Origin: Thermodesulfobacteriota bacterium
GTDB taxonomy: Bacteria; Desulfobacterota; Desulfobacteria; Desulfobacterales; Desulfosudaceae
Direction: 5' to 3'
Length of the DNA: 64,000 nucleotides
Assembly (NCBI GenBank): GCA_040753795.1
Contig: JBFMDX010000001.1
Location: 310,001-374,000 of the forward strand
The notes under the pieces were generated by a model. It saw nothing but the letters and a program-made list of their open reading frames with translations. It had not been told where the DNA came from and searched no databases. Positions 1-64,000 of the stretch are shown here, in pieces. How positions within the stretch are numbered: position 1 is the first letter of the stretch; each line of letters starts with the position of its first letter. Position numbers and translations under genes: made by a program.

Positions 1-362
1 ACAAACCACTGCCCGCAAACCTGCCGGGAAAAGTCGATGGCCTGGACCGGGCAGAAATAGACGCAGACCCCGCAGCCTTCGCAGGCCAGCCGGTCGACGA
101 CGAAATCTTCACTGATGGCGTCAAACCGGCAGCGCAGGCGGCATTCCCCGCATTGGGTGCAGCGGCCGGGGTCGATTTCGGCGATATGGCCTCCCTGGAA
201 GGGCTCCTGTCTTCTGATTTCCGGAGGGATGACCAGGTGCAGATCGGCCGCGTCCACGTCCGCGTCGACGATGACTTTATGTTGCGCCAGGGAGGCGAAG
301 GAAGCCGTGACGCTGGTTTTTCCCGTTCCGCCCTTGCCGCTGATGATGGTCAGTTCTTTCAT
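1..362 (-). CDS. Fe-S cluster-containing MinD/CooC-family P-loop ATPase (3' end outside the window)
   Basis: The gene starts at 362 on the minus strand and runs off the left edge, so only about 120 N-terminal residues are visible. The protein begins MKELTIISGKGGTGKTSVTA, a deviant Walker A (KGGTGKT) typical of the MinD/NBP35/CooC group. It continues with the metal/phosphate-site aspartates of VDADVDAADLHL. From about residue 68 two 4Fe-4S motifs follow: CTQCGECRLRC and CEGCGVCVYFC. This ferredoxin insert within an ATPase is typical of tandem ATPase pairs in anaerobes, whose role is thought to be Fe-S or metal-cofactor handling. It lies 12 nt downstream of a paralogue with the same layout, so the two are probably co-transcribed. 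The exact substrate is unknown. Confidence 0.9.
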   Translation of the reverse strand, partial: MKELTIISGKGGTGKTSVTASFASLAQHKVIVDADVDAADLHLVIPPEIRRQEPFQGGHIAEIDPGRCTQCGECRLRCRFDAISEDFVVDRLACEGCGVCVYFCPVQAIDFSRQVCGQWF

Positions 363-374
363 AAAGGTACCCGA

Positions 375-1211
375 TTATCCGGTTTTCCGTTGAATGTCGG
401 TCATGAGCCGGGCAAACCGCTGTTTCATTCCGGGAATGGCCAGGCAGGCCGGAACGCCCCGGGAGTAGCTTTCGGCGATATCCCGCCGGTCCGGTATTTC
501 CATCATGACGGGGATCCCTTGCCGTTCGGCATACCCCCGGGTTTCATCGGTCCCGGAGTCGCAGCGGTTGATGACGATGCCGCAGGGCAGCTTCATGGTC
601 CGGACAGTTTCCACCGCCAGGATCAGGTCGTTTAATCCGAAAGGCGTGGGCTCGGTTACCAGCAGCACGAAGTCGGCGCCGGTCAGGGCGCTGATGACCG
701 GGCAGGAAGTGCCCGGCGGCGCGTCGATGATATTGATCCGGCTGTCACTCATTTCCTGTTTGACGCGGTGAATCAGCGGCGGGGACATGGCTTCGCCCAC
801 ACGCAGGCTGCCGTACACCAGTTCCACGGAACCGGCGGTTCCCCGGATCAGTTCGCCCAGCTCCCGGGTTCCGGCGGAAATGGCCCCGGCAGGGCAGACC
901 ATGAGGCAGCCCTCGCAGCTGTGGCACATTTCCGGAAAGGTCAGCACCGCCTTGCCCATCTGGACAATGGCGGAAAAACGGCAGATGGCATCGCAGGCCC
1001 CGCAGGCGGTGCAGCGTTTCAGATCTACCTCGGGGACCATGGCCGTGACCGTCGTCCGGGTTTCGTTTTCCGGCCGGATGAAAATATGGGCGTTAGGCTC
1101 TTCCACGTCGCAATCGAGCAGCCTCACCGGCGCTTCCAGCGACAGGGCCAGACTGGTGGCCACCGTGGTTTTGCCGGTGCCGCCCTTGCCTGATGCAATG
1201 GCGATAATCAT
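375..1211 (-). CDS. Fe-S cluster-containing MinD/CooC-family P-loop ATPase
   Basis: This 278-residue protein has a deviant Walker A, GKGGTGKTT, at residues 8-16 and LLDCDVEEPNAHIF at about 31-44. A ferredoxin insert spans about residues 67-106 with two clusters (CTACGACDAIC and CHSCEGCLMVC). The later segment INIIDAPPGTSCPVI is the Walker B/switch region of the ParA/MinD fold. It is a paralogue of the gene starting at 362. Such pairs occur in anaerobes next to DUF5320, DUF134 and metallo-beta-lactamase genes, as here, and are presumed to act in Fe-S or metallocofactor assembly. That function is inferred from family and neighbours. The family assignment is secure. Confidence 0.93.
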   Translation of the reverse strand: MIIAIASGKGGTGKTTVATSLALSLEAPVRLLDCDVEEPNAHIFIRPENETRTTVTAMVPEVDLKRCTACGACDAICRFSAIVQMGKAVLTFPEMCHSCEGCLMVCPAGAISAGTRELGELIRGTAGSVELVYGSLRVGEAMSPPLIHRVKQEMSDSRINIIDAPPGTSCPVISALTGADFVLLVTEPTPFGLNDLILAVETVRTMKLPCGIVINRCDSGTDETRGYAERQGIPVMMEIPDRRDIAESYSRGVPACLAIPGMKQRFARLMTDIQRKTG

Positions 1212-1228
1212 GGCTTTATTCCCGCACC

Positions 1229-1324
1229 TTAAAAAGGCTCTTGCCCCAGGCTCAGCTTTCTGATTTTTTCTTTAATTGCGGCCGCAGCCGCCTCCCCTGC
1301 CTTATATTGCGGGTTGGCGGCCAT
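1229..1324 (-). CDS. Possible 31-residue small protein
   Basis: A short frame on the minus strand fits between the metallo-beta-lactamase gene (ends 1361) and the ATPase gene (starts 1211), in the same direction. It encodes a small, Ala- and Lys-rich helical peptide starting MAANPQYKAGEAAAAAIKEK. No clear Shine-Dalgarno sequence precedes it and I recognise no family. Its position inside an otherwise tight operon is the main argument in favour. It could be translationally coupled filler or chance. Confidence 0.3.
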   Translation of the reverse strand: MAANPQYKAGEAAAAAIKEKIRKLSLGQEPF

Positions 1325-1360
1325 CGCGTCACCATCGCGGATGACCGCCAACCGTTGACA

Positions 1361-2353
1361 TCAGAAAACGATGGGTTGGCCGACTTTCAGATAATGGTAT
1401 TTATCGCCCAGCGCCTGCCGGAACTGCTCCAGGGTCCAGTCGGAACTGTCGTGGGGGGAAAGGGCGACAAATTCCGGGTTGGCGGACTTAATGGCGTCAA
1501 GGGCGGATTTCACGTCCTTTTCATCGATTTTCTTCCATGGCGGTTTATCGTTTCCCACCAGGCTCTGGAGGTTGACGGGGCCGAGCATGATTCTCCCGCC
1601 GTTAACAGGATAATGAAGACCGCCGATAATGCCGAAGATCGGTTCGTCGAACAGGGCCCGGGTTCTTGCGATAATGCGTTCAATGGTCTGGTGTCCGCAG
1701 CCGATAATGATAACGATCCCCTTGCCCTCGACATTGACGGCCAGGCTGTGTTCCCTAGTATATCCAAGGAGGTAAAGGTTTCTGGGGATGACGCCGATGC
1801 TGGCCACGCCCCGGGCCAGCTTCCGGGGGCCGCTGATGACCTCGGGAACCGGCCCCGGATTCCAGCGCGAGGGGGCAATTTTTACCGGCGCGTATACCGG
1901 AATCCCGGGAACATTGACCGTTCCCTGAGACAGGCTGAAAGTTTTGGATCGCTGCTCGGCCATGCCGCCGACATGGTCCAGATGCGGGTGGCTGATGAAA
2001 AAGGCGGAGATATCACCCGGAGAAACGCCCAGCGCTTTCATGTTGTGGAGCAGGGGGGAGGGGTGTTCCTTTTTTTTGTTAAAGCCCGCGTCCATCAGGA
2101 TGGTGGTCTCGTCCGCCTTGACCAGGTAGGATACCCCGGCTTCCGTCTTCAGCCGCTGGTCATCGGCGTAAAAGTCGACCAGCGGCAGGATAGTCAGTGA
2201 TTTGACGGCGCCGAAGCCGGTCATTTTTTCAAGGCGGGCGGCGGTCCGTTCCCGCGATACCTTTCTGTTGCCGGCCGAAAGCCTGATCAGCGTCAGCAGA
2301 AAAATCAGAATCCCCACGGCCGCGATGGCGGCCAGACTGTAAACCAGTATCAT
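1361..2353 (-). CDS. Membrane-anchored metallo-beta-lactamase-fold hydrolase
   Basis: This 330-residue protein has an N-terminal hydrophobic segment (about residues 1-25), so it is probably membrane-anchored. The metallo-beta-lactamase metal motif is present as ISHPHLDHVGG (HxHxDH), with further metal-ligand regions at IIIGCGHQTIERI and ALSPHDSSDW. The overall pattern resembles the branch annotated as 7,8-dihydropterin-6-methyl-4-(beta-D-ribofuranosyl)aminobenzene 5'-phosphate synthase-like, but the substrate cannot be read from sequence. The start is supported by AAGGAG a few bases upstream. It is the first gene of the minus-strand operon that continues into the two Fe-S ATPases, and a perfect inverted repeat at 2373-2396 sits just upstream of it. 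Confidence 0.85.
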   Translation of the reverse strand: MILVYSLAAIAAVGILIFLLTLIRLSAGNRKVSRERTAARLEKMTGFGAVKSLTILPLVDFYADDQRLKTEAGVSYLVKADETTILMDAGFNKKKEHPSPLLHNMKALGVSPGDISAFFISHPHLDHVGGMAEQRSKTFSLSQGTVNVPGIPVYAPVKIAPSRWNPGPVPEVISGPRKLARGVASIGVIPRNLYLLGYTREHSLAVNVEGKGIVIIIGCGHQTIERIIARTRALFDEPIFGIIGGLHYPVNGGRIMLGPVNLQSLVGNDKPPWKKIDEKDVKSALDAIKSANPEFVALSPHDSSDWTLEQFRQALGDKYHYLKVGQPIVF

Positions 2354-2372
2354 GGGACGGCTCCTTATGGGC

Positions 2373-2396
2373 GGTTATGAGCATATTCTCATAACC
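2373..2396. promoter_or_regulatory. Perfect inverted repeat upstream of the MBL/ATPase operon (candidate operator)
   Basis: The arms GGTTATGAG and CTCATAACC are perfect 9-bp reverse complements around a 6-nt centre. The repeat lies 20 nt upstream of the minus-strand start at 2353. Position and symmetry suggest a dimeric regulator binding site. The DUF134 protein encoded divergently is one candidate, but the regulator is not identifiable from sequence. Confidence 0.5.
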
Positions 2397-2470
2397 AAAA
2401 TAGTGCCGCCATCCCCCTCTGTCAAGAGATATCTTTTGGCGATCCCGGGAGGGGGCCGTGACCTTGTTTA

Positions 2471-2490
2471 TTTTGGTCATATGATCAAAA
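2471..2490. promoter_or_regulatory. Near-perfect palindrome upstream of the DUF134 gene
   Basis: TTTTGGTCATATGATCAAAA is a 20-bp palindrome with one mismatched pair, lying immediately upstream of the -35 box at 2497. The half-site ATCAAAA recurs twice directly downstream, around 2530-2545. A regulator site for the DUF134/DUF5320 unit is the simplest reading. Confidence 0.4.
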
Positions 2491-2496
2491 TTGCTC

Positions 2497-2525
2497 TTGA
2501 CACCAATTTCTGCAAGGGTTATTTT
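2497..2525 (+). promoter_or_regulatory. Sigma70-type promoter for the DUF134/DUF5320 unit
   Basis: TTGACA at 2497-2502 and TATTTT at 2520-2525 are separated by 17 bp, and the DUF134 start codon follows at 2557. The -35 box is perfect and the -10 box is 4 of 6. Confidence 0.5.
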
Positions 2526-2556
2526 TTTAATCAAAAGATCAAAAAAAGGATTGCCC

Positions 2557-2889
2557 ATGCCCAGAAATAAAATCCCCCGGTTTGTTTCCGGATATCCGAT
2601 GTCCAGCGCCCTGGTGCCGGAGGACCGGGTTCCGACCGGTGAGATCCTTCTGCCCGTGGAAGGCGTGGAGGCGATTCGTCTGTCTGATTTTGAAAAGCTG
2701 GATCAGGCCACCGCCGCCGACATTATGGGCGTTTCCAGGCAGACATACGGCCGGATCCTGGGCGAGGCGCGCGCCATTATCGCGGACGCGCTGATAACCA
2801 ATAAAACCCTGCGGATCGGCGGGGGTGTTTACGAGATGCGCGGCGGCCAGGGGCAGTGCCGTCGCCGAAGACGATGCGGAAGGAGGTGA
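2557..2889 (+). CDS. DUF134 (UPF0251) family DNA-binding protein
   Basis: This 110-residue protein starts MPRNKIPRFVSGYP. It contains the conserved EAIRLSDFEKLDQATAADIMGVSRQTYGRIL segment (written across residues about 38-70), a sigma-region-4-like helix-turn-helix that defines DUF134 proteins. The C-terminus is Gly/Arg/Cys rich. The ATG at 2557 is preferred because AGGA precedes it and the promoter at 2497-2525 would lie inside any longer frame. The family is small and widely paired with DUF5320 and Fe-S ATPase genes in anaerobes. A regulatory role is inferred. Its stop overlaps the AGGAGG that serves the next gene. Confidence 0.88.
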   Translation: MPRNKIPRFVSGYPMSSALVPEDRVPTGEILLPVEGVEAIRLSDFEKLDQATAADIMGVSRQTYGRILGEARAIIADALITNKTLRIGGGVYEMRGGQGQCRRRRRCGRR

Positions 2890-2895
2890 TAAAAA

Positions 2896-3093
2896 ATGCC
2901 GAGAAGAGATGGAACCGGTCCCGCGGGAGAGGGACCGAAAACAGGCAGAGGCGCGGGTAAGTGCGGTCCGGGCGTAAGCCAGGACCAGCCGGCCGGCCGG
3001 GGCCCAGGCCAGGGTCAGGGCCGGGGCTGGGGCGCCGGCGGAGGACAGGGCGGTCGCGGTCAAGGCGGCTGGGGACGGGGCGGCAACCGGTAA
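2896..3093 (+). CDS. DUF5320 family Gly-rich protein, apparently frameshifted before its C-terminal helix
   Basis: This 65-residue protein has the signature opening MPRRDGTGPAGEGPKTGRG, then an AGKC motif, then a long Gly/Gln/Arg-rich tract. A strong AGGAGGTGAT precedes the ATG. DUF5320 members usually end with a short charged helix. Here the frame stops at 3093 with GGNR, but the -1 frame continues to 3152 with a segment reading NTLDEINRRIAETDKPSE, exactly the kind of helix expected. Either a small indel in the G-rich tract (real or a sequencing error) or programmed slippage separates them. The function of the family is unknown. Confidence 0.75.
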   Translation: MPRRDGTGPAGEGPKTGRGAGKCGPGVSQDQPAGRGPGQGQGRGWGAGGGQGGRGQGGWGRGGNR

Positions 3094-3187
3094 AGAACAC
3101 CCTGGACGAGATCAACCGTCGTATTGCCGAGACGGATAAACCATCGGAATAGAAAAAGGACAATCCGATGATGACACCACCATGCAC

Positions 3188-3227
3188 AATCCCCCTGCTC
3201 TCCCGCGGAAGGCAGGGGGATTTTTTT
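3188..3227 (+). terminator. Rho-independent terminator after DUF5320
   Basis: An 11-bp stem (AATCCCCCTGC / GCAGGGGGATT) with a 13-nt loop is followed by a run of seven T. It ends the plus-strand DUF134/DUF5320 unit. It faces the end of the minus-strand gene at 3236, so it may also act bidirectionally. Confidence 0.85.
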
Positions 3228-3235
3228 ATCCGGAA

Positions 3236-3478
3236 TCAGCCAACAATCTGGAGCGCCAGCCAGGGTGTCAGGTTCAACAGCATAATGCCGATTTTAAAGA
3301 CGGCCATGGCGCCATAATGCAGGCCGTCAAAGGCCTCGACCGAAAGCCGGAACCATCTGCCGTGAAAACGATGCATCCAGTCGTGCGCCAGCGTAAAGAC
3401 AAGAAACCACCACAGCAGGATCGCGTAGTTAATTACCATGCTCCAGCCCAAAATACCGCGGACAGCGTCTATGGTCAT
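3236..3478 (-). CDS. Small two-helix membrane protein, DUF6868-like
   Basis: This 80-residue protein has two hydrophobic segments: about residues 10-31 (GWSMVINYAILLWWFLVFTL) and about 57-79. A His-containing loop, AHDWMHRFHGRWF, lies between them. The pattern matches the small conserved family I know as DUF6868, whose function is unknown. AGGAGG is visible just upstream of the start. It stands alone between a terminator and the acyl-CoA synthetase promoter. Confidence 0.75.
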   Translation of the reverse strand: MTIDAVRGILGWSMVINYAILLWWFLVFTLAHDWMHRFHGRWFRLSVEAFDGLHYGAMAVFKIGIMLLNLTPWLALQIVG

Positions 3479-3578
3479 GGGAGTCCTCCTTTCCGGAAAA
3501 GTTGATCTTGATTCGTAATTTCCCTGCTGCAGGAGGCGGTTGTCAACCGATTTGTCGGCCGCGGTTCTTTTTTGCCTC

Positions 3579-3607
3579 TTGACACCGCTTTTTACCGGTT
3601 GTAGAAA
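3579..3607 (+). promoter_or_regulatory. Sigma70-type promoter for the acyl-CoA synthetase operon
   Basis: TTGACA at 3579-3584, a 17-bp spacer and TAGAAA at 3602-3607 lie about 70 nt upstream of the beta-subunit start at 3677. Confidence 0.6.
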
Positions 3608-3676
3608 AATCTAATGTTTTCTGTCGAGCGGGCAGGTATTCAAAATGGATCTCAAAATTAATACAGGGTGTGAAAT

Positions 3677-4369
3677 ATGGAAGCGGATAAAATGATCGCG
3701 GCGGCAATGAGCCGGGGACAGCGGGCCCTGTCCGAGCATGAGTCGAAACTGGTGCTGCAGGCCTACGGGGTGCCCGTCACCCGGGAAACCCTGGTCAACA
3801 GCAGGGATGGCGCGTTGGCTGCCGCCGGTCAAATCGGATATCCCCTTGTGCTCAAGGCCTGTTCCCCGGACCTGATGCATAAGAGCGAAGGCGGGTTTGT
3901 CATGGTCGGCCTGGCCAATGAGGCCGCGCTGCTGGAAGCCTACGATAAATTGACCGCTCGCCTGAAAGGAATGACGGCGGACATCCTGGTCCAGGAGATG
4001 ATCAGCGGCAACCGCGAACTGGTGGTCGGCATGAACCGGGATCCCCAGTTCGGCCCCTGTGTCATGCTGGGCCTGGGCGGGATCATGACGGAGATTTTAA
4101 AGGATACGGTTTTCCGGATGGCGCCCATTGACGCCATCGAAGCCGCCGACATGGCCGACCAGCTCCGTTCCCGGAAAATGCTGGACGCTTTTCGCGGGCA
4201 GGCGCCGGTCGACCGGGAGTCGCTTTACCGCTGCCTGATCGCGGCCGGTCAGATCGGACTGGATCATGACGCGGTCCAGGAAATCGACATCAACCCCGTG
4301 CTGATTTCCGCCGCGGGCAAGGTCACGGCCGTGGACGCCCTGATCGTGTTAAGGAGTCAAGCCGGATGA
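3677..4369 (+). CDS. ADP-forming acyl-CoA (acetyl-CoA) synthetase, beta (ATP-grasp) subunit
   Basis: This 230-residue protein is an ATP-grasp domain of the size expected for a separate beta subunit. The opening LSEHESKLVLQAYGVPVTRE is the usual start of this family. It is followed by GYPLVLKACSPDLMHKSEGG, which corresponds to the nucleotide-binding lysine and loop, then LVQEMISGNRELVVGMNRDP and FGPCVMLGLGGIMTEILKD. The C-terminal EIDINPVLI is the metal/phosphate-binding end. Such enzymes convert acyl-CoA, ADP and phosphate to the acid, CoA and ATP, giving ATP by substrate-level phosphorylation in anaerobes. The gene overlaps the alpha-subunit gene by 4 bp (ATGA), so the two are translationally coupled. 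The acyl specificity cannot be read. Confidence 0.9.
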   Translation: MEADKMIAAAMSRGQRALSEHESKLVLQAYGVPVTRETLVNSRDGALAAAGQIGYPLVLKACSPDLMHKSEGGFVMVGLANEAALLEAYDKLTARLKGMTADILVQEMISGNRELVVGMNRDPQFGPCVMLGLGGIMTEILKDTVFRMAPIDAIEAADMADQLRSRKMLDAFRGQAPVDRESLYRCLIAAGQIGLDHDAVQEIDINPVLISAAGKVTAVDALIVLRSQAG

Positions 4370-5838
4370 CGCCGACCATCGAACAACACCGCCTCTACCC
4401 CCTGACCTGCCCCCGGAGCATCGCCTTTTTCGGGGCGTCCAACAATTATTCTTCCATGGGCACCATCATTCTCCGGGCTTTGCTGGATTTTGGCTACGCC
4501 GGAGAGGTTTTCCCGGTTCACCCGAAGGAAACGACGGTTCAGGACCTGAAAGCCTACGCGCGGGTGGAAGACATCCCGGCGGTGCCGGATCTGGCGGTGG
4601 TGGTTCTGCCTACCCGGATCGTCTGTGAAACCATGGCCGTCTGCGGGGAAAAGGGCATCCGCAACGCCATTATCGTGTCCGGCGGCTTCAAGGAGACCGG
4701 GCCCGAGGGGGCCGGGCGGGAAAAGGAACTGATCCGGATCGCGGATCAATACGGCATCCGGATTATCGGCCCCAACTGCCTGGGCGTCACCAATACCCAT
4801 CACCGGCTGAATACCACGCCTCACCGGTATCACGGCCAGGCCGGATTCGTGGGCCTGGCTTCCCAGAGCGGCAGCTTCGTGACCCAGATGTTTACCTACC
4901 TGGACAACCTGGGCCTGGGCTTCAGCACGGCCTTCAGCATCGGCAACGAAGCCAACACCGATCTGGTCGACTGTCTGGAATATCTCGGCGCCTGCCCGCA
5001 TACCCGGGTCATCGCCCTTTATGTCGAAGCCATCCGCCGGGGCCGGGAATTCGTGGAGACGGCCCGCCGGATCGTGCCGCATAAACCCATCGTGGCCCTG
5101 TACGTCGGCGGATCGGAAACCGGCCGCAAGGCGGCGCTTTCCCATACCGGTTCCATGTCCGGACCGGACGACCTGTACGACGGCATCTTCCGCCAGAGCG
5201 GGGTGGTGCGCGCGGCCTCCCTGGCGGAGTTGTTTGATTTTTGCATGGCTTTCGGGCAGCTGCCGGAACCCGCCGGCGACAACGTGTTCGTCCAGACCCA
5301 TTCCGGCGGTCCCGGCGCCGTGGCCGCAGATGCCTGCGGCCGGGCGGGGCTGATGCTGCCGGAACCGTCCGAGTCCACCAAAGCCAGGATCGCCGAACTG
5401 GTGCCGGCCACGGGCAGCATCAGAAATCCCATCGACGTAACCTTTACCAAGGATATCGTGCAGTTTTTTTCGTCCCTGCCCCAGGCGCTGCTGGATGATC
5501 CCCAATGTCATCTTCTTTTGCTCTATTACTATCTGCCGGCGGACATGATCAAAAGGGCCCTGGTCCGGATGGGCGTGCCCCGGCAGGACCTGGACGCGAA
5601 AATCGAAGAGATCGCGAAGATGATGTGTGACAATATCCGGCAGATGATCGACTCCCGGAAAAAGCCGATCGTCTGCTTTTCCTACCAGGAGCGCGGCGAG
5701 ACCGCCATGAAAATGCTGGCGCAGGCCGGTATCCCCTTTTATCAGGGACCGGAGCGGGCCATCCGCTCCATCCGCGCCATGATCGATTACCGCAACTATA
5801 AACGGAAGCTGGCCGCCCAGGTTGCCGGAATCCGATGA
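4366..5838 (+). CDS. ADP-forming acyl-CoA (acetyl-CoA) synthetase, alpha (CoA-binding/ligase) subunit
   Basis: This 490-residue protein has the CoA-binding Rossmann domain first (RSIAFFGASNNYSSMG near residue 20, VFPVHPKE near 50, GPNCLGVTN near 140). Two CoA-ligase domains follow. The catalytic phospho-histidine lies in AALSHTGSMSG, with His at about residue 260. SQSGSF at about residue 165 matches the family switch loop. Subunit order is beta then alpha, overlapping by 4 bp. Together with the preceding gene it forms a complete enzyme that would make ATP from acyl-CoA. It might work downstream of aldehyde or keto-acid oxidation such as the aldehyde:ferredoxin oxidoreductase at 17236, but that link is inferred. 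Confidence 0.9.
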   Translation: MTPTIEQHRLYPLTCPRSIAFFGASNNYSSMGTIILRALLDFGYAGEVFPVHPKETTVQDLKAYARVEDIPAVPDLAVVVLPTRIVCETMAVCGEKGIRNAIIVSGGFKETGPEGAGREKELIRIADQYGIRIIGPNCLGVTNTHHRLNTTPHRYHGQAGFVGLASQSGSFVTQMFTYLDNLGLGFSTAFSIGNEANTDLVDCLEYLGACPHTRVIALYVEAIRRGREFVETARRIVPHKPIVALYVGGSETGRKAALSHTGSMSGPDDLYDGIFRQSGVVRAASLAELFDFCMAFGQLPEPAGDNVFVQTHSGGPGAVAADACGRAGLMLPEPSESTKARIAELVPATGSIRNPIDVTFTKDIVQFFSSLPQALLDDPQCHLLLLYYYLPADMIKRALVRMGVPRQDLDAKIEEIAKMMCDNIRQMIDSRKKPIVCFSYQERGETAMKMLAQAGIPFYQGPERAIRSIRAMIDYRNYKRKLAAQVAGIR

Positions 5839-5911
5839 CGGCCATGCCCTACCGGGATTCCTGAAGGCATCCGCTCCGCCGCTATCGATTGTCCCGGCGG
5901 GGAATTTTCTG

Positions 5912-5940
5912 TTGCGTTTCAGGCGGGTTGTTAGTATAAT
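5912..5940 (+). promoter_or_regulatory. Sigma70-type promoter for the HPt/phosphatase/kinase genes
   Basis: TTGCGT at 5912-5917 and a perfect TATAAT at 5935-5940 are separated by 17 bp, about 75 nt upstream of the HPt gene start. Confidence 0.55.
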
Positions 5941-6015
5941 TTTTTTAAATAATCGTTCCATATGGTTATCACTCCCATCATCTAAAGCGGGACTAACCAT
6001 CACCAGTCGGACTTT

Positions 6016-6339
6016 ATGGATATAAAAAAACTTTCAGATGTCCACGGATTAACGGTGGAAGAATTTTCGGGGATTCTGAAGGTCTTTATCGAGACGGCCG
6101 GAATCGATATTCAAAAAATCCGGACAGCGGTGGGAAAGGGAGACGCTTTTGCCGCCGGTGAAGCGGCCCACTCCTTAAAGGGGGCCGCCGGCAACCTGGG
6201 ATTCATGGAGATGTCGGAACTGGCCCGGGCCGCGGAAATACAAGCCGGAAAAAACGAACTGGGGAACATCGTTTCGGCGCTTCCGGCTTTGATCAGTCAT
6301 TTGGAAGAGATTAAAACCCAGTTGCAGGAAGGCGGTTAA
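6016..6339 (+). CDS. Histidine phosphotransfer (HPt) domain protein
   Basis: This 107-residue protein is a single HPt domain. The H-box AHSLKGAAGNLGF puts the phosphorylatable histidine at residue 52, inside a four-helix-bundle-like sequence. It has no other domain, so it must pass phosphate between a separate kinase and a receiver. The receiver of the next gene (start 6420) is the obvious partner by position. The preceding region carries the promoter at 5912-5940. Confidence 0.92.
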   Translation: MDIKKLSDVHGLTVEEFSGILKVFIETAGIDIQKIRTAVGKGDAFAAGEAAHSLKGAAGNLGFMEMSELARAAEIQAGKNELGNIVSALPALISHLEEIKTQLQEGG

Positions 6340-6419
6340 GACCTTTCCTTCTCCGGCGCGTCTTATTCCGGCCGCCGGCGCCTGTTGTTGCCAACCCCTT
6401 GATTCTCAGCGAGTGTGTT

Positions 6420-7544
6420 ATGGATGAATCTCAGAAAAAATTCTCTATCCTGGTCGTAGATGACAATCTTCTGAATTTGAAGCTGCTCGCGACGACGCTG
6501 GATAATCACGGCTACAAGACCTTTACCGCCCTGGATGGCCCCACGGCCCGGCATTTTGCCGAAAACGAGTCCCCGGATATCATCCTTCTGGATGTCAAGA
6601 TGCCGGGAGAAGACGGATTTGAGGTCATTGCCAAGCTCAAAAAGAATCCGGCGACCGCTTCCATTCCCGTCATCTTTCTTTCCGGGGTCAACGAACTGGA
6701 ATCAAAGCTGACCGGCTTTGACCTGGGCGCCGTGGATTATATCACCAAGCCGTTCCATCCCCTGGAAGTGCTGGCCCGGGTGCAGCTGCATCTGAAGCTC
6801 TCGGTGGCCACCAACTCCCTCATCAGTAATCAGGCCGATAAACTCAAGCAGATCACCGAAGCCCAGACCTCCATGCTGACCACCCCGGAGACCGAGCCGG
6901 GAGCGGGGTTCGGCGTATACTACTGCGCCGTGGAAGAGGCCAGCGGTGATTTTTACGACGTGCTGCCGATTTCCGAAGACATCTACGGATATTTCGTGGC
7001 CGATTTTTCCGGCCATGATATCAAGACAAGCTACATGACCTCTTCCGTCAAGGCGCTGCTGAAGCAGAACTGCACGCCCGTTTACCGGCCCATGGAAAGC
7101 GTCAAGATCATGAACGATGTCCTTCTGAAGATACTTCCCGAGGATAAATTTCTGACTGCCTGTTATGCCTGCCTGAACCGGAAAACCAGGGAAATGACCG
7201 TTGTCAACGCCGGTCATCCGCCGGTCGTTTACGTGGCGGCCAGGGGGAAACCCAAGTTCATCGGACTGAAGGGGGATGTGCTGGGAAGTTTTTCCGATGT
7301 CGCCTTCGGGCAGAAGCAGCTCAAGGTAACGAGCGGGGACCGGTTTTATATTTATTCCGACGGCCTGATTGAATCGTCCAAGAAAAAACGGTACTGGACG
7401 GAAGGCGGCGGGGAACTGCTGGAGGCCTGCAAGGATGTGGCGTCGCTGCCGGTGACGGAGGCGCCCGAGAAAATCATGCAGATCATGGGGAAAAATCCGG
7501 CCACCTGTGAGGATGATATTGTCGTTCTGGCCATAGAGGTATAA
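6420..7544 (+). CDS. Response regulator with PP2C/SpoIIE-type (RsbU-like) phosphatase output domain
   Basis: This 374-residue protein has an N-terminal receiver (VVDDNLLNLKLL; acceptor Asp at about residue 58 in LLDVKMPGEDG; conserved Lys in DYITKPFHP). A short coiled linker follows, then a SpoIIE/PP2C phosphatase domain. The phosphatase shows EEASGDFYDVLP, YFVADFSGHDIKTSYM, VNAGHPPVVY and FYIYSDGLIESSKKK, with the metal-binding aspartates in place. The ATG at 6420 is preferred over an upstream TTG at 6399 because it directly precedes the receiver core. Family members dephosphorylate an anti-sigma-factor antagonist. Its likely partner is the RsbW-like kinase just downstream. No STAS antagonist gene is in this window. 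Confidence 0.92.
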   Translation: MDESQKKFSILVVDDNLLNLKLLATTLDNHGYKTFTALDGPTARHFAENESPDIILLDVKMPGEDGFEVIAKLKKNPATASIPVIFLSGVNELESKLTGFDLGAVDYITKPFHPLEVLARVQLHLKLSVATNSLISNQADKLKQITEAQTSMLTTPETEPGAGFGVYYCAVEEASGDFYDVLPISEDIYGYFVADFSGHDIKTSYMTSSVKALLKQNCTPVYRPMESVKIMNDVLLKILPEDKFLTACYACLNRKTREMTVVNAGHPPVVYVAARGKPKFIGLKGDVLGSFSDVAFGQKQLKVTSGDRFYIYSDGLIESSKKKRYWTEGGGELLEACKDVASLPVTEAPEKIMQIMGKNPATCEDDIVVLAIEV

Positions 7545-7673
7545 TCGTCGCGTTCCCGGCGCGTACCGGCAATGTAACGAATGACGCCGCCGGCGCGGGT
7601 CTTCGGACTCAATCTGACTTGGCAGGGGGATTACGGCCGGCGGATGATCGCGCACCCGTTGAAGAACAGTCCT

Positions 7674-8147
7674 ATGTCGAAAGAAAAAGATATCTCTGTC
7701 GTTTACGACCAGCGCCGCCTGGTGGTGCGGTTTCCTTCCCTGGTGGATCACATCAACCGGGTGGAAGACGAGACCCGGCAATTCCTTGAAAAGAACGGGC
7801 TGTCCGGTGAGTTCTTCCCGGTGTGCCTGGTGATGCGCGAAAGCCTTTTAAACGCCGTCAAGCACGGCAACCGCCTGGATCCCCGCAAGACGGTGACATA
7901 CACCCTCACCCTTGCCGACGACATGCTTACCATTGAAGTCGAAGATCAGGGCGAAGGCTTTGACTGGCGGTCCATTCCGCTTTCCCCCCCTTCCCAGGAG
8001 GCTGAAAACGGGCGGGGAATCTTTATCATGCGGCGCTATTTCCCCAAATTGACGTATAACGGTAAAGGCAACAAGCTGACCATGGCACGATCCCGCCGCG
8101 CTGAAGATGTTATGGTCCGGAAAAAGACGGGCGCGGGGAAGCGATAA
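7674..8147 (+). CDS. RsbW-like serine kinase / anti-sigma factor (HATPase_c domain)
   Basis: From the ATG at 7674 the protein is 157 residues. It carries the GHKL ATP-binding boxes: N-box MRESLLNAVKHGN, G1 VEDQGEGFDW and G2 GRGIFIMRRYF. This is the arrangement of RsbW/SpoIIAB-type proteins. The frame is open upstream to about 7581, with another ATG at 7644, so the N-terminus is uncertain. The serine-kinase segment starting VYDQRRLVVRFPSLVDH fits the shorter version. It follows the RsbU-like phosphatase, so HPt, response-regulator phosphatase and kinase look like one partner-switching chain. The target sigma factor or STAS protein is not visible here. Confidence 0.85.
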   Translation: MSKEKDISVVYDQRRLVVRFPSLVDHINRVEDETRQFLEKNGLSGEFFPVCLVMRESLLNAVKHGNRLDPRKTVTYTLTLADDMLTIEVEDQGEGFDWRSIPLSPPSQEAENGRGIFIMRRYFPKLTYNGKGNKLTMARSRRAEDVMVRKKTGAGKR

Positions 8148-8220
8148 GGTCAACAGGTGAACCCCGGCCGGGTGAGTGGTTTTCCTCCCGGCCTTGCACA
8201 GCGGGTGGTTTTGTAGTACG

Positions 8221-8246
8221 AAACGGGTATAAAGCCCGTTTTTTTA
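8221..8246 (+). terminator. Rho-independent terminator after the RsbW-like gene
   Basis: A 7-bp stem (AAACGGG at 8221-8227, CCCGTTT at 8235-8241) with a 7-nt loop is followed by more T and an AT-rich stretch. Confidence 0.7.
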
Positions 8247-8308
8247 TTTTAACCGATACCTGGACGCGGCAGTTTCCAACCCTGCCGTTTTTTGAGAGAG
8301 ATATAGCG

Positions 8309-9328
8309 ATGAAACTTGGTATAGTCGGCCTGGAAGGGGCCGGAAAAACAACGCTGTTCGAAGCCCTGACGCGGTCGGAGGCGGATGCCGGCCACCGCAA
8401 CGAAGACCGGCTGGCCGTCATACCGGTGCCGGACCGGCGGGTGGATGTGCTGACCGGCATGTACAAGCCGCGCAAAACCATCTACGCCCAGATCGAATAC
8501 TGTCTGCCGGCGGGAATCAAAAAAAACGAACGGGAAACCCGCTGGAATTCGGTCAAGGAGTGCGACGCCCTGATTCAGGTGGTGCGGAACTTCGAGCTGC
8601 CGGGAGGAGATCCGGCGACGCCGTACAAGGACATGGCCGCCCTGGACGAGGAATTCATCCTGGCCGATTACATGGTGGTGGAAAAACGCCTCGAGCGGAT
8701 CGAAGCCGACAGCAAGCGGGGCAAGAAGGGGGACCCGGGCGAACTGACGCTGTTGCGGCAGGCCCGGGAAATGCTGGAATCCAATCAGCCCCTGAGGCAG
8801 AACGCCGAAATCAGCGTCTCTCCCCTGATGAGAGGGTTTACCTTCCTGTCCGCTAAACCCGCCCTGGTATTGATTAATAATGATGACGATAATCAAGGCC
8901 TCCCCCCGGGCGAACCGCCGGCGGGAGCCGACCTGATGGTGGTCCGGGGGCGGCTGGAGCATGAGATATCCCGCATGTCGGATGAAGAGGCGGCCGACTT
9001 TTTAAAGGAGTTCGCCATCGACGAACCGGCCACCGCCCGGGCCATCAAGCGGTCCTATCAGACGCTGGGGTTGATTTCCTTTTTTACCGTGGGCGAAGAC
9101 GAAGTCCGGGCCTGGACCATCAAAAAAGAAACGCCGGCCGTCAAGGCCGCCGGGGTGATTCATTCGGACATGGAAAAGGGGTTTATCCGGGCCGAAGTGG
9201 TCGCCTATGACGACCTGATCAGCGCCGGCAGTTACGCTGAGGCCCGCAAGAGAGGCACCACCCGCCTGGAAGGCAAGACCTATATCATGGCGGACGGCGA
9301 TATCGTTACCATCCGTTTTAATGTGTAG
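8309..9328 (+). CDS. OBG/YchF-like GTPase with C-terminal TGS domain
   Basis: This 339-residue protein starts MKLGIVGLEGAGKTTLFEAL, a P-loop with GLEGAGKTT in place of the canonical YchF NVGKS motif. VPVPD-type sequence and a switch region around residue 40-60 follow. ALVLINNDDDNQ at about 185 stands where NKxD normally lies, so nucleotide specificity may be relaxed, as in YchF itself. The C-terminal 80 residues (ISFFTVGEDEVRAWTIKKET, then GDIVTIRFNV) form the TGS-like domain. It is slightly shorter than typical YchF (about 363 residues) and belongs to a divergent delta-proteobacterial-like branch. The role is presumably translation or stress related. It is followed after 4 nt by the amidohydrolase gene. 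Confidence 0.85.
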   Translation: MKLGIVGLEGAGKTTLFEALTRSEADAGHRNEDRLAVIPVPDRRVDVLTGMYKPRKTIYAQIEYCLPAGIKKNERETRWNSVKECDALIQVVRNFELPGGDPATPYKDMAALDEEFILADYMVVEKRLERIEADSKRGKKGDPGELTLLRQAREMLESNQPLRQNAEISVSPLMRGFTFLSAKPALVLINNDDDNQGLPPGEPPAGADLMVVRGRLEHEISRMSDEEAADFLKEFAIDEPATARAIKRSYQTLGLISFFTVGEDEVRAWTIKKETPAVKAAGVIHSDMEKGFIRAEVVAYDDLISAGSYAEARKRGTTRLEGKTYIMADGDIVTIRFNV

Positions 9329-9332
9329 ACCC

Positions 9333-10184
9333 ATGAAGATTGATTTCCATACCCATATATTCCCCGATCCGGTCCGGCACAACCGGTCCGGCTATTTTGC
9401 CGGCGAGCCGGCCTTCCGCCTGCTGTACGAGCCGGAGAAATCGAAAATGGCTTCAGCCGAAGAATTGATCGCCTGCCTGGATGAAAGCGGCGTGGACATG
9501 GCCGTCACCTTCGGTTTTCCCTGGGAGAACCCGGATCTGGCCCTGGCCCACAACGATTATATCATCGAGGCCCAGCGGCGTTATCCCGGCCGGCTGGCCG
9601 GTTTCTGCTGCCTGGACATGTACGGGGGCGACCCTGCCGCCGAGGTGGAACGCTGCCTTGACGCCGGCCTTTACGGGGTGGGGGAACTGGCTTTTTACCA
9701 GTCCGGAATCGACGCTGAGGCCGTCCGGCGGCTGGCGCCGGTCATGGCCGTGTGCCGCGAGCGCGGCAAGCCGGTCATGATCCACACCAACGAACCCGTG
9801 GGGCACCCGTACCCCGGCAAGACGCCCATTACCGTGCGGCAGATTTACGATCTGGCCGCGGCCTTCCCGGACAACCGCATCGTGCTGGCCCACTGGGGCG
9901 GCGGGGTGTTCTTCTATAACCTGCTGAAAAGAGAAGCCCGGGAAGTGCTGAAAAACGTCTGGTACGACACCGCCGCCTCGCCCTACCTGTACGAGGCCGA
10001 TATCTACCGCATCGCCGGCGGGCTGGCCGGCCCGGACAAAATCCTCTGGGGCACGGACTTTCCGCTGCTCAAGCCCGCCCGGTATTTTAAAGAAATGGAT
10101 CAGGCCGGCCTGAGCGGGCCTGACCGTGACGCCCTTCTCGGCGGCAACGCCGCCGCGTTCCTGGGTCTATCCCGGGAGACCTGA
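9333..10184 (+). CDS. Amidohydrolase-2 family metal-dependent hydrolase
   Basis: From the ATG at 9333 the protein is 283 residues and starts MKIDFHTHIFPDPV, with the HxH metal motif. The later metal and catalytic residues are in KPVMIHTNEP (His), RIVLAHWGGGVFF (His) and ILWGTDFPLL (Asp). This is the TIM-barrel order of the amidohydrolase-2 (ACMSD-like decarboxylase/hydrolase) family. An in-frame ATG at 9321 would overlap the GTPase stop, and the one at 9333 puts the HxH at the usual distance from the N-terminus. No Shine-Dalgarno is evident, so translational coupling to the upstream gene is likely. The substrate is unknown. Confidence 0.88.
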   Translation: MKIDFHTHIFPDPVRHNRSGYFAGEPAFRLLYEPEKSKMASAEELIACLDESGVDMAVTFGFPWENPDLALAHNDYIIEAQRRYPGRLAGFCCLDMYGGDPAAEVERCLDAGLYGVGELAFYQSGIDAEAVRRLAPVMAVCRERGKPVMIHTNEPVGHPYPGKTPITVRQIYDLAAAFPDNRIVLAHWGGGVFFYNLLKREAREVLKNVWYDTAASPYLYEADIYRIAGGLAGPDKILWGTDFPLLKPARYFKEMDQAGLSGPDRDALLGGNAAAFLGLSRET

Positions 10185-10271
10185 TGCTTGGCGGCCCGCG
10201 GCACGAACGAACACACGGATGACGTTTTTGTGCCATATTATCAACCTTGGCTATTTGAAAAAGGAGGTCGT

Positions 10272-11009
10272 ATGAAACGTGGACTATTGCCTGTTATGGT
10301 TATGATGCTGCTGCTGGCCGCAGGTCTTGCCGGTGCCGAAGGGGAAAAACCCTGGAAGGGCAGCGGTGAAATCGGATTTCTCCAGACGACCGGCAATTCG
10401 GAAACAGAGTCGTTAAAAGTCAAATCCGGCTTTTCGTATGAGCAAGGGCATATGCTGGGGGAATTGAAGCTGGGCGCGATTTACAGTTCCGAAGAAACGG
10501 AAGTCGATGGCGTCAAAGAAGATAAAACCTCCGCTGAAAAGTATAGCGCCGCCGCCAAAGGAGGGTATAAATTTACCGATGTCGATTACGTTTTTGCAAT
10601 CGCCGATTACGTGGACGACCGGTTCAGCGGCTATGATTACCGGACTAATTATGGCGTTGGTTACGGCAGAAAGATCATCAATACCGAAACCGTCAAGCTG
10701 GTCGCGGAAATCGGCCCCGGTTACCGTTATGACAAACAGGACGACGGCACCCTGGAAAACGAAGCGGTGGCTCGCGGTTATCTGATGTGCAGTTATAATT
10801 TTTCCGAGACCGCCGCATTGCAGCAGGAGCTGACCATTCTGGCCGGCTCGGACAACACCAACACCAAATCCGTTACCGCCTTAAAAGCGCAAATCGTGGG
10901 CGCCCTGTCCATGAAGGCTTCCTATACCCTGGATCACAACTCCCAGGTTCCTGAAGACAAGAACAAGACCGACAGAGAGACGGCACTGACGCTGGTTTAC
11001 GATTTTTAA
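10272..11009 (+). CDS. DUF481 (YdiY-like) outer-membrane beta-barrel protein
   Basis: The ATG at 10272 follows AAGGAGG. The protein is 245 residues with a clear signal peptide (positively charged start, hydrophobic MVMMLLLAAGLAG, cleavage around AGLAGAEG). After the signal comes WKGSGEIGFLQTTGNSETES, the hallmark opening of DUF481 proteins. Alternating beta strands such as GYGRKIINTETVKLVAEIGPGYRY continue to a terminal Phe (LTLVYDF) typical of outer-membrane barrels. DUF481 proteins are predicted small barrels of unknown role, often salt- or stress-induced. Confidence 0.88.
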   Translation: MKRGLLPVMVMMLLLAAGLAGAEGEKPWKGSGEIGFLQTTGNSETESLKVKSGFSYEQGHMLGELKLGAIYSSEETEVDGVKEDKTSAEKYSAAAKGGYKFTDVDYVFAIADYVDDRFSGYDYRTNYGVGYGRKIINTETVKLVAEIGPGYRYDKQDDGTLENEAVARGYLMCSYNFSETAALQQELTILAGSDNTNTKSVTALKAQIVGALSMKASYTLDHNSQVPEDKNKTDRETALTLVYDF

Positions 11010-11028
11010 TCCGCACGTTTGCCGGGTC

Positions 11029-11065
11029 GATCCGGGAACGGTCGAAAGACGGCTGTTCCCGGATC
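11029..11065. terminator. Hairpin between convergent genes (possible bidirectional terminator)
   Basis: The arms GATCCGGGAAC (11029-11039) and GTTCCCGGATC (11055-11065) are perfect 11-bp complements around a 15-nt loop. There is no T-run on either side, so it is a hairpin that may end or stabilise transcripts rather than a canonical terminator. Confidence 0.45.
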
Positions 11066-11078
11066 CGGCCAGCCGTGT

Positions 11079-12569
11079 CTACCCCTTTTCCCGGCGATAG
11101 ACCAGTCTCCCGCCCATGAATACCATCTCCGGCCTGGCCGCGTTTTGCACGGTTTCCAGGGGATTGTCCCGGAAAACAACCAGGTCGGCCAGTTTACCCG
11201 GTTCCACCGAACCCAGGTTATCCTCTTCCCGGATCAGGCGGGCGTTGTTGAGGGTGGCCATGCGCAGGATGTCGGCCGGCCGCATGCCCTGCTCCTCCAG
11301 CAGCCGCATCTCCAGAACCATGGCGCCGGGAAAGATGAGCGGCACGCCGCCGTCATTGCCGCAGCCGAAAGTCACCCCCGCCCGGTAAAGATCGATGGTG
11401 TTCAGGGCGCCGTCGTTGGCCGCCGCGTTCATGACGGTCGGGTCCGGCCAGGGAAAGAGATGCCGGGATTCGTATGACGCCGGATCGCACAGCCGGCGGT
11501 GATACTTGAGGGTGCTCCCGGCCAGTTCCGGTTCGCAGAACTCTTCGATCAGGGCCGGCATGGACTGTCGCCGTTCCTGCTCGATCCGCACGGAGAACCC
11601 CTTGCCCCAGTTGACGTCCCCATGCCGGGGATAGGCCAGGGCGAAAGCCACCGAGGCGGTGGGGATGATGGTGTGCCCGTTGTCGATGATCCGGCGGGCG
11701 GCGGCCTCGGGGATCCCCTTGTCCGTGGCCATATGCTCCAGGGACGGCACACCGGCGTCCAGCCCCGTCATCAGCCCGTCCAGGGTGGTGTGGTGCATGG
11801 CCACGTATTTTCCCAGTCGTTCCGCCTCATCCTGAATGGCCCGGACGGTCGTACCGTCCATGACCGGGATGGTGCTGCCCGGCATCAGCAGTTCCCGCGG
11901 CTGCTGGAAAAGCTTGATGAAGTTGGCGCCTCTGTCCGCCGCCCGCCGCACGGCCAGTCGCCCTTCTTCGGGCGTGTCCACCGGCTGCCAGAAGGGCGTT
12001 TTCTTGAAAAAAGGCAGCATCCGGTCGGTGTAGCCGTCGCGCACGTCCAGAGCGCTGCTCCACTGGATACGCGGTCCCAGGACGTCCCCGCGGCCGATCT
12101 TGTGGCGCAGATCCTCCAGGAACACGCCCATGGACAGCATGTCGCGGACCGTGGTCACCCCGTGCCGGACGCACTCTTCGGCGTTCCGTTCCAGTTGCCT
12201 TTCAAAGGCCATGATCATGCCCGGGCCGAACCCCATGGCGCCGGACAGGGACATGTGACAGTGGGCGTTGATGATGCCGGGCATTACCCAGGCGCCTTTA
12301 AGGTCTAGCGTTCTATCGGCCGCGGCCGGTCGCTCCGCTTCCGGCGGCAGGACGGCCGCGATGCGTCTGTTCCGGATCAGCAGGGCGTGATCCTTGAGCG
12401 CGATCCCCCGGGCCACGTCGATGATCGAACATCCGGTCAGCAGGAGATAATCCTCCGGCCGGGCCAGCGGTTCAGGCGCGACCCGGCGGGGGCTGAGCCT
12501 GGCGCAGGAATTCGTGGCGGTTCCCATGGCCGCCAGAGCGGCGAGCTGAAGAAACTGTCGTCGGTTCAT
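11079..12569 (-). CDS. Exported amidohydrolase (imidazolonepropionase-like), Tat/lipoprotein signal
   Basis: This 496-residue protein opens MNRRQFLQLAALAAMGTATN followed by SC. That combines a twin-arginine motif with a possible lipobox (TNSC), so it is probably exported and perhaps lipid-anchored. The amidohydrolase core shows GAWVMPGIINAHCHM (HxH), ANFIKLFQQPRE (where a carboxylated Lys or equivalent lies), YVAMHHTTLDG and SLEHMATDKGIP (metal His), and TFGCGNDGGVP (Asp). The C-terminal GSVEPGKLADLVVFRDNPLE is typical of imidazolonepropionase and related amidohydrolases. The substrate is unknown. It is convergent with the DUF481 gene. Confidence 0.85.
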   Translation of the reverse strand: MNRRQFLQLAALAAMGTATNSCARLSPRRVAPEPLARPEDYLLLTGCSIIDVARGIALKDHALLIRNRRIAAVLPPEAERPAAADRTLDLKGAWVMPGIINAHCHMSLSGAMGFGPGMIMAFERQLERNAEECVRHGVTTVRDMLSMGVFLEDLRHKIGRGDVLGPRIQWSSALDVRDGYTDRMLPFFKKTPFWQPVDTPEEGRLAVRRAADRGANFIKLFQQPRELLMPGSTIPVMDGTTVRAIQDEAERLGKYVAMHHTTLDGLMTGLDAGVPSLEHMATDKGIPEAAARRIIDNGHTIIPTASVAFALAYPRHGDVNWGKGFSVRIEQERRQSMPALIEEFCEPELAGSTLKYHRRLCDPASYESRHLFPWPDPTVMNAAANDGALNTIDLYRAGVTFGCGNDGGVPLIFPGAMVLEMRLLEEQGMRPADILRMATLNNARLIREEDNLGSVEPGKLADLVVFRDNPLETVQNAARPEMVFMGGRLVYRREKG

Positions 12570-13010
12570 AAAGTAAATTCCTTGCTATGATGATATTGCA
12601 TGTCGTCTTGAGAGACTGTGTAAAAATGACCCATCAAGTATAGTCCAATATCGCAGGAGAAGGAAATCCGGATTTCCCGTTTTATTGGACATCGATCCGG
12701 TTCAGCCCGCCGTTCATTTATACACTGGTCCCTGCCAGCCGCTTTCCGGTAGAAAAGCACTCGGGTCGATATTGTTAAAATACAAATAGAATACAAAAGC
12801 TTGAACAGAATCTCATGCTCCCTGGCGCAGCTTGGCCGCCCGTGGCACATCTTTTGCTGAAATTTTCATAAGCGGCAATCTCATCATTATCCTTCGCGTA
12901 AGAGGGATGATCGATCGGTTATCACGGGTTGAATGCGTCTTGCCCCATTGATTCTGAACCACCCCTATCTGGAGCCGCTGATGTCAATAATTAAACAGGG
13001 AGAGGTCGCC
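12570..13010. other. Intergenic region between divergent amidohydrolase and chemoreceptor genes
   Basis: I see no convincing gene. A 94-codon minus-strand frame (12566-12850) overlaps the amidohydrolase start and has no family features. A perfect 16-bp palindrome, GGAAATCCGGATTTCC, lies at 12662-12677. No good sigma70 promoter could be assigned by eye. Confidence 0.5.
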
Positions 13011-14615
13011 ATGCAATCAGAAAACAAAACCGTTTCCTGGAGCCGGAGCCTGCAATTCAAGATCGGTCTGTCCCTTGTCCTGTTGAGCACCCTGGTGCTG
13101 GCCGGGTTCGGCGTGATCCAGTATTTGAGCATGCGGTCGGAAAGCCGGGTGATGCTCAATTCCGTTGCCGATGCCGTCATGAAGCGCCTGGTGGAAAACC
13201 TGGCCGGCCCCCTGTGGAGCTTCGACGACCAGCAGCGGGATGCCGTTATCCTGGGTGAAATGCGCGAGCAGGTCCTGCAGGGTGTGATCGTGAAGGACCC
13301 CCAGGGCCGGCTGCTGACGGGAAAAACCCGGGACGCGGACTGGAACGTCATTGATACCCGGGAGGCGCTCCCGGATTTCGGCATTACCCGCTCCCAGCCT
13401 ATTCTGAAAGACAATGAACCGCTGGGGTCGGTTGAGCTTTCCGTTTCTACCCGCCTTATGAAAGAAACCCTGAACCGGGAAATCATCAACATGGCCGTTT
13501 TGATTCTCCTGCTCGACGGGGTGCTGCTGGGGTTTTTTGCAGTGGCGCTGCGCTGGTTTCTGATCAGGCCCATCAACCGGCTCCTCGAGATCGCCGACGG
13601 GGTGGCGGAAGGGGATTTCCGTCAGCAGTTCGATTTTGGTCAGCAGGATGAGATCGGGCGCCTGGCCCGCTCCCTGCAGCGTATGATCAGGCAATTGACC
13701 GAAGTCATCGTTCAGGTCAAGTTCGCGGCTGACAGTGTGTCCGACAGGAGCCGTCAGATCAATCAGAGCGCGGAACAGATGTCGACCGGCGCCACCCAGC
13801 AGGCGGCCTCCGCCGAAGAGGCGTCCTCGTCCATGGAAGAGATGGCGTCCAATATTCAGCAGAACGCGGATAATTCCATGCAGACCGACAAAATCGCCAC
13901 CCAGGCGGCCCGGGACGCCGAGGAAGGCGGCCGCACCGTGCTGGAGACGGTGGCCTCCATGAAGCAGATCACCGAAAAAATTTCCATTATCGAGGAGATC
14001 GCGCGGCAGACCAACTTGCTGGCGTTAAACGCCGCCATTGAAGCGGCCCGGGCCGGTGAACACGGCAAGGGATTTGCGGTGGTCGCCGCCGAAGTGAGAA
14101 AACTGGCGGAACGAAGCCAGATGGCCGCGGGCGAAATCAACCGGTTGGCTGATTCCAGCATGCAGGTGGCCGAGAGTTCCGGACAGATGCTGGGCCGGCT
14201 GGTGCCGGATATCAAGAAAACCGCCGAGCTGGTGCAGGAAATTTCCGCGGCCAGCAATGAGATGAACTCCGGTGTTGACCAGATCAACCGGGCCATTCAA
14301 CAGCTGGAGCAGGTCATCCAGCAAAATGCTTCCGCCTCGGAAGAGTTGTCCTCGACTGCCGAAGACCTGGCCGGCCAGTCGGAGCGGTTGACGGAGATAA
14401 TCAACTACTTCAAGGTCAATGCCAATGGACGGCATCAGCCAGACAGCGTCCGGACGCAACATCTCGATAATTCGCCGGCTCGTTCTGGCAAACCCCTCCC
14501 GGCTGATTCCGGTATAAAAGAAAAGGGGATCTTACTGATCGAGAAGCGGCATCATTTACGGAAAAAGGGGAAATCGCCCGGAGATCCGGGTGACGAGGCC
14601 TTTGAAAGATATTAA
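13011..14615 (+). CDS. Methyl-accepting chemotaxis protein
   Basis: The ATG at 13011 follows GGGAGAGG and gives 534 residues. Longer in-frame starts at 12933 and 12981 lack a ribosome site. Layout: short cytoplasmic tail, TM1 at about 17-38, a periplasmic ligand domain of about 120 residues, TM2 at about 160-185, a HAMP domain ([20 protein letters not shown]), then the signalling domain. The signalling hairpin contains [20 protein letters not shown] followed by [20 protein letters not shown] near residues 330-370. Gln/Glu pairs for methylation flank it. The last 45 residues are basic and unrelated. The periplasmic binding protein gene 21 nt downstream may supply the ligand receptor. Confidence 0.95.
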
Positions 14616-14636
14616 TCGGTAAAAAAGGAGGACCGG

Positions 14637-15377
14637 ATGAAAAAGATTATAATGCTGATCGCGTGCGTTGCCTTGGCCGTGAGCCTTGGTGCCGGCAGTC
14701 CCGGGGCGGAAACAATTCGAATCGGGACCTTTCCGATTCCGCTGATGGTGATTGATAAGGATAACGGTGTTTTTATTGAACTGACCAAAACCATAGCCGA
14801 AAGAGCCGGCCTGCAGGTTGAGATCACGGTTATTCCGCCCAAGCGGGCCATTAACGATTTTTCCGAAAAGCAGGTGGATGTTCTTTTCCCCGCCCTTGAC
14901 GTCAATTTTTCTTCCGAAAAGATGCCGCTGAAATCATCCGAACTGATCTATGTGAAAAAGGATTTTGCCTTCACCATGAAGGGATCGTCTCCGCTTGCCA
15001 CCATTAAGGACCTGGAAGGCAAAACCGTCGGTATCACCCTGGGGTATCCCTATGCCAGGGAATTAACGGAAAATCCACTCATCCGGATCGAATCGGCCCA
15101 GTCCGATGAATTGAGCGCAAAAATGCTGGAGGCGGGGCGGACCCAGGCGTTTGTGGTCGAAGAGAAGTCCGGGCTGAAGGCCTTTGAGAATACGGGGCTG
15201 AAAGACAAAATACAGTATGATCCTTCCCGGCCGCTTTCCCAGCAGGATGTTTACTACGCCTTTCAGAAAGACGGAAAAGGGGAAAATTTAGACCGGATAT
15301 TTTCAAAAACGCTCGCCGAAATGAAACAGGACGGAACGTTCGCGAAGATTATGCAAAAGGCTGAAACGCAGAAGTAA
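14637..15377 (+). CDS. Periplasmic solute-binding protein, SBP_bac_3 family
   Basis: This 246-residue protein starts MKKIIMLIACVALAVSLGAG, a signal peptide ending near SPGAE, after AGGAGG. The mature part begins TIRIGTFPIPLMVIDKDNGV and contains IAERAGLQVEITVIPPKRAI, IKDLEGKTVGITLGYPYARE and MKQDGTFAKIM. These are the family motifs of amino-acid ABC binding proteins and of stand-alone sensors. No ABC permease or ATPase gene is adjacent. Its place directly behind the chemoreceptor suggests it feeds that receptor rather than a transporter (inference). A terminator follows at 15489. Confidence 0.9.
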   Translation: MKKIIMLIACVALAVSLGAGSPGAETIRIGTFPIPLMVIDKDNGVFIELTKTIAERAGLQVEITVIPPKRAINDFSEKQVDVLFPALDVNFSSEKMPLKSSELIYVKKDFAFTMKGSSPLATIKDLEGKTVGITLGYPYARELTENPLIRIESAQSDELSAKMLEAGRTQAFVVEEKSGLKAFENTGLKDKIQYDPSRPLSQQDVYYAFQKDGKGENLDRIFSKTLAEMKQDGTFAKIMQKAETQK

Positions 15378-15488
15378 CCGGCTGACAGGGCGATTATCAC
15401 AAGATCATGGATGCCGTGGACCCGCCCTTTTCAGACTGGCAGCCGTAATAATGACGGCGGACAGTCTTTTATATAACCGTACCACAGA

Positions 15489-15535
15489 GGATAAGGGGTG
15501 TCGGGTGATTGCCCGGCATCCCTTATCCATTTTTA
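15489..15535 (+). terminator. Rho-independent terminator after the chemoreceptor/binding-protein pair
   Basis: A long stem starting GGATAAGGG (15489) and ending CCCTTATCC (15528), with an inner CGGG/CCCG extension, is followed by ATTTTTAT. Confidence 0.8.
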
Positions 15536-15704
15536 TGGGTACCTCATGGCATGGACTGATCTGGATTTTTCGCGCCGGCGCAGAAATCAAACGTCCCGTG
15601 ACCGGCGTCAAAACCTGAAGGCGGCTGTAGCGATGGTCGAAAAGCGTCAATACGTTTTGACACGGGTGAGGGGTATCGTTACAATACAGCCGTCTTGTCG
15701 GCGG

Positions 15705-15811
15705 CAGGGGCGACCCGCCGGTCGCCCCTGCGTGGGACGAACCGTCATGGGCATGCCGTCGTGGCCGGTCTCTGTCGCCGGTAATATGTAGGGGCGACCC
15801 GCGGTCGCCCC
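15705..15811. repeat. Pair of REP-like hairpins upstream of the Nudix gene
   Basis: Two near-identical hairpins of the type AGGGGCGACC/GGTCGCCCCT lie at 15705-15730 and 15791-15811, separated by about 60 nt. Related GGGG..CCCC hairpins occur at 47160-47210. They look like dispersed palindromic intergenic repeats. The rest of 15378-15830 holds the terminator at 15489 and no gene I can support. Confidence 0.7.
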
Positions 15812-15830
15812 ATGAATAAAGAAAGAGACG

Positions 15831-16631
15831 ATGAACGAACAGAAAATAAACGCTCCCATCCCGTCGGCCACGATCATTCTCGGCCGTGACCGCGGAGACG
15901 CCATTGAAATGTTTATGGTCAAACGCAACCGCCGGATCGATTTCGCGGCCGGAGCGCTGGTTTTTCCCGGCGGTCGGGTGGACGTCGACGACACGGCACC
16001 TGGTGTTATCCGGCGATGCGGGGGGGCGATGAATCAGTGCCGGGAACCGGATCCGGGGTTTTATGTGGCCGCCATCCGGGAGGTATATGAGGAAAGCGGT
16101 ATCCTGCTGGTAAGAGAAGGCGGCGCCGCGACGATCATTTCCCCCGAGCGTCTGGCCGGTTTTGAGGACAAACGCCGCGCGCTCTGCGCCGGCGAATTGA
16201 AATTCAGCGAGCTGCTGGAAAACGAGGATCTTTACCCCGCCTGCGACCGCCTGACCCCCTTTGCTCACTGGATTACCCCCGAATTCATGCCCAAACGATT
16301 CGACACCTGGTTTTTTGTCGCGGACGCGCCTGACGGGCAGGTCGGCTCTCATGACGGTTCCGAATCCGTCGACTCCCTTTGGATTACACCGGCGGACGTC
16401 CTCACCGGCGCCTCCGGGGGGCGATTCATGGTGATATTTCCCACCCGCATGAACATCGCCAAAATGGCCCGGTTTTGCTGTCTTGATGAAGCACGCTCAT
16501 ATTGCCTGGAACACCCCGCTATTCCCGTGCTGCCCAGAATGGAGCAGCGCGCCGGCGGACCGGTGCTCTGTATCCCGGCCGAGGCGGATTACGGCCTCAC
16601 GGAAGAGTCCGTGGCCAACCTCGGTTTTTAG
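15831..16631 (+). CDS. Nudix hydrolase family protein (NUDT19-like, with insertion in the Nudix box)
   Basis: This 266-residue protein starts MNEQKINAPIPSATIILGRD. The Nudix box is split: FPGGRVDVDDTAPGV supplies the GG...; then, after an insertion of about 25 residues, AAIREVYEESGILLV supplies the REVYEESG core. That spacing is the arrangement seen in NUDT19-like proteins rather than in MutT. Later segments (TPFAHWITPEFMPKRFDTWF) also fit that branch, which hydrolyses CoA-type substrates in animals. In bacteria the substrate is open. A ribosome site (AAAGAGA) precedes the start. It is followed after 4 nt by the Cys-rich gene. Confidence 0.85.
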   Translation: MNEQKINAPIPSATIILGRDRGDAIEMFMVKRNRRIDFAAGALVFPGGRVDVDDTAPGVIRRCGGAMNQCREPDPGFYVAAIREVYEESGILLVREGGAATIISPERLAGFEDKRRALCAGELKFSELLENEDLYPACDRLTPFAHWITPEFMPKRFDTWFFVADAPDGQVGSHDGSESVDSLWITPADVLTGASGGRFMVIFPTRMNIAKMARFCCLDEARSYCLEHPAIPVLPRMEQRAGGPVLCIPAEADYGLTEESVANLGF

Positions 16632-16635
16632 GTTC

Positions 16636-17145
16636 ATGAGCGACATCCACGCCAACCTGGAACGCTACCTGGACGCGGAGGCCATCCTCAACACCTTCTT
16701 CGTTTCGTTTGACTTTTGCCGCCAATGCATTGCCGCGGAAATGGAGGCCAACGGCCATCAGCCCACCGCGGCCTGCTGCAAGAACAAATATTACGCGCTC
16801 TATGACCTGGACCATCCGGCTTTTGATCTGCTGCGGGCGGAACGGCAAAAGCGCTACGGCAGCCCGGAAGATCACTGCCGGGAAAACCCGGTTTCCCCCT
16901 GCGAGTATCACGATCCGGCCAGGGGCTGCCTGCTGACCACTTATAAAAGCCCCATCTGCCTTTCTTTTCTGTGCCGCGAGGCCATCGATGCCTTACGAAC
17001 CATCCATGGCATTTATGCCTACGATTACCTGGGGGTCCATTATGCCCTGGAATTGATCCTCACCGGAGGATTCACCGCCGACCAGTACCGTCAATTCCGG
17101 GATAGCCTTCTGGAAATGGTTCGGAAGGTTGAAGGCAATTATTAG
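16636..17145 (+). CDS. Cysteine-rich conserved hypothetical protein
   Basis: From the ATG at 16636, 4 nt after the Nudix stop, the protein is 169 residues. I do not recognise a named family. It has ten or more cysteines in clusters: DFCRQCIAAEM, ACCKNKYYALYD, DHCRENPVSPCEYH, ARGCLLTTYKSPICLSFLC. These look like ligands for an Fe-S cluster or zinc, reminiscent of the CxxCxxCC (YkgJ-like) proteins though not the same pattern. The C-terminal half is helical with no signal or membrane segment. Tight spacing suggests co-translation with the Nudix protein. Confidence 0.75.
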   Translation: MSDIHANLERYLDAEAILNTFFVSFDFCRQCIAAEMEANGHQPTAACCKNKYYALYDLDHPAFDLLRAERQKRYGSPEDHCRENPVSPCEYHDPARGCLLTTYKSPICLSFLCREAIDALRTIHGIYAYDYLGVHYALELILTGGFTADQYRQFRDSLLEMVRKVEGNY

Positions 17146-17166
17146 CGGTGGCCATCAGAGATATTC

Positions 17167-17196
17167 TTTACTTTTAAACGCAGGTGAGCGTACAAT
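17167..17196 (+). promoter_or_regulatory. Candidate promoter for the aldehyde:ferredoxin oxidoreductase operon
   Basis: TTTACT at 17167-17172, an 18-bp spacer and TACAAT at 17191-17196 lie 40 nt upstream of the start at 17236. Confidence 0.45.
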
Positions 17197-17235
17197 CCTG
17201 TCTGCATCAACCCAACCAAAACAGGCGGTGACGAT

Positions 17236-19203
17236 ATGATTAAAAACAAAGGCTACATGGGGAAAATCCTGGTGGTGGACCTGACCAGCGGCGAGATCCG
17301 GGAAGAGACTCTGCCGGACGCGGTCTACGAGAAACACCTGGGCGGCCTGGGGCTGGCCGCTCACATCCTTTATGCCCGTATTCCCGCGGGCGCCGATCCC
17401 CTGGGGCCGGACAACATGCTGGCCTTTGTCCCGGGGCTTCTGACCGGCACGGGCAGCCTGTTTACCGGGCGCTGGATGGTGGCCGGCAAATCGCCCCTTA
17501 CCGGCGGCTGGGGCGACGCCAACTGCGGCGGCACCTTTGCCCCGGAAATCAAGCGCTGCGGATATGACGGCATTTTTATTAAAGGCATCAGCGAAAAACC
17601 CGTCTACCTTTACGTGGACGATCACACCCGGGAACTGCGGGACGCCTCGACCGTCTGGGGACTGGATACGGTCGAAGCCGAGGAATACCTGGAAACGCAC
17701 GCCAAAGAAAAAGGGAAAAAGCCGAAAGTGGTCTGCATCGGTCCGGCCGGCGAAAAGCTGTCCCTGATCTCGGGTATCTCCACGGACAAAGGCCGCATGG
17801 CCGCCCGGTCGGGCCTGGGCGCCGTCATGGGCTCAAAACGATTAAAAGCCGTGGTCCTGTCCGGCCAGAAACGGATCGGGGCTCATGACCGGAATGAAAT
17901 GAAACGCCTCAGCCGGATGTGCAACAAATGGGTGCAGTTCCAGCCGCCCTTTGTCACCGGGCCCATGACCGCCTTTGTCGGGGCGCTGCTGCGCGTCATG
18001 CCCACGGTGCTCACCCAGGACGGCATGCTTTACAAGATCCTGCTGAAAAAATGGGGCACGGTCTCCATGAACCAGATGTCGCCGGAAATGGGGGACTCCC
18101 CCATCAAGAACTGGAAAGGCAGTTCCCGCGACTGGGGTTTTCGCAAAAGCTACTCCACCAACCCGGATGTCTTTAAAAACTGTGAAATCGTCAAATTCCA
18201 CTGCTATTCATGCCCGCTGGGCTGCGGCGGCATCTGCACCATGGACGACAAATACACCCATACCCATAAACCCGAGTACGAAACCGTTCTTTCCCTGGGC
18301 GGGTTCTGCATGAACCAGGACGTCAAGGGGATCTTTTACCTGAACGAACTGCTCAACCGGGCCGGCATGGACACCATCTCCGCCGGCCATGCCGTCGCCT
18401 TCGCCCTGGAATGTTACGAGGAAGGGATTATCACCAGAAAGGACACCGACGGCCTGGACCTGACCTGGGGCAATGCCGAGGCCATCGTCGCCCTGGTCGA
18501 GAAAATGGTGAAGCGCGAGGGCTTCGGTCATGTGCTCGCCGACGGCGTGAAACAGGCCGCGCTGCGGATCGGCAAAGGCGCCGAGGCCTTCGCCGTTCTT
18601 GCCGGCGGCCAGGAGCCGGCCATGCACGATTCGCGCAACGATCCCGGTTTCGCCCTTCACTACAGCGTGGAGCCCACCCCCGGCCGTCATACCCTGGGCT
18701 CGCACCTGTATTACGAGATGTATCAGTTATGGAAGGTGGTCAAGGGGATTCCCAAAATCCCGCCCATGTATTTGAAGGGCAGCAAGTACAAGAACCCGGA
18801 AAAGCAGGCCGCCATCGGCGCGGCCAACAGCCGCTTCATGACCCTGGTCAACTGCACCGGCGCCTGCCTGTTTGCCTCTTTCCTGGGCGCCAAACGCTTT
18901 CCCCTGTTTGACTGGATGAACGCCGCCAACGGCTGGCAATTGACGCCCAATGACTATATGGACCTGGCCGGGGACATCCATACCATCAAGCAATCCTTCA
19001 ACGTCAAACACGGCATCGAACCCAAAGACTGCAAAATCAGCGACCGCGCCCTGGGGCGGCCGCTCCAGACCGAAGGGGCCAATAAAGGCCGGTCCATCGA
19101 TATCGAGGCCATGATGACCCATTACTGGGAGCAGTTCGGCTGGGACGGCCGGACCGGCAAGCCCAGCCCGGAAACCATGAAACGCCTGGATGGCGGCGTA
19201 TAG
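17236..19203 (+). CDS. Aldehyde:ferredoxin oxidoreductase family tungstoenzyme
   Basis: This 655-residue protein opens MIKNKGYMGKILVVDLTSGE, the standard start of the AOR family. GRWMVAGKSPLTGGWGDANC and GGTFAPEIKRCGYDGIFIKG are the pterin-binding domain signatures. The single 4Fe-4S cluster is bound by CYSCPLGCGGIC (first Cys at 323) and a distal Cys in NCTGACLFASF (about 540-544). Family enzymes oxidise aldehydes to acids and pass electrons to ferredoxin with a tungstopterin cofactor. The four-cluster ferredoxin 11 nt downstream is the likely electron partner. The exact aldehyde is unknown. The benzylic, glyceraldehyde and general AOR branches cannot be told apart by eye. Confidence 0.92.
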   Translation: MIKNKGYMGKILVVDLTSGEIREETLPDAVYEKHLGGLGLAAHILYARIPAGADPLGPDNMLAFVPGLLTGTGSLFTGRWMVAGKSPLTGGWGDANCGGTFAPEIKRCGYDGIFIKGISEKPVYLYVDDHTRELRDASTVWGLDTVEAEEYLETHAKEKGKKPKVVCIGPAGEKLSLISGISTDKGRMAARSGLGAVMGSKRLKAVVLSGQKRIGAHDRNEMKRLSRMCNKWVQFQPPFVTGPMTAFVGALLRVMPTVLTQDGMLYKILLKKWGTVSMNQMSPEMGDSPIKNWKGSSRDWGFRKSYSTNPDVFKNCEIVKFHCYSCPLGCGGICTMDDKYTHTHKPEYETVLSLGGFCMNQDVKGIFYLNELLNRAGMDTISAGHAVAFALECYEEGIITRKDTDGLDLTWGNAEAIVALVEKMVKREGFGHVLADGVKQAALRIGKGAEAFAVLAGGQEPAMHDSRNDPGFALHYSVEPTPGRHTLGSHLYYEMYQLWKVVKGIPKIPPMYLKGSKYKNPEKQAAIGAANSRFMTLVNCTGACLFASFLGAKRFPLFDWMNAANGWQLTPNDYMDLAGDIHTIKQSFNVKHGIEPKDCKISDRALGRPLQTEGANKGRSIDIEAMMTHYWEQFGWDGRTGKPSPETMKRLDGGV

Positions 19204-19214
19204 GAGATATAACC

Positions 19215-19652
19215 ATGGCTTATTTTATAACGGAAACCTGTAACGGCTGCACCTCCTGCGCCCGGCTCTGCCCGGCCGGCGCCATTCAGGGGGAAAAAAA
19301 GAACCGCCATGTCATCGACCTTGGCCTGTGCATCGAATGCGGCGCCTGCGGCCGGATCTGCCCGCAAAGCGCTTTGCAGGACCCGACCGGCCGGGCCGTG
19401 CAAAGCGTCAAAAAGCAATTCTGGGCCAAACCGGTGTTCAACCACAAGACCTGCATGGCCTGCGGCATCTGCATCAACGCCTGCCCCGCGGGCTGCCTCA
19501 AGCCGGGTGAACCGTCCAGAAAGGACAAGAACGCCTATCCCGAACTGGCCGACCCCGGCGCCTGCTTAAGCTGCGGCTTCTGCGCCGACGAGTGCCCGGT
19601 GGAAGCCGTCACGCTGGAGGCGCCGCCGGAAGCCATGGCCAAAGCCGGTTAA
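19215..19652 (+). CDS. Four-cluster 4Fe-4S ferredoxin, partner of the aldehyde oxidoreductase
   Basis: This 145-residue protein consists almost entirely of four CxxCxxCxxxCP motifs: CNGCTSCARLCP, CIECGACGRICP, CMACGICINACP and CLSCGFCADECP. It would therefore carry four 4Fe-4S clusters in two ferredoxin-like pairs. AGGAGATATAACC precedes the ATG and overlaps the end of the oxidoreductase gene. It is probably an electron-transfer subunit, like the ferredoxin-like partners found next to several bacterial AOR genes. Confidence 0.9.
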   Translation: MAYFITETCNGCTSCARLCPAGAIQGEKKNRHVIDLGLCIECGACGRICPQSALQDPTGRAVQSVKKQFWAKPVFNHKTCMACGICINACPAGCLKPGEPSRKDKNAYPELADPGACLSCGFCADECPVEAVTLEAPPEAMAKAG

Positions 19653-19768
19653 AACAGGCCATCCTCATGGCGGACGCGGGAGAAAACCGCCAAAGAAAAC
19701 CTGTGGACATTTTAAAAAAAATCTGCCAAATATCTCAAACCAATCCACGCACGGATTCACACCCCATT

Positions 19769-19844
19769 GCCCCCGTAGCTCAGTGGATAGAGCAACGGAT
19801 TCCTAATCCGTGTGCCGCGTGTTCGATTCACGCCGGGGGCACCA
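19769..19844 (+). tRNA. tRNA-Arg (anticodon CCT)
   Basis: The acceptor stem GCCCCCG (19769-19775) pairs with CGGGGGC, followed by discriminator A and an encoded CCA. The D arm reads GCTC..GAGC. The anticodon stem ACGGA/TCCGT encloses the loop TTCCTAA, giving anticodon CCT. The T arm is GCGTG-TTCGATT-CACGC. All four arms pair perfectly, so it should be functional. It reads rare AGG codons. tRNA genes are common integration sites, but I see no integrase or duplicated tRNA end nearby. Confidence 0.97.
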
Positions 19845-19983
19845 ATAAAAGCCAGGGACAAAAAGAATGTTGTGTATAAAAAGGACATGGTATGATGTCC
19901 ACATTGATAAACAGCAAAAACCGGGGAGACGGTGACCAGGAATTTTCTGGAAACACAAGGATCTAAAGAAAAGGAGATCGGTC

Positions 19984-20361
19984 ATGGTGAAGAAGCAGCC
20001 TGTCGTGGAGAAGAAGCAAGCAGAGAAGGGGAAAAAGAAATCCGTTAAAAAGGAAAAACCCCTCATTATTGACGCCATTGGGCAGGCCATGTCCGCCGGC
20101 GTCGGACTGGCTTTAAAGACCAGGGACGAGGCGAAAAAGTTCGCCAACGATCTTATCAAAAAGGCGGAGTTGTCGGAAAAAGAAGGCAAGAAATTTATTG
20201 ACGACCTTTTGAAACGTTACGACACGTCCCGCGAAAAGCTGGAAGATAAAGTGGAAAAAGCCGTCAAGGATATCGTCGGCCGCTCCGGCCTGGTAACAAA
20301 AGACGAGTTGGAAGAAATCAAGGAAGAGCTCAAAAAGCTGAAGGGTCCCTCTGCTGAATAG
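19984..20361 (+). CDS. Phasin-like / PhaF-type granule-associated protein
   Basis: This 125-residue protein starts at 19984 after AAGGAGA. A very basic N-terminal tail, rich in Lys with VEKK/KGKKK runs (residues 1-30), is followed by a long amphipathic helix: IIDAIGQAMSAGVGLALKTR, then KFANDLIKKAELSEKEGKKF, ending LEEIKEELKKLKGPSAE. This matches the small PhaF/PhaI-type (poly(hydroxyalkanoate) granule-associated) family. These proteins coat carbon-storage granules or act as general helical surfactants or nucleoid-linked proteins. No PHA synthase is in this window, so the granule role is inferred from family only. Confidence 0.8.
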   Translation: MVKKQPVVEKKQAEKGKKKSVKKEKPLIIDAIGQAMSAGVGLALKTRDEAKKFANDLIKKAELSEKEGKKFIDDLLKRYDTSREKLEDKVEKAVKDIVGRSGLVTKDELEEIKEELKKLKGPSAE

Positions 20362-20377
20362 AGGATTTCAATCCTCT
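20360..20377 (+). terminator. Weak hairpin overlapping the phasin stop
   Basis: AGAGGATT and AATCCTCT form an 8-bp perfect stem with a 2-nt centre, followed by GCCTTGTCCTTTA rather than a T-run. It may be a weak terminator. Confidence 0.35.
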
Positions 20378-20430
20378 GCCTTGTCCTTTATCCAGAGATT
20401 GCCAATGCCTTTATTCCATTGACCGGCCGG

Positions 20431-20568
20431 TTTTGCCTTCGTCATCACCCGGCTTAACCGGGTGATTTAGCCTGATAGCTTTGCCGCCGTCAGTTCCCGC
20501 CTTAATCGGCAGCCGATTGGTCTTGCCTCCGTCATCACCCGGTTTAACCGGGTGATCCAGTATAAAAC
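20431..20568. repeat. Tandem REP-like copies (CGTCATCACCCGG...CCGGGTGAT family)
   Basis: Two good copies (20431-20480 and 20521-20568) of TTGCCTYCGTCATCACCCGG followed by YTTAACCGGGTGAT flank a degenerate copy at about 20481-20520. The inner part forms a stem ATCACCCGG/CCGGGTGAT. The second copy ends GATCCAGTATAAAAC, a tail that recurs in the copies at 25159-25222 and 23197-23316, so this is a dispersed family. Confidence 0.75.
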
Positions 20569-20607
20569 AGCCATATTCCATTTTCCCCGCGAATTTTTTT
20601 CATCAAC

Positions 20608-20626
20608 TGTGACCGGATCTGTCACA
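20608..20626. promoter_or_regulatory. 19-bp palindromic operator, copy 1 (upstream of Hsp70-TPR)
   Basis: TGTGACCGGATCTGTCACA is built of half-sites TGTGAC and GTCACA separated by 7 bp. It lies 104 nt upstream of the Hsp70-TPR start and is preceded by an AATTTTTTT run. The same element occurs at 25836-25854 (upstream of cas1) and, as the exact reverse complement, at 43114-43132 (upstream of the minus-strand 42059-43045 gene). The half-sites resemble CRP/FNR-type sites but the spacing is longer than the CRP consensus. Confidence 0.6.
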
Positions 20627-20649
20627 CTTCGGTGTTAAGGCTTAACCAA

Positions 20650-20671
20650 GGCTGAAAAATGTTTTTCAGCC
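20650..20671. promoter_or_regulatory. Perfect 10-bp inverted repeat upstream of Hsp70-TPR
   Basis: The arms GGCTGAAAAA and TTTTTCAGCC are perfect complements around a 2-nt centre, 59 nt before the ATG. It could be a second operator or a leader hairpin with a T-run in its 3' arm. It is not the CIRCE consensus. Confidence 0.45.
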
Positions 20672-20730
20672 GGGGACCAGCATCGGAAGGGTGGGCATTT
20701 TTATTCATCTGCAGCAAAAGGGGGATAAAA

Positions 20731-23148
20731 ATGGATATTATCAAAAGGTTTTCCAATCAGCCGGTGTCCCGGAGCGGGGGGATTGTCCGCACCCTCAGCA
20801 TCGACCTGGGCACCACCAACTCCACCATCGCGGAAAGTATCTGGCTTCCGGGGTACCCGCCCATGTGCCGGGTGCTCAAGATCATCCAGCCGCTGGCCAC
20901 CGGGACGTTCACCGGCGAGCTGGTGCCGTCCTTCCTGGCGGTGACGAAGAGCGATACGGTCATCGTCGGGGAAGGGGCCAGGCGCCTGCGGTCGGGCGCG
21001 GACAAAGGCGAACTGGGTCGGTGGCGGAACTATTTTTACGAAACCAAAAACGACATGGGGCTGAACAAAACCTATGCCGAGGCCCCGGCATATCTGGATC
21101 ACGCCTACAAGGCGGCCGGATATCTCCTGGCCTTTCTGGTGGAGGCCGCGGAAAAAAACGCCACGGCCCCATACCAGGCCCTGACCGTAACCGTGCCGGC
21201 CTCTTTCCAGATGAACCAGCGGCAGGACACCCTGCGGGCCGCTCAGATGGCCGACCTTCACCTGGGGCAGGACAGCCTGCTGGAAGAGCCGGCCGCGGCC
21301 CTGATCGACTACCTCATGTCCGACAACAAGCGGCTCTTTCTGTCGCCGGGAAAAGAAGTCGTCTGCCTGATCTTTGATTATGGCGGCGGCACCTGCGACG
21401 TGTCCGTGGTCTCCATCACCAGCAGCGGAGAAAACAAACCCCTGACGGTGAGCGAACGCTCCGTGTCCCGATATCACCGCCTGGGCGGCGGCGATATCGA
21501 CGCCGCCATCGTCCACGAAGCGCTGATCCCGGCGCTTATGACGGAGAACAAACTGGGGCCGCTGGAGCTGACCTGGGAAAACAAGAAACTGGAACTGGAA
21601 CCCCAGTTGATCGCCACGGCGGAAATTCTGAAAATTGACCTGTGCCGAAAAATCCGCCAATCCATTGACCAGTGTGAGTATGCCGAGGTCAACCCAACCA
21701 TGTTCAAGGTCACGGCCCCGGATATCACCTGCCGGCTGAACGGCAGAGATTTTCATCTGTCCTGCCCGAGCCTGTCGGCCGCTCAGTTTGAAGGCCTGCT
21801 GGAACCGTTTCTGGACACCGACCATCTCTATGCCCGGGAAACCGAATACCGGCTGACCCAGTCCATTTTTTCTCCTATTGAGGACGCCCTGGACCGGGCC
21901 GGTATCGATGCCAGGAAGGTGGATTTCTGCCTGATCACCGGCGGCAGCGTGCTTATCCCGCAGGTGCGGCACGCCATTGAGGCATACTTCGGCAAGGACA
22001 AGGTGGGCTGTCACGATGATCCGGAGCTGATGCAGACGGCGGTGGCCCGGGGCGCGGCCTGGAACACCATTTTCAAGACCATCACCGGTCGCCCCCTGAT
22101 TCAGCCCGTCCTGCACGACGGCATCGACCTGGAAACCAATGACGGCAACTGCCATACCCTGATCGAACCCGGCACGCCGCTGCCCTGGCCGGAAGACGGG
22201 TCCTGGCGCCGCCTGGCGCTGGAGGCGCCGAAAGTCAGCCGGTTGTTCGTCGAGCAGTTGCGGTTCAAGCTGATGAGCGGTCTGGATGGCCGGCATCTGT
22301 TGAATGAGATCTGGGACCTGCCCCAGGCCGCCTGTCCCGGTGATGAAATCATCATGGAATACCGCGTCACCGCCGGCAAGCAGTTTGAATGCCGGGCGTT
22401 TCTGAAAAAAGTGCCCGACGCGGAGTTTATCCGAACCATAGAAAATCCCCTGGTCAACGTGGTCAATCCCGGCTCCGTGCGCCTGAAAATCGAGGAAACC
22501 GAGGAGATGCTGCGCCGGCAAAAAGGCGGCACCCGCGAGAACGTGGACGACTACATCAACCTGGCCGAATGGTACGCGGAACTGAATCAGCATGAAAAGG
22601 CCCTGCATTGCCTGCATGTCGCGCTGAAGAAAAACGACGGGCCGAATGCCAGCGCGCTCCACCTGCAGGGAAACTACTACGGACAACTGAAGAATTATGA
22701 CCGGGCGGAGAAAGCCTATCAGGAAGCCTGGCGCACGGATCCGTCCTGGACCGGTCCGCTCTTCAATCTGGCGCTTCTGTACCGGAACACGAAACGGCAC
22801 GACGAAGCGCTCAATATCATTGATAAGGCGATGGAAACCACGGATGATGCCGGCGCCTTCCTGTCCCTGAAAGCGAACATTCTTCATCGCATGGAGAAAG
22901 CGGAACAGGCCCGGAAGGTCGCCGGCGAGGCGTTAGAACGGTTTCTCCCACTGAAAATGCAGAGCGAATGGGAACTGGGCTGGTATCTGACCAATGCCCG
23001 GTTCTTGAAAGACGATAAGACCGTGGCCGCGGCCGAGGCGGAAAAAGAGCGCCGGAAAAAAACGCCCGAACCCGAACCGGATGACGATACTCCCCGGCCC
23101 GTGGTCAAAGGCAACCTGGTGCCGTTCAACCGGGCCACCGCCGCCTGA
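20731..23148 (+). CDS. Hsp70 (DnaK-like) ATPase fused to C-terminal TPR domain
   Basis: The ATG at 20731 follows AAGGGGGAT and gives 805 residues. An extra 24 codons upstream are open but lack a ribosome site. The N-terminal half is an Hsp70/actin-fold ATPase: TLSIDLGTTNSTIAES near residue 25, LTVTVPASFQMNQRQDTLRA, LEEPAAALIDYL, LIFDYGGGTCDVSVV, and LITGGSVLIPQVRHAIEAYF near 410. There is no recognisable DnaK substrate-binding domain motif. Instead the region after about residue 610 contains TPR repeats (YINLAEWYAELNQHEKALHC, then YYGQLKNYDRAEKAYQEAWR, then LFNLALLYRNTKRHDEALNI). The C-terminus is charged. Hsp70-TPR fusions like this act as specialised chaperones. The client is unknown. Confidence 0.88.
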   Translation: MDIIKRFSNQPVSRSGGIVRTLSIDLGTTNSTIAESIWLPGYPPMCRVLKIIQPLATGTFTGELVPSFLAVTKSDTVIVGEGARRLRSGADKGELGRWRNYFYETKNDMGLNKTYAEAPAYLDHAYKAAGYLLAFLVEAAEKNATAPYQALTVTVPASFQMNQRQDTLRAAQMADLHLGQDSLLEEPAAALIDYLMSDNKRLFLSPGKEVVCLIFDYGGGTCDVSVVSITSSGENKPLTVSERSVSRYHRLGGGDIDAAIVHEALIPALMTENKLGPLELTWENKKLELEPQLIATAEILKIDLCRKIRQSIDQCEYAEVNPTMFKVTAPDITCRLNGRDFHLSCPSLSAAQFEGLLEPFLDTDHLYARETEYRLTQSIFSPIEDALDRAGIDARKVDFCLITGGSVLIPQVRHAIEAYFGKDKVGCHDDPELMQTAVARGAAWNTIFKTITGRPLIQPVLHDGIDLETNDGNCHTLIEPGTPLPWPEDGSWRRLALEAPKVSRLFVEQLRFKLMSGLDGRHLLNEIWDLPQAACPGDEIIMEYRVTAGKQFECRAFLKKVPDAEFIRTIENPLVNVVNPGSVRLKIEETEEMLRRQKGGTRENVDDYINLAEWYAELNQHEKALHCLHVALKKNDGPNASALHLQGNYYGQLKNYDRAEKAYQEAWRTDPSWTGPLFNLALLYRNTKRHDEALNIIDKAMETTDDAGAFLSLKANILHRMEKAEQARKVAGEALERFLPLKMQSEWELGWYLTNARFLKDDKTVAAAEAEKERRKKTPEPEPDDDTPRPVVKGNLVPFNRATAA

Positions 23149-23196
23149 AGGGGGGAAACGTGTAGCGGAAGGCTTCACAGGCTGTTCAACAACTCG

Positions 23197-23316
23197 TCAT
23201 CCCGGGCAGTGGAGCGAAGCGGAACGTGACCCGGGATCCAGTATAAAATTGATTTTATTCATTTTTCTGGATTCCGGATCTCGTCCGACGTTGTCGGACT
23301 CGTCCGGAATGACGAT
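23197..23316. repeat. Paired REP-like hairpins (BIME-like) downstream of Hsp70-TPR
   Basis: Two facing hairpins occur: CGTCATCCCGGG...CCCGGGATCCAGTATAAAA (23197-23248) and CTGGATTCCGGA...TCCGGAATGACG (about 23264-23315). The halves mirror each other, so the whole is a composite palindrome. The arrangement matches REP-pair elements and shares the GATCCAGTATAAAA tail with the repeats near 20.5 and 25.2 kb. Apart from this, the A/T repeat at 23404 and the promoter at 23507, the 454-nt gap 23149-23602 holds nothing I can call. Confidence 0.7.
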
Positions 23317-23403
23317 TGCTTCGACTTATTAGACAGTCTGTTCAGCCTTCCAGAAGCAGATAATGACGCCGGACGATATTTCCGGCGCCATTATCTCACT
23401 TAA

Positions 23404-23445
23404 CCACTTAAAACTTAAAACTTAAAACTTAACACTTAAAACTTA
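23404..23445. repeat. Short tandem AAACTTA repeats
   Basis: About five copies of a 7-mer (AAACTTA and variants) lie in a row in the gap before the AlbA-type gene. On the other strand it reads TAAGTTTTAAGT, resembling the GGTTTAAGG repeats at 46451-46484. Confidence 0.8.
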
Positions 23446-23506
23446 TCTCCAAAACAGCCCGGTGGAATTAAGCCTATATCAACTTGATTTTAATGAAAAA
23501 ATTATG

Positions 23507-23535
23507 TTGACAGCCGGCTGCCGCAGGTTTAACTA
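23507..23535 (+). promoter_or_regulatory. Sigma70-type promoter for the AlbA/Schlafen-type regulator
   Basis: TTGACA at 23507-23512, a 17-bp spacer and TAACTA at 23530-23535 lie 67 nt upstream of the start codon. Confidence 0.45.
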
Positions 23536-23602
23536 CTGTTCGAGGGGGGGCAAAGATTCAAAAACATAACATAAACCAATAATACAGCAGGGAGGCTGAA
23601 AA

Positions 23603-25081
23603 ATGAGAGTGAAGAACCTGAAGCAGCTTGCCGCTCTCGCAAGCCAGGGAGAAGGCGAAACCCTTGAATTCAAACGCTCGACCGGAGAATTAAAAGAGGC
23701 CATGCAGACGTTGTGTGCTTTCATGAACGGTTCCGGCGGCACCGTGTTGTTCGGGGTCCGGCCCGATGGAACCGTCGCGGGCCAGGACGTTTCCGACAAA
23801 ACACTCCGTGATATTTCTCAGGCCATGGATCGTTTCGAACCGCCCGCCCATGTGGCTATCGAACGAATCCGCATCAGAAGCGGCCGTGAGGTCCTGGCCG
23901 TCACGGCGGAAGGCGGCGGGGATGTCCGGCCGTTTTCCTATGAAGGCCATCCCTACGAACGCATGAGCAGCACTACCCGCCGGATTCTGCAGGCCAGGTA
24001 TGAACGTCTGCTGGTCGAGCGGAGCCACGCCCGTCGCCGCTGGGAGAACTTCCCCGCCGATGGGCTGGCCTTAAAAGACCTGGATCGAAAGGAAATCCTG
24101 CGGACCCGGGAATTGTCCATCCAGCAGAACCGGATTTCGCCGGATACCGGCCGCGATATCGGCGAGATCCTCGACCGCCTGGGCCTGCGGATTGGCGGCG
24201 TTCTGACCCAGGCCGCCCTGGTGCTTTATGGAAAAAGGTTTCTGCCGGACTACCCGCAATGCCTCCTCAAGATGGGCCGCTTCCGCGGTACCGAGATCAC
24301 CGGCGAGATCGTGGACAATCGGCAGGAGTACCTGAATGCCTTTGCCATGGTGCGCGAGGGCATGGCCTTCCTGGAACGGACCATGCCTCTCGGCGCACGC
24401 TTTCCCACCGGCCAGATTTTCCGGGAGGACCGGTTTCCGGTTCCGCCCGACGCCCTGCGGGAAATCCTGCTCAACGCCGTCATGCACCGCGACTATTCCA
24501 ATCCTTCCGGCTATGTCGCCATTGTTGTCTTCGACGACCGGGTCGAAATCCGCAGTTACGGACGCCTGCCCATGGGCCTGACGGTCAAGCAGCTTTCCGG
24601 CAGACACGATTCAAAACCGGTCAATCCTCTCATCGCCGGGGCCTTTCACCGCACCGGCGCGGTTGAGGTCTGGGGCCGGGGCACCAATCGCGTCATTGCC
24701 ATGTGCAAAAAACATGGCGCCGCCCCGCCGGTCTTCGACGAAGGACAGGGCTTTCTGACCGTCACCTTTAAAATGCAGATGGTGGCGACGGGCATATCGG
24801 ACGCGCAGTCAACCGAACCAGTCACAGCACAAGTCAGCGCACAAGTGACCGCACAAGTCGCAGTACAAGTACTTACCTTTTGTCAGGAGCCGAAGCCGGC
24901 GAAAGCCATCATGGCCGAACTGGGGCTCAAACACTGGAAAACATTTCAGAGCAACTATTTGAATCCCCTCCTGGAGCAGGGCTGGTTGGAACGCACCGTT
25001 CCCGACAAACCGCAAAGCCGATTGCAGAAATACCGGCTGACAGCCAAAGGACGGAAAATGATCACAAAACAGGGCAAGTAA
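23603..25081 (+). CDS. AlbA_2/Schlafen-type putative DNA-binding regulator with ATP-binding C-terminal domain
   Basis: This 492-residue protein is preceded by GGGAGG. The N-terminus EGETLEFKRSTGELKEAMQT, then FMNGSGGTVLFGVRPDGTVA, is the AlbA_2/Schlafen domain (residues about 15-110). The middle contains LREILLNAVMHRDYSNPSGY and GAVEVWGRGTNRV, the HATPase_c_4-like core. A 4-residue repeat (TAQV/SAQV/TAQV/AVQV, about residues 412-427) bridges to a winged-helix end, LKHWKTFQSNYLNPLLEQGW. Such proteins are labelled RecG-like ATP-dependent helicases in databases although no helicase motif is present. They are common in accessory and defence-rich regions. Regulation or nucleic-acid sensing is the likely role. 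Confidence 0.88.
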   Translation: MRVKNLKQLAALASQGEGETLEFKRSTGELKEAMQTLCAFMNGSGGTVLFGVRPDGTVAGQDVSDKTLRDISQAMDRFEPPAHVAIERIRIRSGREVLAVTAEGGGDVRPFSYEGHPYERMSSTTRRILQARYERLLVERSHARRRWENFPADGLALKDLDRKEILRTRELSIQQNRISPDTGRDIGEILDRLGLRIGGVLTQAALVLYGKRFLPDYPQCLLKMGRFRGTEITGEIVDNRQEYLNAFAMVREGMAFLERTMPLGARFPTGQIFREDRFPVPPDALREILLNAVMHRDYSNPSGYVAIVVFDDRVEIRSYGRLPMGLTVKQLSGRHDSKPVNPLIAGAFHRTGAVEVWGRGTNRVIAMCKKHGAAPPVFDEGQGFLTVTFKMQMVATGISDAQSTEPVTAQVSAQVTAQVAVQVLTFCQEPKPAKAIMAELGLKHWKTFQSNYLNPLLEQGWLERTVPDKPQSRLQKYRLTAKGRKMITKQGK

Positions 25082-25158
25082 CCGGAGGACCAGTCAAACA
25101 GGGAAAGAGGAGTCAACAACACCGGCTAATGGGGCACCAAAGGAGTAAAACGTTTACC

Positions 25159-25222
25159 GCTCGTCATTATCCGGTTTAAGCTGTCGTCATTATCCGGCTT
25201 GACCGGATAATCCAGAATAAAA
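25159..25222. repeat. REP-like repeat copies (CGTCATTATCCGG...CCGGATAATCCAG)
   Basis: A half copy (CGTCATTATCCGGTTTAAGC) is followed by a full copy, CGTCATTATCCGGCTTGACC plus GGATAATCCAGAATAAAAC. It is the same family as the copies at 20431-20568. Confidence 0.75.
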
Positions 25223-25255
25223 CGCCGTTACCTTATTAATAACAGGGAGGTTATC

Positions 25256-25582
25256 TTGAGGAAAAAGAATACGACAAAAACGAAAATGAACAATCCCGAA
25301 CGAAACATCATCAGCCTGGTCGGGGAAATAAAGAATCTTGCCCGCGTGGCCGCGCGGCAATATGCCGTCGAAGTCGTATCCATAGTGAATGAGAAAACCC
25401 GTGACGTCGCCCGCATCGAACGTTGCCTTGACGGCTTGCTCGACTTCTGTTTCGACGATGAAGCCCTGGCTTTATACAAAAACCTCTGCCGCTATTATTT
25501 TGATATCGACCCGGCGGCCACGGCTTCATACGTCAACGCTTATCGGGAAATGTGGGATTCGCCCTTGCCTGAAAAGGGGTGA
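25256..25582 (+). CDS. Small hypothetical protein (TTG start)
   Basis: This 108-residue protein starts at a TTG, chosen because GGGAGG lies 5 nt upstream. It begins with a Lys/Thr/Asn-rich tail (MRKKNTTKTKMNNPE). A compact helical domain follows: NIISLVGEIKNLARVAARQY, VARIERCLDGLLDFCFDDEA, LYKNLCRYYFDIDPAATASY. I do not recognise the family. It lies between the AlbA-type regulator and the CRISPR locus. Its codon usage is like the GC-rich neighbours. Confidence 0.7.
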   Translation: MRKKNTTKTKMNNPERNIISLVGEIKNLARVAARQYAVEVVSIVNEKTRDVARIERCLDGLLDFCFDDEALALYKNLCRYYFDIDPAATASYVNAYREMWDSPLPEKG

Positions 25583-25683
25583 AAAGTGAACTGTCGACAA
25601 TGTGTCGACGGATGAAACGCGTTTATTCTGTAACCGGAAAGCAGTTTTCAAAGCAATTCCGAGGGAGACCAAAAGCGCTGCTC

Positions 25684-25800
25684 ATTGCGTTAATAGAAGT
25701 TAACGCAATAATGTTTCAACGCAATAGGCAAAATATTTATAAATAACGTAATGTTATATTGCGTTATTATTGCGTCTAAATGCAATAAAAACTTAATGCA
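25684..25800. repeat. AT-rich cluster of TTGCGTTA/TAACGCAA inverted and direct repeats upstream of cas1
   Basis: A perfect 10-bp inverted repeat (ATTGCGTTAA / TTAACGCAAT, 25684-25709) is followed within 100 nt by further copies of the half-site: AACGCAAT, AACGTAAT, ATTGCGTTA, ATTGCGTCT and ATGCAATAA. The block is far more AT-rich than its surroundings. It could bind several dimers of a regulator or be the remains of an iteron-like element. The 471-nt gap 25583-26053 contains this, the 19-bp palindrome at 25836, and no gene I can support. Confidence 0.6.
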
Positions 25801-25835
25801 ATAATAGGCCCTCAAAAAGTAAATTTTTTTAAAAG

Positions 25836-25854
25836 TGTGACCGATTCTGTCACA
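25836..25854. promoter_or_regulatory. 19-bp palindromic operator, copy 2 (upstream of cas1)
   Basis: TGTGACCGATTCTGTCACA has the same half-sites and spacing as the copies at 20608 and 43114. An AAATTTTTTT run precedes it and a TATAAA at 25864-25869 follows. It lies 200 nt upstream of the cas1 start, with no gene in between. Confidence 0.6.
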
Positions 25855-26053
25855 GGCCGATGTTATAAAGATGATCAGGAGAAATTTTGTCCAGGCCAAA
25901 GGGATAGCGTAAATTAGAAGGTTATAAGCTTTGCAATATTAACCGACGTTTTCAAAAAAAATTTGATGGATTGATTTACAAAGCGAAAAATTGCAATAAA
26001 GAAAGATAAGTTGAAAATCCACACAATGGGGCAAATAGCGGGGAAATTGTGAT

Positions 26054-27010
26054 ATGGATGATCTTTCACCATCAGATTTAAAGACAATTCTGCACTCCAA
26101 ACGTGCCAACATGTATTATCTGGAGCACTGCCGGGTAATGCAAAAGGACGGGCGGGTCCTTTATCTGACTGAGACCTCTCAAAAAAATCTCTATTTTAAT
26201 ATTCCCATAGCCAACACCACCGTAATCTTGCTGGGCACGGGCACCTCATTGACTCAGGCGGCCGCCCGGATGCTTTGTCAGGCAGGAGTCCTGGTCGGTT
26301 TTTGCGGGGACGGAGGCACGCCGCTCTATATGGGCACCGAGATTGAATGGTTCACCCCGCAAAGCGAATATCGCCCTACAGAATACCTGCAAGGCTGGCT
26401 GGGTTTCTGGTTTGACGAAAATAAGCGGCTACAGGCCGCCAAGGCCATGCAGGTTGTAAGGCTGAATTATTTGCGGAAGGTTTGGGGAAAAGATCGGGAA
26501 TTGGCTTTTGCCGACTTCGACGCGCGGAGCAAAGCTATTGCCAAAGTTCTGGATTCCTATGAGATTCAGGTAAAAGAAGCCCAGAAGACAACCCAATTAC
26601 TGGCCACGGAAGCCCAGTTAACCAAGCAACTCTATAAAATAGCCGCCTACAACTGCGATATATCCAATTTTGTCCGGGAACGGGAATCTACGGACCTGGC
26701 CAACAGTTTTCTTGATCATGGTAACTATCTGGCCTATGGCCTGGCCGCCTCAACGTTGTGGGTGTTGGGAATCCCCCACGGCTTCGCTGTTATGCACGGC
26801 AAAACCCGCCGCGGGGCCTTGGTTTTTGACGTGGCTGACCTGGTTAAAGATGCCATTGTGTTGCCATGGTCCTTTATCTGCGCCAGAGAAAACGCCACCG
26901 ATCAGGAATTTCGCCAGCAGTGTCTTCAGGCTTTTGCCGACCATGATGCCCTGGATACCATGTTTGATACGGTCAAGCAGATCAGCCAAGGAGAATTCTC
27001 AACCCCATGA
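26054..27010 (+). CDS. cas1: CRISPR-associated endonuclease Cas1 (type I-F)
   Basis: This 318-residue protein belongs to the subtype I-F Cas1 branch (opening LKTILHSKRANMYYLEHCRV). The metal-binding catalytic residues fit: Glu186 in LLATEAQLTKQL, His248 in HGFAVMHGKTRRGALVF, Asp259 and Asp262 in VFDVADLVKD. The His-to-Asp spacings are the same as in the Pseudomonas enzyme. Cas1 works with Cas2 (here fused to Cas3) to integrate new spacers. The gene overlaps cas2-3 by 4 bp (ATGA). It is the first gene of a five-gene operon preceded by the palindrome at 25836 and the repeat cluster at 25684-25800. The start has only a weak GGGGAAA ribosome site. Confidence 0.97.
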   Translation: MDDLSPSDLKTILHSKRANMYYLEHCRVMQKDGRVLYLTETSQKNLYFNIPIANTTVILLGTGTSLTQAAARMLCQAGVLVGFCGDGGTPLYMGTEIEWFTPQSEYRPTEYLQGWLGFWFDENKRLQAAKAMQVVRLNYLRKVWGKDRELAFADFDARSKAIAKVLDSYEIQVKEAQKTTQLLATEAQLTKQLYKIAAYNCDISNFVRERESTDLANSFLDHGNYLAYGLAASTLWVLGIPHGFAVMHGKTRRGALVFDVADLVKDAIVLPWSFICARENATDQEFRQQCLQAFADHDALDTMFDTVKQISQGEFSTP

Positions 27011-29925
27011 TGGTCACGTTTATATCCCAGTGTGAAAAAAACGCTCTGCCCAAAACCCGCCGGGTGCTGGACGCCTTTGCCGACCGCATCGGCGATAACA
27101 CCTGGCAGACCGTTATCACGGAAGAAGGCCTCAAAACGGTCCACAAAATGCTGCGCCAGACAGCCACCAAAAGCACCGCCGTCTCCTGTCACTGGATTCG
27201 CAGCCGCTCCCGCAGCCAGCTTCTCTGGATTGTGGGCAACAGAAGCAAGTTTGACGAGCGGGGCGTGGTGCCGGTGAATTATACGAACAAGATAATGTTT
27301 ATAGGAGATATTGAGGTTATGCCGGAACAAATTCTTGCCAACACCAAAGGGCAACGGTTGGATCACCACTTATTCGCTGTGGGCTATCTTGCCCATGAGA
27401 TTATTAAACGCATGGTTCCCCAAAATGGCAATTTGGCAAAGGCCGTTTTTGTGGCTGGATGCTGGCACGATATCGGTAAAATTGATCCGTCTTTTCAAAA
27501 ATGGTTAAGCGAGAAGCTCAAGAACAAACAGATGGAGGAAGTGCCGGAGGATGGACAGCATATTGATAAATCAGGGCCGTTTTCTTGGCAAAAGCACCCC
27601 CGGCACAATGAAATATCTCTGCTGTTATTCCACATTCTGTCTAAAATTGATGGCGCATATATTGATAGAGCTAAACATGCTATTTACTGGCACCATGCCA
27701 AGCCGATCAGGCAGGAAAAAAATAAGATAAAAGGGGTGGTAGGGGTTTTTAACAAGTTGAAAAGCTTCGAACAGGATTATCCAAAACTGACAGCCTCGGC
27801 CGTCGTCATTTTAAAATCAGTACAAGCCATTGCCAATGAATACTGCGATGAACTCCCGGCAGAGATTGATAGCCTGATGGTTCCCCAATTTACCAGTATT
27901 GAAGATAGCCTTGAAATAGCCGATTTGCCTGCATACAAACGCTATTCCAGTAAGGAATCTGTCGATAAGTATCAAAACAACATCCAGCATAACGCTTTAA
28001 ACAACTTGGCCCGGTCAGCTTTGATCACGGCCGATCGTCTGGTTTCCTGGAGGCTTGAGGGAGATGCACTAAATGAGCGTATTAGCAACCATATTTTAGA
28101 TGCCTTGTTGGACGATGCGTTTCAAAAAGAGCGAGGATTAAAACATCATATTCAACGCTGTCTGGATGGATTCAACCAGAACAACCCCGATGTCGAGAGA
28201 AACCGGCAACAGGCTGAAGCCGCGAAAAAATTAGCGGATGAAGAAGTCACTGTTGGTGTGCTCAAAGGTCCGGCAGGTTGCGGAAAAACTAAAATTGCCC
28301 TGGAATGGGCGCTGAACACCGAAGCGAAAAAAATATTCTGGGTCTGCCCACGGGTTCAAGTCTGCCAAGGGCTGTTTTACGATTTAACGTCCAGTATATA
28401 TCTGCCGGAGGCAAAAATAGAGGTCTGTACCGGAGAGACCAAACAGACACTTGTATCCGGCAAGCCCGTTGAGACCCCTGAAGGGAAGGAGTTTTCAGGC
28501 GATATTGTTATCACCACCATTGACCAGATTATAAATTCCATTACCACCCATCGGAATGTCACCACACTGGTGGATTTTATGGATGCCCATGTCGTGTTCG
28601 ATGAGTATCACGAATATATCACCATGCCGGCTTTTAATCTGCTGTTTGCCGAACTGGTTCAGTGTAAAAGGTGCCAGCAAAATGGTGACCAAACACGGCC
28701 CAACACGCTGCTAGTTTCAGCCACTCCCCATCCATTGTTCATCACGCAATTTCTGCAACTACCCCGGCAAGACATCATCGGAATCGACAGCTTCAACCGT
28801 AATTCATACCGGATAGAATTTGTCGAATACGATGAAACAAAAGAAGACGACACCAATCCGTTGTTCCAAATACAGCCGGCTAACACCTTTGTTATCAGCA
28901 ATACGGCTATTGTCGCTCAAAAGAGTTTTATCGATAACCAGAACAAAGAAAATGGCATTTTGCTTCATTCAAAATTCAAGAAATCAGACCGGGAGAAACT
29001 GTTTGAAAAGGTTTTTACCTCATTTAAGGAAGACGGCAGCCGAGATTACGATATATTGCGCAGTGGGCCGATTGTGCAGGCCTCGCTTAACATTACCTGC
29101 GACAAAATGGTCAGCGAGATGACTGTGGCTGAAAATTTTTTACAACGATTAGGCCGGCTGGATCGCTTTGGCCGGAACCAGGATGTTAATCAATATGTGA
29201 TCGCTATAACGGAAGCCATAAAAAGAGGGGTAGCCCAAGGAAGCAGCGCCCGGTTTTTAAACTCATTAAAAAGCCTGCAAAGTGCCAAAGTCTGGTTTGA
29301 CTTTTTGGAGAACAGGCTGCCGGAGAAACCTCTTACTATAAATAAAATTTATGCGCTCTATGATGACTTCTACAATGATGGCAACTGCCGAGGATTTGTT
29401 GAGCAGGATTTGGTGGCCGCCCTTAAAGAGAGCGTCATTAGGCTTGACCAAAAACTTTTCGACCCGATCACGCTACCGTCTTATAAAAAAGAGCTCGGTA
29501 AAATTAAAATCAAGAAACACTCCTTGCGAGGCGACAACCGTTTTGTGCAAATGGCGGTTTGTAACATCAAAGATCGCCAAAATTTGGACAGACAAAATAC
29601 CTATGCTTACCCAGAAGACAAACCCGAAGAGAGTTTTACTTTCGCCATAGAGAGAATTTGCGGACATGGCGTGTCGGATAAAAATTTATTGGCTTTCATG
29701 GCTAAAAAACATCACAACATCAAAAAGGTCAAAAAAGCATACAAAGACATTCAGTTGCTTAATGAAGCCAGAAGTCCGGAAACGCCAATTTATTTAAGTT
29801 ATACGCCCGATGACTTGAAATTGGTGGAAGCTGAGCCGCATTCTCATGCTATCTACTATGCTATAGGGGAAAAACAGCCCATCGGGGCGATTTCTTTAAA
29901 ACAACTCAACAACGGAGGAGAGTAG
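27007..29925 (+). CDS. cas3: Cas2-Cas3 fusion nuclease-helicase (type I-F)
   Basis: This 972-residue protein has a Cas2-like domain at about residues 1-95 ([20 protein letters not shown] onward). The HD nuclease follows ([13 protein letters not shown], then [14 protein letters not shown] with HD at 154-155). The SF2 helicase comes next: Walker [10 protein letters not shown] at about 421-429, DEYH at 532-535, LVSATPHP (motif III), and [11 protein letters not shown] (motif VI) at about 711-721. The C-terminal domain has no further catalytic motif. The Cas2-Cas3 fusion is diagnostic of type I-F. It degrades DNA targeted by Cascade and takes part in spacer acquisition. The DNA for the Cas2 part is GC-rich while the HD/helicase part is AT-rich. 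Confidence 0.97.
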
Positions 29926-29926
29926 A

Positions 29927-30877
29927 ATGCAGACAACAAAAATTGAAGGTATCAAAAGCGTTGATTTTAAAATCAAAGCCATTGGCCATGGTGTGGTTAA
30001 CTGGAATGGCCCGACAAACCTTGCCCAAGAAGACGGCCGAACAGTGGATAATCACACATTACCCAAATTGAGAGGCTATACAAACTTATCGGGAAAAGTG
30101 AAGGATACTGGATATAAATATCGCAAAGAGCCTACAGACATAAATTTTAGAGAAACCCCTTTATACATTAGCCAAAACTGTATTCGTCACCACTTGTTTC
30201 GAGATCAGGCGTATGACCTGCATTACGCCAAGGAAAAAAACCTTGAAAAGGTGATCGCCTCGCTGACCGGTCTCATTCGTGGTTATGTCGTGCCCTCCAG
30301 TCAGTGCAAACGAACCAGTCCCTTGCTTATTGAGGACTTTGTCGATCAATTGGGAAATGGTAATTTTGAGCAGTTCGGGCAGGCTGGAGAGAGAGACAGT
30401 TCCTCATTTTTTTCCAAAACCACCTTTGGTGACACTGAATATATCTCATACGGTTCAATCAGTATCGAGCAACTCCAATTTGTTTCTTTGGATAAAAAAT
30501 TCGACCGGGCGGCAATGATAATTAAAGAAGGCCAGGGGGATGAGGTTGCGCAACTGGTACAAAATTATATCCAAGCCTTAAACCCACAAATGTCTCCGAA
30601 AGCTTCTTTCCATAAAAACTATGTTCGCAACGGAACGATTTTCGAAGAAGGGGAAAATGGCATTCTGCTTAACCAGGACGCTATACAAATTTTGGTAGAG
30701 ACGACCCTCCAGAAGATCGAAACGTTATCTATTAGGCAGGCCAAATCCTATATGTATGTTGATGAAGTGATGGTGGACTATAACGACAGCACTAAAATGA
30801 TGCGGATCAAGCGTTTCCCCGATCAGATAAACAATAAACCGCAGTCCTACTATGCCGTCTATTTTTATGCCAAATAG
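29927..30877 (+). CDS. cas7fv: Cas7fv backbone subunit of the I-F2 (I-Fv) Cascade
   Basis: This 316-residue protein begins 1 nt after the cas2-3 stop, after GGAGGAGAG. Features resemble the Shewanella-type Cas7fv: opening [20 protein letters not shown], then [30 protein letters not shown] (Cas7-like palm with basic loop) and [20 protein letters not shown]. It forms the helical filament along the crRNA. In canonical I-F1 loci a Csy1/Csy2/Csy3 trio would lie here. Only two genes sit between cas3 and cas6f, which fits the minimal I-F2 variant. Assignment to Cas7 rather than Cas5 rests on size, order and this motif pattern. Confidence 0.88.
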
Positions 30878-30886
30878 GAGGTTGCC

Positions 30887-31921
30887 ATGAAGATTGAGAT
30901 TGAATACGAATCATCCTGGCGTAACTCTTTTCTTGAAGACACTGACGGTAATAATAAACCACTACCTAAAAATGGTAGAAAATTTATTGCTTCCGGGAGA
31001 AATCTAAACTCCAGCACCCAGCCTGAAAACTTTATAAAGAGGGATGTCACTATCGACACCGTCATGGGAGTGTTGAACCGTTTGATTGGTGATCAGAGGA
31101 AACTATATCAATCACGCCAGGATCAGAGATACTATTTTCGCCAGATTGAGCCATTTGTTGCCTTTGAGGACAGGGCGACAGTAACCAATGAGGTAACCTA
31201 TATCCGGAATATCACAGGAAGCACGGATCAACACTCTTTTACTGGCATGGTAAAAGATCAAGATGCTATTTTTCAATCTGAGTATTCCCCTGAGTTTTGG
31301 GGAGTGCTGGCTTTAACTTTTGATGAGCTTTGCGCTTATATTATCAACAACAACAAAGTGGAGGCATCGATAGGACTTGATCCTCTTGCAATTTGCGAAC
31401 GATTTGATGAGTTGGCAAAGATAAAACCGGTTGAAAAAGAGGGTATATATGAGGAGGCTATAGATATTTTAGATACTCGTTTCCCAGAAACCGGTTATCT
31501 TAATAATGCCGGGAAGGTTAAGCCTTCTAGAGTCTATTGTTCCGCACTTTATTTGCAGTTAGAGCGGCTGAAAGAACGAGAATTTGGGATGACATACACC
31601 CTCACACAATCCGGAACAATACCTGGCATTTCAAAAGCGAATTTTACAAAAAAAGACTTTATGGATCGTTTTACCACGGGACCTAAGAAATTGGTCTGGG
31701 GCAATCCCTATCTCCGGAAAATAAGAGTCGCCGGGGAGGGTGAAATCGTTTCCATGATGACAAAAGCCAGTGGTCAGCTTGAAATCACCATAGACGTTGA
31801 CCGTGAGAAGGCCAAGGAGATTAAAACCCTGATAGAAAATGCCGGTGTGTCCAGTTTCTATCTGGGTAAAAAAGGCTTGGCCTATGTTACCAACATTGAC
31901 ACTAGGGAGGTCAGGCAATGA
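30887..31921 (+). CDS. cas5fv: Cas5fv subunit of the I-F2 (I-Fv) Cascade, with helical insertion replacing Cas8
   Basis: This 344-residue protein starts MKIEIEYESSWRNSFLEDTD, the opening of Cas5fv proteins, with GGAGG upstream. The N-terminal beta-rich domain is followed by a helical insert (about residues 120-215, from FWGVLALTFDELCAYIINNN through LAICERFDELAKIKPVEKEG). In the structurally studied Shewanella complex this replaces the large subunit and contacts the PAM. The C-terminal part GPKKLVWGNPYLRKIRVAGE and the ferredoxin-like strand SFYLGKKGLAYV complete the Cas5 fold. It caps the crRNA 5' handle. Its stop overlaps the cas6f start. Confidence 0.88.
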   Translation: MKIEIEYESSWRNSFLEDTDGNNKPLPKNGRKFIASGRNLNSSTQPENFIKRDVTIDTVMGVLNRLIGDQRKLYQSRQDQRYYFRQIEPFVAFEDRATVTNEVTYIRNITGSTDQHSFTGMVKDQDAIFQSEYSPEFWGVLALTFDELCAYIINNNKVEASIGLDPLAICERFDELAKIKPVEKEGIYEEAIDILDTRFPETGYLNNAGKVKPSRVYCSALYLQLERLKEREFGMTYTLTQSGTIPGISKANFTKKDFMDRFTTGPKKLVWGNPYLRKIRVAGEGEIVSMMTKASGQLEITIDVDREKAKEIKTLIENAGVSSFYLGKKGLAYVTNIDTREVRQ

Positions 31922-32499
31922 TGAAATACTATCAAGAAATATCATTGCTGCACCGGGCTGACATCGGTTTATACGACTTCTGGCAAAAGCTCTATCAGCA
32001 GATACATCTTGCCCTGGTGGAATGCAAGGGTGAGTCTGACAAGTCCACCATTGGCGTTTCTTTCCCTGAATATGACGCCACCCATTTTATGTTGGGTTGC
32101 AGGTTGCGTCTGTTTGCGCCGGAAAAATCCGCGCTGGAACAGTTACAGTGCGAAAAATGGTTGAGCCGTCTTAAAGATTATTTACATTGCGGTGAGATTG
32201 AGCCGGTGCCGGAAACGATTGCGGAGCACGCCTGCTTTTGTCAGGTTAAACCCAAAGGCAGCAAAGAGAAGCTGGCCAAACGTTGGGCCAAACGTCATGG
32301 AGAGGAATTTGAAAAGGCCCTAACTTACTATGATGCTTATGAGGAGGAGCGCAGCCGTTTGCCTTACATAAATATGGGTAGCCTGACAAACGGATGCCAC
32401 TTTCGGCTGTTTATTGAAAAGCGGGAAAAAGAGACGGCGCAGGCAGGTGTTTTCTCCTGCTATGGTTTAAGCCCTACCACAACAGTACCATTGTTTTAA
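31918..32499 (+). CDS. cas6f: Cas6f (Csy4) CRISPR RNA endoribonuclease
   Basis: This 193-residue protein aligns from memory end to end with Csy4. The N-terminal ferredoxin fold carries the general-base histidine at His30 (QKLYQQIHLALVE), followed by IGVSFPEYDATHFMLGCRLR. The end GCHFRLFIEKREKETAQAGV, then FSCYGLSP and the terminal Phe, is the RNA-binding part that also anchors the crRNA stem. The ATG at 31918 overlaps the cas5fv stop. An in-frame alternative ATG at 31921 exists. It cleaves the repeat hairpin (CCGCC-GTATA-GGCGG) of the adjacent array and stays on the crRNA 3' end. Confidence 0.95.
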   Translation: MMKYYQEISLLHRADIGLYDFWQKLYQQIHLALVECKGESDKSTIGVSFPEYDATHFMLGCRLRLFAPEKSALEQLQCEKWLSRLKDYLHCGEIEPVPETIAEHACFCQVKPKGSKEKLAKRWAKRHGEEFEKALTYYDAYEEERSRLPYINMGSLTNGCHFRLFIEKREKETAQAGVFSCYGLSPTTTVPLF

Positions 32500-32627
32500 C
32501 CCAAAATAGTTGCTCTTTGACAAACAGAGATAAAACAAGCCGTTAAAAACCGGTTTATTTTTTTGCTATTTAAGGTCGCTTGGACCTAATACCAGACGAT
32601 CATAGACTTTTTCGTTCAGCAGGAACC
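32500..32627 (+). promoter_or_regulatory. CRISPR leader and array promoter region
   Basis: The 128 nt between cas6f and the first repeat are AT-rich and hold TTGACA (about 32517-32522) and an AAACCGGTTTATTTTTTT stretch. Given the repeat orientation (GTTTCC... to ...CTTAGAAA), the leader should lie on this 5' side, as in other type I-F loci. A clear -10 box at standard spacing was not found. Confidence 0.65.
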
Positions 32628-35600
32628 GTTTCCCGCCGTATAGGCGGCTTAGAAACTGGTGTACGTCCCGGCGTTACCCATGGCAACCGTTTCCCGCCGT
32701 ATAGGCGGCTTAGAAAAAAACATTTCAGCGGACGCGCCGACAAGTTTTGTTTCCCGCCGTATAGGCGGCTTAGAAAGCTGATCTATGGCCTTGAAATATG
32801 GGCTGATTGTTTCCCGCCGTATAGGCGGCTTAGAAACCATCGGCCGTCACCGCATCCGACATCCAGGACGTTTCCCGCCGTATAGGCGGCTTAGAAAAAA
32901 CATTAAGCCAGACAAATCTTTTCTGTTATGTTTCCCGCCGTATAGGCGGCTTAGAAATTGTCCCTCCGGATACGCCTGACGATGAAATTGTTTCCCGCCG
33001 TATAGGCGGCTTAGAAAGATTCACAAACGAACTTTCCGGGCCTGGAATTGTTTCCCGCCGTATAGGCGGCTTAGAAAAGGAATATCAAAACTGGGGCGTC
33101 GACGGAGTCGTTTCCCGCCGTATAGGCGGCTTAGAAAACCTGAAGGATCCGGGCCAGTTCGTCAGTCTGGTTTCCCGCCGTATAGGCGGCTTAGAAAAGG
33201 AGGAAAAAAAGCTGGAACGGCTGGGGCTGGTTTCCCGCCGTATAGGCGGCTTAGAAAGTTCGGCCAGGCAGGCAGCGGCACAGGAAGAGGTTTCCCGCCG
33301 TATAGGCGGCTTAGAAAAAATTCCATTTTTAGCTACGGTAAAAAAGATAGTTTCCCGCCGTATAGGCGGCTTAGAAAAAGCAGCTTCCGGACGAGATCGA
33401 CGCCGACCTGTTTCCCGCCGTATAGGCGGCTTAGAAAATAGTCCGCATGGTGCTGTCCAGATCAGCCTTGTTTCCCGCCGTATAGGCGGCTTAGAAAAGT
33501 AATACGGAAACAAACTATAGCTACGCTGGGTTTCCCGCCGTATAGGCGGCTTAGAAAAGTGAAGATGCTACGGAGATCCAGGATATTTAGTTTCCCGCCG
33601 TATAGGCGGCTTAGAAAATTAAAGGAGAATGACGACATGAACAAATTTCGTTTCCCGCCGTATAGGCGGCTTAGAAAATAAATCCACTTCGCCGCTAACT
33701 TAACAGCATGTTTCCCGCCGTATAGGCGGCTTAGAAATTTGACCGTGCGGCCTCGATGCCAAACTTTTCGTTTCCCGCCGTATAGGCGGCTTAGAAACGA
33801 AAGGCACATCTGACCCGTTGTCGATCAGCGTTTCCCGCCGTATAGGCGGCTTAGAAAGAATACCTAGCGATATAGTTAAACCCGATCTCAGTTTCCCGCC
33901 GTATAGGCGGCTTAGAAATGAACGGCTGATGAATATCGCCAGATCGGCCCGTTTCCCGCCGTATAGGCGGCTTAGAAAAATATGCGGTTATCGCAAAACG
34001 CAAAGAGGAAGTTTCCCGCCGTATAGGCGGCTTAGAAAATATCCTGTGCCGCAATACCCTCCAGCGATCCCGTTTCCCGCCGTATAGGCGGCTTAGAAAA
34101 TCTGTGATAATGATGCGGCTCCGCTCCAGTAGTTTCCCGCCGTATAGGCGGCTTAGAAAACATCCGGGACGGCGTCCCGGTAAAAAATCCCGTTTCCCGC
34201 CGTATAGGCGGCTTAGAAAGCTACAAACGATCCGCTTTATTACGTCCTACAGTTTCCCGCCGTATAGGCGGCTTAGAAATAAAAAACCACGTCCTGCCGG
34301 AGCGGTTCATAGTTTCCCGCCGTATAGGCGGCTTAGAAATGAAACAATCCAGCGGGATGTTGAGATTGAGGGTTTCCCGCCGTATAGGCGGCTTAGAAAT
34401 GTATATCGTCAGCGCTGAAATATCCGATAACGTTTCCCGCCGTATAGGCGGCTTAGAAATTCATGGATTTAGGGTTGAGCATCCGCTGGATGTTTCCCGC
34501 CGTATAGGCGGCTTAGAAAAAGCGGACGTAAAAGCAAAAGCTCTCGACAAAGTTTCCCGCCGTATAGGCGGCTTAGAAATTTAATCACAGTCACCGGCGA
34601 CGGGTTACAGCGTTTCCCGCCGTATAGGCGGCTTAGAAATTATGGACCCCGTCGGTCACGCGCAGGGCCGCGTTTCCCGCCGTATAGGCGGCTTAGAAAT
34701 TAAACGCCAGATAGTACGGTGTCAATATACCGTTTCCCGCCGTATAGGCGGCTTAGAAATCAATCTGACAGATCGAAGGGATACGCAGATAGTTTCCCGC
34801 CGTATAGGCGGCTTAGAAATTTAAATGTACTGCATACACGCTTTTATCTGAGTTTCCCGCCGTATAGGCGGCTTAGAAAGCTGAAGAGTACAAGGCAAAC
34901 CGTCCGAAACCGTTTCCCGCCGTATAGGCGGCTTAGAAAGGTATCATCACGAATTCCGTAAGCATCTTTCCGTTTCCCGCCGTATAGGCGGCTTAGAAAA
35001 GTGCGTCCATGATGGTCTGCCAGTTTTCAGTGTTTCCCGCCGTATAGGCGGCTTAGAAAATTTATGAAGCCATCGGCGCCATGAGTTGATCGTTTCCCGC
35101 CGTATAGGCGGCTTAGAAAAAATAGAGATCCAGCAAGAGGCCCTCGACATAGTTTCCCGCCGTATAGGCGGCTTAGAAAATTATCTTTTTGCCAATCGGT
35201 CGTTTGTTTGTGTTTCCCGCCGTATAGGCGGCTTAGAAAAGAAAAATGTGGAATAGTTGGAGAACCAGAAAGTTTCCCGCCGTATAGGCGGCTTAGAAAA
35301 TGAGCGACAAGAAACCGTGCTGCAAAGAGAAGTTTCCCGCCGTATAGGCGGCTTAGAAAATCCGACTGAGCCGCGACGACCTGTACCGGCCGTTTCCCGC
35401 CGTATAGGCGGCTTAGAAAACCATGCCAGCCATGCCTCTGAATCAGCTTTTGTTTCCCGCCGTATAGGCGGCTTAGAAAAAATGCCCAGGCTCTCTTTCC
35501 AGCAGCATCAGTGTTTCCCGCCGTATAGGCGGCTTAGAAAGCCAACCGATCCCCCAAATGCCCAGGCTCTCTGTTTCCCGCCGTATAGGCGGCTTAGAAA

Positions 35601-38600
35601 ACATCATAGCCTGTTCAAGCAGTGCAAGGCTCGTTTCCCGCCGTATAGGCGGCTTAGAAATATGAGCCACACCGTTTTAACGGAGCCGGTTCGTTTCCCG
35701 CCGTATAGGCGGCTTAGAAATCATGCACCTTGGCAACTGTCCGGTGGTCGTTGTTTCCCGCCGTATAGGCGGCTTAGAAATGTAATACGCAATTCATACC
35801 ATGATTGCGGAGGTTTCCCGCCGTATAGGCGGCTTAGAAATGCGGGACTGGTCAAAGATGCAAGCAAAGGTCGTTTCCCGCCGTATAGGCGGCTTAGAAA
35901 CGGTTAAGCCGGAGCCGGACACCGTAACCGGCGTTTCCCGCCGTATAGGCGGCTTAGAAAGCGAGTCTTACGCATCACACCTGCTGTCATGGGTTTCCCG
36001 CCGTATAGGCGGCTTAGAAAATACTTTGTCAACAGTCGGCTTATCCATTATAGTTTCCCGCCGTATAGGCGGCTTAGAAAGCCTTCACGCTGTCCGATGA
36101 TCCGCATTGTTTGTTTCCCGCCGTATAGGCGGCTTAGAAATCTGCATACTGCGCTTTTTCTTTTTCGTGTGCGTTTCCCGCCGTATAGGCGGCTTAGAAA
36201 GCTCAACGCGATAGATGAAACTGCCGTCATAGGTTTCCCGCCGTATAGGCGGCTTAGAAAAGCAGATAGAGGACCGGTTTCGTAGGGCGGTCGTTTCCCG
36301 CCGTATAGGCGGCTTAGAAAAGGAAACCGGTCTCGTTGTCGATCGTGTCGTAGTTTCCCGCCGTATAGGCGGCTTAGAAATCCAGCGCCCGGCGCCGTTC
36401 CGGCGTCAGCACGTTTCCCGCCGTATAGGCGGCTTAGAAAGTGGTCAACGACGACTACGAGGCCACCGTCGAGTTTCCCGCCGTATAGGCGGCTTAGAAA
36501 ATCATGGTGTCCGCTGGACGCTGAAGCAAAGAGTTTCCCGCCGTATAGGCGGCTTAGAAAATGTGGCAGCCGAGGCGATAGTAGTCCCTTCGGTTTCCCG
36601 CCGTATAGGCGGCTTAGAAAGACCCCATGTTCCGGGAGATCGGCATCGCCGTGTTTCCCGCCGTATAGGCGGCTTAGAAAATGATAAGCACCTAAACTAG
36701 CACAACAATTTATGTTTCCCGCCGTATAGGCGGCTTAGAAATTGTTGGCAATGTGCAGGTGATCCCCGTTCGGGTTTCCCGCCGTATAGGCGGCTTAGAA
36801 ATGTCGGCTGCGACCACGGCCGCCGCCACTGCTGTTTCCCGCCGTATAGGCGGCTTAGAAATTGCGATACCGGGTCACGCCGGCGTCCCGCTCGTTTCCC
36901 GCCGTATAGGCGGCTTAGAAAGTCAACGTCTATGATCTCTACCAGAAACGGGCGTTTCCCGCCGTATAGGCGGCTTAGAAAAACAACGTCTGGAACAGCA
37001 ATTACAAACTGGTGTTTCCCGCCGTATAGGCGGCTTAGAAAACGATACAGTCAAAACACGGCCGGATTCCGTCGTTTCCCGCCGTATAGGCGGCTTAGAA
37101 AGTCAACCATGTATGCCTGGAAAAAAGGGGACAGTTTCCCGCCGTATAGGCGGCTTAGAAAGTTGGCGTTGGTCACCGGGTGGTCGGTGTCGTGTTTCCC
37201 GCCGTATAGGCGGCTTAGAAACACAATCACAAATCATGTCAACGTCTTTTAATAGTTTCCCGCCGTATAGGCGGCTTAGAAATATAACCAGAACCGCGAC
37301 ATGTGGGCCGAGGTGTTTCCCGCCGTATAGGCGGCTTAGAAAGCCAATTCGCCGGCGAGCTGGACAAGGCAGGCGTTTCCCGCCGTATAGGCGGCTTAGA
37401 AATTACAAGGGAACGGCCGAAGTGCAGGTCAACCGTTTCCCGCCGTATAGGCGGCTTAGAAACTGGACTTTCCGCAGCAATACATCCAGGCGTTGTTTCC
37501 CGCCGTATAGGCGGCTTAGAAAAATTATCAGTTTAAGGTTTCTTTCTTTGCCGCGTTTCCCGCCGTATAGGCGGCTTAGAAAGCATGGCGTGAATGGATG
37601 CCACTACCGTGGAAGTTTCCCGCCGTATAGGCGGCTTAGAAATTTATTGACTGCCGCCGTTGTGTTCCCGGTTAGTTTCCCGCCGTATAGGCGGCTTAGA
37701 AATGCACTGGCATGGATTCAGCTTCTATATCCAAGTTTCCCGCCGTATAGGCGGCTTAGAAAAAAAGGCGGAACGCTGATGGAATGGGGCGCCGGTTTCC
37801 CGCCGTATAGGCGGCTTAGAAAAATTATTTCATCCCCCTTGCGATATACTGTTTGTTTCCCGCCGTATAGGCGGCTTAGAAACATGTCTGATATTCCTGG
37901 ATCGTTGCCCAGTGGTTTCCCGCCGTATAGGCGGCTTAGAAATGTCCAACGGGTTCGCCGGCCTGGGCGGTAAGGTTTCCCGCCGTATAGGCGGCTTAGA
38001 AAAATTACTACACCGGGATGATCGGCATCAGGTAGTTTCCCGCCGTATAGGCGGCTTAGAAAGATCCGTCAGCCATTCTTTTGGTTGTTCCCGAGTTTCC
38101 CGCCGTATAGGCGGCTTAGAAAATGACAGCCATTCAGCGGCGGAGTCATCATCGGTTTCCCGCCGTATAGGCGGCTTAGAAAAGTTTTTCAAGCTGACCG
38201 TCATCGAAGGCGCCGTTTCCCGCCGTATAGGCGGCTTAGAAAAATATGGACAATGGCTTTCAATCTCAGAGTTCGTTTCCCGCCGTATAGGCGGCTTAGA
38301 AAATATCGTTCATCAACCGTCCACGGCATCGTTCGTTTCCCGCCGTATAGGCGGCTTAGAAATACGCCGTTACATCGCCAGCCTGAACCGATATGTTTCC
38401 CGCCGTATAGGCGGCTTAGAAATTGTATCCATCGTATGACTTTGATGGCCGCTGGTTTCCCGCCGTATAGGCGGCTTAGAAAGAATATCCCGCCTATATT
38501 GTCGATACCATTTTGTTTCCCGCCGTATAGGCGGCTTAGAAAATAATCACAGGCACTAAGCTCCTTGTGCTCTAGTTTCCCGCCGTATAGGCGGCTTAGA

Positions 38601-41003
38601 AATTTATTGTATTCAACACGGTCGCTGCTGCTCAGTTTCCCGCCGTATAGGCGGCTTAGAAATGTATTACGACTTGTCTGAACAGTTCCGGGTAGTTTCC
38701 CGCCGTATAGGCGGCTTAGAAACATACAAGCCCTGCACTAATAGCACCTGACGCAGTTTCCCGCCGTATAGGCGGCTTAGAAATACAAAGTTGCTCAATC
38801 CAAAACACTGCTTGAGTTTCCCGCCGTATAGGCGGCTTAGAAAAGCATTTTCATGGACGTGGCCAACAAGACTTTGTTTCCCGCCGTATAGGCGGCTTAG
38901 AAAAAAAAAGAAACTGGTTTTAACCCATTGACCATGTTTCCCGCCGTATAGGCGGCTTAGAAAAATATCACGGCCGGTGATTCGGACTGCGACATGTTTC
39001 CCGCCGTATAGGCGGCTTAGAAAATGAGTGATTTTGACCGGGTAAAATCGGCGTTGTTTCCCGCCGTATAGGCGGCTTAGAAATGATAGTGCTGCTGGTG
39101 CAAGCGTTCAGGCCGTTTCCCGCCGTATAGGCGGCTTAGAAAGGTTCACAGACAAATATGCACGGATAGGACTGGTTTCCCGCCGTATAGGCGGCTTAGA
39201 AAGGTTAAGGACCTAAACGGGTCTTGTAATGAGTGTTTCCCGCCGTATAGGCGGCTTAGAAAGTGATGATTCTTACTCCGGGACGTTTGAAAGCGTTTCC
39301 CGCCGTATAGGCGGCTTAGAAAGACAACGGAATACACCAAAGACGACGGAAGCGGTTTCCCGCCGTATAGGCGGCTTAGAAATCTAAATATAGGCGTTGA
39401 TTTCAAAGACTTCTGTTTCCCGCCGTATAGGCGGCTTAGAAAAGTATCCTTTAGCGGTGTCAGCGCTTATTATCGTTTCCCGCCGTATAGGCGGCTTAGA
39501 AACGTTGCCGCTTCCCTTGTCGCCAAGCATCTGCGTTTCCCGCCGTATAGGCGGCTTAGAAATTTAAAGGTGGAGCCGGGTGTGGAATCCGGCCGTTTCC
39601 CGCCGTATAGGCGGCTTAGAAATTATTTTCAGTTGAGTCACCTCTTATTGTGTAGTTTCCCGCCGTATAGGCGGCTTAGAAAGCATCTCATCAACAAGTG
39701 GACCTTGACTATTCGTTTCCCGCCGTATAGGCGGCTTAGAAAGCACTGGTGCTGTTTGGCTTTGCGGCCTATGTGTTTCCCGCCGTATAGGCGGCTTAGA
39801 AAATAACGGTAAGCGCCCACGGTACGGGGTAACAGTTTCCCGCCGTATAGGCGGCTTAGAAAGCCGCCTGTTCTTGTGCCGTTTCAAAGCTGGCGTTTCC
39901 CGCCGTATAGGCGGCTTAGAAATTCCACGCCATCACCGGCTGACGGATCAACGGGTTTCCCGCCGTATAGGCGGCTTAGAAAGCTGATAAAGTCCAAAGG
40001 TCATCAAGCCAAGCCGTTTCCCGCCGTATAGGCGGCTTAGAAAGAATATCTTTGCGGCTTCCATCATTGAGTCGGGTTTCCCGCCGTATAGGCGGCTTAG
40101 AAAACTTCTCATCCTCTGCGTACTGATTCTTGAGTGTTTCCCGCCGTATAGGCGGCTTAGAAATATACAATTCAATCCCTCGAATCAAATCTATTGTTTC
40201 CCGCCGTATAGGCGGCTTAGAAAGACGAAAGCCCACGTTGCGCTGATGTCACCGTGTTTCCCGCCGTATAGGCGGCTTAGAAAACTTCAGGCACAGCGTC
40301 AACCGGGATAGGTTTGTTTCCCGCCGTATAGGCGGCTTAGAAATTTTTCTCGACCGACGAGGCCGACATGGCATGGTTTCCCGCCGTATAGGCGGCTTAG
40401 AAATTGGTCGTTGTAGAGACAGAGCTTGACGGCATGTTTCCCGCCGTATAGGCGGCTTAGAAAAGCACACACCCTGGAGCGTTCAATCCCTGCACCGTTT
40501 CCCGCCGTATAGGCGGCTTAGAAAAGTTACTGCCGATAATTTTTTCAGAGTCCCGCGTTTCCCGCCGTATAGGCGGCTTAGAAATGTCCCCGACGATGAA
40601 TGGCCGGGAATGGCAGTTTCCCGCCGTATAGGCGGCTTAGGAAAAAAGGGGTAAGGGGTCAGAAGCCATTCTACTGTTTCCCGCCGTATAGGCGGCTTAG
40701 AAATGGAAGTCAATCATGTCATCTTCACTGTCGGAGTTTCCCGCCGTATAGGCGGCTTAGAAAACGTCAGACCGCCGTAAAAGCTCCAGATCGCCGTTTC
40801 CCGCCGTATAGGCGGCTTAGAAAATATCATACCACTGGCACAAGGTGGCACGGATGTTTCCCGCCGTATAGGCGGCTTAGAAAAGACTGATCGTACCGCC
40901 GGAACTGGAGGCGAAGTTTCCCGCCGTATAGGCGGCTTAGAAAAGGGAGTTGATCGACCTGTTTGTCCGTGACGCGTTTCCCGCCGTATAGGCGGCTTAG
41001 AAA
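32628..41003 (+). CRISPR. Type I-F CRISPR array, 140 repeats and 139 spacers
   Basis: The 28-bp repeat is GTTTCCCGCCGTATAG followed by GCGGCTTAGAAA, with internal stem CCGCC/GGCGG and loop GTATA. This matches the I-F repeat pattern. I counted one repeat start per 60-nt interval from 32628 to 40976, giving 140 repeats. Spacers are 31-33 nt, mostly 32. All repeats that I read are identical except repeat 134 (40616), which has a single A to G near its 3' end. The last repeat at 40976-41003 is intact, so the distal end shows no decay. The length suggests an active or long-stable locus. Spacers 48 and 49 overlap in sequence. The reading frames seen across the array are artefacts of the repeat. Confidence 0.99.
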
Positions 41004-41145
41004 TGATGTTGAGCCTGTTGCGCATTGTTCTGTTGGTTCTGTCGCCCCCCGCGCGGGGGCATGGATTGGAATGAAAGTGGTCTTAATGTGGCCTTTTCGG
41101 GGTGGTCGTCGTCCTCCGGTCGGGGGCGTGGGTTGAACTGGAAGG

Positions 41146-41174
41146 GGGGTACAAAATGTACCCCTCTTTTTTTT
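41146..41174 (+). terminator. Rho-independent terminator downstream of the array
   Basis: GGGGTACA and TGTACCCC form an 8-bp perfect stem with a 3-nt loop, followed by TCTTTTTTTT, 143 nt beyond the last repeat. It would end the array transcript. Confidence 0.85.
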
Positions 41175-41460
41175 GTGCCGGTGTAGACGCTACTACATTG
41201 AGAAGGCGCAAGGCGTGACAAAATGTCACAGGAAGGGCCTATTAAACACCAGGCAAGGTGATTGGTGTCGCTTTTTGGGCTGCGATTCCGAACAATTGTT
41301 TGTTTGGTGAGAATAAGGTATTAAAGCAATTTTGCACTGGATCCCCCGATCAAGTCGGGGGATGACCTCTAAAGAGGGGCGGGGGATGACCTCGGAAGAA
41401 GGCCGGTGATGATGCAAACCGGGCAATAACGGGTGGAAGATATTCCGCTGGGAGAAAGAT
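41175..41460. other. Intergenic stretch with REP-like GGGGGATGACCTC repeats
   Basis: Around 41336-41400 a hairpin, CTGGATCCCCCGATCAAGTC and GGGGGATGACCTC, is followed by a second GGGGGATGACCTC. The tail resembles the GGATCCAG repeats elsewhere. No gene is supported in 41004-41460. A short frame from 41061 is discussed under rejected items. Confidence 0.55.
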
Positions 41461-41490
41461 GTGCGGCATGACAAAAAAGAAGAGCCGGCC

Positions 41491-42081
41491 ATGAGTTTGG
41501 AGCCGGTATCCATTAAAGACGCGGAGCTGGTGGCCGATATTCTGGGCCGGGCCTTTATGGATGACCCGGTCATGAACTATATTCAGCCGGATCGGTCGTT
41601 TATCCCCCGGTATTTCAAGGCCGCGTTTATTAAACACTATGCGTCGCATGGGCTGAGCCGGGTGATGCCGGACCACACCGGCGCGGCCTTGTGGCTGCCG
41701 CCGGGTGTCGGCACCCGGTTTCCGCCGCTTTTTTTCGCTCTGGCCTGGACCCGGCGTCATCTGGGGAAAAAGAACGGGCTGCGCATGATTATGCGGGCCA
41801 ACCGGCTGCTGCACCATGTTGAACGGGCGCGGCCGGTCAGGACGCATTTCTACCTGCACGGCCTGGGCGTGGTCAAAGAGAAGCAGGGCCGGGGCATCGG
41901 TTCGTTCCTGTTGCGGGAGCGGCTGACCGTGTGCGACCGTGAGCGGGCGCCGGCGTACCTGGAGTGCTCCAATGAAAAGAACCTGCCGCTTTATGAACGG
42001 CACGGGTTCCGGGTTGTCGAGGAGTTCCGGCTGGCGCGGGACGCGCCCATGATCTGGTTTATGGCCCGGGAGCCGGGATAA
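41491..42081 (+). CDS. GNAT family N-acetyltransferase
   Basis: From the ATG at 41491 the protein is 196 residues. A GTG at 41461 with GGGAGAAAG upstream would add 10 residues, and either is possible. The GNAT fold is clear: LEPVSIKDAELVADILGRAF at the start, the acetyl-CoA motif LGVVKEKQGRGIGSFLLRER (Q-G-R-G-I-G) and YLECSNEKNLPLYERHGFRV near the end. The substrate is unknown. The last 23 nt overlap the end of the convergent gene 42059-43045, so antisense interference is possible. Confidence 0.88.
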   Translation: MSLEPVSIKDAELVADILGRAFMDDPVMNYIQPDRSFIPRYFKAAFIKHYASHGLSRVMPDHTGAALWLPPGVGTRFPPLFFALAWTRRHLGKKNGLRMIMRANRLLHHVERARPVRTHFYLHGLGVVKEKQGRGIGSFLLRERLTVCDRERAPAYLECSNEKNLPLYERHGFRVVEEFRLARDAPMIWFMAREPG

Positions 42082-43045
42082 GGTAGTGCAAATCCTTTTC
42101 ATCGAGCATTTTTTTCTGATCCAGAAAGCGGAGGAACTCCGCAAGCTGCCGGCGCTTTCCGATCATCATGTTGGTTTGAGAATCGTAAAAGGCGCCGGAT
42201 TGGTGCGCGTAGATGGGGGGCGTTACCGCGAAAATGGGATGCTTTAACCCCATGAAGGCGGCTTTGGCGCAATTATATTCATCCCACCCGTAATCACGTT
42301 TCAACATGGCATGATATCCGCCAAGGCCGAAATGCATCTGACAAACCGGGGTTAATCCGGGCTTATCCGAATCCTGAATCTGCTTCCGCGTTACCGGAGA
42401 CAGCAGAATGGCGGTCAGGATATCCGCGGATTTGTCCACAAAAGCAGCGTAGTCACAGCGATCATCAATATCCGCGTAGATCGCGCGGTTCCTTTTTGTC
42501 ACCTGGATATAATCCTCTTTGGCGTTGGCCAACCCTTCAACGGCCAGATAAAAAAGATCGGTGATCATATCGTTGCCGGACCATAACCCTTCCTGCCGGG
42601 CCGCGGCCAGCATCTGTTGCAGGTCGTCCATAATCGTGGCGGACCATCCCACAAACATCATAAAGCAGTCCCAGGCTTTGACGAAACAATCCGTGCCGAC
42701 ATTGTGATACCGGCGTGAATAACCGATTGACGGTGTGGGAACCACCGAAGGGTTATGGAGTTCGGTCCCTGGCGCGCCGTATAATGAACAGCAGAACTGA
42801 GGGAAAATGGTTATTCGATCAAGGATACGGAGAATCTGGTAATTGTTGTCCGCGTCGTATCCTTTGACAAATCCGACCGGCAGGACATTGTTTTCGTTGA
42901 TCACGACGTGGTGAGAGTAGCTTTGCCATGATTTGGCTTCGGCCGCCTGTTTTTCGTAAAAACCGGACAATATTTTCCGGATTTTTTCGTCTTGCCGACT
43001 TGATGAAGGTGGTTTGCCGCTTTCTTCGATCAGGTGTTTTTCCAT
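42059..43045 (-). CDS. Unrecognised 328-residue protein
   Basis: I do not recognise the family. The start is well supported by AGGAGG 10 nt upstream. It is soluble, with no signal peptide or membrane segment. Visible segments include LSGFYEKQAAEAKSWQSYSH, HHVVINENNVLPVGFVKGYD, FPQFCCSLYGAPGTELHNPS and VCQMHFGLGGYHAMLKRDYG. There are several aromatic and His residues in the middle (RRYHNVGTDCFVKAWDCFMM) but no known catalytic motif. The upstream region (43046-43282) carries the third copy of the TGTGAC-N7-GTCACA palindrome at 43114-43132. It may therefore share a regulator with the cas operon and Hsp70-TPR. Confidence 0.75.
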   Translation of the reverse strand: MEKHLIEESGKPPSSSRQDEKIRKILSGFYEKQAAEAKSWQSYSHHVVINENNVLPVGFVKGYDADNNYQILRILDRITIFPQFCCSLYGAPGTELHNPSVVPTPSIGYSRRYHNVGTDCFVKAWDCFMMFVGWSATIMDDLQQMLAAARQEGLWSGNDMITDLFYLAVEGLANAKEDYIQVTKRNRAIYADIDDRCDYAAFVDKSADILTAILLSPVTRKQIQDSDKPGLTPVCQMHFGLGGYHAMLKRDYGWDEYNCAKAAFMGLKHPIFAVTPPIYAHQSGAFYDSQTNMMIGKRRQLAEFLRFLDQKKMLDEKDLHYLIPAPGP

Positions 43046-43113
43046 ATCGCTGTACCTCCTGTCTTAATTACGAGCGCCTGTTCCAGTCTTTTGATTGCAG
43101 GATGCCATGGACC

Positions 43114-43132
43114 TGTGACAGATCCGGTCACA
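43114..43132. promoter_or_regulatory. 19-bp palindromic operator, copy 3 (upstream of the 42059-43045 gene)
   Basis: TGTGACAGATCCGGTCACA is the exact reverse complement of the copy at 20608. It lies 69 nt upstream of the minus-strand start at 43045. On that strand it is preceded by an AAATTT-type run, as in the other two copies. Confidence 0.6.
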
Positions 43133-43192
43133 GTTGCGGAAATTTTTTTTAAGGGCACGGCGCGATGTGTTAAGAGGAATAATGGCGTTTTA

Positions 43193-43222
43193 GGCTGGAT
43201 CAACCGGTCAAGCCGCCTATGA
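43193..43222. repeat. 30-bp dispersed repeat, copy 1
   Basis: GGCTGGATCAACCGGTCAAG followed by CCGCCTATGA matches 48336-48365 at about 25 of 30 positions. It belongs to the general GGATCCAG-like intergenic repeat set. Confidence 0.65.
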
Positions 43223-43246
43223 GAAAAATGCCCCTAAAAAATTTTC

Positions 43247-43274
43247 TTGACAGCGGATGAAAGTTCGATATCAT
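43247..43274 (+). promoter_or_regulatory. Promoter of the XRE regulator gene, probably leaderless
   Basis: TTGACA (43247-43252) and TATCAT (43269-43274) are 16 bp apart. The expected start of transcription, about 43281, lies at or just before the ATG at 43283, so the mRNA would have almost no leader. The palindrome 43263-43279 covers the -10 box. Confidence 0.55.
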
Positions 43275-43279
43275 CGAAC
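43263..43279. promoter_or_regulatory. 17-bp operator, copy 1 (GTTCGA-N5-TCGAAC)
   Basis: GTTCGATATCATCGAAC has near-perfect dyad symmetry. Related copies are at 44422-44438 and 44525-44541. Occupancy of this copy would block the -10 box of the XRE gene, giving negative autoregulation. Confidence 0.65.
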
Positions 43280-43282
43280 ATC

Positions 43283-43663
43283 ATGACGCCATCAGACAAC
43301 ACTACATTCGCACACCGGTTGAAGTCGCTCCTGGAAGCGGCGGACAGGACCCAGGCCGATCTGGTTAAAAGCGGGATCATCTCCAAGAGCTACCTGTCCG
43401 GAATCTTGAGCGGCAAGCATCCGGCGCCCGACGTGTCGATCATCAAGGGCATTTGCCGGGAGCTGCGGGTGGACAAAACCGTGGAAAACGAATTGATCCT
43501 TCTGGCCGGAAAAGAGTTTGAGCATATTCTGGCCAATGAGGCGGCGGCCGATTTTCTGCGGCGGACCGTGGAAAACGGCTGGGGCGATGAGGAGTGGGAG
43601 CGGCATAATCAGGTGATCGACATTATCATTCCCGCCAGGAAAAAGTCTCCGGATGGTGACTGA
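43283..43663 (+). CDS. XRE/Cro-family helix-turn-helix regulator
   Basis: From the ATG at 43283 the protein is 126 residues. A longer frame from TTG at 43247 is unlikely because that TTG is part of the -35 box. The HTH is FAHRLKSLLEAADRTQADLV, then SGIISKSYLSGILSGKHPAP, and IIKGICRELRVDKTV ends the domain (residues about 8-70). The C-terminal part is acidic and helical. It lies 27 nt before the ImmA/IrrE-type metallopeptidase gene. Repressor-plus-metallopeptidase pairs of this type control phage, ICE and stress modules, with the peptidase cleaving the repressor. It probably binds the GTTCGA palindromes here. Confidence 0.9.
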   Translation: MTPSDNTTFAHRLKSLLEAADRTQADLVKSGIISKSYLSGILSGKHPAPDVSIIKGICRELRVDKTVENELILLAGKEFEHILANEAAADFLRRTVENGWGDEEWERHNQVIDIIIPARKKSPDGD

Positions 43664-43690
43664 TCCGGGAGCGGGGCGACGGGGGAAAGC

Positions 43691-44398
43691 ATGAACTGGC
43701 AGGTTCCTTATTTATCCAGAGCGGACATGGCCCGGCGAGCCGAAGCGCTGCTGGCGGCATACGGGGAGAAAGACGGCAAGCCGGTGGAGCCGCCCGTGCC
43801 GGTGGAAGCGATGATCGGCTTCCTGGGGCTCAAATGCGTGTACGTGAATTTTGAGCGGATCAACCAGCCCGGCGTCCTGGGCGCCACCTATGTCAACCGG
43901 CGGCTGATCGCCGTCAGCCGGGACCTGCTGGACGAAAGCGTTTGCGGGCGGTCGGCCTTTACCATGGCCCACGAGGTCGGGCACTGGGTGCTTCACCGGC
44001 GCCTGGCGGAAAAGGGCGGCGGAGCCGGAAGCGGCGAGGAGATTATTTTCTGCCGCCGGGAGGACACCGCAAAACCCGTGGAAAGCCAGGCCAATTATTT
44101 CGCCGGCTGCCTGCTCATGCCGGAAGCCCATGTGCGGGAAGCCTTTAGCCGGGTGTTCAAGCCGGAGCGGCTCGATCTGGTCAATGTCCACAGCGATTTT
44201 GCCACCTCCATGTTCGGTTTTGATTTCTGCGTGGAGAACTGGCCCCGCATCGCCGCGACGGTTTGTGAGGCCGGCGGCTTTGACAATGTCTCGCTTCAGG
44301 CCATGATCATCCGGCTGCAGAACCTGGGGCTGGTGGTCAATCATACCCGCCAGGCCATGGGCTGGGCGAGAAAACCGGGGATGACGGCTACGGCTTAA
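43691..44398 (+). CDS. ImmA/IrrE-family metallopeptidase (DUF955)
   Basis: This 235-residue protein has the zinc-protease motif HEVGHWVLH (HExxH) at about residue 99 in AFTMAHEVGHWVLHRRL. ESQANYFAGCLLMPE, the family's third-ligand region, follows around residue 140. The N-terminal part (SRADMARRAEALLAAYGEKD) and the C-terminal winged-helix-like end are as in ImmA/IrrE proteins. It is expected to cleave the XRE repressor encoded just upstream when a signal arrives, releasing the operator copies at 43263, 44422 and 44525. The signal is unknown. Confidence 0.92.
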   Translation: MNWQVPYLSRADMARRAEALLAAYGEKDGKPVEPPVPVEAMIGFLGLKCVYVNFERINQPGVLGATYVNRRLIAVSRDLLDESVCGRSAFTMAHEVGHWVLHRRLAEKGGGAGSGEEIIFCRREDTAKPVESQANYFAGCLLMPEAHVREAFSRVFKPERLDLVNVHSDFATSMFGFDFCVENWPRIAATVCEAGGFDNVSLQAMIIRLQNLGLVVNHTRQAMGWARKPGMTATA

Positions 44399-44421
44399 AA
44401 AATATTTTTTTTGCCGGTAAG

Positions 44422-44438
44422 GTTCGACGCTATCGAAC
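44422..44438. promoter_or_regulatory. 17-bp operator, copy 2
   Basis: GTTCGACGCTATCGAAC is the second copy of the family, 138 nt upstream of the AAA ATPase start, in the 161-nt gap between the peptidase and AAA genes. Confidence 0.6.
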
Positions 44439-44524
44439 AAATCCGGCGGGTGAACGCGACTCCGCCTGTCCAGACCCTTTGTTTCCGAAGCAGTACCAGA
44501 AAAACGGGTAATGGCGCGGTGAGA

Positions 44525-44541
44525 GTTCGATAACATCGAAC
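44525..44541. promoter_or_regulatory. 17-bp operator, copy 3
   Basis: GTTCGATAACATCGAAC lies 19 nt before the AAA ATPase start and probably overlaps its promoter or leader. Two operator copies in one gap suggest cooperative repression or a promoter facing the AAA gene. Confidence 0.6.
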
Positions 44542-44559
44542 AAAACAACGGGAGAAGGA

Positions 44560-46185
44560 ATGGAACAGATTGAAGATGCCCTGCGGGCCGGGATCCCTAT
44601 CCTTTATGTCACGTCTCCGGAAGAGGAACGGGTGGTTACCGCCCTCGAGCAGTCCAGCCGCAGGTTGAAACGGAAACTGTGGCTGTACACGGTCAGCGAA
44701 GGCCTGTGGACCGTAGACTTCCCGCCTTCGGAAAACGGGCCGCCGGAACCGGTTTACGGCAAGCCCAATCCGGAGTTCCGCGACCCTGTTGCCCTGCTGC
44801 GGAACATCAAGACCACCCATGTGCCTAAAAGAGGGGCGATCTACCTGCTGCTGGATTTTCATGAATTCCTGTCCGATCCGGTGACCCGGCGGCTGCTGCG
44901 GGACCTGGGCGCGGTGTTAAAGGCCGCCAACAGTGCCGTCATTATCCTGGCGCCGGTGGCTTCCCTGCCGCAGGTCCTGGAAAACGATGTCTGGTGCCGC
45001 GCGTTTCCGCTGCCGACCCGGACGGAACTGGCTGCCAGCCTGGGCCGGTACGCGGAGCGGAACGCGGACGACGGGCTGGCCGGGATCGCCGCCGACCAGG
45101 TGCGGGCGGCCGTGGCCGAAGCCGGACGAGGGCTGACGCTCAAGCAGTTTGAGCAAAGCGTCGCCCGGGCCATGGTCCGCCGCCAGGGCATGATAACGGC
45201 GGCCGTGGCCGACGATATCGCCCGGGCCCGGAAAGACATTCTGCGGCGGACCGCGGCCCTGACCTGGATTGACGCCGAGCCCGGGCTCAACTGGGGCGGG
45301 TTGTCGGCGCTGAAACAGTGGCTGGCGGAGCGGAAGCGCGGCTTTAGCGACGAGGCCCGCCGGGCGGGTTTGCCGGCGCCCCGGGGCATCCTGCTGCTGG
45401 GCGTGCCCGGGTGCGGCAAGAGCCTGGCGGCCAGGATGACCGCCGCATTCTGGAACCTTCCCCTGGCGCGGCTGGAGACCGGCGGCCTGTTCACCAGCCG
45501 GGTGGGCGGCTCCGAGGAACGGACCCGGCAGGCGATCAGCGCCGTTGAAGCCATCGCGCCATGCGTGTTGTGGATCGACGAGATCGAAAAAGCCATGGCC
45601 GGTATCAGCGGATCGGCGGATTCGGACGCCGGCACGGCCTCCCGGGTGTTTGCCGCCCTGGCCACCTGGATGCAGGAGAAAACCGCGCCGGTGTTCGTAG
45701 TGGCCACGGCCAACTCGGTGGCGGCCCTGCCGCCGGAACTGCTGCGCAAGGGCCGCTGGGACGAAATTTTCTTCGTGGACCTGCCGGGCCTGGGCGAGCG
45801 CCGGGAGATCGCCGAAATCCATTTGAGAAAAGCCGGCCATGACGCGGTCCAGGCGGATGCCCGCCTGATCGCCGAGCACGGGGAGGGGCTTTCCGGCGCG
45901 GAGATCGAGCAGGCCATTGTGGCCGGCCGGTACCGGGCATTCGCGGCCGGACGCTCCATGACGGGCGGGGACGTGCTGGCGGCCATGGCCGGCCAGGTGC
46001 CCCTGTCCGTGACCATGGCCGAGGAGATAAGCGCCCTTCGCGAATGGGCCGCCGTCCGGGCCAGGCCGGCCTCCGTGGATGATGTGCAGGAACAGCGGGA
46101 CGACTGGCGCCGGAGAAAGGCGGGCGGGTTGGTGACGTTGCCGGTGGCCGGCCGGTCAACGCAGGATAATTTGGTTATGGATTAA
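44560..46185 (+). CDS. Ycf46-like AAA+ ATPase
   Basis: This 541-residue protein is preceded by GGGAGAAGG. The N-terminal half (MEQIEDALRAGIPILYVTSP, then LYLLLDFHEFLSDPVTRRLL) has the non-catalytic domain seen in Ycf46-type proteins. The AAA core follows: LLLGVPGCGKSLAARM (Walker A at about 281-289), CVLWIDEIEKAM (Walker B at about 335), VVATANSVAALPPELLRKGR (sensor 1 and Arg finger region) and WDEIFFVDLPGLGERREIAE. Catalytic residues are intact. It is the first gene of a set ending in DUF1257 (Ycf35-like) and DUF2997. That gene trio also occurs in cyanobacteria and plastid-related genomes. Its function is unknown. Here it is under XRE/ImmA-type operators. Confidence 0.9.
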   Translation: MEQIEDALRAGIPILYVTSPEEERVVTALEQSSRRLKRKLWLYTVSEGLWTVDFPPSENGPPEPVYGKPNPEFRDPVALLRNIKTTHVPKRGAIYLLLDFHEFLSDPVTRRLLRDLGAVLKAANSAVIILAPVASLPQVLENDVWCRAFPLPTRTELAASLGRYAERNADDGLAGIAADQVRAAVAEAGRGLTLKQFEQSVARAMVRRQGMITAAVADDIARARKDILRRTAALTWIDAEPGLNWGGLSALKQWLAERKRGFSDEARRAGLPAPRGILLLGVPGCGKSLAARMTAAFWNLPLARLETGGLFTSRVGGSEERTRQAISAVEAIAPCVLWIDEIEKAMAGISGSADSDAGTASRVFAALATWMQEKTAPVFVVATANSVAALPPELLRKGRWDEIFFVDLPGLGERREIAEIHLRKAGHDAVQADARLIAEHGEGLSGAEIEQAIVAGRYRAFAAGRSMTGGDVLAAMAGQVPLSVTMAEEISALREWAAVRARPASVDDVQEQRDDWRRRKAGGLVTLPVAGRSTQDNLVMD

Positions 46186-46206
46186 ATTTTGCCAAAGGAG
46201 GACCTA

Positions 46207-46437
46207 ATGGAAAATGAACAGGAATACGGCGGACTGCCGGTGGCGTTGATCCCGAGGGACCGGTTCTGCCGCCGGCAGGTCCTGCAGGAGGTGGTCGTTC
46301 ATCCGGACGGCGGCATCGAGGTTCCCTGGGTCACCCCGGCGGCAGCGCCGCTGCTGCGGGAGATCTGGGCCGCGGTCAACGGTGCAGAGTCCTTTCCCGT
46401 GGAAGCGGGGGCGGACGGATGGATTTATTGCGGGTGA
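46207..46437 (+). CDS. Small hypothetical protein of the AAA-DUF1257 module
   Basis: The ATG at 46207 after AAAGGAGGACCT gives 76 residues: MENEQEYGGLPVALIPRDRF, then CRRQVLQEVVVHPDGGIEVP, ending with a Trp-containing WIYCG. I do not recognise the family. It lies 21 nt after the AAA gene and 98 nt before DUF1257, so it is likely a member of the operon. Confidence 0.75.
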   Translation: MENEQEYGGLPVALIPRDRFCRRQVLQEVVVHPDGGIEVPWVTPAAAPLLREIWAAVNGAESFPVEAGADGWIYCG

Positions 46438-46450
46438 AAATGAAATAGGG

Positions 46451-46484
46451 ATAAGGTTTAAGGTTCAAGGTTTAAGGTTTAGGG
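46451..46484. repeat. GGTTTAAGG tandem-like repeats
   Basis: ATAAGGTTTAAGGTTCAAGG and a following TTTAAGGTTTAG are short direct repeats between the small hypothetical gene and DUF1257. A copy of GGTTTAAGGTTCAAGG is found again at 55453-55468. Confidence 0.8.
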
Positions 46485-46535
46485 CACAGGGTGCAAGGTT
46501 CGGGGTGAAAGGCATTTTTAGAAGGAGGTACAAAG

Positions 46536-46907
46536 ATGTCCATGACGATTTATACCACTATCAGCGGGGTGACCGACCTGGGGCTCATGCTGGAGGCCTT
46601 GCAGGCCATGGGTTTGCAGGCCTGGAAAAAAGAGGGGTCAGAGCGGGGCGCCGAAGGGGAACTGGCGGAAGCCTGGATCGAGAACAGACGGATCGGTATT
46701 GTCCGGAACGGGAAAACCGGGCAGTTGGCGCTGAAGGGGGACAGCGACTGGCGGGTGCTGAGGGACACCGCCTTTCAGAACCGGCTGCGCCAGCAATACG
46801 GGGTGGCGGCTGTCAGAGAGAAAGCCAAGGCCATGAATTATCAGATCTCTTCGATCACGACCCGTCAGGACGGTTCCATTCAGATCCTGGCTACGGCCTG
46901 GGGATAA
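46536..46907 (+). CDS. DUF1257 (Ycf35-like) protein
   Basis: This 123-residue protein is preceded by AGAAGGAGG. It starts MSMTIYTTISGVTDLGLMLE and ends MNYQISSITTRQDGSIQILA followed by TAWG. The family signatures I use are the GVTDLGLMLEALQAMGLQAW opening and the repeat-like beta core with KAKAMNYQISSITTRQDGSI. Ycf35/DUF1257 proteins are short, conserved in cyanobacteria and plastids, and of unknown function. They often neighbour DUF2997 and Ycf46, as here. The association makes it more likely that all three belong to one functional unit. Confidence 0.82.
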   Translation: MSMTIYTTISGVTDLGLMLEALQAMGLQAWKKEGSERGAEGELAEAWIENRRIGIVRNGKTGQLALKGDSDWRVLRDTAFQNRLRQQYGVAAVREKAKAMNYQISSITTRQDGSIQILATAWG

Positions 46908-46910
46908 GCC

Positions 46911-47120
46911 ATGAAGAAAACAACCATTGAATTTGTTGTCGGCCGCGACGGCCGTATCCGTTCGCGGGTCCTGGGAGTGAAAGGGCCTGACTGCCGGACT
47001 GTTTCCGACGCGTTGAAGCAGGGCCTGGGCAAAGTGGTGTCCGCGGAAAAGACGGCGGAATATTTCGAGACGGCCCGGACCGGGATCCAGGTTCATCTCG
47101 GCGGCCCGGATCAGACATGA
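46911..47120 (+). CDS. DUF2997 family small protein
   Basis: This 69-residue protein starts MKKTTIEFVVGRDGRIRSRV and continues LGVKGPDCRTVSDALKQGLG, which is the DUF2997 pattern (KTIEFxIxxDGRVxxxVxGxxGxxC). It begins 3 nt after the DUF1257 stop, so the two are almost certainly co-translated. No function is established for the family. Confidence 0.85.
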   Translation: MKKTTIEFVVGRDGRIRSRVLGVKGPDCRTVSDALKQGLGKVVSAEKTAEYFETARTGIQVHLGGPDQT

Positions 47121-47159
47121 CCGGGGCATGGATGGATCATATCAGTGCCTGAATGTAGG

Positions 47160-47210
47160 GGAAGCCTGTTCAGGCTTCCAAGAATGCAGGGGCACGGCGC
47201 GCCGTGTCCC
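47160..47210. repeat. Two REP-like hairpins after DUF2997
   Basis: GGAAGCCTGTTCAGGCTTCC (47160-47179) and GGGGCACGGC/GCCGTGTCCC (47189-47210) are nearly perfect hairpins. They resemble the pair at 15705-15811 and sit between the AAA module and the transporter relic. Confidence 0.7.
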
Positions 47211-47497
47211 TACCGGGCAGACGTTTGCGATTTGGTTTGATTGGTCAGCCACTGCCAACCGGCGATGAAGGCCAGCAGGGCCAAACCAATCAGGTCGGTG
47301 ATCCAGCCGGGCTTGATCAGGGCCAGGGCCGAGGCCGAAATAGCGTAGGCGGCCGTGGTGGGCATGCCCATGCCCAGAACAATGGCGAAGAACATGGTAA
47401 AGACCAGGGCCAGCAGCAGGTTGCCCCGGGAATATTCAAAGATGATCATGGCGAACTTCTGGCCCAGACCGGCCATGACGGCCAGGGCGCACAACAT
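47210..47497 (-). pseudogene. Remnant of a TRAP transporter fused permease
   Basis: A 95-residue frame carries FAIVLGMGMPTTAAYAISAS, the signature of the 4TM/12TM fused TRAP permease, followed by a terminal membrane helix LIGLALLAFIAGWQWL. A full gene would be over 600 codons. The visible part looks like an internal fragment joined to the C-terminal end, so the gene has been deleted internally. No substrate-binding protein gene is nearby. It is probably a relic left by rearrangement at this accessory boundary. Confidence 0.6.
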
Positions 47498-47589
47498 TTT
47501 TTTCGCATAAGAACCTCCCCTGTTATTGATATCGGGTATAACAGGGGTCGGTACCGGGTGTCAATTTGTCCGGAGCGGGCGGATCATAT

Positions 47590-47618
47590 TTGACATGGCT
47601 TTACATTTAAGGTAAAAG
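47590..47618 (+). promoter_or_regulatory. Promoter and operator of the VapBC operon
   Basis: TTGACA (47590-47595), a 17-bp spacer and TAAAAG (47613-47618) lie upstream of the antitoxin. An inverted repeat GCTTTAC/GTAAAGC (47598-47624) overlaps the -10 box and is a likely AbrB-type autorepression site. Confidence 0.55.
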
Positions 47619-47648
47619 TAAAGCATTGCAAACATGAAAGGGACCGTT

Positions 47649-47867
47649 ATGCAGACCGTAAAATTGAGCTCAAAGAATCAGATCGTGCTGCCCAGGGAAG
47701 CCAGGGACGCCATGAAACTCAAAGCGCATGACGAGCTTCTGGTCGTTGTCAAGGGCAGTGTGACTATCGTTATGCCTAAGCCCGTGGAATACCGGCCCGA
47801 ACTGGCCGGGGCGGGCAAAGGCCTTTACCCGAAGTCCTACCTGAAGAAGGAGCGGAAAGATTGGTAA
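47649..47867 (+). CDS. AbrB/MazE-type (VapB-like) antitoxin
   Basis: The ATG at 47649 after GGGA gives 72 residues. The alternative ATG at 47634 would add five. The swapped-hairpin AbrB fold reads VKLSSKNQIVLPREARDAMK followed by LKAHDELLVVVKGSVTIVMP. The C-terminal tail (GKGLYPKSYLKKERKDW) would wrap the toxin. It overlaps the start of the PIN toxin gene, a classical toxin-antitoxin arrangement. Promoter and inverted repeat lie at 47590-47624. Confidence 0.88.
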   Translation: MQTVKLSSKNQIVLPREARDAMKLKAHDELLVVVKGSVTIVMPKPVEYRPELAGAGKGLYPKSYLKKERKDW

Positions 47868-48322
47868 GCCGAAGCCCCGGCAGATTTCTGCAAACTCACC
47901 GCCGGATTTATCTCGATACCAGTATTTTCATCTATTTCGTCGAGCGCCATCCTCTTTATTTTGATGTCTGCGATGAGATTTTCCAGAAAGTTGAAGAAGG
48001 TCGTATTGAAGCGATGACATCCACCTTGACACTGATGGAGGTCCTCGTCCAGCCTTACCGGGTAAAAAAGGAAGAGATCGTTCTGAAATTCTATGCTCTT
48101 ATGACGACATATCCCAATCTGAAATGGATAGAATTAACGCTTGGCATTTCAGACCTTGCCGCCAAGCTGCGGGCTGAGCATAGCTTGAAGACGCCGGATG
48201 CCATCCAGATCGCATCTGCCCTTTCCGTCGGCGCGACCGGAATTGTGACCAACGATAAGGTCTTTCGGAAAACAAATCAGATTCCATGCCTGGTTCTGGA
48301 TGAGATGGTCGTAAAAGCTTAA
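47861..48322 (+). CDS. PIN-domain toxin (VapC-like ribonuclease)
   Basis: This 153-residue protein starts at a TTG that overlaps the antitoxin stop by a few bases, with AAGGAG about 8 nt upstream. PIN metal-binding acids are present: Asp19 in YLDTSIFIYFVERHP, Glu in LTLMEVLVQPY, Asp in LKTPDAIQIASAL and Asp in GIVTNDKVF. All four positions are intact, so the toxin should be active. VapC toxins usually cut tRNA or rRNA. The specific target is unknown. Confidence 0.9.
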   Translation: MVSRSPGRFLQTHRRIYLDTSIFIYFVERHPLYFDVCDEIFQKVEEGRIEAMTSTLTLMEVLVQPYRVKKEEIVLKFYALMTTYPNLKWIELTLGISDLAAKLRAEHSLKTPDAIQIASALSVGATGIVTNDKVFRKTNQIPCLVLDEMVVKA

Positions 48323-48335
48323 GGATGGTTCCGCT

Positions 48336-48365
48336 GCCTGGATCGTTCGGTCAAACCGCCTATGA
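48336..48365. repeat. 30-bp dispersed repeat, copy 2
   Basis: GCCTGGATCGTTCGGTCAAA and CCGCCTATGA match the copy at 43193-43222. Confidence 0.65.
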
Positions 48366-48374
48366 CGATGACCA

Positions 48375-48794
48375 CTAAAGGGGCTCCGCCGTGCCCGTTA
48401 AGCCCTCCTTGTCGAAGCAGTAGCCGCAGTTGCCGCCGCAGAGGGACACCTCGTCGATATCCTTCTGATCGATGGGAAAATAGCGGCAGGCCCGCGGGCG
48501 GCAGGAGCCGTAGATGAGGCATTTCCCCTGCCGGGTCAGCATCGGGCAGACGTTGAGAAGATTGCAGCAGGTGCCGCACTGGCGGCACTCCCCCTGGCGG
48601 GCCAGAAGCTGCCGGTTGACATAGCGTTTACGGAAATGGACCATCCACAGGCGTCTGATCTTGCCGGAGGCATGAAGGGCCAGGCGGGTGTCTCCGACGG
48701 TTTCCGGCACAATCATCATCAGCCGGTAAAGAAAAGCGGCAAAGGCCGCGGCCTGGCCCCGCCATCGGTGCACCATATGATTAATCATCTGCAT
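48375..48794 (-). CDS. YkgJ-like CxxCxxCC metal-binding protein
   Basis: This 139-residue protein has the hallmark CRQCGTCCNLLNVCP at about residues 70-84, then GKCLIYGSCRPRACRYFPID and CGGNCGYCF. It belongs to the CxxCxxCC zinc/iron-chelating family. The N-terminal 50 residues are helical and partly hydrophobic. It is read on the minus strand, convergent with vapC, with a 52-nt gap to its stop. The family role is unclear and may involve metal or Fe-S handling. Confidence 0.85.
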   Translation of the reverse strand: MQMINHMVHRWRGQAAAFAAFLYRLMMIVPETVGDTRLALHASGKIRRLWMVHFRKRYVNRQLLARQGECRQCGTCCNLLNVCPMLTRQGKCLIYGSCRPRACRYFPIDQKDIDEVSLCGGNCGYCFDKEGLTGTAEPL

Positions 48795-48889
48795 ATTTCC
48801 GTCCCGTTTTATTTAAAATTGACTGCCTTTTTCCGTGCCTTGTGCTAATCTTTTTACCGCGGAAAAATTTTCGAAAATTTTCGTTCCGG

Positions 48890-48908
48890 AACGGTTAACG
48901 TAACCGTT
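48890..48908. promoter_or_regulatory. Palindrome upstream of the Fe-S/FAD oxidoreductase operon
   Basis: AACGGTTA and TAACCGTT are perfect 8-bp arms around a 3-nt centre, 71 nt before the start at 48980. Just upstream lies TTTTCGAAAATTTTCG, a second dyad-rich motif. A TATAAT box is at 48945-48950, without a good -35 at normal spacing, as expected if an activator is needed. Confidence 0.45.
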
Positions 48909-48979
48909 CTACCGGCATGACGGTGGGATATATAAAAAATATTTTATAATTTCAAGAAGTTTTTTCGTAAGGGAGCGCC

Positions 48980-50296
48980 ATGACACTGGCCCGCTTAAAA
49001 AGCCTGGAAGATGAGATGAAAAAATGCTTCCGCTGCTCCCTGTGTAAAATGATTCCCCTGCCGGTGGTGGCCAGCCCGGCTTATTCAGACGGCTGCCCGG
49101 CCGCCCGGCGGTATCATTTCCACGGATACTCGGGATCCGGTAAACAGATCATGGCCCTGTCGCTGATCGACGGCCGGATCAGCGCCGATGCCGATCTGGC
49201 GGAGATCGTGTTCGCCTGCACCACCTGCGGGCTCTGCGACGTGGCCTGTAAATTCATCATGGAGGCGGAACGGCATCAGGTCAACATGGCCCTGCGGGAA
49301 TATCTGGTGGAGCAGGGCGTTGCCCCCCGGGCGATCAAGGAGCGGGCGGACCGGCTACAGCAATACAGCCATCTCCGCAAACGGGCGGACATTCGTTCCG
49401 GGGACTGGGCCCGGGACCTCGGGCTGAAGGTACTGCCCGTGGACAAGGCCGGGGTCCTGCTGTACCCGGATTTTCTGGCCTCAGGCGCCGGCGCGGCGGC
49501 CGCGGCCGGAGCCAGAAAGACCGCCGCCATCCTGCGGGCGGCCGGCGTGGATTTCGGGATTCTGGGGGACCAGGAGCCCGACAGCGGCCTGTTCGCCTAC
49601 TGGACGGGCCATCGGGAGCTGTTTACCCGCCTGGCGGAAAACACGCTCGGCAAGCTGAACCATGTCGGCGTCGAGACCGTGGTGGTCACCTCCGGCGCGA
49701 CCCTGGGGCTGATCCGCTCCAAATACCCCGAGTATGCCGGTCAGGCCAGAGTCGACGTTCTGCACGTCACCGAGTATATCGAACGGCTGCTGCGGGAAGG
49801 GCGGCTGACGCTGCCCCGGGCCGTCAACCATACCGTCACCTATCACGATCCCTGCTACCTGGGCCGCCAGAGCGAACCGCCGGTGGTCTGGCAGGGCGAG
49901 AAGAAGGTTGATCGCGGCTGCATGACTTATACCAGCCCGCCCCGGCCGGTCAATACCGGCGCCAACGGCGTTTACGAGGCCCCGCGCAGTATTCTCCGGG
50001 CCATTGACGGCCTGAATTTCAAGGAGATGTGGCGAATCCGGGAATACGCCTTCTGCTGCGGCGGCGGCGGCGGCGTTCCCGATGCCTTTCCGCGACTGGC
50101 CGAGTCCGCGGCCGCCCACCGGCTGGCCGAAGCGGCCGATACCGGCGCCGACCTGCTGGTCACGGCCTGCGATCACTGCCTGGAAAACTTCAACCGGTGC
50201 GGTGAAGGATCAGGAGAGAAGCGGATTCCGGTGAAGAACATCGTCGACCTGGTTTACGAGGCCATGAACCCGGACGCGGCGAGGAGCAGGTTATGA
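48980..50296 (+). CDS. Fe-S binding oxidoreductase subunit (GlcF/HdrD-like, CCG domains)
   Basis: This 438-residue protein follows AAGGGAGC. Near the N-terminus it binds 4Fe-4S clusters through KCFRCSLCKMIP and CTTCGLCDVACKF (about residues 15-25 and 76-88). The C-terminal half contains two cysteine-rich motifs: TYHDPCYLGRQSE (about 288) and FCCGGGGGVPDAF (about 358). These are the CCG-type sequences of GlcF, GlpC and HdrD proteins. The gene overlaps the next FAD gene by 4 bp. The three-gene set Fe-S, FAD, FAD resembles glycolate/lactate dehydrogenase-like complexes that hand electrons to the quinone pool or to other Fe-S proteins. Confidence 0.88.
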   Translation: MTLARLKSLEDEMKKCFRCSLCKMIPLPVVASPAYSDGCPAARRYHFHGYSGSGKQIMALSLIDGRISADADLAEIVFACTTCGLCDVACKFIMEAERHQVNMALREYLVEQGVAPRAIKERADRLQQYSHLRKRADIRSGDWARDLGLKVLPVDKAGVLLYPDFLASGAGAAAAAGARKTAAILRAAGVDFGILGDQEPDSGLFAYWTGHRELFTRLAENTLGKLNHVGVETVVVTSGATLGLIRSKYPEYAGQARVDVLHVTEYIERLLREGRLTLPRAVNHTVTYHDPCYLGRQSEPPVVWQGEKKVDRGCMTYTSPPRPVNTGANGVYEAPRSILRAIDGLNFKEMWRIREYAFCCGGGGGVPDAFPRLAESAAAHRLAEAADTGADLLVTACDHCLENFNRCGEGSGEKRIPVKNIVDLVYEAMNPDAARSRL

Positions 50297-51762
50297 ACGG
50301 AACCCCGATCATTGAAAAAGCCGCGGCGGCATTAAAAGCCGGAGCGGTGATGACGGACCCGGCCGGCCTGGCCGTGCTGAGGCCGGACAACCCCCTGATC
50401 GACGGATGTGTTCCCCCGGTCGGGGTCGTTCGCCCGGAAAATGCCGGTGAACTGGGAAAGCTGCTGGCCTGCGCCAATGAAAACGCCATGAATCTGTGTG
50501 TGGTTTCGTCGGCCGGTTCCCATTATCACGGCACCTTCGCGTCCGACCGGGAGCACCTGCTGGTGGATCTGTCATCGTGGCAGGGCATCCCCTGGATCAA
50601 CCGGAGAAACCGGGTATGTCTGATCGAGCCTGGTGTGACCTACGGGCAGTTGCTGGCGGCCCTGGATCCGGAAGGACTGACCGTTTCCATGCCCCTGGCT
50701 CCGCCGGCCGGCAAAAGCGTGCTGGCCGCCTGCCTGGACCGGGAGCCATCCACCTGGCCCAACAAACAGTGGGATATCGGCGACCCCGTGGCCAGTACGG
50801 AATTTTATTTCGGCGGCGGCCAACGGTTCCGCACCGGCGCGGCCGGCGGACCGGGCTCACTGGAAGCCCAGCGGGCCGCGGGCGGGGCACAGAAATGCCC
50901 CACCGGCCCTTCCCAGACCGATTTTCACCGGGTGATTCAGGGCGCCCAGGGAACCATGGGGATTGTCACCTGGATGACCATACGCGCGGAAATAAAGCCG
51001 ACTATCCAGAAGCCGTTTCTGCTGGTCGATGACAATCCGGGCCGGCTGGTCTCTTTTGTCTACGCGGCGCAGCGTCCCGGTCTGGGAGAGCACAGCTTTA
51101 TCGTTAACCGGATCTGCGCCGCCATGTTGATCAATGCCGCCCGGCGGGGGAAAAAGCCCTGTCCGGCCGAATCGCTTCCGGAATATATCTGCCTGCAGAA
51201 TATTGCCGGGTTTGAAGTGCTGCCGAAGGAAAGAGTGGCGTATCAGGTGGAGGACATCCGGGAAAAATCCCGGCAGGCCGGTCTGAAAATGAAGCGGTCC
51301 CTGCGGCGGATTTCCGCCGACGAATTCCTGGGGATCGCCACCCGTCCCTGCGGCGATTCGGACTGGCGGCGGCAGCCGACGGGGGATTACCTGTCCGTAT
51401 TTTTTCTGACCACCCTGGACCGGACGGAGGAATTGATCGGCGTGTTCGAAAGCATCGCCGGTTCGTGCGGGTTCGGCCGCGATGCCGTCGGCATCTACAT
51501 TCAGCCGGTGACGCAGAATCACGCCTGTCATATGGAGTTCATTGTCCCGTACGACCGGCAGCGCGATATTGACGCCGCCCGGAAACTGGAACAGGAAAGC
51601 ACCGCCGCCCTGATGGAGAACGGCGCTTTTTTCAGCCGGCCTTATTTGTCCGCCGGAAACCGGGTGCTTTGCCGGAATCCGCAAAACCTGACGGTGCTGA
51701 AGAAGATAAAGGATATTTTCGATCCCAACCGGGTATTAAACCGGGGCAAGTGGGGTTTGTAA
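50293..51762 (+). CDS. FAD-binding (PCMH-type) oxidoreductase subunit 1
   Basis: This 489-residue protein has the PCMH-type FAD domain at the N-terminus: VGVVRPENAGELGKLLACAN (residues about 42-61), SSAGSHYHGTFASDREHLLV (about 75), VCLIEPGVTYGQLLAALDPE and AQGTMGIVTWMTIRAEIKP. The C-terminal IFDPNRVLNRGKWGL is the usual end of the GlcD-like branch. It overlaps the Fe-S gene by 4 bp and precedes subunit 2 by 2 nt. The substrate is a 2-hydroxy acid or similar; the exact one is unknown. Confidence 0.87.
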   Translation: MNGTPIIEKAAAALKAGAVMTDPAGLAVLRPDNPLIDGCVPPVGVVRPENAGELGKLLACANENAMNLCVVSSAGSHYHGTFASDREHLLVDLSSWQGIPWINRRNRVCLIEPGVTYGQLLAALDPEGLTVSMPLAPPAGKSVLAACLDREPSTWPNKQWDIGDPVASTEFYFGGGQRFRTGAAGGPGSLEAQRAAGGAQKCPTGPSQTDFHRVIQGAQGTMGIVTWMTIRAEIKPTIQKPFLLVDDNPGRLVSFVYAAQRPGLGEHSFIVNRICAAMLINAARRGKKPCPAESLPEYICLQNIAGFEVLPKERVAYQVEDIREKSRQAGLKMKRSLRRISADEFLGIATRPCGDSDWRRQPTGDYLSVFFLTTLDRTEELIGVFESIAGSCGFGRDAVGIYIQPVTQNHACHMEFIVPYDRQRDIDAARKLEQESTAALMENGAFFSRPYLSAGNRVLCRNPQNLTVLKKIKDIFDPNRVLNRGKWGL

Positions 51763-51764
51763 GA

Positions 51765-53465
51765 ATGCTGACGCAGACCGAAATCAATGAACTGATCAAT
51801 ATCGTCGGCGCCTCCGGGGTGGCCACCGCGCCGTGCATGATGGACACCTACGCTTTTTACATGAACCCGGAGGTGCTGATCAAAGACGGCGGACGCTGGG
51901 CGCCTAGGCCGTCGGCGGTGGTGCTGCCGGCGTCGGCGGAAGAAGTCCGGGCGATCGTTCAATACGCCAATCGTTCCGGCTTAAAGGTCAAACCGCTGTC
52001 CACGGGTTTCGGCACCTGGGCGGCGGCTTCCCGGGACCGGGTGATTATCCTCGACCTGAAGCGGATGAACCGGATCATCGAGATCGACGTCAACAACCGC
52101 ATCGCGGTGATCGAGCCTTATGTCCGGGCCATTGACCTGCAGACCGAGGTGATGAAACACGGTCTGAACGTGCACGTGGTTTCCTGCGGCGGCAACCATT
52201 CGGTGCTGGCTTCCGCCACGGCCGCCTGGGGTTACGGGTTGAGCGGGGCCTCCATGGGGTACAGCGGCCGCAATCTGCTGGGCGTGGAATGGGTGCTGCC
52301 TACCGGGGAGATTTACCATCTCGGCAGCGCCGGCGACTGCGGTCGCTGGTTTTCCGCCGACGGGCCGGGGCCCTCTGTCCGGGGGGTGATGCGCGGTTTC
52401 CAGGGCACCATGGGGGGGCTGGGCGTTTTCACCAAGTGCGCCGTCAAACTGTATAAGTGGGATGGACCGGATCGCTGGGAGGTGACCGGCGCCTGCCCCC
52501 GTTATGTGCTCACGGAGAAGTTTCCCCGCCTGGCCTTTCACGCCCTGTCCTTCCCTTCGGGCCAGGCCATGCGCGAGGCCGGATACCTCATGGGCGAGGC
52601 CGAGCTGGAATATTCACAGTTCCGGACCCCCATGTTTTTCATGGTCCTGGGCCTGACCGACCACAATGAGGAGTTGAAGGCGTTCCTCGACAGCGGCGTC
52701 TTTCAGAAGATGACCCGGCATGTACTCGTCAATGCCGTGGTTGGCCATTCCGAGGGTGAATTCGCCTGGAAGATGAAGGCCCTGAAAAAAATCCTGCGCC
52801 GGACCCGGGGGGTGAGGCTGCCGCTGAACGTCAAGCCCACGGCTGTCCAGTTGCGGTGGATGGGGCGGCTGACGAAATATCTCAAGGACCCCCTGTTTAT
52901 ACTGCGGCGGCTTCCTTTTCTCCAGGACCTGGCCAACGCCCTTCCGCTTGACCGCCGGCAGGACATGGACGCCTACTCCCGGATGTTCTGGCTGCTGATC
53001 CGGCATGCCAACAACACGCAAGGCACCTTCCGGCCGTCCCAGGGCATGTTTACCACCCTGGGCTCCTTTGATACCTGGGATCTGGGCGTGACGCAATCCG
53101 ACTGGATTGCCGAGGCCAAGAAGGAGTATATTAATAAGGAACTGATTCTGGATGATGAGGGCGACCTCGGCTGCGGTGGCCTGTTTGAACACGGACATCT
53201 GGGGTACCTGGAGGGTATCGGGCTGTATGATCCCAAGAATCCGGCCTCGGTCATGGCGGCCGGCGAACTGGTTGAAAAGGGCGTGGCGGCCTCCATCAGC
53301 AACGCCATGGGGGTTCCCATCGCGGCCTTCGGGCACGAGATGAACAAGCGTTTCGGGCCGGAATGCCATCATTATCACCAGTGGCTGGCCAAGATTAAAG
53401 CGGCCCTCGATCCCAATGACGCCTCGGATTCTTTTTTTTATTATCAAACGGATGATAATGAATAA
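51765..53465 (+). CDS. FAD-binding (PCMH-type) oxidoreductase subunit 2
   Basis: From the ATG at 51765, 2 nt after the previous stop, the protein is 566 residues. The FAD domain shows AVVLPASAEEVRAIVQYANR, LSTGFGTWAAASRDRVIILD, VIEPYVRAIDLQTEVMKHGL and SCGGNHSVLASATAAWGYGL. FQGTMGGLGVFTKCAVKLYK is the distal FAD segment. The C-terminus carries a longer insertion than subunit 1. Two different FAD paralogues in one complex is noteworthy: one may be catalytic and one structural, as in GlcD/GlcE. Confidence 0.87.
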   Translation: MLTQTEINELINIVGASGVATAPCMMDTYAFYMNPEVLIKDGGRWAPRPSAVVLPASAEEVRAIVQYANRSGLKVKPLSTGFGTWAAASRDRVIILDLKRMNRIIEIDVNNRIAVIEPYVRAIDLQTEVMKHGLNVHVVSCGGNHSVLASATAAWGYGLSGASMGYSGRNLLGVEWVLPTGEIYHLGSAGDCGRWFSADGPGPSVRGVMRGFQGTMGGLGVFTKCAVKLYKWDGPDRWEVTGACPRYVLTEKFPRLAFHALSFPSGQAMREAGYLMGEAELEYSQFRTPMFFMVLGLTDHNEELKAFLDSGVFQKMTRHVLVNAVVGHSEGEFAWKMKALKKILRRTRGVRLPLNVKPTAVQLRWMGRLTKYLKDPLFILRRLPFLQDLANALPLDRRQDMDAYSRMFWLLIRHANNTQGTFRPSQGMFTTLGSFDTWDLGVTQSDWIAEAKKEYINKELILDDEGDLGCGGLFEHGHLGYLEGIGLYDPKNPASVMAAGELVEKGVAASISNAMGVPIAAFGHEMNKRFGPECHHYHQWLAKIKAALDPNDASDSFFYYQTDDNE

Positions 53466-53495
53466 ACCCACATCTTTTCTCCGGAGGAAAGACCA

Positions 53496-54341
53496 ATGAA
53501 GAAAAAAATTCTCATTGCCGCCGGTGTGCTGATCGGTGCTTTACTGGTGATGATGGCCGCGTCGGCCGTGGTAGTCGGACCGATGGTCCGTTCGGCGGTC
53601 AACACGCAGGGCCCCAAAATGATGGGAACCGCCGTCAAGGCCGAAGACGTGGACGCCGCGCTTTTTTCCGACGGGGCCACGCTGACGGGCTTTGTGCTGG
53701 GGAACCCGCCGGGTTTTGAAACACCCCAGGCCGCGACGGTAAAAGAAATCCGAATCCGCCTCGATAAAAAATCGCTGCTCACGAACCGGACCGTCATTGA
53801 GTCGGTTGAGGTGATATCGCCTCACCTCAATTTTGAGATTCAGGAGAAAACCGATAATTTCAGGGCCCTGTTGAGCAGCATGAGAAAAGCGGCCAGAGCC
53901 GGGCAGCCCGCTCCAGGGCAGAAGCCATCCAGGCGGAAAAAGACCGAGAAGCAGATGCTGATCCGGGAAGTGATCATCCGGGAGGGCCTGGTCGACCTGG
54001 CCGCGGCTCAGATCAAGGAAACACCGGTCACGGTACCGCTGCCGGAACTGCGGCTGACCAATGTCGGCGCGCAGGAAGGCGGCCTGACCCCGGACAAGGT
54101 TTTTAAAATGGTTCTTTACAGATTATACAATGAACTTCATTCGCCGCCGCTCCGGGATGCATTTAATGATCAGTTGAAGATATTTGAGACAAGTGTTGAT
54201 CAATTAAGGGGCGTTGTCCCCATGCCGGACAAAGACTCTATCCGAAAAAGGAAAAATCGTTCCAGGGTTTACTCCGGGCCGGTCGTCAGCCCGGAAGACA
54301 GCGGCGGCGCCCCCGCGTCAGCAGGCGCTTTCGAGGAGTAA
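53496..54341 (+). CDS. AsmA/DUF748-like membrane-anchored protein
   Basis: This 281-residue protein has an N-terminal membrane anchor (KKKILIAAGVLIGALLVMMA, residues 2-21) and a periplasmic domain. The domain shows AsmA-like beta patterns, VKAEDVDAALFSDGATLTGF, LGNPPGFETPQAATVKEIRI and VIESVEVISPHLNFEIQEKT. The middle is Lys/Arg-rich (GQKPSRRKKTEKQM). AGGAGGAAAG precedes the start. It follows the FAD operon by 30 nt and may be co-transcribed. A role in envelope assembly or lipid transport is inferred from the family. Confidence 0.75.
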   Translation: MKKKILIAAGVLIGALLVMMAASAVVVGPMVRSAVNTQGPKMMGTAVKAEDVDAALFSDGATLTGFVLGNPPGFETPQAATVKEIRIRLDKKSLLTNRTVIESVEVISPHLNFEIQEKTDNFRALLSSMRKAARAGQPAPGQKPSRRKKTEKQMLIREVIIREGLVDLAAAQIKETPVTVPLPELRLTNVGAQEGGLTPDKVFKMVLYRLYNELHSPPLRDAFNDQLKIFETSVDQLRGVVPMPDKDSIRKRKNRSRVYSGPVVSPEDSGGAPASAGAFEE

Positions 54342-54362
54342 CGGTCTTTTAAAGAGGGTGCC

Positions 54363-55451
54363 ATGACGGAAGATATTTACCTGAAACTGGGCGAGCGGTT
54401 GAATAAAAATTTCATGAGACTGCCCCTGGGCGAACCGGTTCTAAACTTTCTGAAAAAGGCCTTTTCGCCGGAGCAGGCGGAAATCGCCGCCGGCCTGCCC
54501 ATGGGCGCCCATCCCCTGGAGCATCTGGCCGGCGTGCTGAACCGCGATCCGGACGAACTGTATGCGATTTTCGACCGGATGGCGGACCGGGGTCTCATCT
54601 TCATTCACCGGGATGAGGCCGGTGTCAACCATTATTCCCTGCCGCCGTTTTTCCCCGGGATCGTTGAGTTCCAGACCATGCGCGGCACGGAGAATCCGGA
54701 AGACGTGGAAATGGCCCGGACCGTCAAGGCCATGATGGACTACCTGGACGAGGTGGGCAGGGAACTGTTTAAAAATCCGGAGGTGGCCAACCGGGTGCTT
54801 CCGGCCGGCTTGCGAACCCTGACCGTGGAACAGGAAATTCCTGCCGACGCCACGGTCATGCCGTTTGAACAGGTCAGCGCCATTATCAGTCAGGAAAGCT
54901 CCTTCGGGGTTGTGTGCTGCCACTGCCGGCATCAGGCCAAGCTGACCGGTCATCCCTGCCGGGTTGAAAATGTTCCGGAACGGACCTGTTTTTATTTCGG
55001 CCGGGTCGCGGACTTCATGATTGAGCGGGGGTTTGCCCGGCGGGTGACGAAAGAAGAGTGCCTGGATATCCTCAAGCGGTGTGAGGCGGCCGGGCTGGTT
55101 CATAACATCAACAACTATCTGGGCCGGTCCCTGGTGCTGTGCAACTGCTGCAGCTGCTGCTGCGATTTCCTGGTACGCATGAAAAAGTACCGGGGACTCC
55201 AGAGCGTGGCCCGTTCCAATTTCATGGCCAGCGTGGACCCCGAGACCTGTACCGGTTGCGGCGCCTGCGTTTCGCGCTGCCAGATGGAAGCCCTGACACT
55301 GGTCGATGATGTCGTGTCCCTGACGGAGATTTACTGCATCGGGTGCGGCAACTGCGCCTCCGTCTGCCCGTCCGGCGCGCTGAAAATGGTCCGGCACGCG
55401 GACGTCAAACCGGTCGAACTAACCTTTGAGTTCCCCGGCCTGGGGTTATAG
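54363..55451 (+). CDS. Multi-cluster ferredoxin-type protein with N-terminal winged-helix-like domain
   Basis: This 362-residue protein has an N-terminal helical region (FLKKAFSPEQAEIAAGLPMG, then HLAGVLNRDPDELYAIFDRM) that looks like a winged helix. Cys-rich stretches follow: GVVCCHCRHQAKLTGHPC and LVLCNCCSCCCDFLVRM. Two classical 4Fe-4S motifs close it, CTGCGACVSRCQMEAL (about 296) and CIGCGNCASVCPSGAL (about 325). The combination is found in anaerobes and is thought to mediate electron transfer to an unidentified partner. It ends only 4 nt before the convergent lpxK stop. Confidence 0.85.
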   Translation: MTEDIYLKLGERLNKNFMRLPLGEPVLNFLKKAFSPEQAEIAAGLPMGAHPLEHLAGVLNRDPDELYAIFDRMADRGLIFIHRDEAGVNHYSLPPFFPGIVEFQTMRGTENPEDVEMARTVKAMMDYLDEVGRELFKNPEVANRVLPAGLRTLTVEQEIPADATVMPFEQVSAIISQESSFGVVCCHCRHQAKLTGHPCRVENVPERTCFYFGRVADFMIERGFARRVTKEECLDILKRCEAAGLVHNINNYLGRSLVLCNCCSCCCDFLVRMKKYRGLQSVARSNFMASVDPETCTGCGACVSRCQMEALTLVDDVVSLTEIYCIGCGNCASVCPSGALKMVRHADVKPVELTFEFPGLGL

Positions 55452-55455
55452 GGGT

Positions 55456-56577
55456 TTAAGGTTCAAGGGGGTTGAGGGGTTCACGGGAGCGCTCGATTTT
55501 TTCCAGGAGTAAATTTTTAAATTGTTCGGACTGCTCCCGGAATGAGATGGCCGCGTCCAGCACAACCAGATCGCCGGGGAGCGTCGGCGTCGGGCGGTCG
55601 CGGAATTTCACGTGGTCCTTGGCGCTGGTGATGATGATGTCGGTGTTGTTCCGTTTCGCTTCCCGGGAGACGGCGTTCAGTTCGGCGTCCGTGCAGGCAT
55701 GATGATCCCGGAAAAAACGGTGACCGGTGATCTTAACGCCCAGTCGGCCGACGCTTTCGATGAAGGCCGGGTTGTCGGCCAGACCGCAGAAGACAAAGGC
55801 CCGGCGGCGGGCCAGGGCGTTCGTCTCCGGCAGGGGCCGGTCGTCTCCGGCAATGGACCTTCCGCCGGTAATCCACGCGGTGACCACCGGAACGTGAAAA
55901 GCCGCGAAACAGGGCTTGCCGCTGATCAGGCGTTCCAGGCCGCCGGGCCGGAAGCCGGCCGTCTGATCAGCGCGGGTAAAAACAATAATGTCCGCTTTTC
56001 TGATGGCGGAGGGGGGCTCCCGCAGGGGACCGGCCGGAAGGAGACGGCCGTTGCCCAGGGGACGGGCGTGGTCCAGCAGGACGATATCGATGTCCCGGGC
56101 CAGTTGAAAATGCTGAAAGCCGTCATCCAGGAGAACCACATCCGGAGCAAACCGCCCGATCGCTTCGGTCGCGATCCGGTAACGGTCCCGTCCCACGGCC
56201 ACCGGCACACCGGGCAGCCGTTCGGCCATCAATAACGGTTCGTCTCCGGAACAGCCCGCATCCATCAGAAGATGTTTCCCGTCACTGACGATACCGCCCC
56301 GCTTCGAAGCGCTTCCCTTGTAACCCCGGCTGACGATCAGGGGGGAAAGACCGGCCGCCTTCAACAGCGTCGCGATGTGGATCGTCATGGGGGTCTTGCC
56401 GGTGCCGCCGGTGGTGATATTGCCGATGGAGACGGTCGGGCAGGGCAGGCGCTTTACCCTCATCAGTCCGTTGTCATGACGGGCCCTCCGCAGGAATGCC
56501 GCGCCGCCGTAAAGCCGGGAGAGCGGGGTCAGGGCCGAAGAGACGGCCCCGGTTGACAGCTTATCCCTGACGGTCAT
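55456..56577 (-). CDS. lpxK: Tetraacyldisaccharide 4'-kinase LpxK
   Basis: This 373-residue protein opens with a membrane-associated start (SRLYGGAAFLRRARHD). The Walker A region is VSIGNITTGGTGKTPM (about residues 49-63), LIVSRGYKGS follows, and DVVLLDDGFQHFQLARDIDI is the family signature. ITSAKDHVKF lies near the C-terminus. It phosphorylates the lipid A precursor at 4', so the organism makes LPS. It is the last gene of a minus-strand operon with LptG and LptF. Confidence 0.95.
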   Translation of the reverse strand: MTVRDKLSTGAVSSALTPLSRLYGGAAFLRRARHDNGLMRVKRLPCPTVSIGNITTGGTGKTPMTIHIATLLKAAGLSPLIVSRGYKGSASKRGGIVSDGKHLLMDAGCSGDEPLLMAERLPGVPVAVGRDRYRIATEAIGRFAPDVVLLDDGFQHFQLARDIDIVLLDHARPLGNGRLLPAGPLREPPSAIRKADIIVFTRADQTAGFRPGGLERLISGKPCFAAFHVPVVTAWITGGRSIAGDDRPLPETNALARRRAFVFCGLADNPAFIESVGRLGVKITGHRFFRDHHACTDAELNAVSREAKRNNTDIIITSAKDHVKFRDRPTPTLPGDLVVLDAAISFREQSEQFKNLLLEKIERSREPLNPLEP

Positions 56578-56589
56578 GGGTCACCCCGG

Positions 56590-57666
56590 TTAAGTTGATT
56601 TTTTCAGTACCGCCCAGGTCAGGAAAAGGAAAACAATGTTGGCCGACCATGCGGCCACCAGGGGCGGCAGCACGCCGCCGTATCCCAGAGACAGGGCAAA
56701 ACCGTACAGCATCCAGTAGGCAAAAGCGATCCCGATGCCGTAGGCAATGGTGGCGGCGATTCCGCCCAGGGATCTGCCCGAGGCGCCCAGTCCGGTTCCC
56801 AGCAGGCTCATCAGCAGACAGACAAAGGGGAAGGCGATTTTGGCGTGCAGGTCAACCCGGTACAGGGCCGTGCTGTATCCTTCATCGGCGATCTTCCGGA
56901 TGTGCCGCAGCAGCTCCAGGAAGCCCATCTCATCGGAACTCTTGGCGGCCCGGCCCACGTCTTCCGGCACAATATCCAGCGCCACCGTCAGCTGTTGTGT
57001 CACGGATGCCTGCGCCAGTTCGCCGTTTTCATCAAAGTGGTGATCCAGGGCGTTGATGAAGATCCATCCGGACGAGGAAAAGGCCCCCCGGTCGGCGTCA
57101 ATCCGTCGCGTCAACCTGAAATCCTTGTCAAAAAAATTAAGGGTGACGCCGAAGGCGGCTTTCTCGGCCGGGTTGTAATAGTGGATATGCATGATGACCC
57201 GGCTGTCCTTGATCCATATGTCGTTCTGTTTGGCCGTAGCGGAGGCCTTGTGGCGGACCTTGTTCAGCCAGATGTCGTTGGCCTGGCTGATGGTCGCCGG
57301 AACCACAAATTCGGACAGCAGAAACAGGAACAGACAGAAACCGGCGCCGATGATCACGGTCGGCTTCAGCAGGAAACTGATTCCCAGGCCGCAGCTTTTC
57401 AGGGCGGTGGTTTCATTGTTCCGTTTCATCAGCCCGAAGACGATCAGGGTGGCGACCAGGGACGCAACCGGCGTGATTTGAACCAGCACCAGCGGTATTT
57501 TCAGCAGGAAGAAGAAGACGAATTTTGATAAAGGCAGGCCGGATTTGAGGACCTCTTCGATCTTTTCGAAGAAATCGATGGCGATATAGACGACCACGAC
57601 CACCGTCGCGATCACGGCGAACTGCTTGAGAATTTCTCTGGAAATGTATCGGAAGAGTATCGACAT
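56590..57666 (-). CDS. lptG: LPS export ABC transporter permease LptG
   Basis: This 358-residue protein has six membrane segments, three before and three after a large periplasmic beta-jellyroll region (about residues 110-260). The N-terminal MSILFRYISREILKQFAVIA and the MKRNNETTALKSCGLGISFL coupling region are typical of the YjgP/YjgQ family. It lies second to LptF, which starts upstream, so the two permeases of LPS export are adjacent. LptB, LptA and LptC are not in this window. Confidence 0.92.
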   Translation of the reverse strand: MSILFRYISREILKQFAVIATVVVVVYIAIDFFEKIEEVLKSGLPLSKFVFFFLLKIPLVLVQITPVASLVATLIVFGLMKRNNETTALKSCGLGISFLLKPTVIIGAGFCLFLFLLSEFVVPATISQANDIWLNKVRHKASATAKQNDIWIKDSRVIMHIHYYNPAEKAAFGVTLNFFDKDFRLTRRIDADRGAFSSSGWIFINALDHHFDENGELAQASVTQQLTVALDIVPEDVGRAAKSSDEMGFLELLRHIRKIADEGYSTALYRVDLHAKIAFPFVCLLMSLLGTGLGASGRSLGGIAATIAYGIGIAFAYWMLYGFALSLGYGGVLPPLVAAWSANIVFLFLTWAVLKKST

Positions 57667-57679
57667 GAATTGAATCCGG

Positions 57680-58837
57680 TCAGCCCCTCGAGAAAAAGTA
57701 TCGGTAAATCCGGTTTATTTCATCCCGGATGCCGCGGTCATTGGCGGTAATCACGATCAGGTAGACGGCCAGAGCGGACATGACCGTGTTCGGCATCCAC
57801 ATCCCCATGGCGGGCGTCAGCGTTCCCTTTTCGCTGAAAATTTCTCCCGCGGACAGAAGGAGATAATAAACCAGAAAACAGACCAGGGCCAGTCCGATGC
57901 CCGATGACTTTCTGGCGCTGTGCGTCTGGATCCCCAGGGACACGGCCAGTATGCCCAGGGCGAGGCAGGCGAAGGGGATGGAGAATTTTTTGTGATATTC
58001 CAGTTGCGCCTGAAAATAGTCCTTGGTGTTCCGGTCGCCGGTTTTGAGATACTCCCGCAACTCGGTAAAGGTCATCTCCCGCTCGTCCTTGTGCCGGTAT
58101 TTTTTCGGAATAGGTTTCTGGAGGTCGAGATTGACGGCGTAACGTTTAAAGCAGATGGACTGAAACGTTTTCTTGTCCGGCCGGGCCTGGTTGATCAGGC
58201 CGTCTAAGAGATTCAACCGGAAAATGCCGGTCTCCGGGTCAACGGTAAAATAGCCGGAAGGGGCGCAGACCGTCACGGCCTGGTCAGTGGTCTGGCGGTC
58301 TTCGATAAAAATCCCGGCAAGGGCGTTGGTCTTTTTATCCAGTCCGCTGATGTAGATGGTGAGATTGCTGAAATTGCTAATAAACTCCTGCTCCTTCAGC
58401 CCCATGGCGGGACTGGAGGTAATCGTTTTGTAGGTCAGGGCCTTCAGCGCGGTTTTGCCCCGCGGCAGCATCCATACGGACACCAGGGCGGTCAGCAGGG
58501 CGGCGCCCAGGGAGAAGACGGCGACCGGGTAGAGCAGCCGATAGACGCTGATGCCGCTGGACCGGATGGCGGTCACTTCGTTGTCGCCGGAAATCCGCAG
58601 GAAGGCCAGAAGAACCGCGATCATGGTGGAAATGGGAATGACGTATCCCAGAAAATAGGGCATGGAATAGAGCATGATCAGCAGGACCGCAACGACGGCG
58701 ACATTGTAGTTGACGACAAAATCGATGATATCCAGGAGTTCGTGGGTCAGGAAAACGGAGGTGAAGAAGATGATGCTGACCGCAAAATAAGGAAGGAATT
58801 GCGTAAACACATATCTGTCCAGAGCGGTCGGTTTCAT
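57680..58837 (-). CDS. lptF: LPS export ABC transporter permease LptF
   Basis: This 385-residue protein starts MKPTALDRYVFTQFLPYFAV. It has the same six-helix layout as LptG, with the coupling segment FLRISGDNEVTAIRSSGISV at about residues 75-95 and a periplasmic domain of about 130 residues. It is 13 nt from LptG and overlaps the MFS gene by 4 bp (ATGA). The pair would form the inner-membrane part of the LptB2FG complex. Confidence 0.92.
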   Translation of the reverse strand: MKPTALDRYVFTQFLPYFAVSIIFFTSVFLTHELLDIIDFVVNYNVAVVAVLLIMLYSMPYFLGYVIPISTMIAVLLAFLRISGDNEVTAIRSSGISVYRLLYPVAVFSLGAALLTALVSVWMLPRGKTALKALTYKTITSSPAMGLKEQEFISNFSNLTIYISGLDKKTNALAGIFIEDRQTTDQAVTVCAPSGYFTVDPETGIFRLNLLDGLINQARPDKKTFQSICFKRYAVNLDLQKPIPKKYRHKDEREMTFTELREYLKTGDRNTKDYFQAQLEYHKKFSIPFACLALGILAVSLGIQTHSARKSSGIGLALVCFLVYYLLLSAGEIFSEKGTLTPAMGMWMPNTVMSALAVYLIVITANDRGIRDEINRIYRYFFSRG

Positions 58838-60024
58838 GGTTTGTCCGGGTTAATCGTTTTATCCGCCATTCTCCTGGTAAAAATAGCAAAAAGCGCCGTG
58901 CCGGACAACATGATTATCCCGGCCAGGGGAAAGGAGTGGCGGAGAGAGAAAAAGTCCATGGCCAGGCCGGCCAGCAGGGCGCCGAAAAACATGCCCATGC
59001 TGTGCGCCATGGTCATCAGGGACATGGTCGCGCCCATGGCGCCGGCGCTGTCCCCCTTGACGACGGCCATGGCCATCACCGGCGGCATGGCAATGCCGCC
59101 GCCGATCCCGAAAACGATGCTGGCGGTAAACAGTTCCCAGAAACCGGCGGCCCACTCAAAAGAGAATATCGCTCCGGCGACAATCAGCCCGCCGGTCACG
59201 GCCATTCTCCGTTTGTTGGTGTTGTCGGCCAGCATCCCCATGGGTACCTGCAGGAGACCGCTGACCAGAACGCCCAGCATCACCAGGACCCCTGTCCGGG
59301 TGCCGGATAATCCGAGGCCTCCGGCCAGGATGGGCAGAAAGCACCACAGGGTTCCGATGCAGAACACGTAAACAAAGCGGAACAGAAAAAGACCGTGCAG
59401 GGACTTGTCCCGCAGCAGCGCCGGCCAGGAAGCCGGGCGGGAACCCCGCAGCACGGCGTATTCCTCCTTCCGGGGCGGCAGGAAGAAAAGGCTCAGCAGG
59501 CAACCGGCCAGGGAAAGGACGCCCATGCCGATAAACGCCGCGTCGATGCCCCATGAGTCTTTGAGAAGACCGCCGAAGATGGGGCCGAGGCTGAGACTGC
59601 CGAATACCGACAGGTTGAACAGCCCCATGGTAAAGCCCTCTTTGTCTTTGGGCGTTATGTCGCCGATATAGGCCTGAGCGACCGGCATGATCATGGCCGA
59701 GGCGATGCCTTGGAAAAACCGGACGATGATCAGCCCGGTGATCGTGTCGGTACGCATGAAGGCCAGGGAAACGAGGGCGTATCCCATAAGCCCGATGGTA
59801 ATGTAAGGCTTCCGTCCGCTCTTGTCGGAAAGATGCCCGAAGACGGGCAGGAGAATCGTCCGCGACAGAGAGAACACGGAAAAGATAAAGCCGATGTAAA
59901 ACCCGCTGGCGCCGAGAGTTTCGGCGTAGACCGGCAGCAGGGGAACAACGATGCCCACTCCCATGACAGCGCTGAAAATGGAAAAAAAGAGGGCGGAAAA
60001 TATTCTCTTGTCCAGTTGTTTCAT
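58834..60024 (-). CDS. Major facilitator superfamily transporter
   Basis: This 396-residue protein has 12 predicted membrane segments. The loop 2-3 signature GHLSDKSGRKPYITIGLMGY matches the MFS GxLaDrxGrkxxl motif (residues about 61-80). LLPVYAETLGASGFYIGFIF and IVRFFQGIASAMIMPVAQAY also fit drug/sugar-type exporters. Its stop overlaps the LptF start. The substrate is unknown. Confidence 0.9.
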   Translation of the reverse strand: MKQLDKRIFSALFFSIFSAVMGVGIVVPLLPVYAETLGASGFYIGFIFSVFSLSRTILLPVFGHLSDKSGRKPYITIGLMGYALVSLAFMRTDTITGLIIVRFFQGIASAMIMPVAQAYIGDITPKDKEGFTMGLFNLSVFGSLSLGPIFGGLLKDSWGIDAAFIGMGVLSLAGCLLSLFFLPPRKEEYAVLRGSRPASWPALLRDKSLHGLFLFRFVYVFCIGTLWCFLPILAGGLGLSGTRTGVLVMLGVLVSGLLQVPMGMLADNTNKRRMAVTGGLIVAGAIFSFEWAAGFWELFTASIVFGIGGGIAMPPVMAMAVVKGDSAGAMGATMSLMTMAHSMGMFFGALLAGLAMDFFSLRHSFPLAGIIMLSGTALFAIFTRRMADKTINPDKP

Positions 60025-60043
60025 GCCATTCGGGATGAGCGGT

Positions 60044-60421
60044 TTAGGCCTTCACGGCGATACAGTCGATTTCGACCAGTGCGCCCAGGGGAAGGGCCGC
60101 CACCTGAATGGTGGCCCGCGCGGGTTTGTGCGGTCCGAAAAAGTCGGCGTAAATCCGATTGACAACGGGAAAGTGGTTCATGTCGGCCAGAAAAACCGTG
60201 GCTCTGACGACGTCTCCGGGGGCAAATCCCGCCGCTTCGAGTACGGCCGCCAGGTTGGTCAGCACCTGCCGGGTCTGGCCGTCGATATCATCTCCGGCCA
60301 TTTTCCCGGTTTCGGGAACGAGTCCGATTTGTCCGGAGCAGAACAGCATGTTTCCGGTTTTAACGGCCTGCGAATACGGACCGACCGCGACCGGTGCCTT
60401 TACGGTTGAGACATATTCCAT
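60044..60421 (-). CDS. RidA (YjgF/YER057c) family reactive-imine deaminase
   Basis: From the ATG at 60421 the protein is 125 residues; a GTG at 60430 would overlap the phosphomannomutase stop. The RidA signature is VGPYSQAVKTGNMLFCSGQI, then QTRQVLTNLAAVLEAAGFAP, with the active-site Arg in KPARATIQVAALPLGALVEI. The family hydrolyses reactive enamine/imine intermediates. It is 19 nt upstream of the MFS gene. Confidence 0.93.
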   Translation of the reverse strand: MEYVSTVKAPVAVGPYSQAVKTGNMLFCSGQIGLVPETGKMAGDDIDGQTRQVLTNLAAVLEAAGFAPGDVVRATVFLADMNHFPVVNRIYADFFGPHKPARATIQVAALPLGALVEIDCIAVKA

Positions 60422-60426
60422 GGGGA

Positions 60427-61776
60427 TCACCGTTGTTTGTACTTTTCCACCACGCCTTCCACCAGCGACCGGATGTCGGACAGCCGCTGCCCGGTCAGGG
60501 CTTCAAATCGTAAGACCAGCGCCGGCTGGGTGTTGGAGGCGCGAACCAGGCCCCAGCCGTCATCAAACAGAACCCTGACCCCGTCAATGTCGATCACATG
60601 GTACCGGGCCTTCAAGTCATCCCGCACCCTGTCGACCAGATCGAATTTTTCATCGTCCGGACAGTCGACCCGGATCTCCGGCGTGGTGAAGGTTTCGGGG
60701 ATGTCGGCCAGAAGGTCCGACAGGGGTCGGCCGAAGTCGGCCATCAGTTCCAGCAGCCGGCAGGAGGCGTAGATGGCGTCGTCAAATCCCAGGTACCGGT
60801 CGGCGAAGAAAATGTGGCCGCTCATCTCCCCCGCCAGTTCCGCCTTCTCCTGTTTCATTTTGGTTTTGATCAGGGAGTGGCCGGCTTTCCACATGATGGC
60901 CTGTCCGCCGTGACGGCGGATATCATCGTACAGCACCTGGGAGCATTTGACTTCCGAGACAAAGGTGGCGCCCGGCTTGCGGGATAGAATTTCCCGGGCA
61001 AAGAGGATCATCAGCCGGTCTCCATAGATGATCCGGCCGGTTTCATCCACCACGCCGATGCGGTCCCCGTCGCCGTCATAACCGATGCCCAGGTCCAGTT
61101 TTTTCCCCCGCACCAGGGAGATCAGATCCGTCAGGTTGTCCGGAATGGTCGGATCGGCCTCATGATTCGGAAAGCGGCCGTCCATGTCGCAGTAAAGGTC
61201 GTGGGTTTCGCAGCCCAGGTCCCGCAGGATCGGTACGGCCACCACCCCGGCGGTCCCGTTGCCGGCATCGACCGCGACCCGCAGGGGCCTGCTCAGGGAG
61301 ACGCCCTTTTTAACAAAGGACTTATAAGGCGTGACCGCGTCCGCCGGCGATAAGGCGCCAGCGCCTTTTAAAAAGGACCGGCTGTCGATCATATCCCTTA
61401 TTTTCAGGATTTCCCGGCCGAAGATGGAGTCCAGACCCAGGCAGAGCTTGAATCCGTTGTAGGCCGGCGGATTGTGGCTGGCGGTCACCATGATGCCCCC
61501 GCCCGTCGAGAAATGATGGATGGCAAAGTAGAAAACCGGTGTGGGACAGACGCCGATGTCCAGCACATCGCAACCCGTTTCACGCAACCCCCGGATGATC
61601 TGCCCGGCGTAAGCATCCGATGTCAGCCGGCAGTCACGGCCGACAGCCGCCAGAGACCGGCCATGTTTTTGCAGGTAGGTGCCGATGGCCTTTCCCAGCA
61701 GCAGCACGTCGTCCCCGCTGAAATCTTCTTCCGCGATTCCACGGATATCATATTCCCTGAAAATCCTGGGATTCAT
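60427..61776 (-). CDS. Phosphomannomutase/phosphoglucomutase
   Basis: The ATG at 61776 is chosen because it starts MNPRIFREYDIRGIAEEDFS, the standard opening, and gives 449 residues, the usual length. The catalytic phosphoserine lies in VTASHNPPAYNGFK (Ser at about residue 100). The metal-binding loop is GIGYDGDGDRIGVVD, the sugar loop is AELAGEMSGHIFFAD and the phosphate loop is VRASNTQPALVLRFEA. It makes GDP-mannose or glucose-1-phosphate precursors, in keeping with LPS biosynthesis in the same operon. It is the first gene of the minus-strand unit. Confidence 0.93.
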   Translation of the reverse strand: MNPRIFREYDIRGIAEEDFSGDDVLLLGKAIGTYLQKHGRSLAAVGRDCRLTSDAYAGQIIRGLRETGCDVLDIGVCPTPVFYFAIHHFSTGGGIMVTASHNPPAYNGFKLCLGLDSIFGREILKIRDMIDSRSFLKGAGALSPADAVTPYKSFVKKGVSLSRPLRVAVDAGNGTAGVVAVPILRDLGCETHDLYCDMDGRFPNHEADPTIPDNLTDLISLVRGKKLDLGIGYDGDGDRIGVVDETGRIIYGDRLMILFAREILSRKPGATFVSEVKCSQVLYDDIRRHGGQAIMWKAGHSLIKTKMKQEKAELAGEMSGHIFFADRYLGFDDAIYASCRLLELMADFGRPLSDLLADIPETFTTPEIRVDCPDDEKFDLVDRVRDDLKARYHVIDIDGVRVLFDDGWGLVRASNTQPALVLRFEALTGQRLSDIRSLVEGVVEKYKQR

Positions 61777-62023
61777 GTGTCCTGTCCTCATCTGGCCGCC
61801 CGCAGAGACGGCCCGTGTCTTTATCCGGAGATTATCCTGCCGTCGCGGAAATTGCAAGGCACTCTCCCGGCTTGGGTACTTTTTTGCGGCCGATCCTTCC
61901 GGTAGCAGGGTCGGCCATCCTGCGTAATGTCCTTGAACCCCGGGGGCGTTTATGGTAATAATGCCATAAATAAAAAGGTTTGTGTGGAAACGACCATCAA
62001 TCCGACAATCATGGGCTGACGTT

Positions 62024-63841
62024 ATGGACGATGAACTTCAAAAAATATTGCCACCCAAGAAAATCTGCCAGCTGCTTCTCAAAAAAGGGGTAATCAGCCG
62101 GAGCAGCGCCGAAGAAATCCTCAAAAACCAGCACAGTGTCAGGGAATCGCTGGAAAAACGGAGAAGCGTCCGGGCGGCTTCGGCGCCATCGGGTATCCGG
62201 ATTAATAACCCGGTTACCATCGTGGATGTTATCGTGGCCATGAATCTGCCCCGGAGCGACAAGGAGATCGGGCAGGTGGATGAGGAGCTGATTTTTCAGC
62301 TCCTGGCCGACGAATGGGGCATCCCCTACAAGAAGATCGATCCGGTCAAGCTCGATCTGGAGCTGGTCACCAACACCATCCCTCGTTCCTTTGCCATGAA
62401 CTATCTGGCGGTTCCCATTGCTATTGAAAAGAACAGCCTGATCGTCGCAACTCCCAACCCGTTTAACATGGAAGTCCTCAACGATATCGCCCGCGTGGCT
62501 CATAAGCGGGTGGCCCCGGTGGTCAGCACCAAATCGGATATCATCCGCACGATCAATGAATTTTTCGGTTTCAAGAGGTCCATCGCGGCGGCGGCGATTC
62601 AGTTTGAAGCGCCGGCCGTGGATCTGGGCAATCTGGAGCAGTTCGTCAGCATGGTCGGCGAGGATGAACTTCCCTCCAACGACAGCCATATCGTCAACGC
62701 CGTCAACCATCTTTTCGCCTATGCCTTTGACCAGCGCGCCAGCGACATTCATATCGAGCCGAAACGGAACGTGACCGAGATCCGGATGCGGATCGACGGT
62801 GTTCTGCATTCGGTGTATAAAATCCCCAAAAAAGTTCATTACGCCATCGTCAGCCGCATCAAGAACATGGCCCGGATGGACATGGCGGAAAAACGGAAAC
62901 CCCAGGACGGTCGCATCAAGATGGAACGGGATAAAACCGAGGCGGAAATCCGCGTGTCCACGGTACCCGTCGCTTTCGGCGAAAAACTGGTCATGCGCGT
63001 CATGGACCCGGAAATCCTGATGCAGAATGTGGAAGGACTCGGCTTTGCCAAGGATGAACTGGCCGCGTATCAGCAGATTATCAACAAGCCCAACGGGGTC
63101 CTCCTGGTCTGCGGTCCCACGGGAAGCGGCAAGTCCACGACCCTGTATTCCACCCTGCGGTACCTGTCTACGCCGGACGTGAATATTGTGACCGTGGAAG
63201 ATCCCATCGAAATGATTCATGAACAGTTCAACCAGATCGCGGTTCAGCCCCTGGCCGGCATCACTTTCGGGTCCATTCTGCGGCATATCCTGCGCCAGGA
63301 CCCGGACATCATCATGATCGGTGAAATGAGAGACCTGGAGACGGCCCAGAACGCGGTTCAGGCGTCGTTGACCGGTCACTTTGTCATGTCCACGCTGCAC
63401 ACCAACGACGCGCCGTCGGCCATTGTCCGGCTGCTGGACATGGGGATTCAGCATTTTCTCATTCAGGCCACCCTGGCCGGCGTGATGGCCCAGCGCCTGG
63501 TCAGGCGGATCTGCAATGACTGCCGGGAATCGTTCGAGATGGACGCGCATGAAATGGAAGCAATGGGCATTCAGACCGGGAAGGTCGGACATATCCGGCT
63601 GTATCACGGCCGGGGGTGCGTCAAGTGCCGTAACACGGGCTATCGCGGAAGAATCGGTATTTTTGAACTGATGCCTTACAGTGAGGCCATCAGAAAGGTG
63701 ACGACGGCGCGGGCCGATCTGCACAAAATACAGGCCATCAGCCGGGATGAGGGCATGCACACCCTGCGGGAGGACGCCATCAGAAAAATGCTCAACGGCG
63801 ACACCACCTATCAGGAGGTCCTCCGGGTGACCTGGGAATAG
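62024..63841 (+). CDS. Type II secretion/type IV pilus assembly ATPase (GspE/PilB/MshE-like)
   Basis: From the ATG at 62024 the protein is 605 residues; a GTG at 61982 would add 14. The N-terminal MshEN-like domain (LPPKKICQLLLKKGVISRSS) is followed by the ATPase. Walker A is GPTGSGKSTTLYST (about 364-377), Asp box VEDPIEMIHEQFNQ, Walker B DPDIIMIGEMRDLE, His box STLHTNDAPSAIVRLL. A tetracysteine zinc motif, CNDC and CVKC, lies at about 497 and 533. It is divergent from the phosphomannomutase gene, with a 247-nt gap. No other pilin or secretin genes are in the window. Confidence 0.93.
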   Translation: MDDELQKILPPKKICQLLLKKGVISRSSAEEILKNQHSVRESLEKRRSVRAASAPSGIRINNPVTIVDVIVAMNLPRSDKEIGQVDEELIFQLLADEWGIPYKKIDPVKLDLELVTNTIPRSFAMNYLAVPIAIEKNSLIVATPNPFNMEVLNDIARVAHKRVAPVVSTKSDIIRTINEFFGFKRSIAAAAIQFEAPAVDLGNLEQFVSMVGEDELPSNDSHIVNAVNHLFAYAFDQRASDIHIEPKRNVTEIRMRIDGVLHSVYKIPKKVHYAIVSRIKNMARMDMAEKRKPQDGRIKMERDKTEAEIRVSTVPVAFGEKLVMRVMDPEILMQNVEGLGFAKDELAAYQQIINKPNGVLLVCGPTGSGKSTTLYSTLRYLSTPDVNIVTVEDPIEMIHEQFNQIAVQPLAGITFGSILRHILRQDPDIIMIGEMRDLETAQNAVQASLTGHFVMSTLHTNDAPSAIVRLLDMGIQHFLIQATLAGVMAQRLVRRICNDCRESFEMDAHEMEAMGIQTGKVGHIRLYHGRGCVKCRNTGYRGRIGIFELMPYSEAIRKVTTARADLHKIQAISRDEGMHTLREDAIRKMLNGDTTYQEVLRVTWE

Positions 63842-63847
63842 CGGCTT

Positions 63848-64000
63848 TTACAGGGTGCTTTTAAACAAATCCCCGCTGCTGATAGGCTTTATCGATTTGG
63901 TGATGATGGCGGTCGCTGTTGTCTCTTTGGTGAGCAGCACAATGGCTTCGCCGAAGACAAACTGGTCAAGCATCACTTCTTTCCCGTCGATTTCTCCCCT
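63848..64000 (-). CDS. Partial unknown protein (5' end outside the window)
   Basis: The minus strand is open for 50 codons from the right edge to a TAA at 63848-63850. The visible C-terminus reads RGEIDGKEVMLDQFVFGEAI, then VLLTKETTATAIITKSIKPI and SSGDLFKSTL. It looks like real protein with alternating beta strands, but no motif is recognised. It is convergent with the GspE/PilB-type gene, 6 nt away. Confidence 0.55.
   Translation of the reverse strand, partial: RGEIDGKEVMLDQFVFGEAIVLLTKETTATAIITKSIKPISSGDLFKSTL

What the first reader, a model, noticed from the sequence alone, without database searches (positions are those of the whole stretch)
43283..47120. XRE-ImmA-controlled AAA/DUF1257/DUF2997 module: candidate undescribed stress or defence system
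An XRE repressor, an ImmA/IrrE metallopeptidase, a Ycf46-like AAA+ ATPase, a small protein, DUF1257 (Ycf35-like) and DUF2997 follow each other in one direction with shared operators. The AAA, DUF1257 and DUF2997 grouping also occurs in cyanobacteria but has no known function. Control by a cleavable repressor is typical of phage, ICE and toxin modules. Placement between CRISPR and VapBC adds to the case. I infer an inducible complex in which the AAA protein acts on, or with, the DUF1257/DUF2997 pair.
Basis: partly seen in the sequence, partly recalled or inferred. Interest (0 to 1): 0.8.

Follow-up and report, generated by a model that had tools for sequence, protein, structure and literature searches.

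The report
DNA-damage-type switch on p97-like ATPase operon
A bacterial operon of unknown purpose, built around a motor protein that resembles eukaryotic p97, sits under a repressor-and-protease switch of the kind that turns on anti-phage systems when DNA is damaged; the same switch, with the same DNA operators, is found in related bacteria in front of this motor or of an extra copy of the replicative helicase.

Summary
The six genes are real, in one direction, and share operators: GTTCGA-N4-ATCGAAC occurs exactly three times in the 4.75-Mb genome, once before XRE and twice before AAA. ImmA matches CapP, the protease of the CapH-CapP switch. The operator pair is kept at the same two places in other species. 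Regulators of this family stand before AAA-DUF1257-DUF2997 modules, extra DnaB helicases, CBASS and a ubiquitin-like operon. The AAA protein models as a p97-like tandem ATPase with a degenerate first domain. DUF1257 and DUF2997 model as one joined sheet, weak evidence of a complex. The small protein belongs to a set that ends in Cys-Gly. In the samples examined the module mostly lacks this switch and lies with Hsp70/HEAT genes or in phages. So: an inducible, CapH/CapP-type stress operon with an undescribed effector. Defence is possible but not shown; genome maintenance fits about as well.

The parts
43247..43274 (+). Sigma-70-type promoter of the regulator pair: TTGACA 43247-43252, 16-bp spacer, TATCAT 43269-43274; the -10 lies inside operator O1
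   Evidence: TTGACA precedes the upstream operator in 9 of 9 loci that have one.
43263..43279 (.). Operator O1, GTTCGATATCATCGAAC, ends 3 bp before the XRE start codon (probable autorepression site)
43283..43663 (+). XRE/CapH-like repressor, 126 aa
   Evidence: Pfam HTH_31 2.1e-6, HTH_3 1e-5; PADLOC capH 1.1e-4, weak; homologous repressors at the same place in other operator loci.
43691..44398 (+). ImmA/IrrE metallopeptidase of CapP type, 235 aa; HEVGH (H94, E95, H98) and E131 kept
   Evidence: Pfam M78 2.4e-11; PADLOC capP 8.7e-21; invariant columns in alignment A1; PDB sequence match CapP 7t5t 8.8e-12 for A1.
44422..44438 (.). Operator O2, before the AAA gene
   Evidence: counterpart just after ImmA in nine other loci.
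44525..44541 (.). Operator O3, before the AAA gene (a second copy, not seen in the other operator loci)
44560..46185 (+). AAA+ ATPase, 541 aa: degenerate first ATPase-like domain (about 1-230, no Walker A) and a second domain with Walker A 281-288, Walker B 336-341 and RKGRWD 396-401
   Evidence: Pfam AAA 5e-25; motifs; AF2 pLDDT 86.5, pTM 0.80; Foldseek best matches p97/Cdc48 tandem domains.
46207..46437 (+). Small protein, 76 aa, ends ...WIYCG; member of a recurrent set with C-terminal Cys-Gly
   Evidence: No Pfam, NCBIfam or PADLOC family at E 1; sense ORFs ending CG near AAA 36 of 1171 against 4 of 1321 antisense.
46536..46907 (+). DUF1257 (Ycf35-like) protein, 123 aa
   Evidence: Pfam 2e-7; 3.6e-23 with a profile of 41 sequences in which the window is one.
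46911..47120 (+). DUF2997 protein, 69 aa
   Evidence: Pfam 2.5e-15.

Best explanation
This is a damage-inducible operon. The XRE protein (CapH-like) sits as a repressor on O1, shutting its own promoter, and on O2/O3, shutting the AAA operon (operator positions shown; binding inferred). When single-stranded DNA builds up, from DNA damage or phage replication, the ImmA protein (CapP-like) is activated and cleaves the repressor (inferred from CapP and PprI biochemistry). The cell then makes a p97/Cdc48-like unfoldase whose first ATPase-like domain lacks a Walker A, together with DUF1257 and DUF2997, which pair with each other as its cofactor or adaptor (weakly supported by modelling), and a Cys-Gly-tailed small protein that is a third cofactor or a tag (inferred). 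The machine pulls apart or remodels protein complexes during the emergency. Whether the target is a phage complex or the cell's own stalled replication and aggregated proteins is open.
For: ImmA matches capP and its family profile matches only CapP in the PDB at E 0.01. Exact operators unique to the locus in the genome. The operator pair recurs before XRE and after ImmA in nine other loci: eight with both sites, and L113 with one, its contig starting inside the XRE gene; TTGACA stands upstream of 9 of 9 upstream sites. In the same ImmA clade six loci without operators (L112, L116, L117, L118, L094, L095) also show no XRE gene (L117's contig is too short to tell). Related regulators stand before CBASS genes in L129 and L131, a multiubiquitin/E2 operon in L132 and an extra DnaB in L108, L110, L113. 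AAA model and p97 likeness; one Walker A, in the second half. DUF1257-DUF2997 read-through chain gives pTM 0.80. An Hsp70-like gene lies within 6.5 kb of the module in 17 of 34 cellular loci, and GrpE, Hsp70, DUF1257, DUF2997 and AAA lie together in a cyanobacterial plasmid, which points to protein remodelling. Published: CapP cleaves CapH on ssDNA binding (PMC13373217 and PMC10904395, passages seen).
Against: No binding, cleavage or induction was measured. The capH match is weak (1.1e-4). The p97 likeness may reflect only the AAA fold shared by many families; in the 50 rows shown TMq is 0.40-0.58 with rmsd 8-15 A. The DUF1257-DUF2997 chain was tethered artificially, only 3 of 24 rows cover DUF2997, and no inter-domain error was returned. 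The module usually lives without this switch. A Cys-Gly protein is missing from 64 of 99 loci by the rule. Some switch loci are decayed: L121 (XRE not found, gap in AAA, DUF1257 not found), L122 (no AAA), L124 (ImmA split in two frames).
Confidence: 0.6

Rival explanations
1. Anti-phage defence proper: the operon is an inducible immune effector, as CBASS is under CapH/CapP, and the AAA machine inactivates a phage complex or kills the infected cell.
For: Related regulators stand before CBASS in L129 and L131 and a ubiquitin-like operon in L132. The window lies near a type I-Fv CRISPR locus and a MazE/PIN pair. L114, the sister row in the AAA tree (99/99), lies beside type III restriction and methyltransferase genes and an AAA gene like HEC-01A. 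PADLOC's best AAA match is IetA.
Against: The CBASS and ubiquitin-like regulators lie on the other side of a 100/100 split from the window's. The window's side holds AAA modules, DnaB copies or nothing recognised. The IetA match covers only the AAA domain. Neighbours of L109, L119 and L121 look like housekeeping genes by eye, and the six of them tested had no PADLOC match at E 1e-10. Phages themselves carry the module.
Confidence: 0.3
2. Genome-maintenance response: the switch is a local SOS-like regulon, and the AAA machine, like the extra DnaB under the same operators, restarts or clears stalled replication complexes.
For: In the group of five ImmA rows that holds the window (85/77, not a starred branch) the other four are three DnaB loci and L114; all five loci have the operators. 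The genomes of L108, L110 and L113 each have two strong DnaB_C matches, against one in the genomes of L111, L119 and L115. Phage RHph_I4 carries the module upstream of DnaB and polymerase genes; phage SM1 has the AAA gene upstream of DnaB, the two DUFs not being annotated there. PprI/DdrO of Deinococcus is a DNA-damage response (PMC10904395, passages).
Against: No DnaB-like gene in the fetched stretch of 49 of 49 viral and 35 of 35 cellular loci that hold DUF1257, so the DnaB link is through the regulator and not through the module. The Hsp70 context points to proteins rather than DNA.
Confidence: 0.3
3. Domesticated phage remnant: XRE-ImmA is a lysogeny switch and AAA-DUF1257-DUF2997 are early phage genes, kept or decaying after loss of the rest.
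For: Module genes are common in viral contigs (39 of the 80 best loci with both DUFs), and some chromosomal loci look like prophages: DUF3150 neighbour in 8 of 34 cellular loci, a Rad52-like neighbour in L062 by eye (not confirmed). In the AAA tree the window lies in a poorly resolved fork of 23 rows, 9 of them viral.
Against: No phage family among the four neighbours of the operon that were scanned. The window's AAA pairs with L114 and its next nearest rows are non-phage. The XRE-ImmA-operator-module order is kept in L109, L114 and L119 with no phage gene recognised nearby.
Confidence: 0.1
4. Chance neighbours: a housekeeping Ycf46-type operon that happens to lie after an unrelated XRE-ImmA pair.
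For: The module usually occurs without the pair.
Against: Operators before both transcription units, kept in position in other species; nine ImmA loci of this family, the window counted, have an AAA gene of this family after them.
Confidence: 0.03

Closest known systems
CapH-CapP switch of CBASS and Bub operons
   Same: HTH repressor followed by an HEXXH peptidase, directly before an operon; ImmA matches the capP model and the CapP structure by sequence; relatives of this ImmA stand before CBASS and a ubiquitin-like operon.
   Different: Cargo is not CBASS or Bub; the window's regulator lies on the other side of a strong split from the CBASS/Bub ones; capH match weak; biochemistry not tested.
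PprI (IrrE)-DdrO of Deinococcus
   Same: Protease plus repressor logic (PMC10904395, passages); HEXXH peptidase.
   Different: Here one local operon with its own operators, not a scattered regulon: only three exact operator copies in the genome.
p97/Cdc48 unfoldase
   Same: Tandem AAA architecture in the model; best Foldseek matches are p97/Cdc48 and kin such as AFG2 and NVL.
   Different: First domain has no Walker A, no separate N domain in the model; 541 aa.
Ycf46/Ycf35 (DUF1257)/DUF2997 genes of cyanobacteria and plastids
   Same: DUF1257 and DUF2997 are the same Pfam families; cluster g of Synechocystis is duf2997-ycf35-fed7 (PMC4284462, passage).
   Different: Ferredoxin or Hsp70 partners there instead of the regulator pair. 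That the AAA protein is a Ycf46 is recalled, not tested.
IetAS anti-phage system
   Same: IetA is an AAA ATPase; PADLOC match 4.9e-18.
   Different: Match confined to residues 263-496; NCBIfam score 68 against a cut-off of 510; no IetS-like protease among the ten genes scanned.

Membership tests
CapH-CapP type regulator | HEXXH metallopeptidase related to CapP | tested here: met
   PADLOC capP 8.7e-21; only PDB match CapP 7t5t; H94, E95, H98, E131 invariant in A1.
CapH-CapP type regulator | Adjacent HTH repressor of CapH type | tested here: inconclusive
   HTH gene adjacent, Pfam HTH_31; capH model only 1.1e-4.
CapH-CapP type regulator | Palindromic operators before the regulator and the downstream operon | tested here: met
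   Three exact sites in the window; pair conserved elsewhere. That repressor binds them was not tested.
CapH-CapP type regulator | Activation by ssDNA and cleavage of the repressor | not testable with these tools
   Needs biochemistry.
CBASS | CD-NTase gene in the operon | tested here: not met
   No cyclase among the six genes.
IetAS | Full-length IetA match and adjacent subtilase IetS | tested here: not met
   Partial match below cut-off; no subtilase family among the ten genes scanned.
AAA module with DUF1257/DUF2997 | AAA gene beside both DUF families | tested here: met
p97/Cdc48 | Two active AAA domains and a substrate-binding N domain | tested here: not met
   One Walker A only; the model starts directly with the degenerate ATPase-like domain.
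Bacterial ubiquitin-like (Bub/Bil) system | Ubiquitin-like protein with E1/E2 enzymes | tested here: not met
   No E1 or E2 family in the six genes; the Cys-Gly small protein matches no family.

The most novel reading that the evidence does not exclude
A bacterial, damage-inducible counterpart of the p97 system: a CapH/CapP-type switch releases a p97-like unfoldase with a DUF1257-DUF2997 adaptor and a Cys-Gly-tailed small protein that is attached to, or marks, the substrates. Phages carry their own version, in one group with the Cys-Gly tail at the end of DUF2997 itself, which would make the module a shared tool of host and phage.
Probability: 0.12. Interest if true: 0.9.

Novelty: new variant of a known kind. 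Interest (0 to 1): 0.62.

Why it matters
DUF1257 (Ycf35) and DUF2997 occur from cyanobacteria and plastids to phages, yet the passages read give no tested function. For Ycf46 I saw only search listings, and I recall a report that links the Synechocystis gene slr0374 to stress and carbon uptake, so its function is not claimed to be blank. Placing these genes under a switch with a likely trigger gives a direct handle: ssDNA or DNA damage should turn this version on, so phenotypes and targets can be looked for at the right moment. It also extends the CapH/CapP kind of control to a non-CBASS effector and to extra DnaB helicases.

Tried and rejected
Whole-genome census of operators: only three exact sites, so no wider regulon of the DdrO kind was seen. 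A DUF1257-DUF2997 gene fusion seemed possible in L041 but the two lie in different frames; dropped. A link of the module to DnaB in phages, suggested by RHph_I4 and SM1, did not hold: 0 of 49 viral loci with DUF1257 have a DnaB-like gene in the fetched stretch, and 9 of 31 without DUF1257 do. Separate recruitment of AAA modules by the switch: the trees show two groups, but one clade is not rejected (AU p 0.37). An alignment with added DUF2997 rows was misaligned and not used (A4). PDB searches by sequence with DUF1257 gave nothing, and with DUF2997 two designed TIM barrels, taken as chance. Foldseek gave no PDB match at E 0.001 for the DUF1257-DUF2997 model; the second look gave only middling Z (up to 7.4), among them TBP- and KA1-like domains, so the fold is left open. 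Literature: DUF3150 in 0 papers; a five-of-six-term search for ImmA, IrrE, anti-phage, AAA ATPase, repressor and defence islands gave 0.

My gene calls in loci come from a crude script of my own that missed the window's ImmA; profile and homology hits were therefore taken from six-frame ORFs. Assignments of neighbours that were not run against Pfam or PADLOC are by eye. Part's output was cut; L121-L124 were read again. An earlier count said that AAA was found in 36 of 40 loci; the recount is 35. The shuffles keep base composition only, not dinucleotides. Loci counted include near copies, so the counts are not independent events.
Full report
Observation. The six ORFs lie head to tail on the + strand. 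Pfam recognises an HTH repressor, an M78 (ImmA/IrrE) peptidase, an AAA ATPase, DUF1257 and DUF2997, and nothing for the small protein. Three exact copies of GTTCGANNNNATCGAAC lie at 43263, 44422 and 44525; no other exact copy was found in the window or in the 4.75-Mb genome. The first ends 3 bp before the XRE start codon and covers the -10 box of a promoter with a perfect TTGACA. The other two lie between ImmA and AAA. The name Ycf46-like is recalled and was not tested.

The switch. PADLOC's capP model matches ImmA at 8.7e-21, and capH matches the repressor only at 1.1e-4. A profile of nine ImmA relatives (A1) finds one sequence in the PDB at E 0.01, CapP 7t5t, at 8.8e-12. In passages of two papers that I saw, CapP is a protease that is activated by ssDNA and cleaves the repressor CapH, the pair is named among regulators of CBASS and other immune operons, and PprI-DdrO of Deinococcus works in a similar way (PMC13373217; PMC10904395). 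Binding, cleavage and ssDNA activation are inferred for the window.

Relatives of the switch. A search with the window's ImmA found it in 13 of 395 genomes of the phylum sample at E 1e-10, the own genome counted; in five of them an AAA gene of this family follows (G000, G368, G355, G222, G093). The one scan of named genomes, with A1, gave 28 loci. Read by gene order, what follows the peptidase is: AAA gene 8 (L109, L114, L115, L119, L120, L121, L124, L128; L121's AAA has an internal gap that removes Walker A; L115, L124 and L128 run off their contigs, and L128's AAA piece was recognised by its match to L124's, 1e-55); DnaB 3 (L108, L110, L113); CBASS 2 (L129, L131; verified); ubiquitin-like 2 (L132 verified as Multi_ubiq, Prok-E2_E and DUF6527; L126 by eye only); an unknown operon 2 (L125, L127); nothing recognised 7 (L111, L112, L116, L117, L118, L122, L123); cut 1 (L130); weak matches 3 (L133-L135). 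AAA, DUF1257 and DUF2997 are all seen in L109, L114, L119, L120 and the window.

The operator pair. I scanned 30 loci with this ImmA for GTTC-N9-GAAC near the gene. Ten have it: the window (3 sites), L108, L109, L110, L111, L114, L115, L119 and L093 with one site 367-426 bases before the aligned ImmA start and one (two in the window) after the ImmA stop, and L113 with the second site only (its contig starts inside the XRE gene). The expectation from shuffles was at most 0.06 per locus. The other 20 have none nearby; among them L112, L116, L118, L094 and L095 also show no XRE gene, L117's contig is too short to tell, and L120, L121, L122, L124 and L128 form a separate subgroup. TTGACA starts 16 bases before eight of the nine upstream sites and 19 before L114's. 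The same operators therefore serve AAA modules (window, L109, L114, L115, L119), DnaB (L108, L110, L113) and loci without a recognised cargo (L111, L093). The genomes of L108, L110 and L113 each have two strong DnaB_C matches; those of L111, L119 and L115 have one.

Tree of the switch. In a tree of 28 ImmA rows one side (21 rows) holds AAA 9, DnaB 3 and none 9; the other (7 rows) holds CBASS 2, ubiquitin-like 2, unknown 2 and none 1; the split is 100/100. The window's nearest rows by path are the three DnaB loci, L111 and L114; its own end branch is long (0.85). So the direct kin of the window's switch are not the ones that stand before known defence operons. This speaks against a simple transfer of the word defence from CBASS to this operon.

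The effector. The AAA protein keeps Walker A, Walker B and RKGRWD in the second half only (columns in A2). Its model (pLDDT 86.5, pTM 0.80) begins with a degenerate ATPase-like domain with its own helical part, and the best PDB matches span the D1-D2 tandem of p97/Cdc48 and kin (TMq up to 0.58 in the rows shown). DUF1257 and DUF2997 are in the same frame, so a read-through chain could be modelled: pTM 0.80, pLDDT 80.5, with the last 22 residues under 50. Weak structural matches (Z up to 7.4) run across the junction, from about residue 84 to 177 or 189, as if the last helix and strands of DUF1257 and the strands of DUF2997 made one sheet. This is suggestive only; the chain was tethered, and 3 of 24 rows cover DUF2997.

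The small protein. It has no family, but it ends in Cys-Gly. Near AAA genes of 99 module loci, 36 of 1171 small ORFs on the same strand end in CG, against 4 of 1321 on the other strand and 11 of 3047 further away; 35 of 99 loci have at least one on the sense strand, 4 on the antisense. A few of the 36 look like chance. Many share, by eye, a short strand-DG-strand pattern. They lie before AAA in part of the Hsp70 group and in most switch loci, after AAA in the window and L114, or after DUF2997 (L053, L066 and others); in L049, L056, L062, L063, L064 and L065 the tail is the end of DUF2997 itself. L122, which has lost or never had AAA, keeps the small gene. 64 of 99 loci have none by this rule. 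What the tail does is not known.

Where else the module occurs. DUF2997 was found in 35 of 297 genomes of the phylum sample, 33 over the cut-off. Of 40 loci fetched, 35 hold the AAA gene and 35 hold DUF1257. Within 6.5 kb an Hsp70-like gene lies beside the module in 17 of 34 cellular loci and 0 of 49 viral ones; a DUF3150 gene in 8 of 34 and 25 of 49 (one representative of each family checked). HEAT-repeat-like gene families occur in 8 and 6 of the 34 cellular loci (the first checked). A Pseudanabaena plasmid has GrpE, Hsp70, DUF1257, DUF2997 and AAA together, so the Hsp70 link is not confined to this phylum. In phages the AAA gene is found in 116 of 50,697 records, for example with DUF1257 and DUF2997 in RHph_I4. 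Plasmid matches were 710 records, of which 53 cover at least 80% of the protein. In the AAA trees the window pairs with L114 (97 and 99/99) and the other switch-controlled AAAs form a second group; one clade is not rejected.

Interpretation. Shown: the genes, the operators, their conservation, the family of the protease, the company the switch keeps, and the module's other settings. Inferred: the trigger, the cleavage, the unfoldase activity and the complex. The Hsp70/GrpE company and the p97 likeness make protein remodelling the best guess for what the effector does; the DnaB kin make genome maintenance a serious reading of why, and the CBASS and ubiquitin-like kin, the I-Fv CRISPR locus, the MazE/PIN pair and L114's type III restriction genes keep defence in play. 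Against defence: the split in the ImmA tree, the neighbours of L109, L119 and L121, which look like housekeeping genes, and the fact that phages carry the module.

Novelty. In the searched library DUF1257 occurs in 3 papers and DUF2997 in 2; the passages seen name no tested function. In the passages of PMC13373217 that I saw, the operons named for such regulators do not include this module. I rate it a new variant of a known kind: a CapH/CapP-type controlled operon with an undescribed effector.

Noticed in passing
window 26138-32499 and 32628-41003: Type I-Fv CRISPR-Cas: Cas1f, a Cas3 with a Cas3f-like start, Cas7fv, a 344-aa gene without a family match, Cas6f, followed by an array of 140 repeats (GTTTCCCGCCGTATAGGCGGCTTAGAAA, up to 4 mismatches).
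   Followed up: partly
L108:7678-9270, L110:8820-10184, L113:967-2340: An extra DnaB replicative helicase lies after the XRE-ImmA pair and its operator in three genomes that each have two strong DnaB_C matches.
   Followed up: partly
L039, L042, L048, L055, L059 and others; L221: HEAT-repeat, Hsp70-like, AAA, DUF1257, DUF2997 gene groups, with GrpE in a cyanobacterial plasmid: looks like an undescribed Hsp70-AAA chaperone operon.
   Followed up: partly
L049, L056, L062, L063, L064, L065: DUF2997 itself ends in Leu-Cys-Gly in this phage-like group, whereas elsewhere the Cys-Gly tail is on a separate small protein.
   Followed up: partly
L122:8898-9040 region and L121, L124: Decay series in one subgroup: L122 keeps XRE, ImmA and the Cys-Gly small gene but has no AAA; L121 has a gapped AAA and no XRE found; L124's ImmA is split in two frames.
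   Followed up: partly
window 44398-44421 and the same place in other operator loci: A run of T stands just before the second operator in 9 of 10 operator loci by eye (not L111); terminator of the regulator transcript or promoter element, not tested.
   Followed up: no
L125:5117-9657, L127: Unknown multi-gene operon after an XRE-ImmA pair of this family in Rhodospirillales; two of its proteins had no PADLOC match and a third no clear Pfam match.
   Followed up: no
viral loci L141-L220 and L057:9137-10039: DUF3150 gene beside the AAA-DUF1257 module in 25 of 49 viral and 8 of 34 cellular loci; DUF3150 is in no paper of the searched library.
   Followed up: no
window 42059-43045 (-): 328-aa ORF between the CRISPR array and the operon with no Pfam match at E 1 and no NCBIfam match at E 0.001.
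   Followed up: no
window 47634-48322: MazE-type antitoxin and PIN-domain toxin pair after the operon.
   Followed up: no
window 20659-23148: 829-aa DnaK-like protein with a TPR-like tail, about 20 kb before the operon.
   Followed up: no
window 46440-46530: Imperfect short repeats (aaggtttaaggttcaagg...) between the small gene and DUF1257, seen by eye.
   Followed up: no
L138 (Treponema succinifaciens plasmid): A relative of the AAA gene lies inside a gene cluster with VgrG/Pvc8-type and baseplate genes, beside a 4Fe-4S protein.
   Followed up: no
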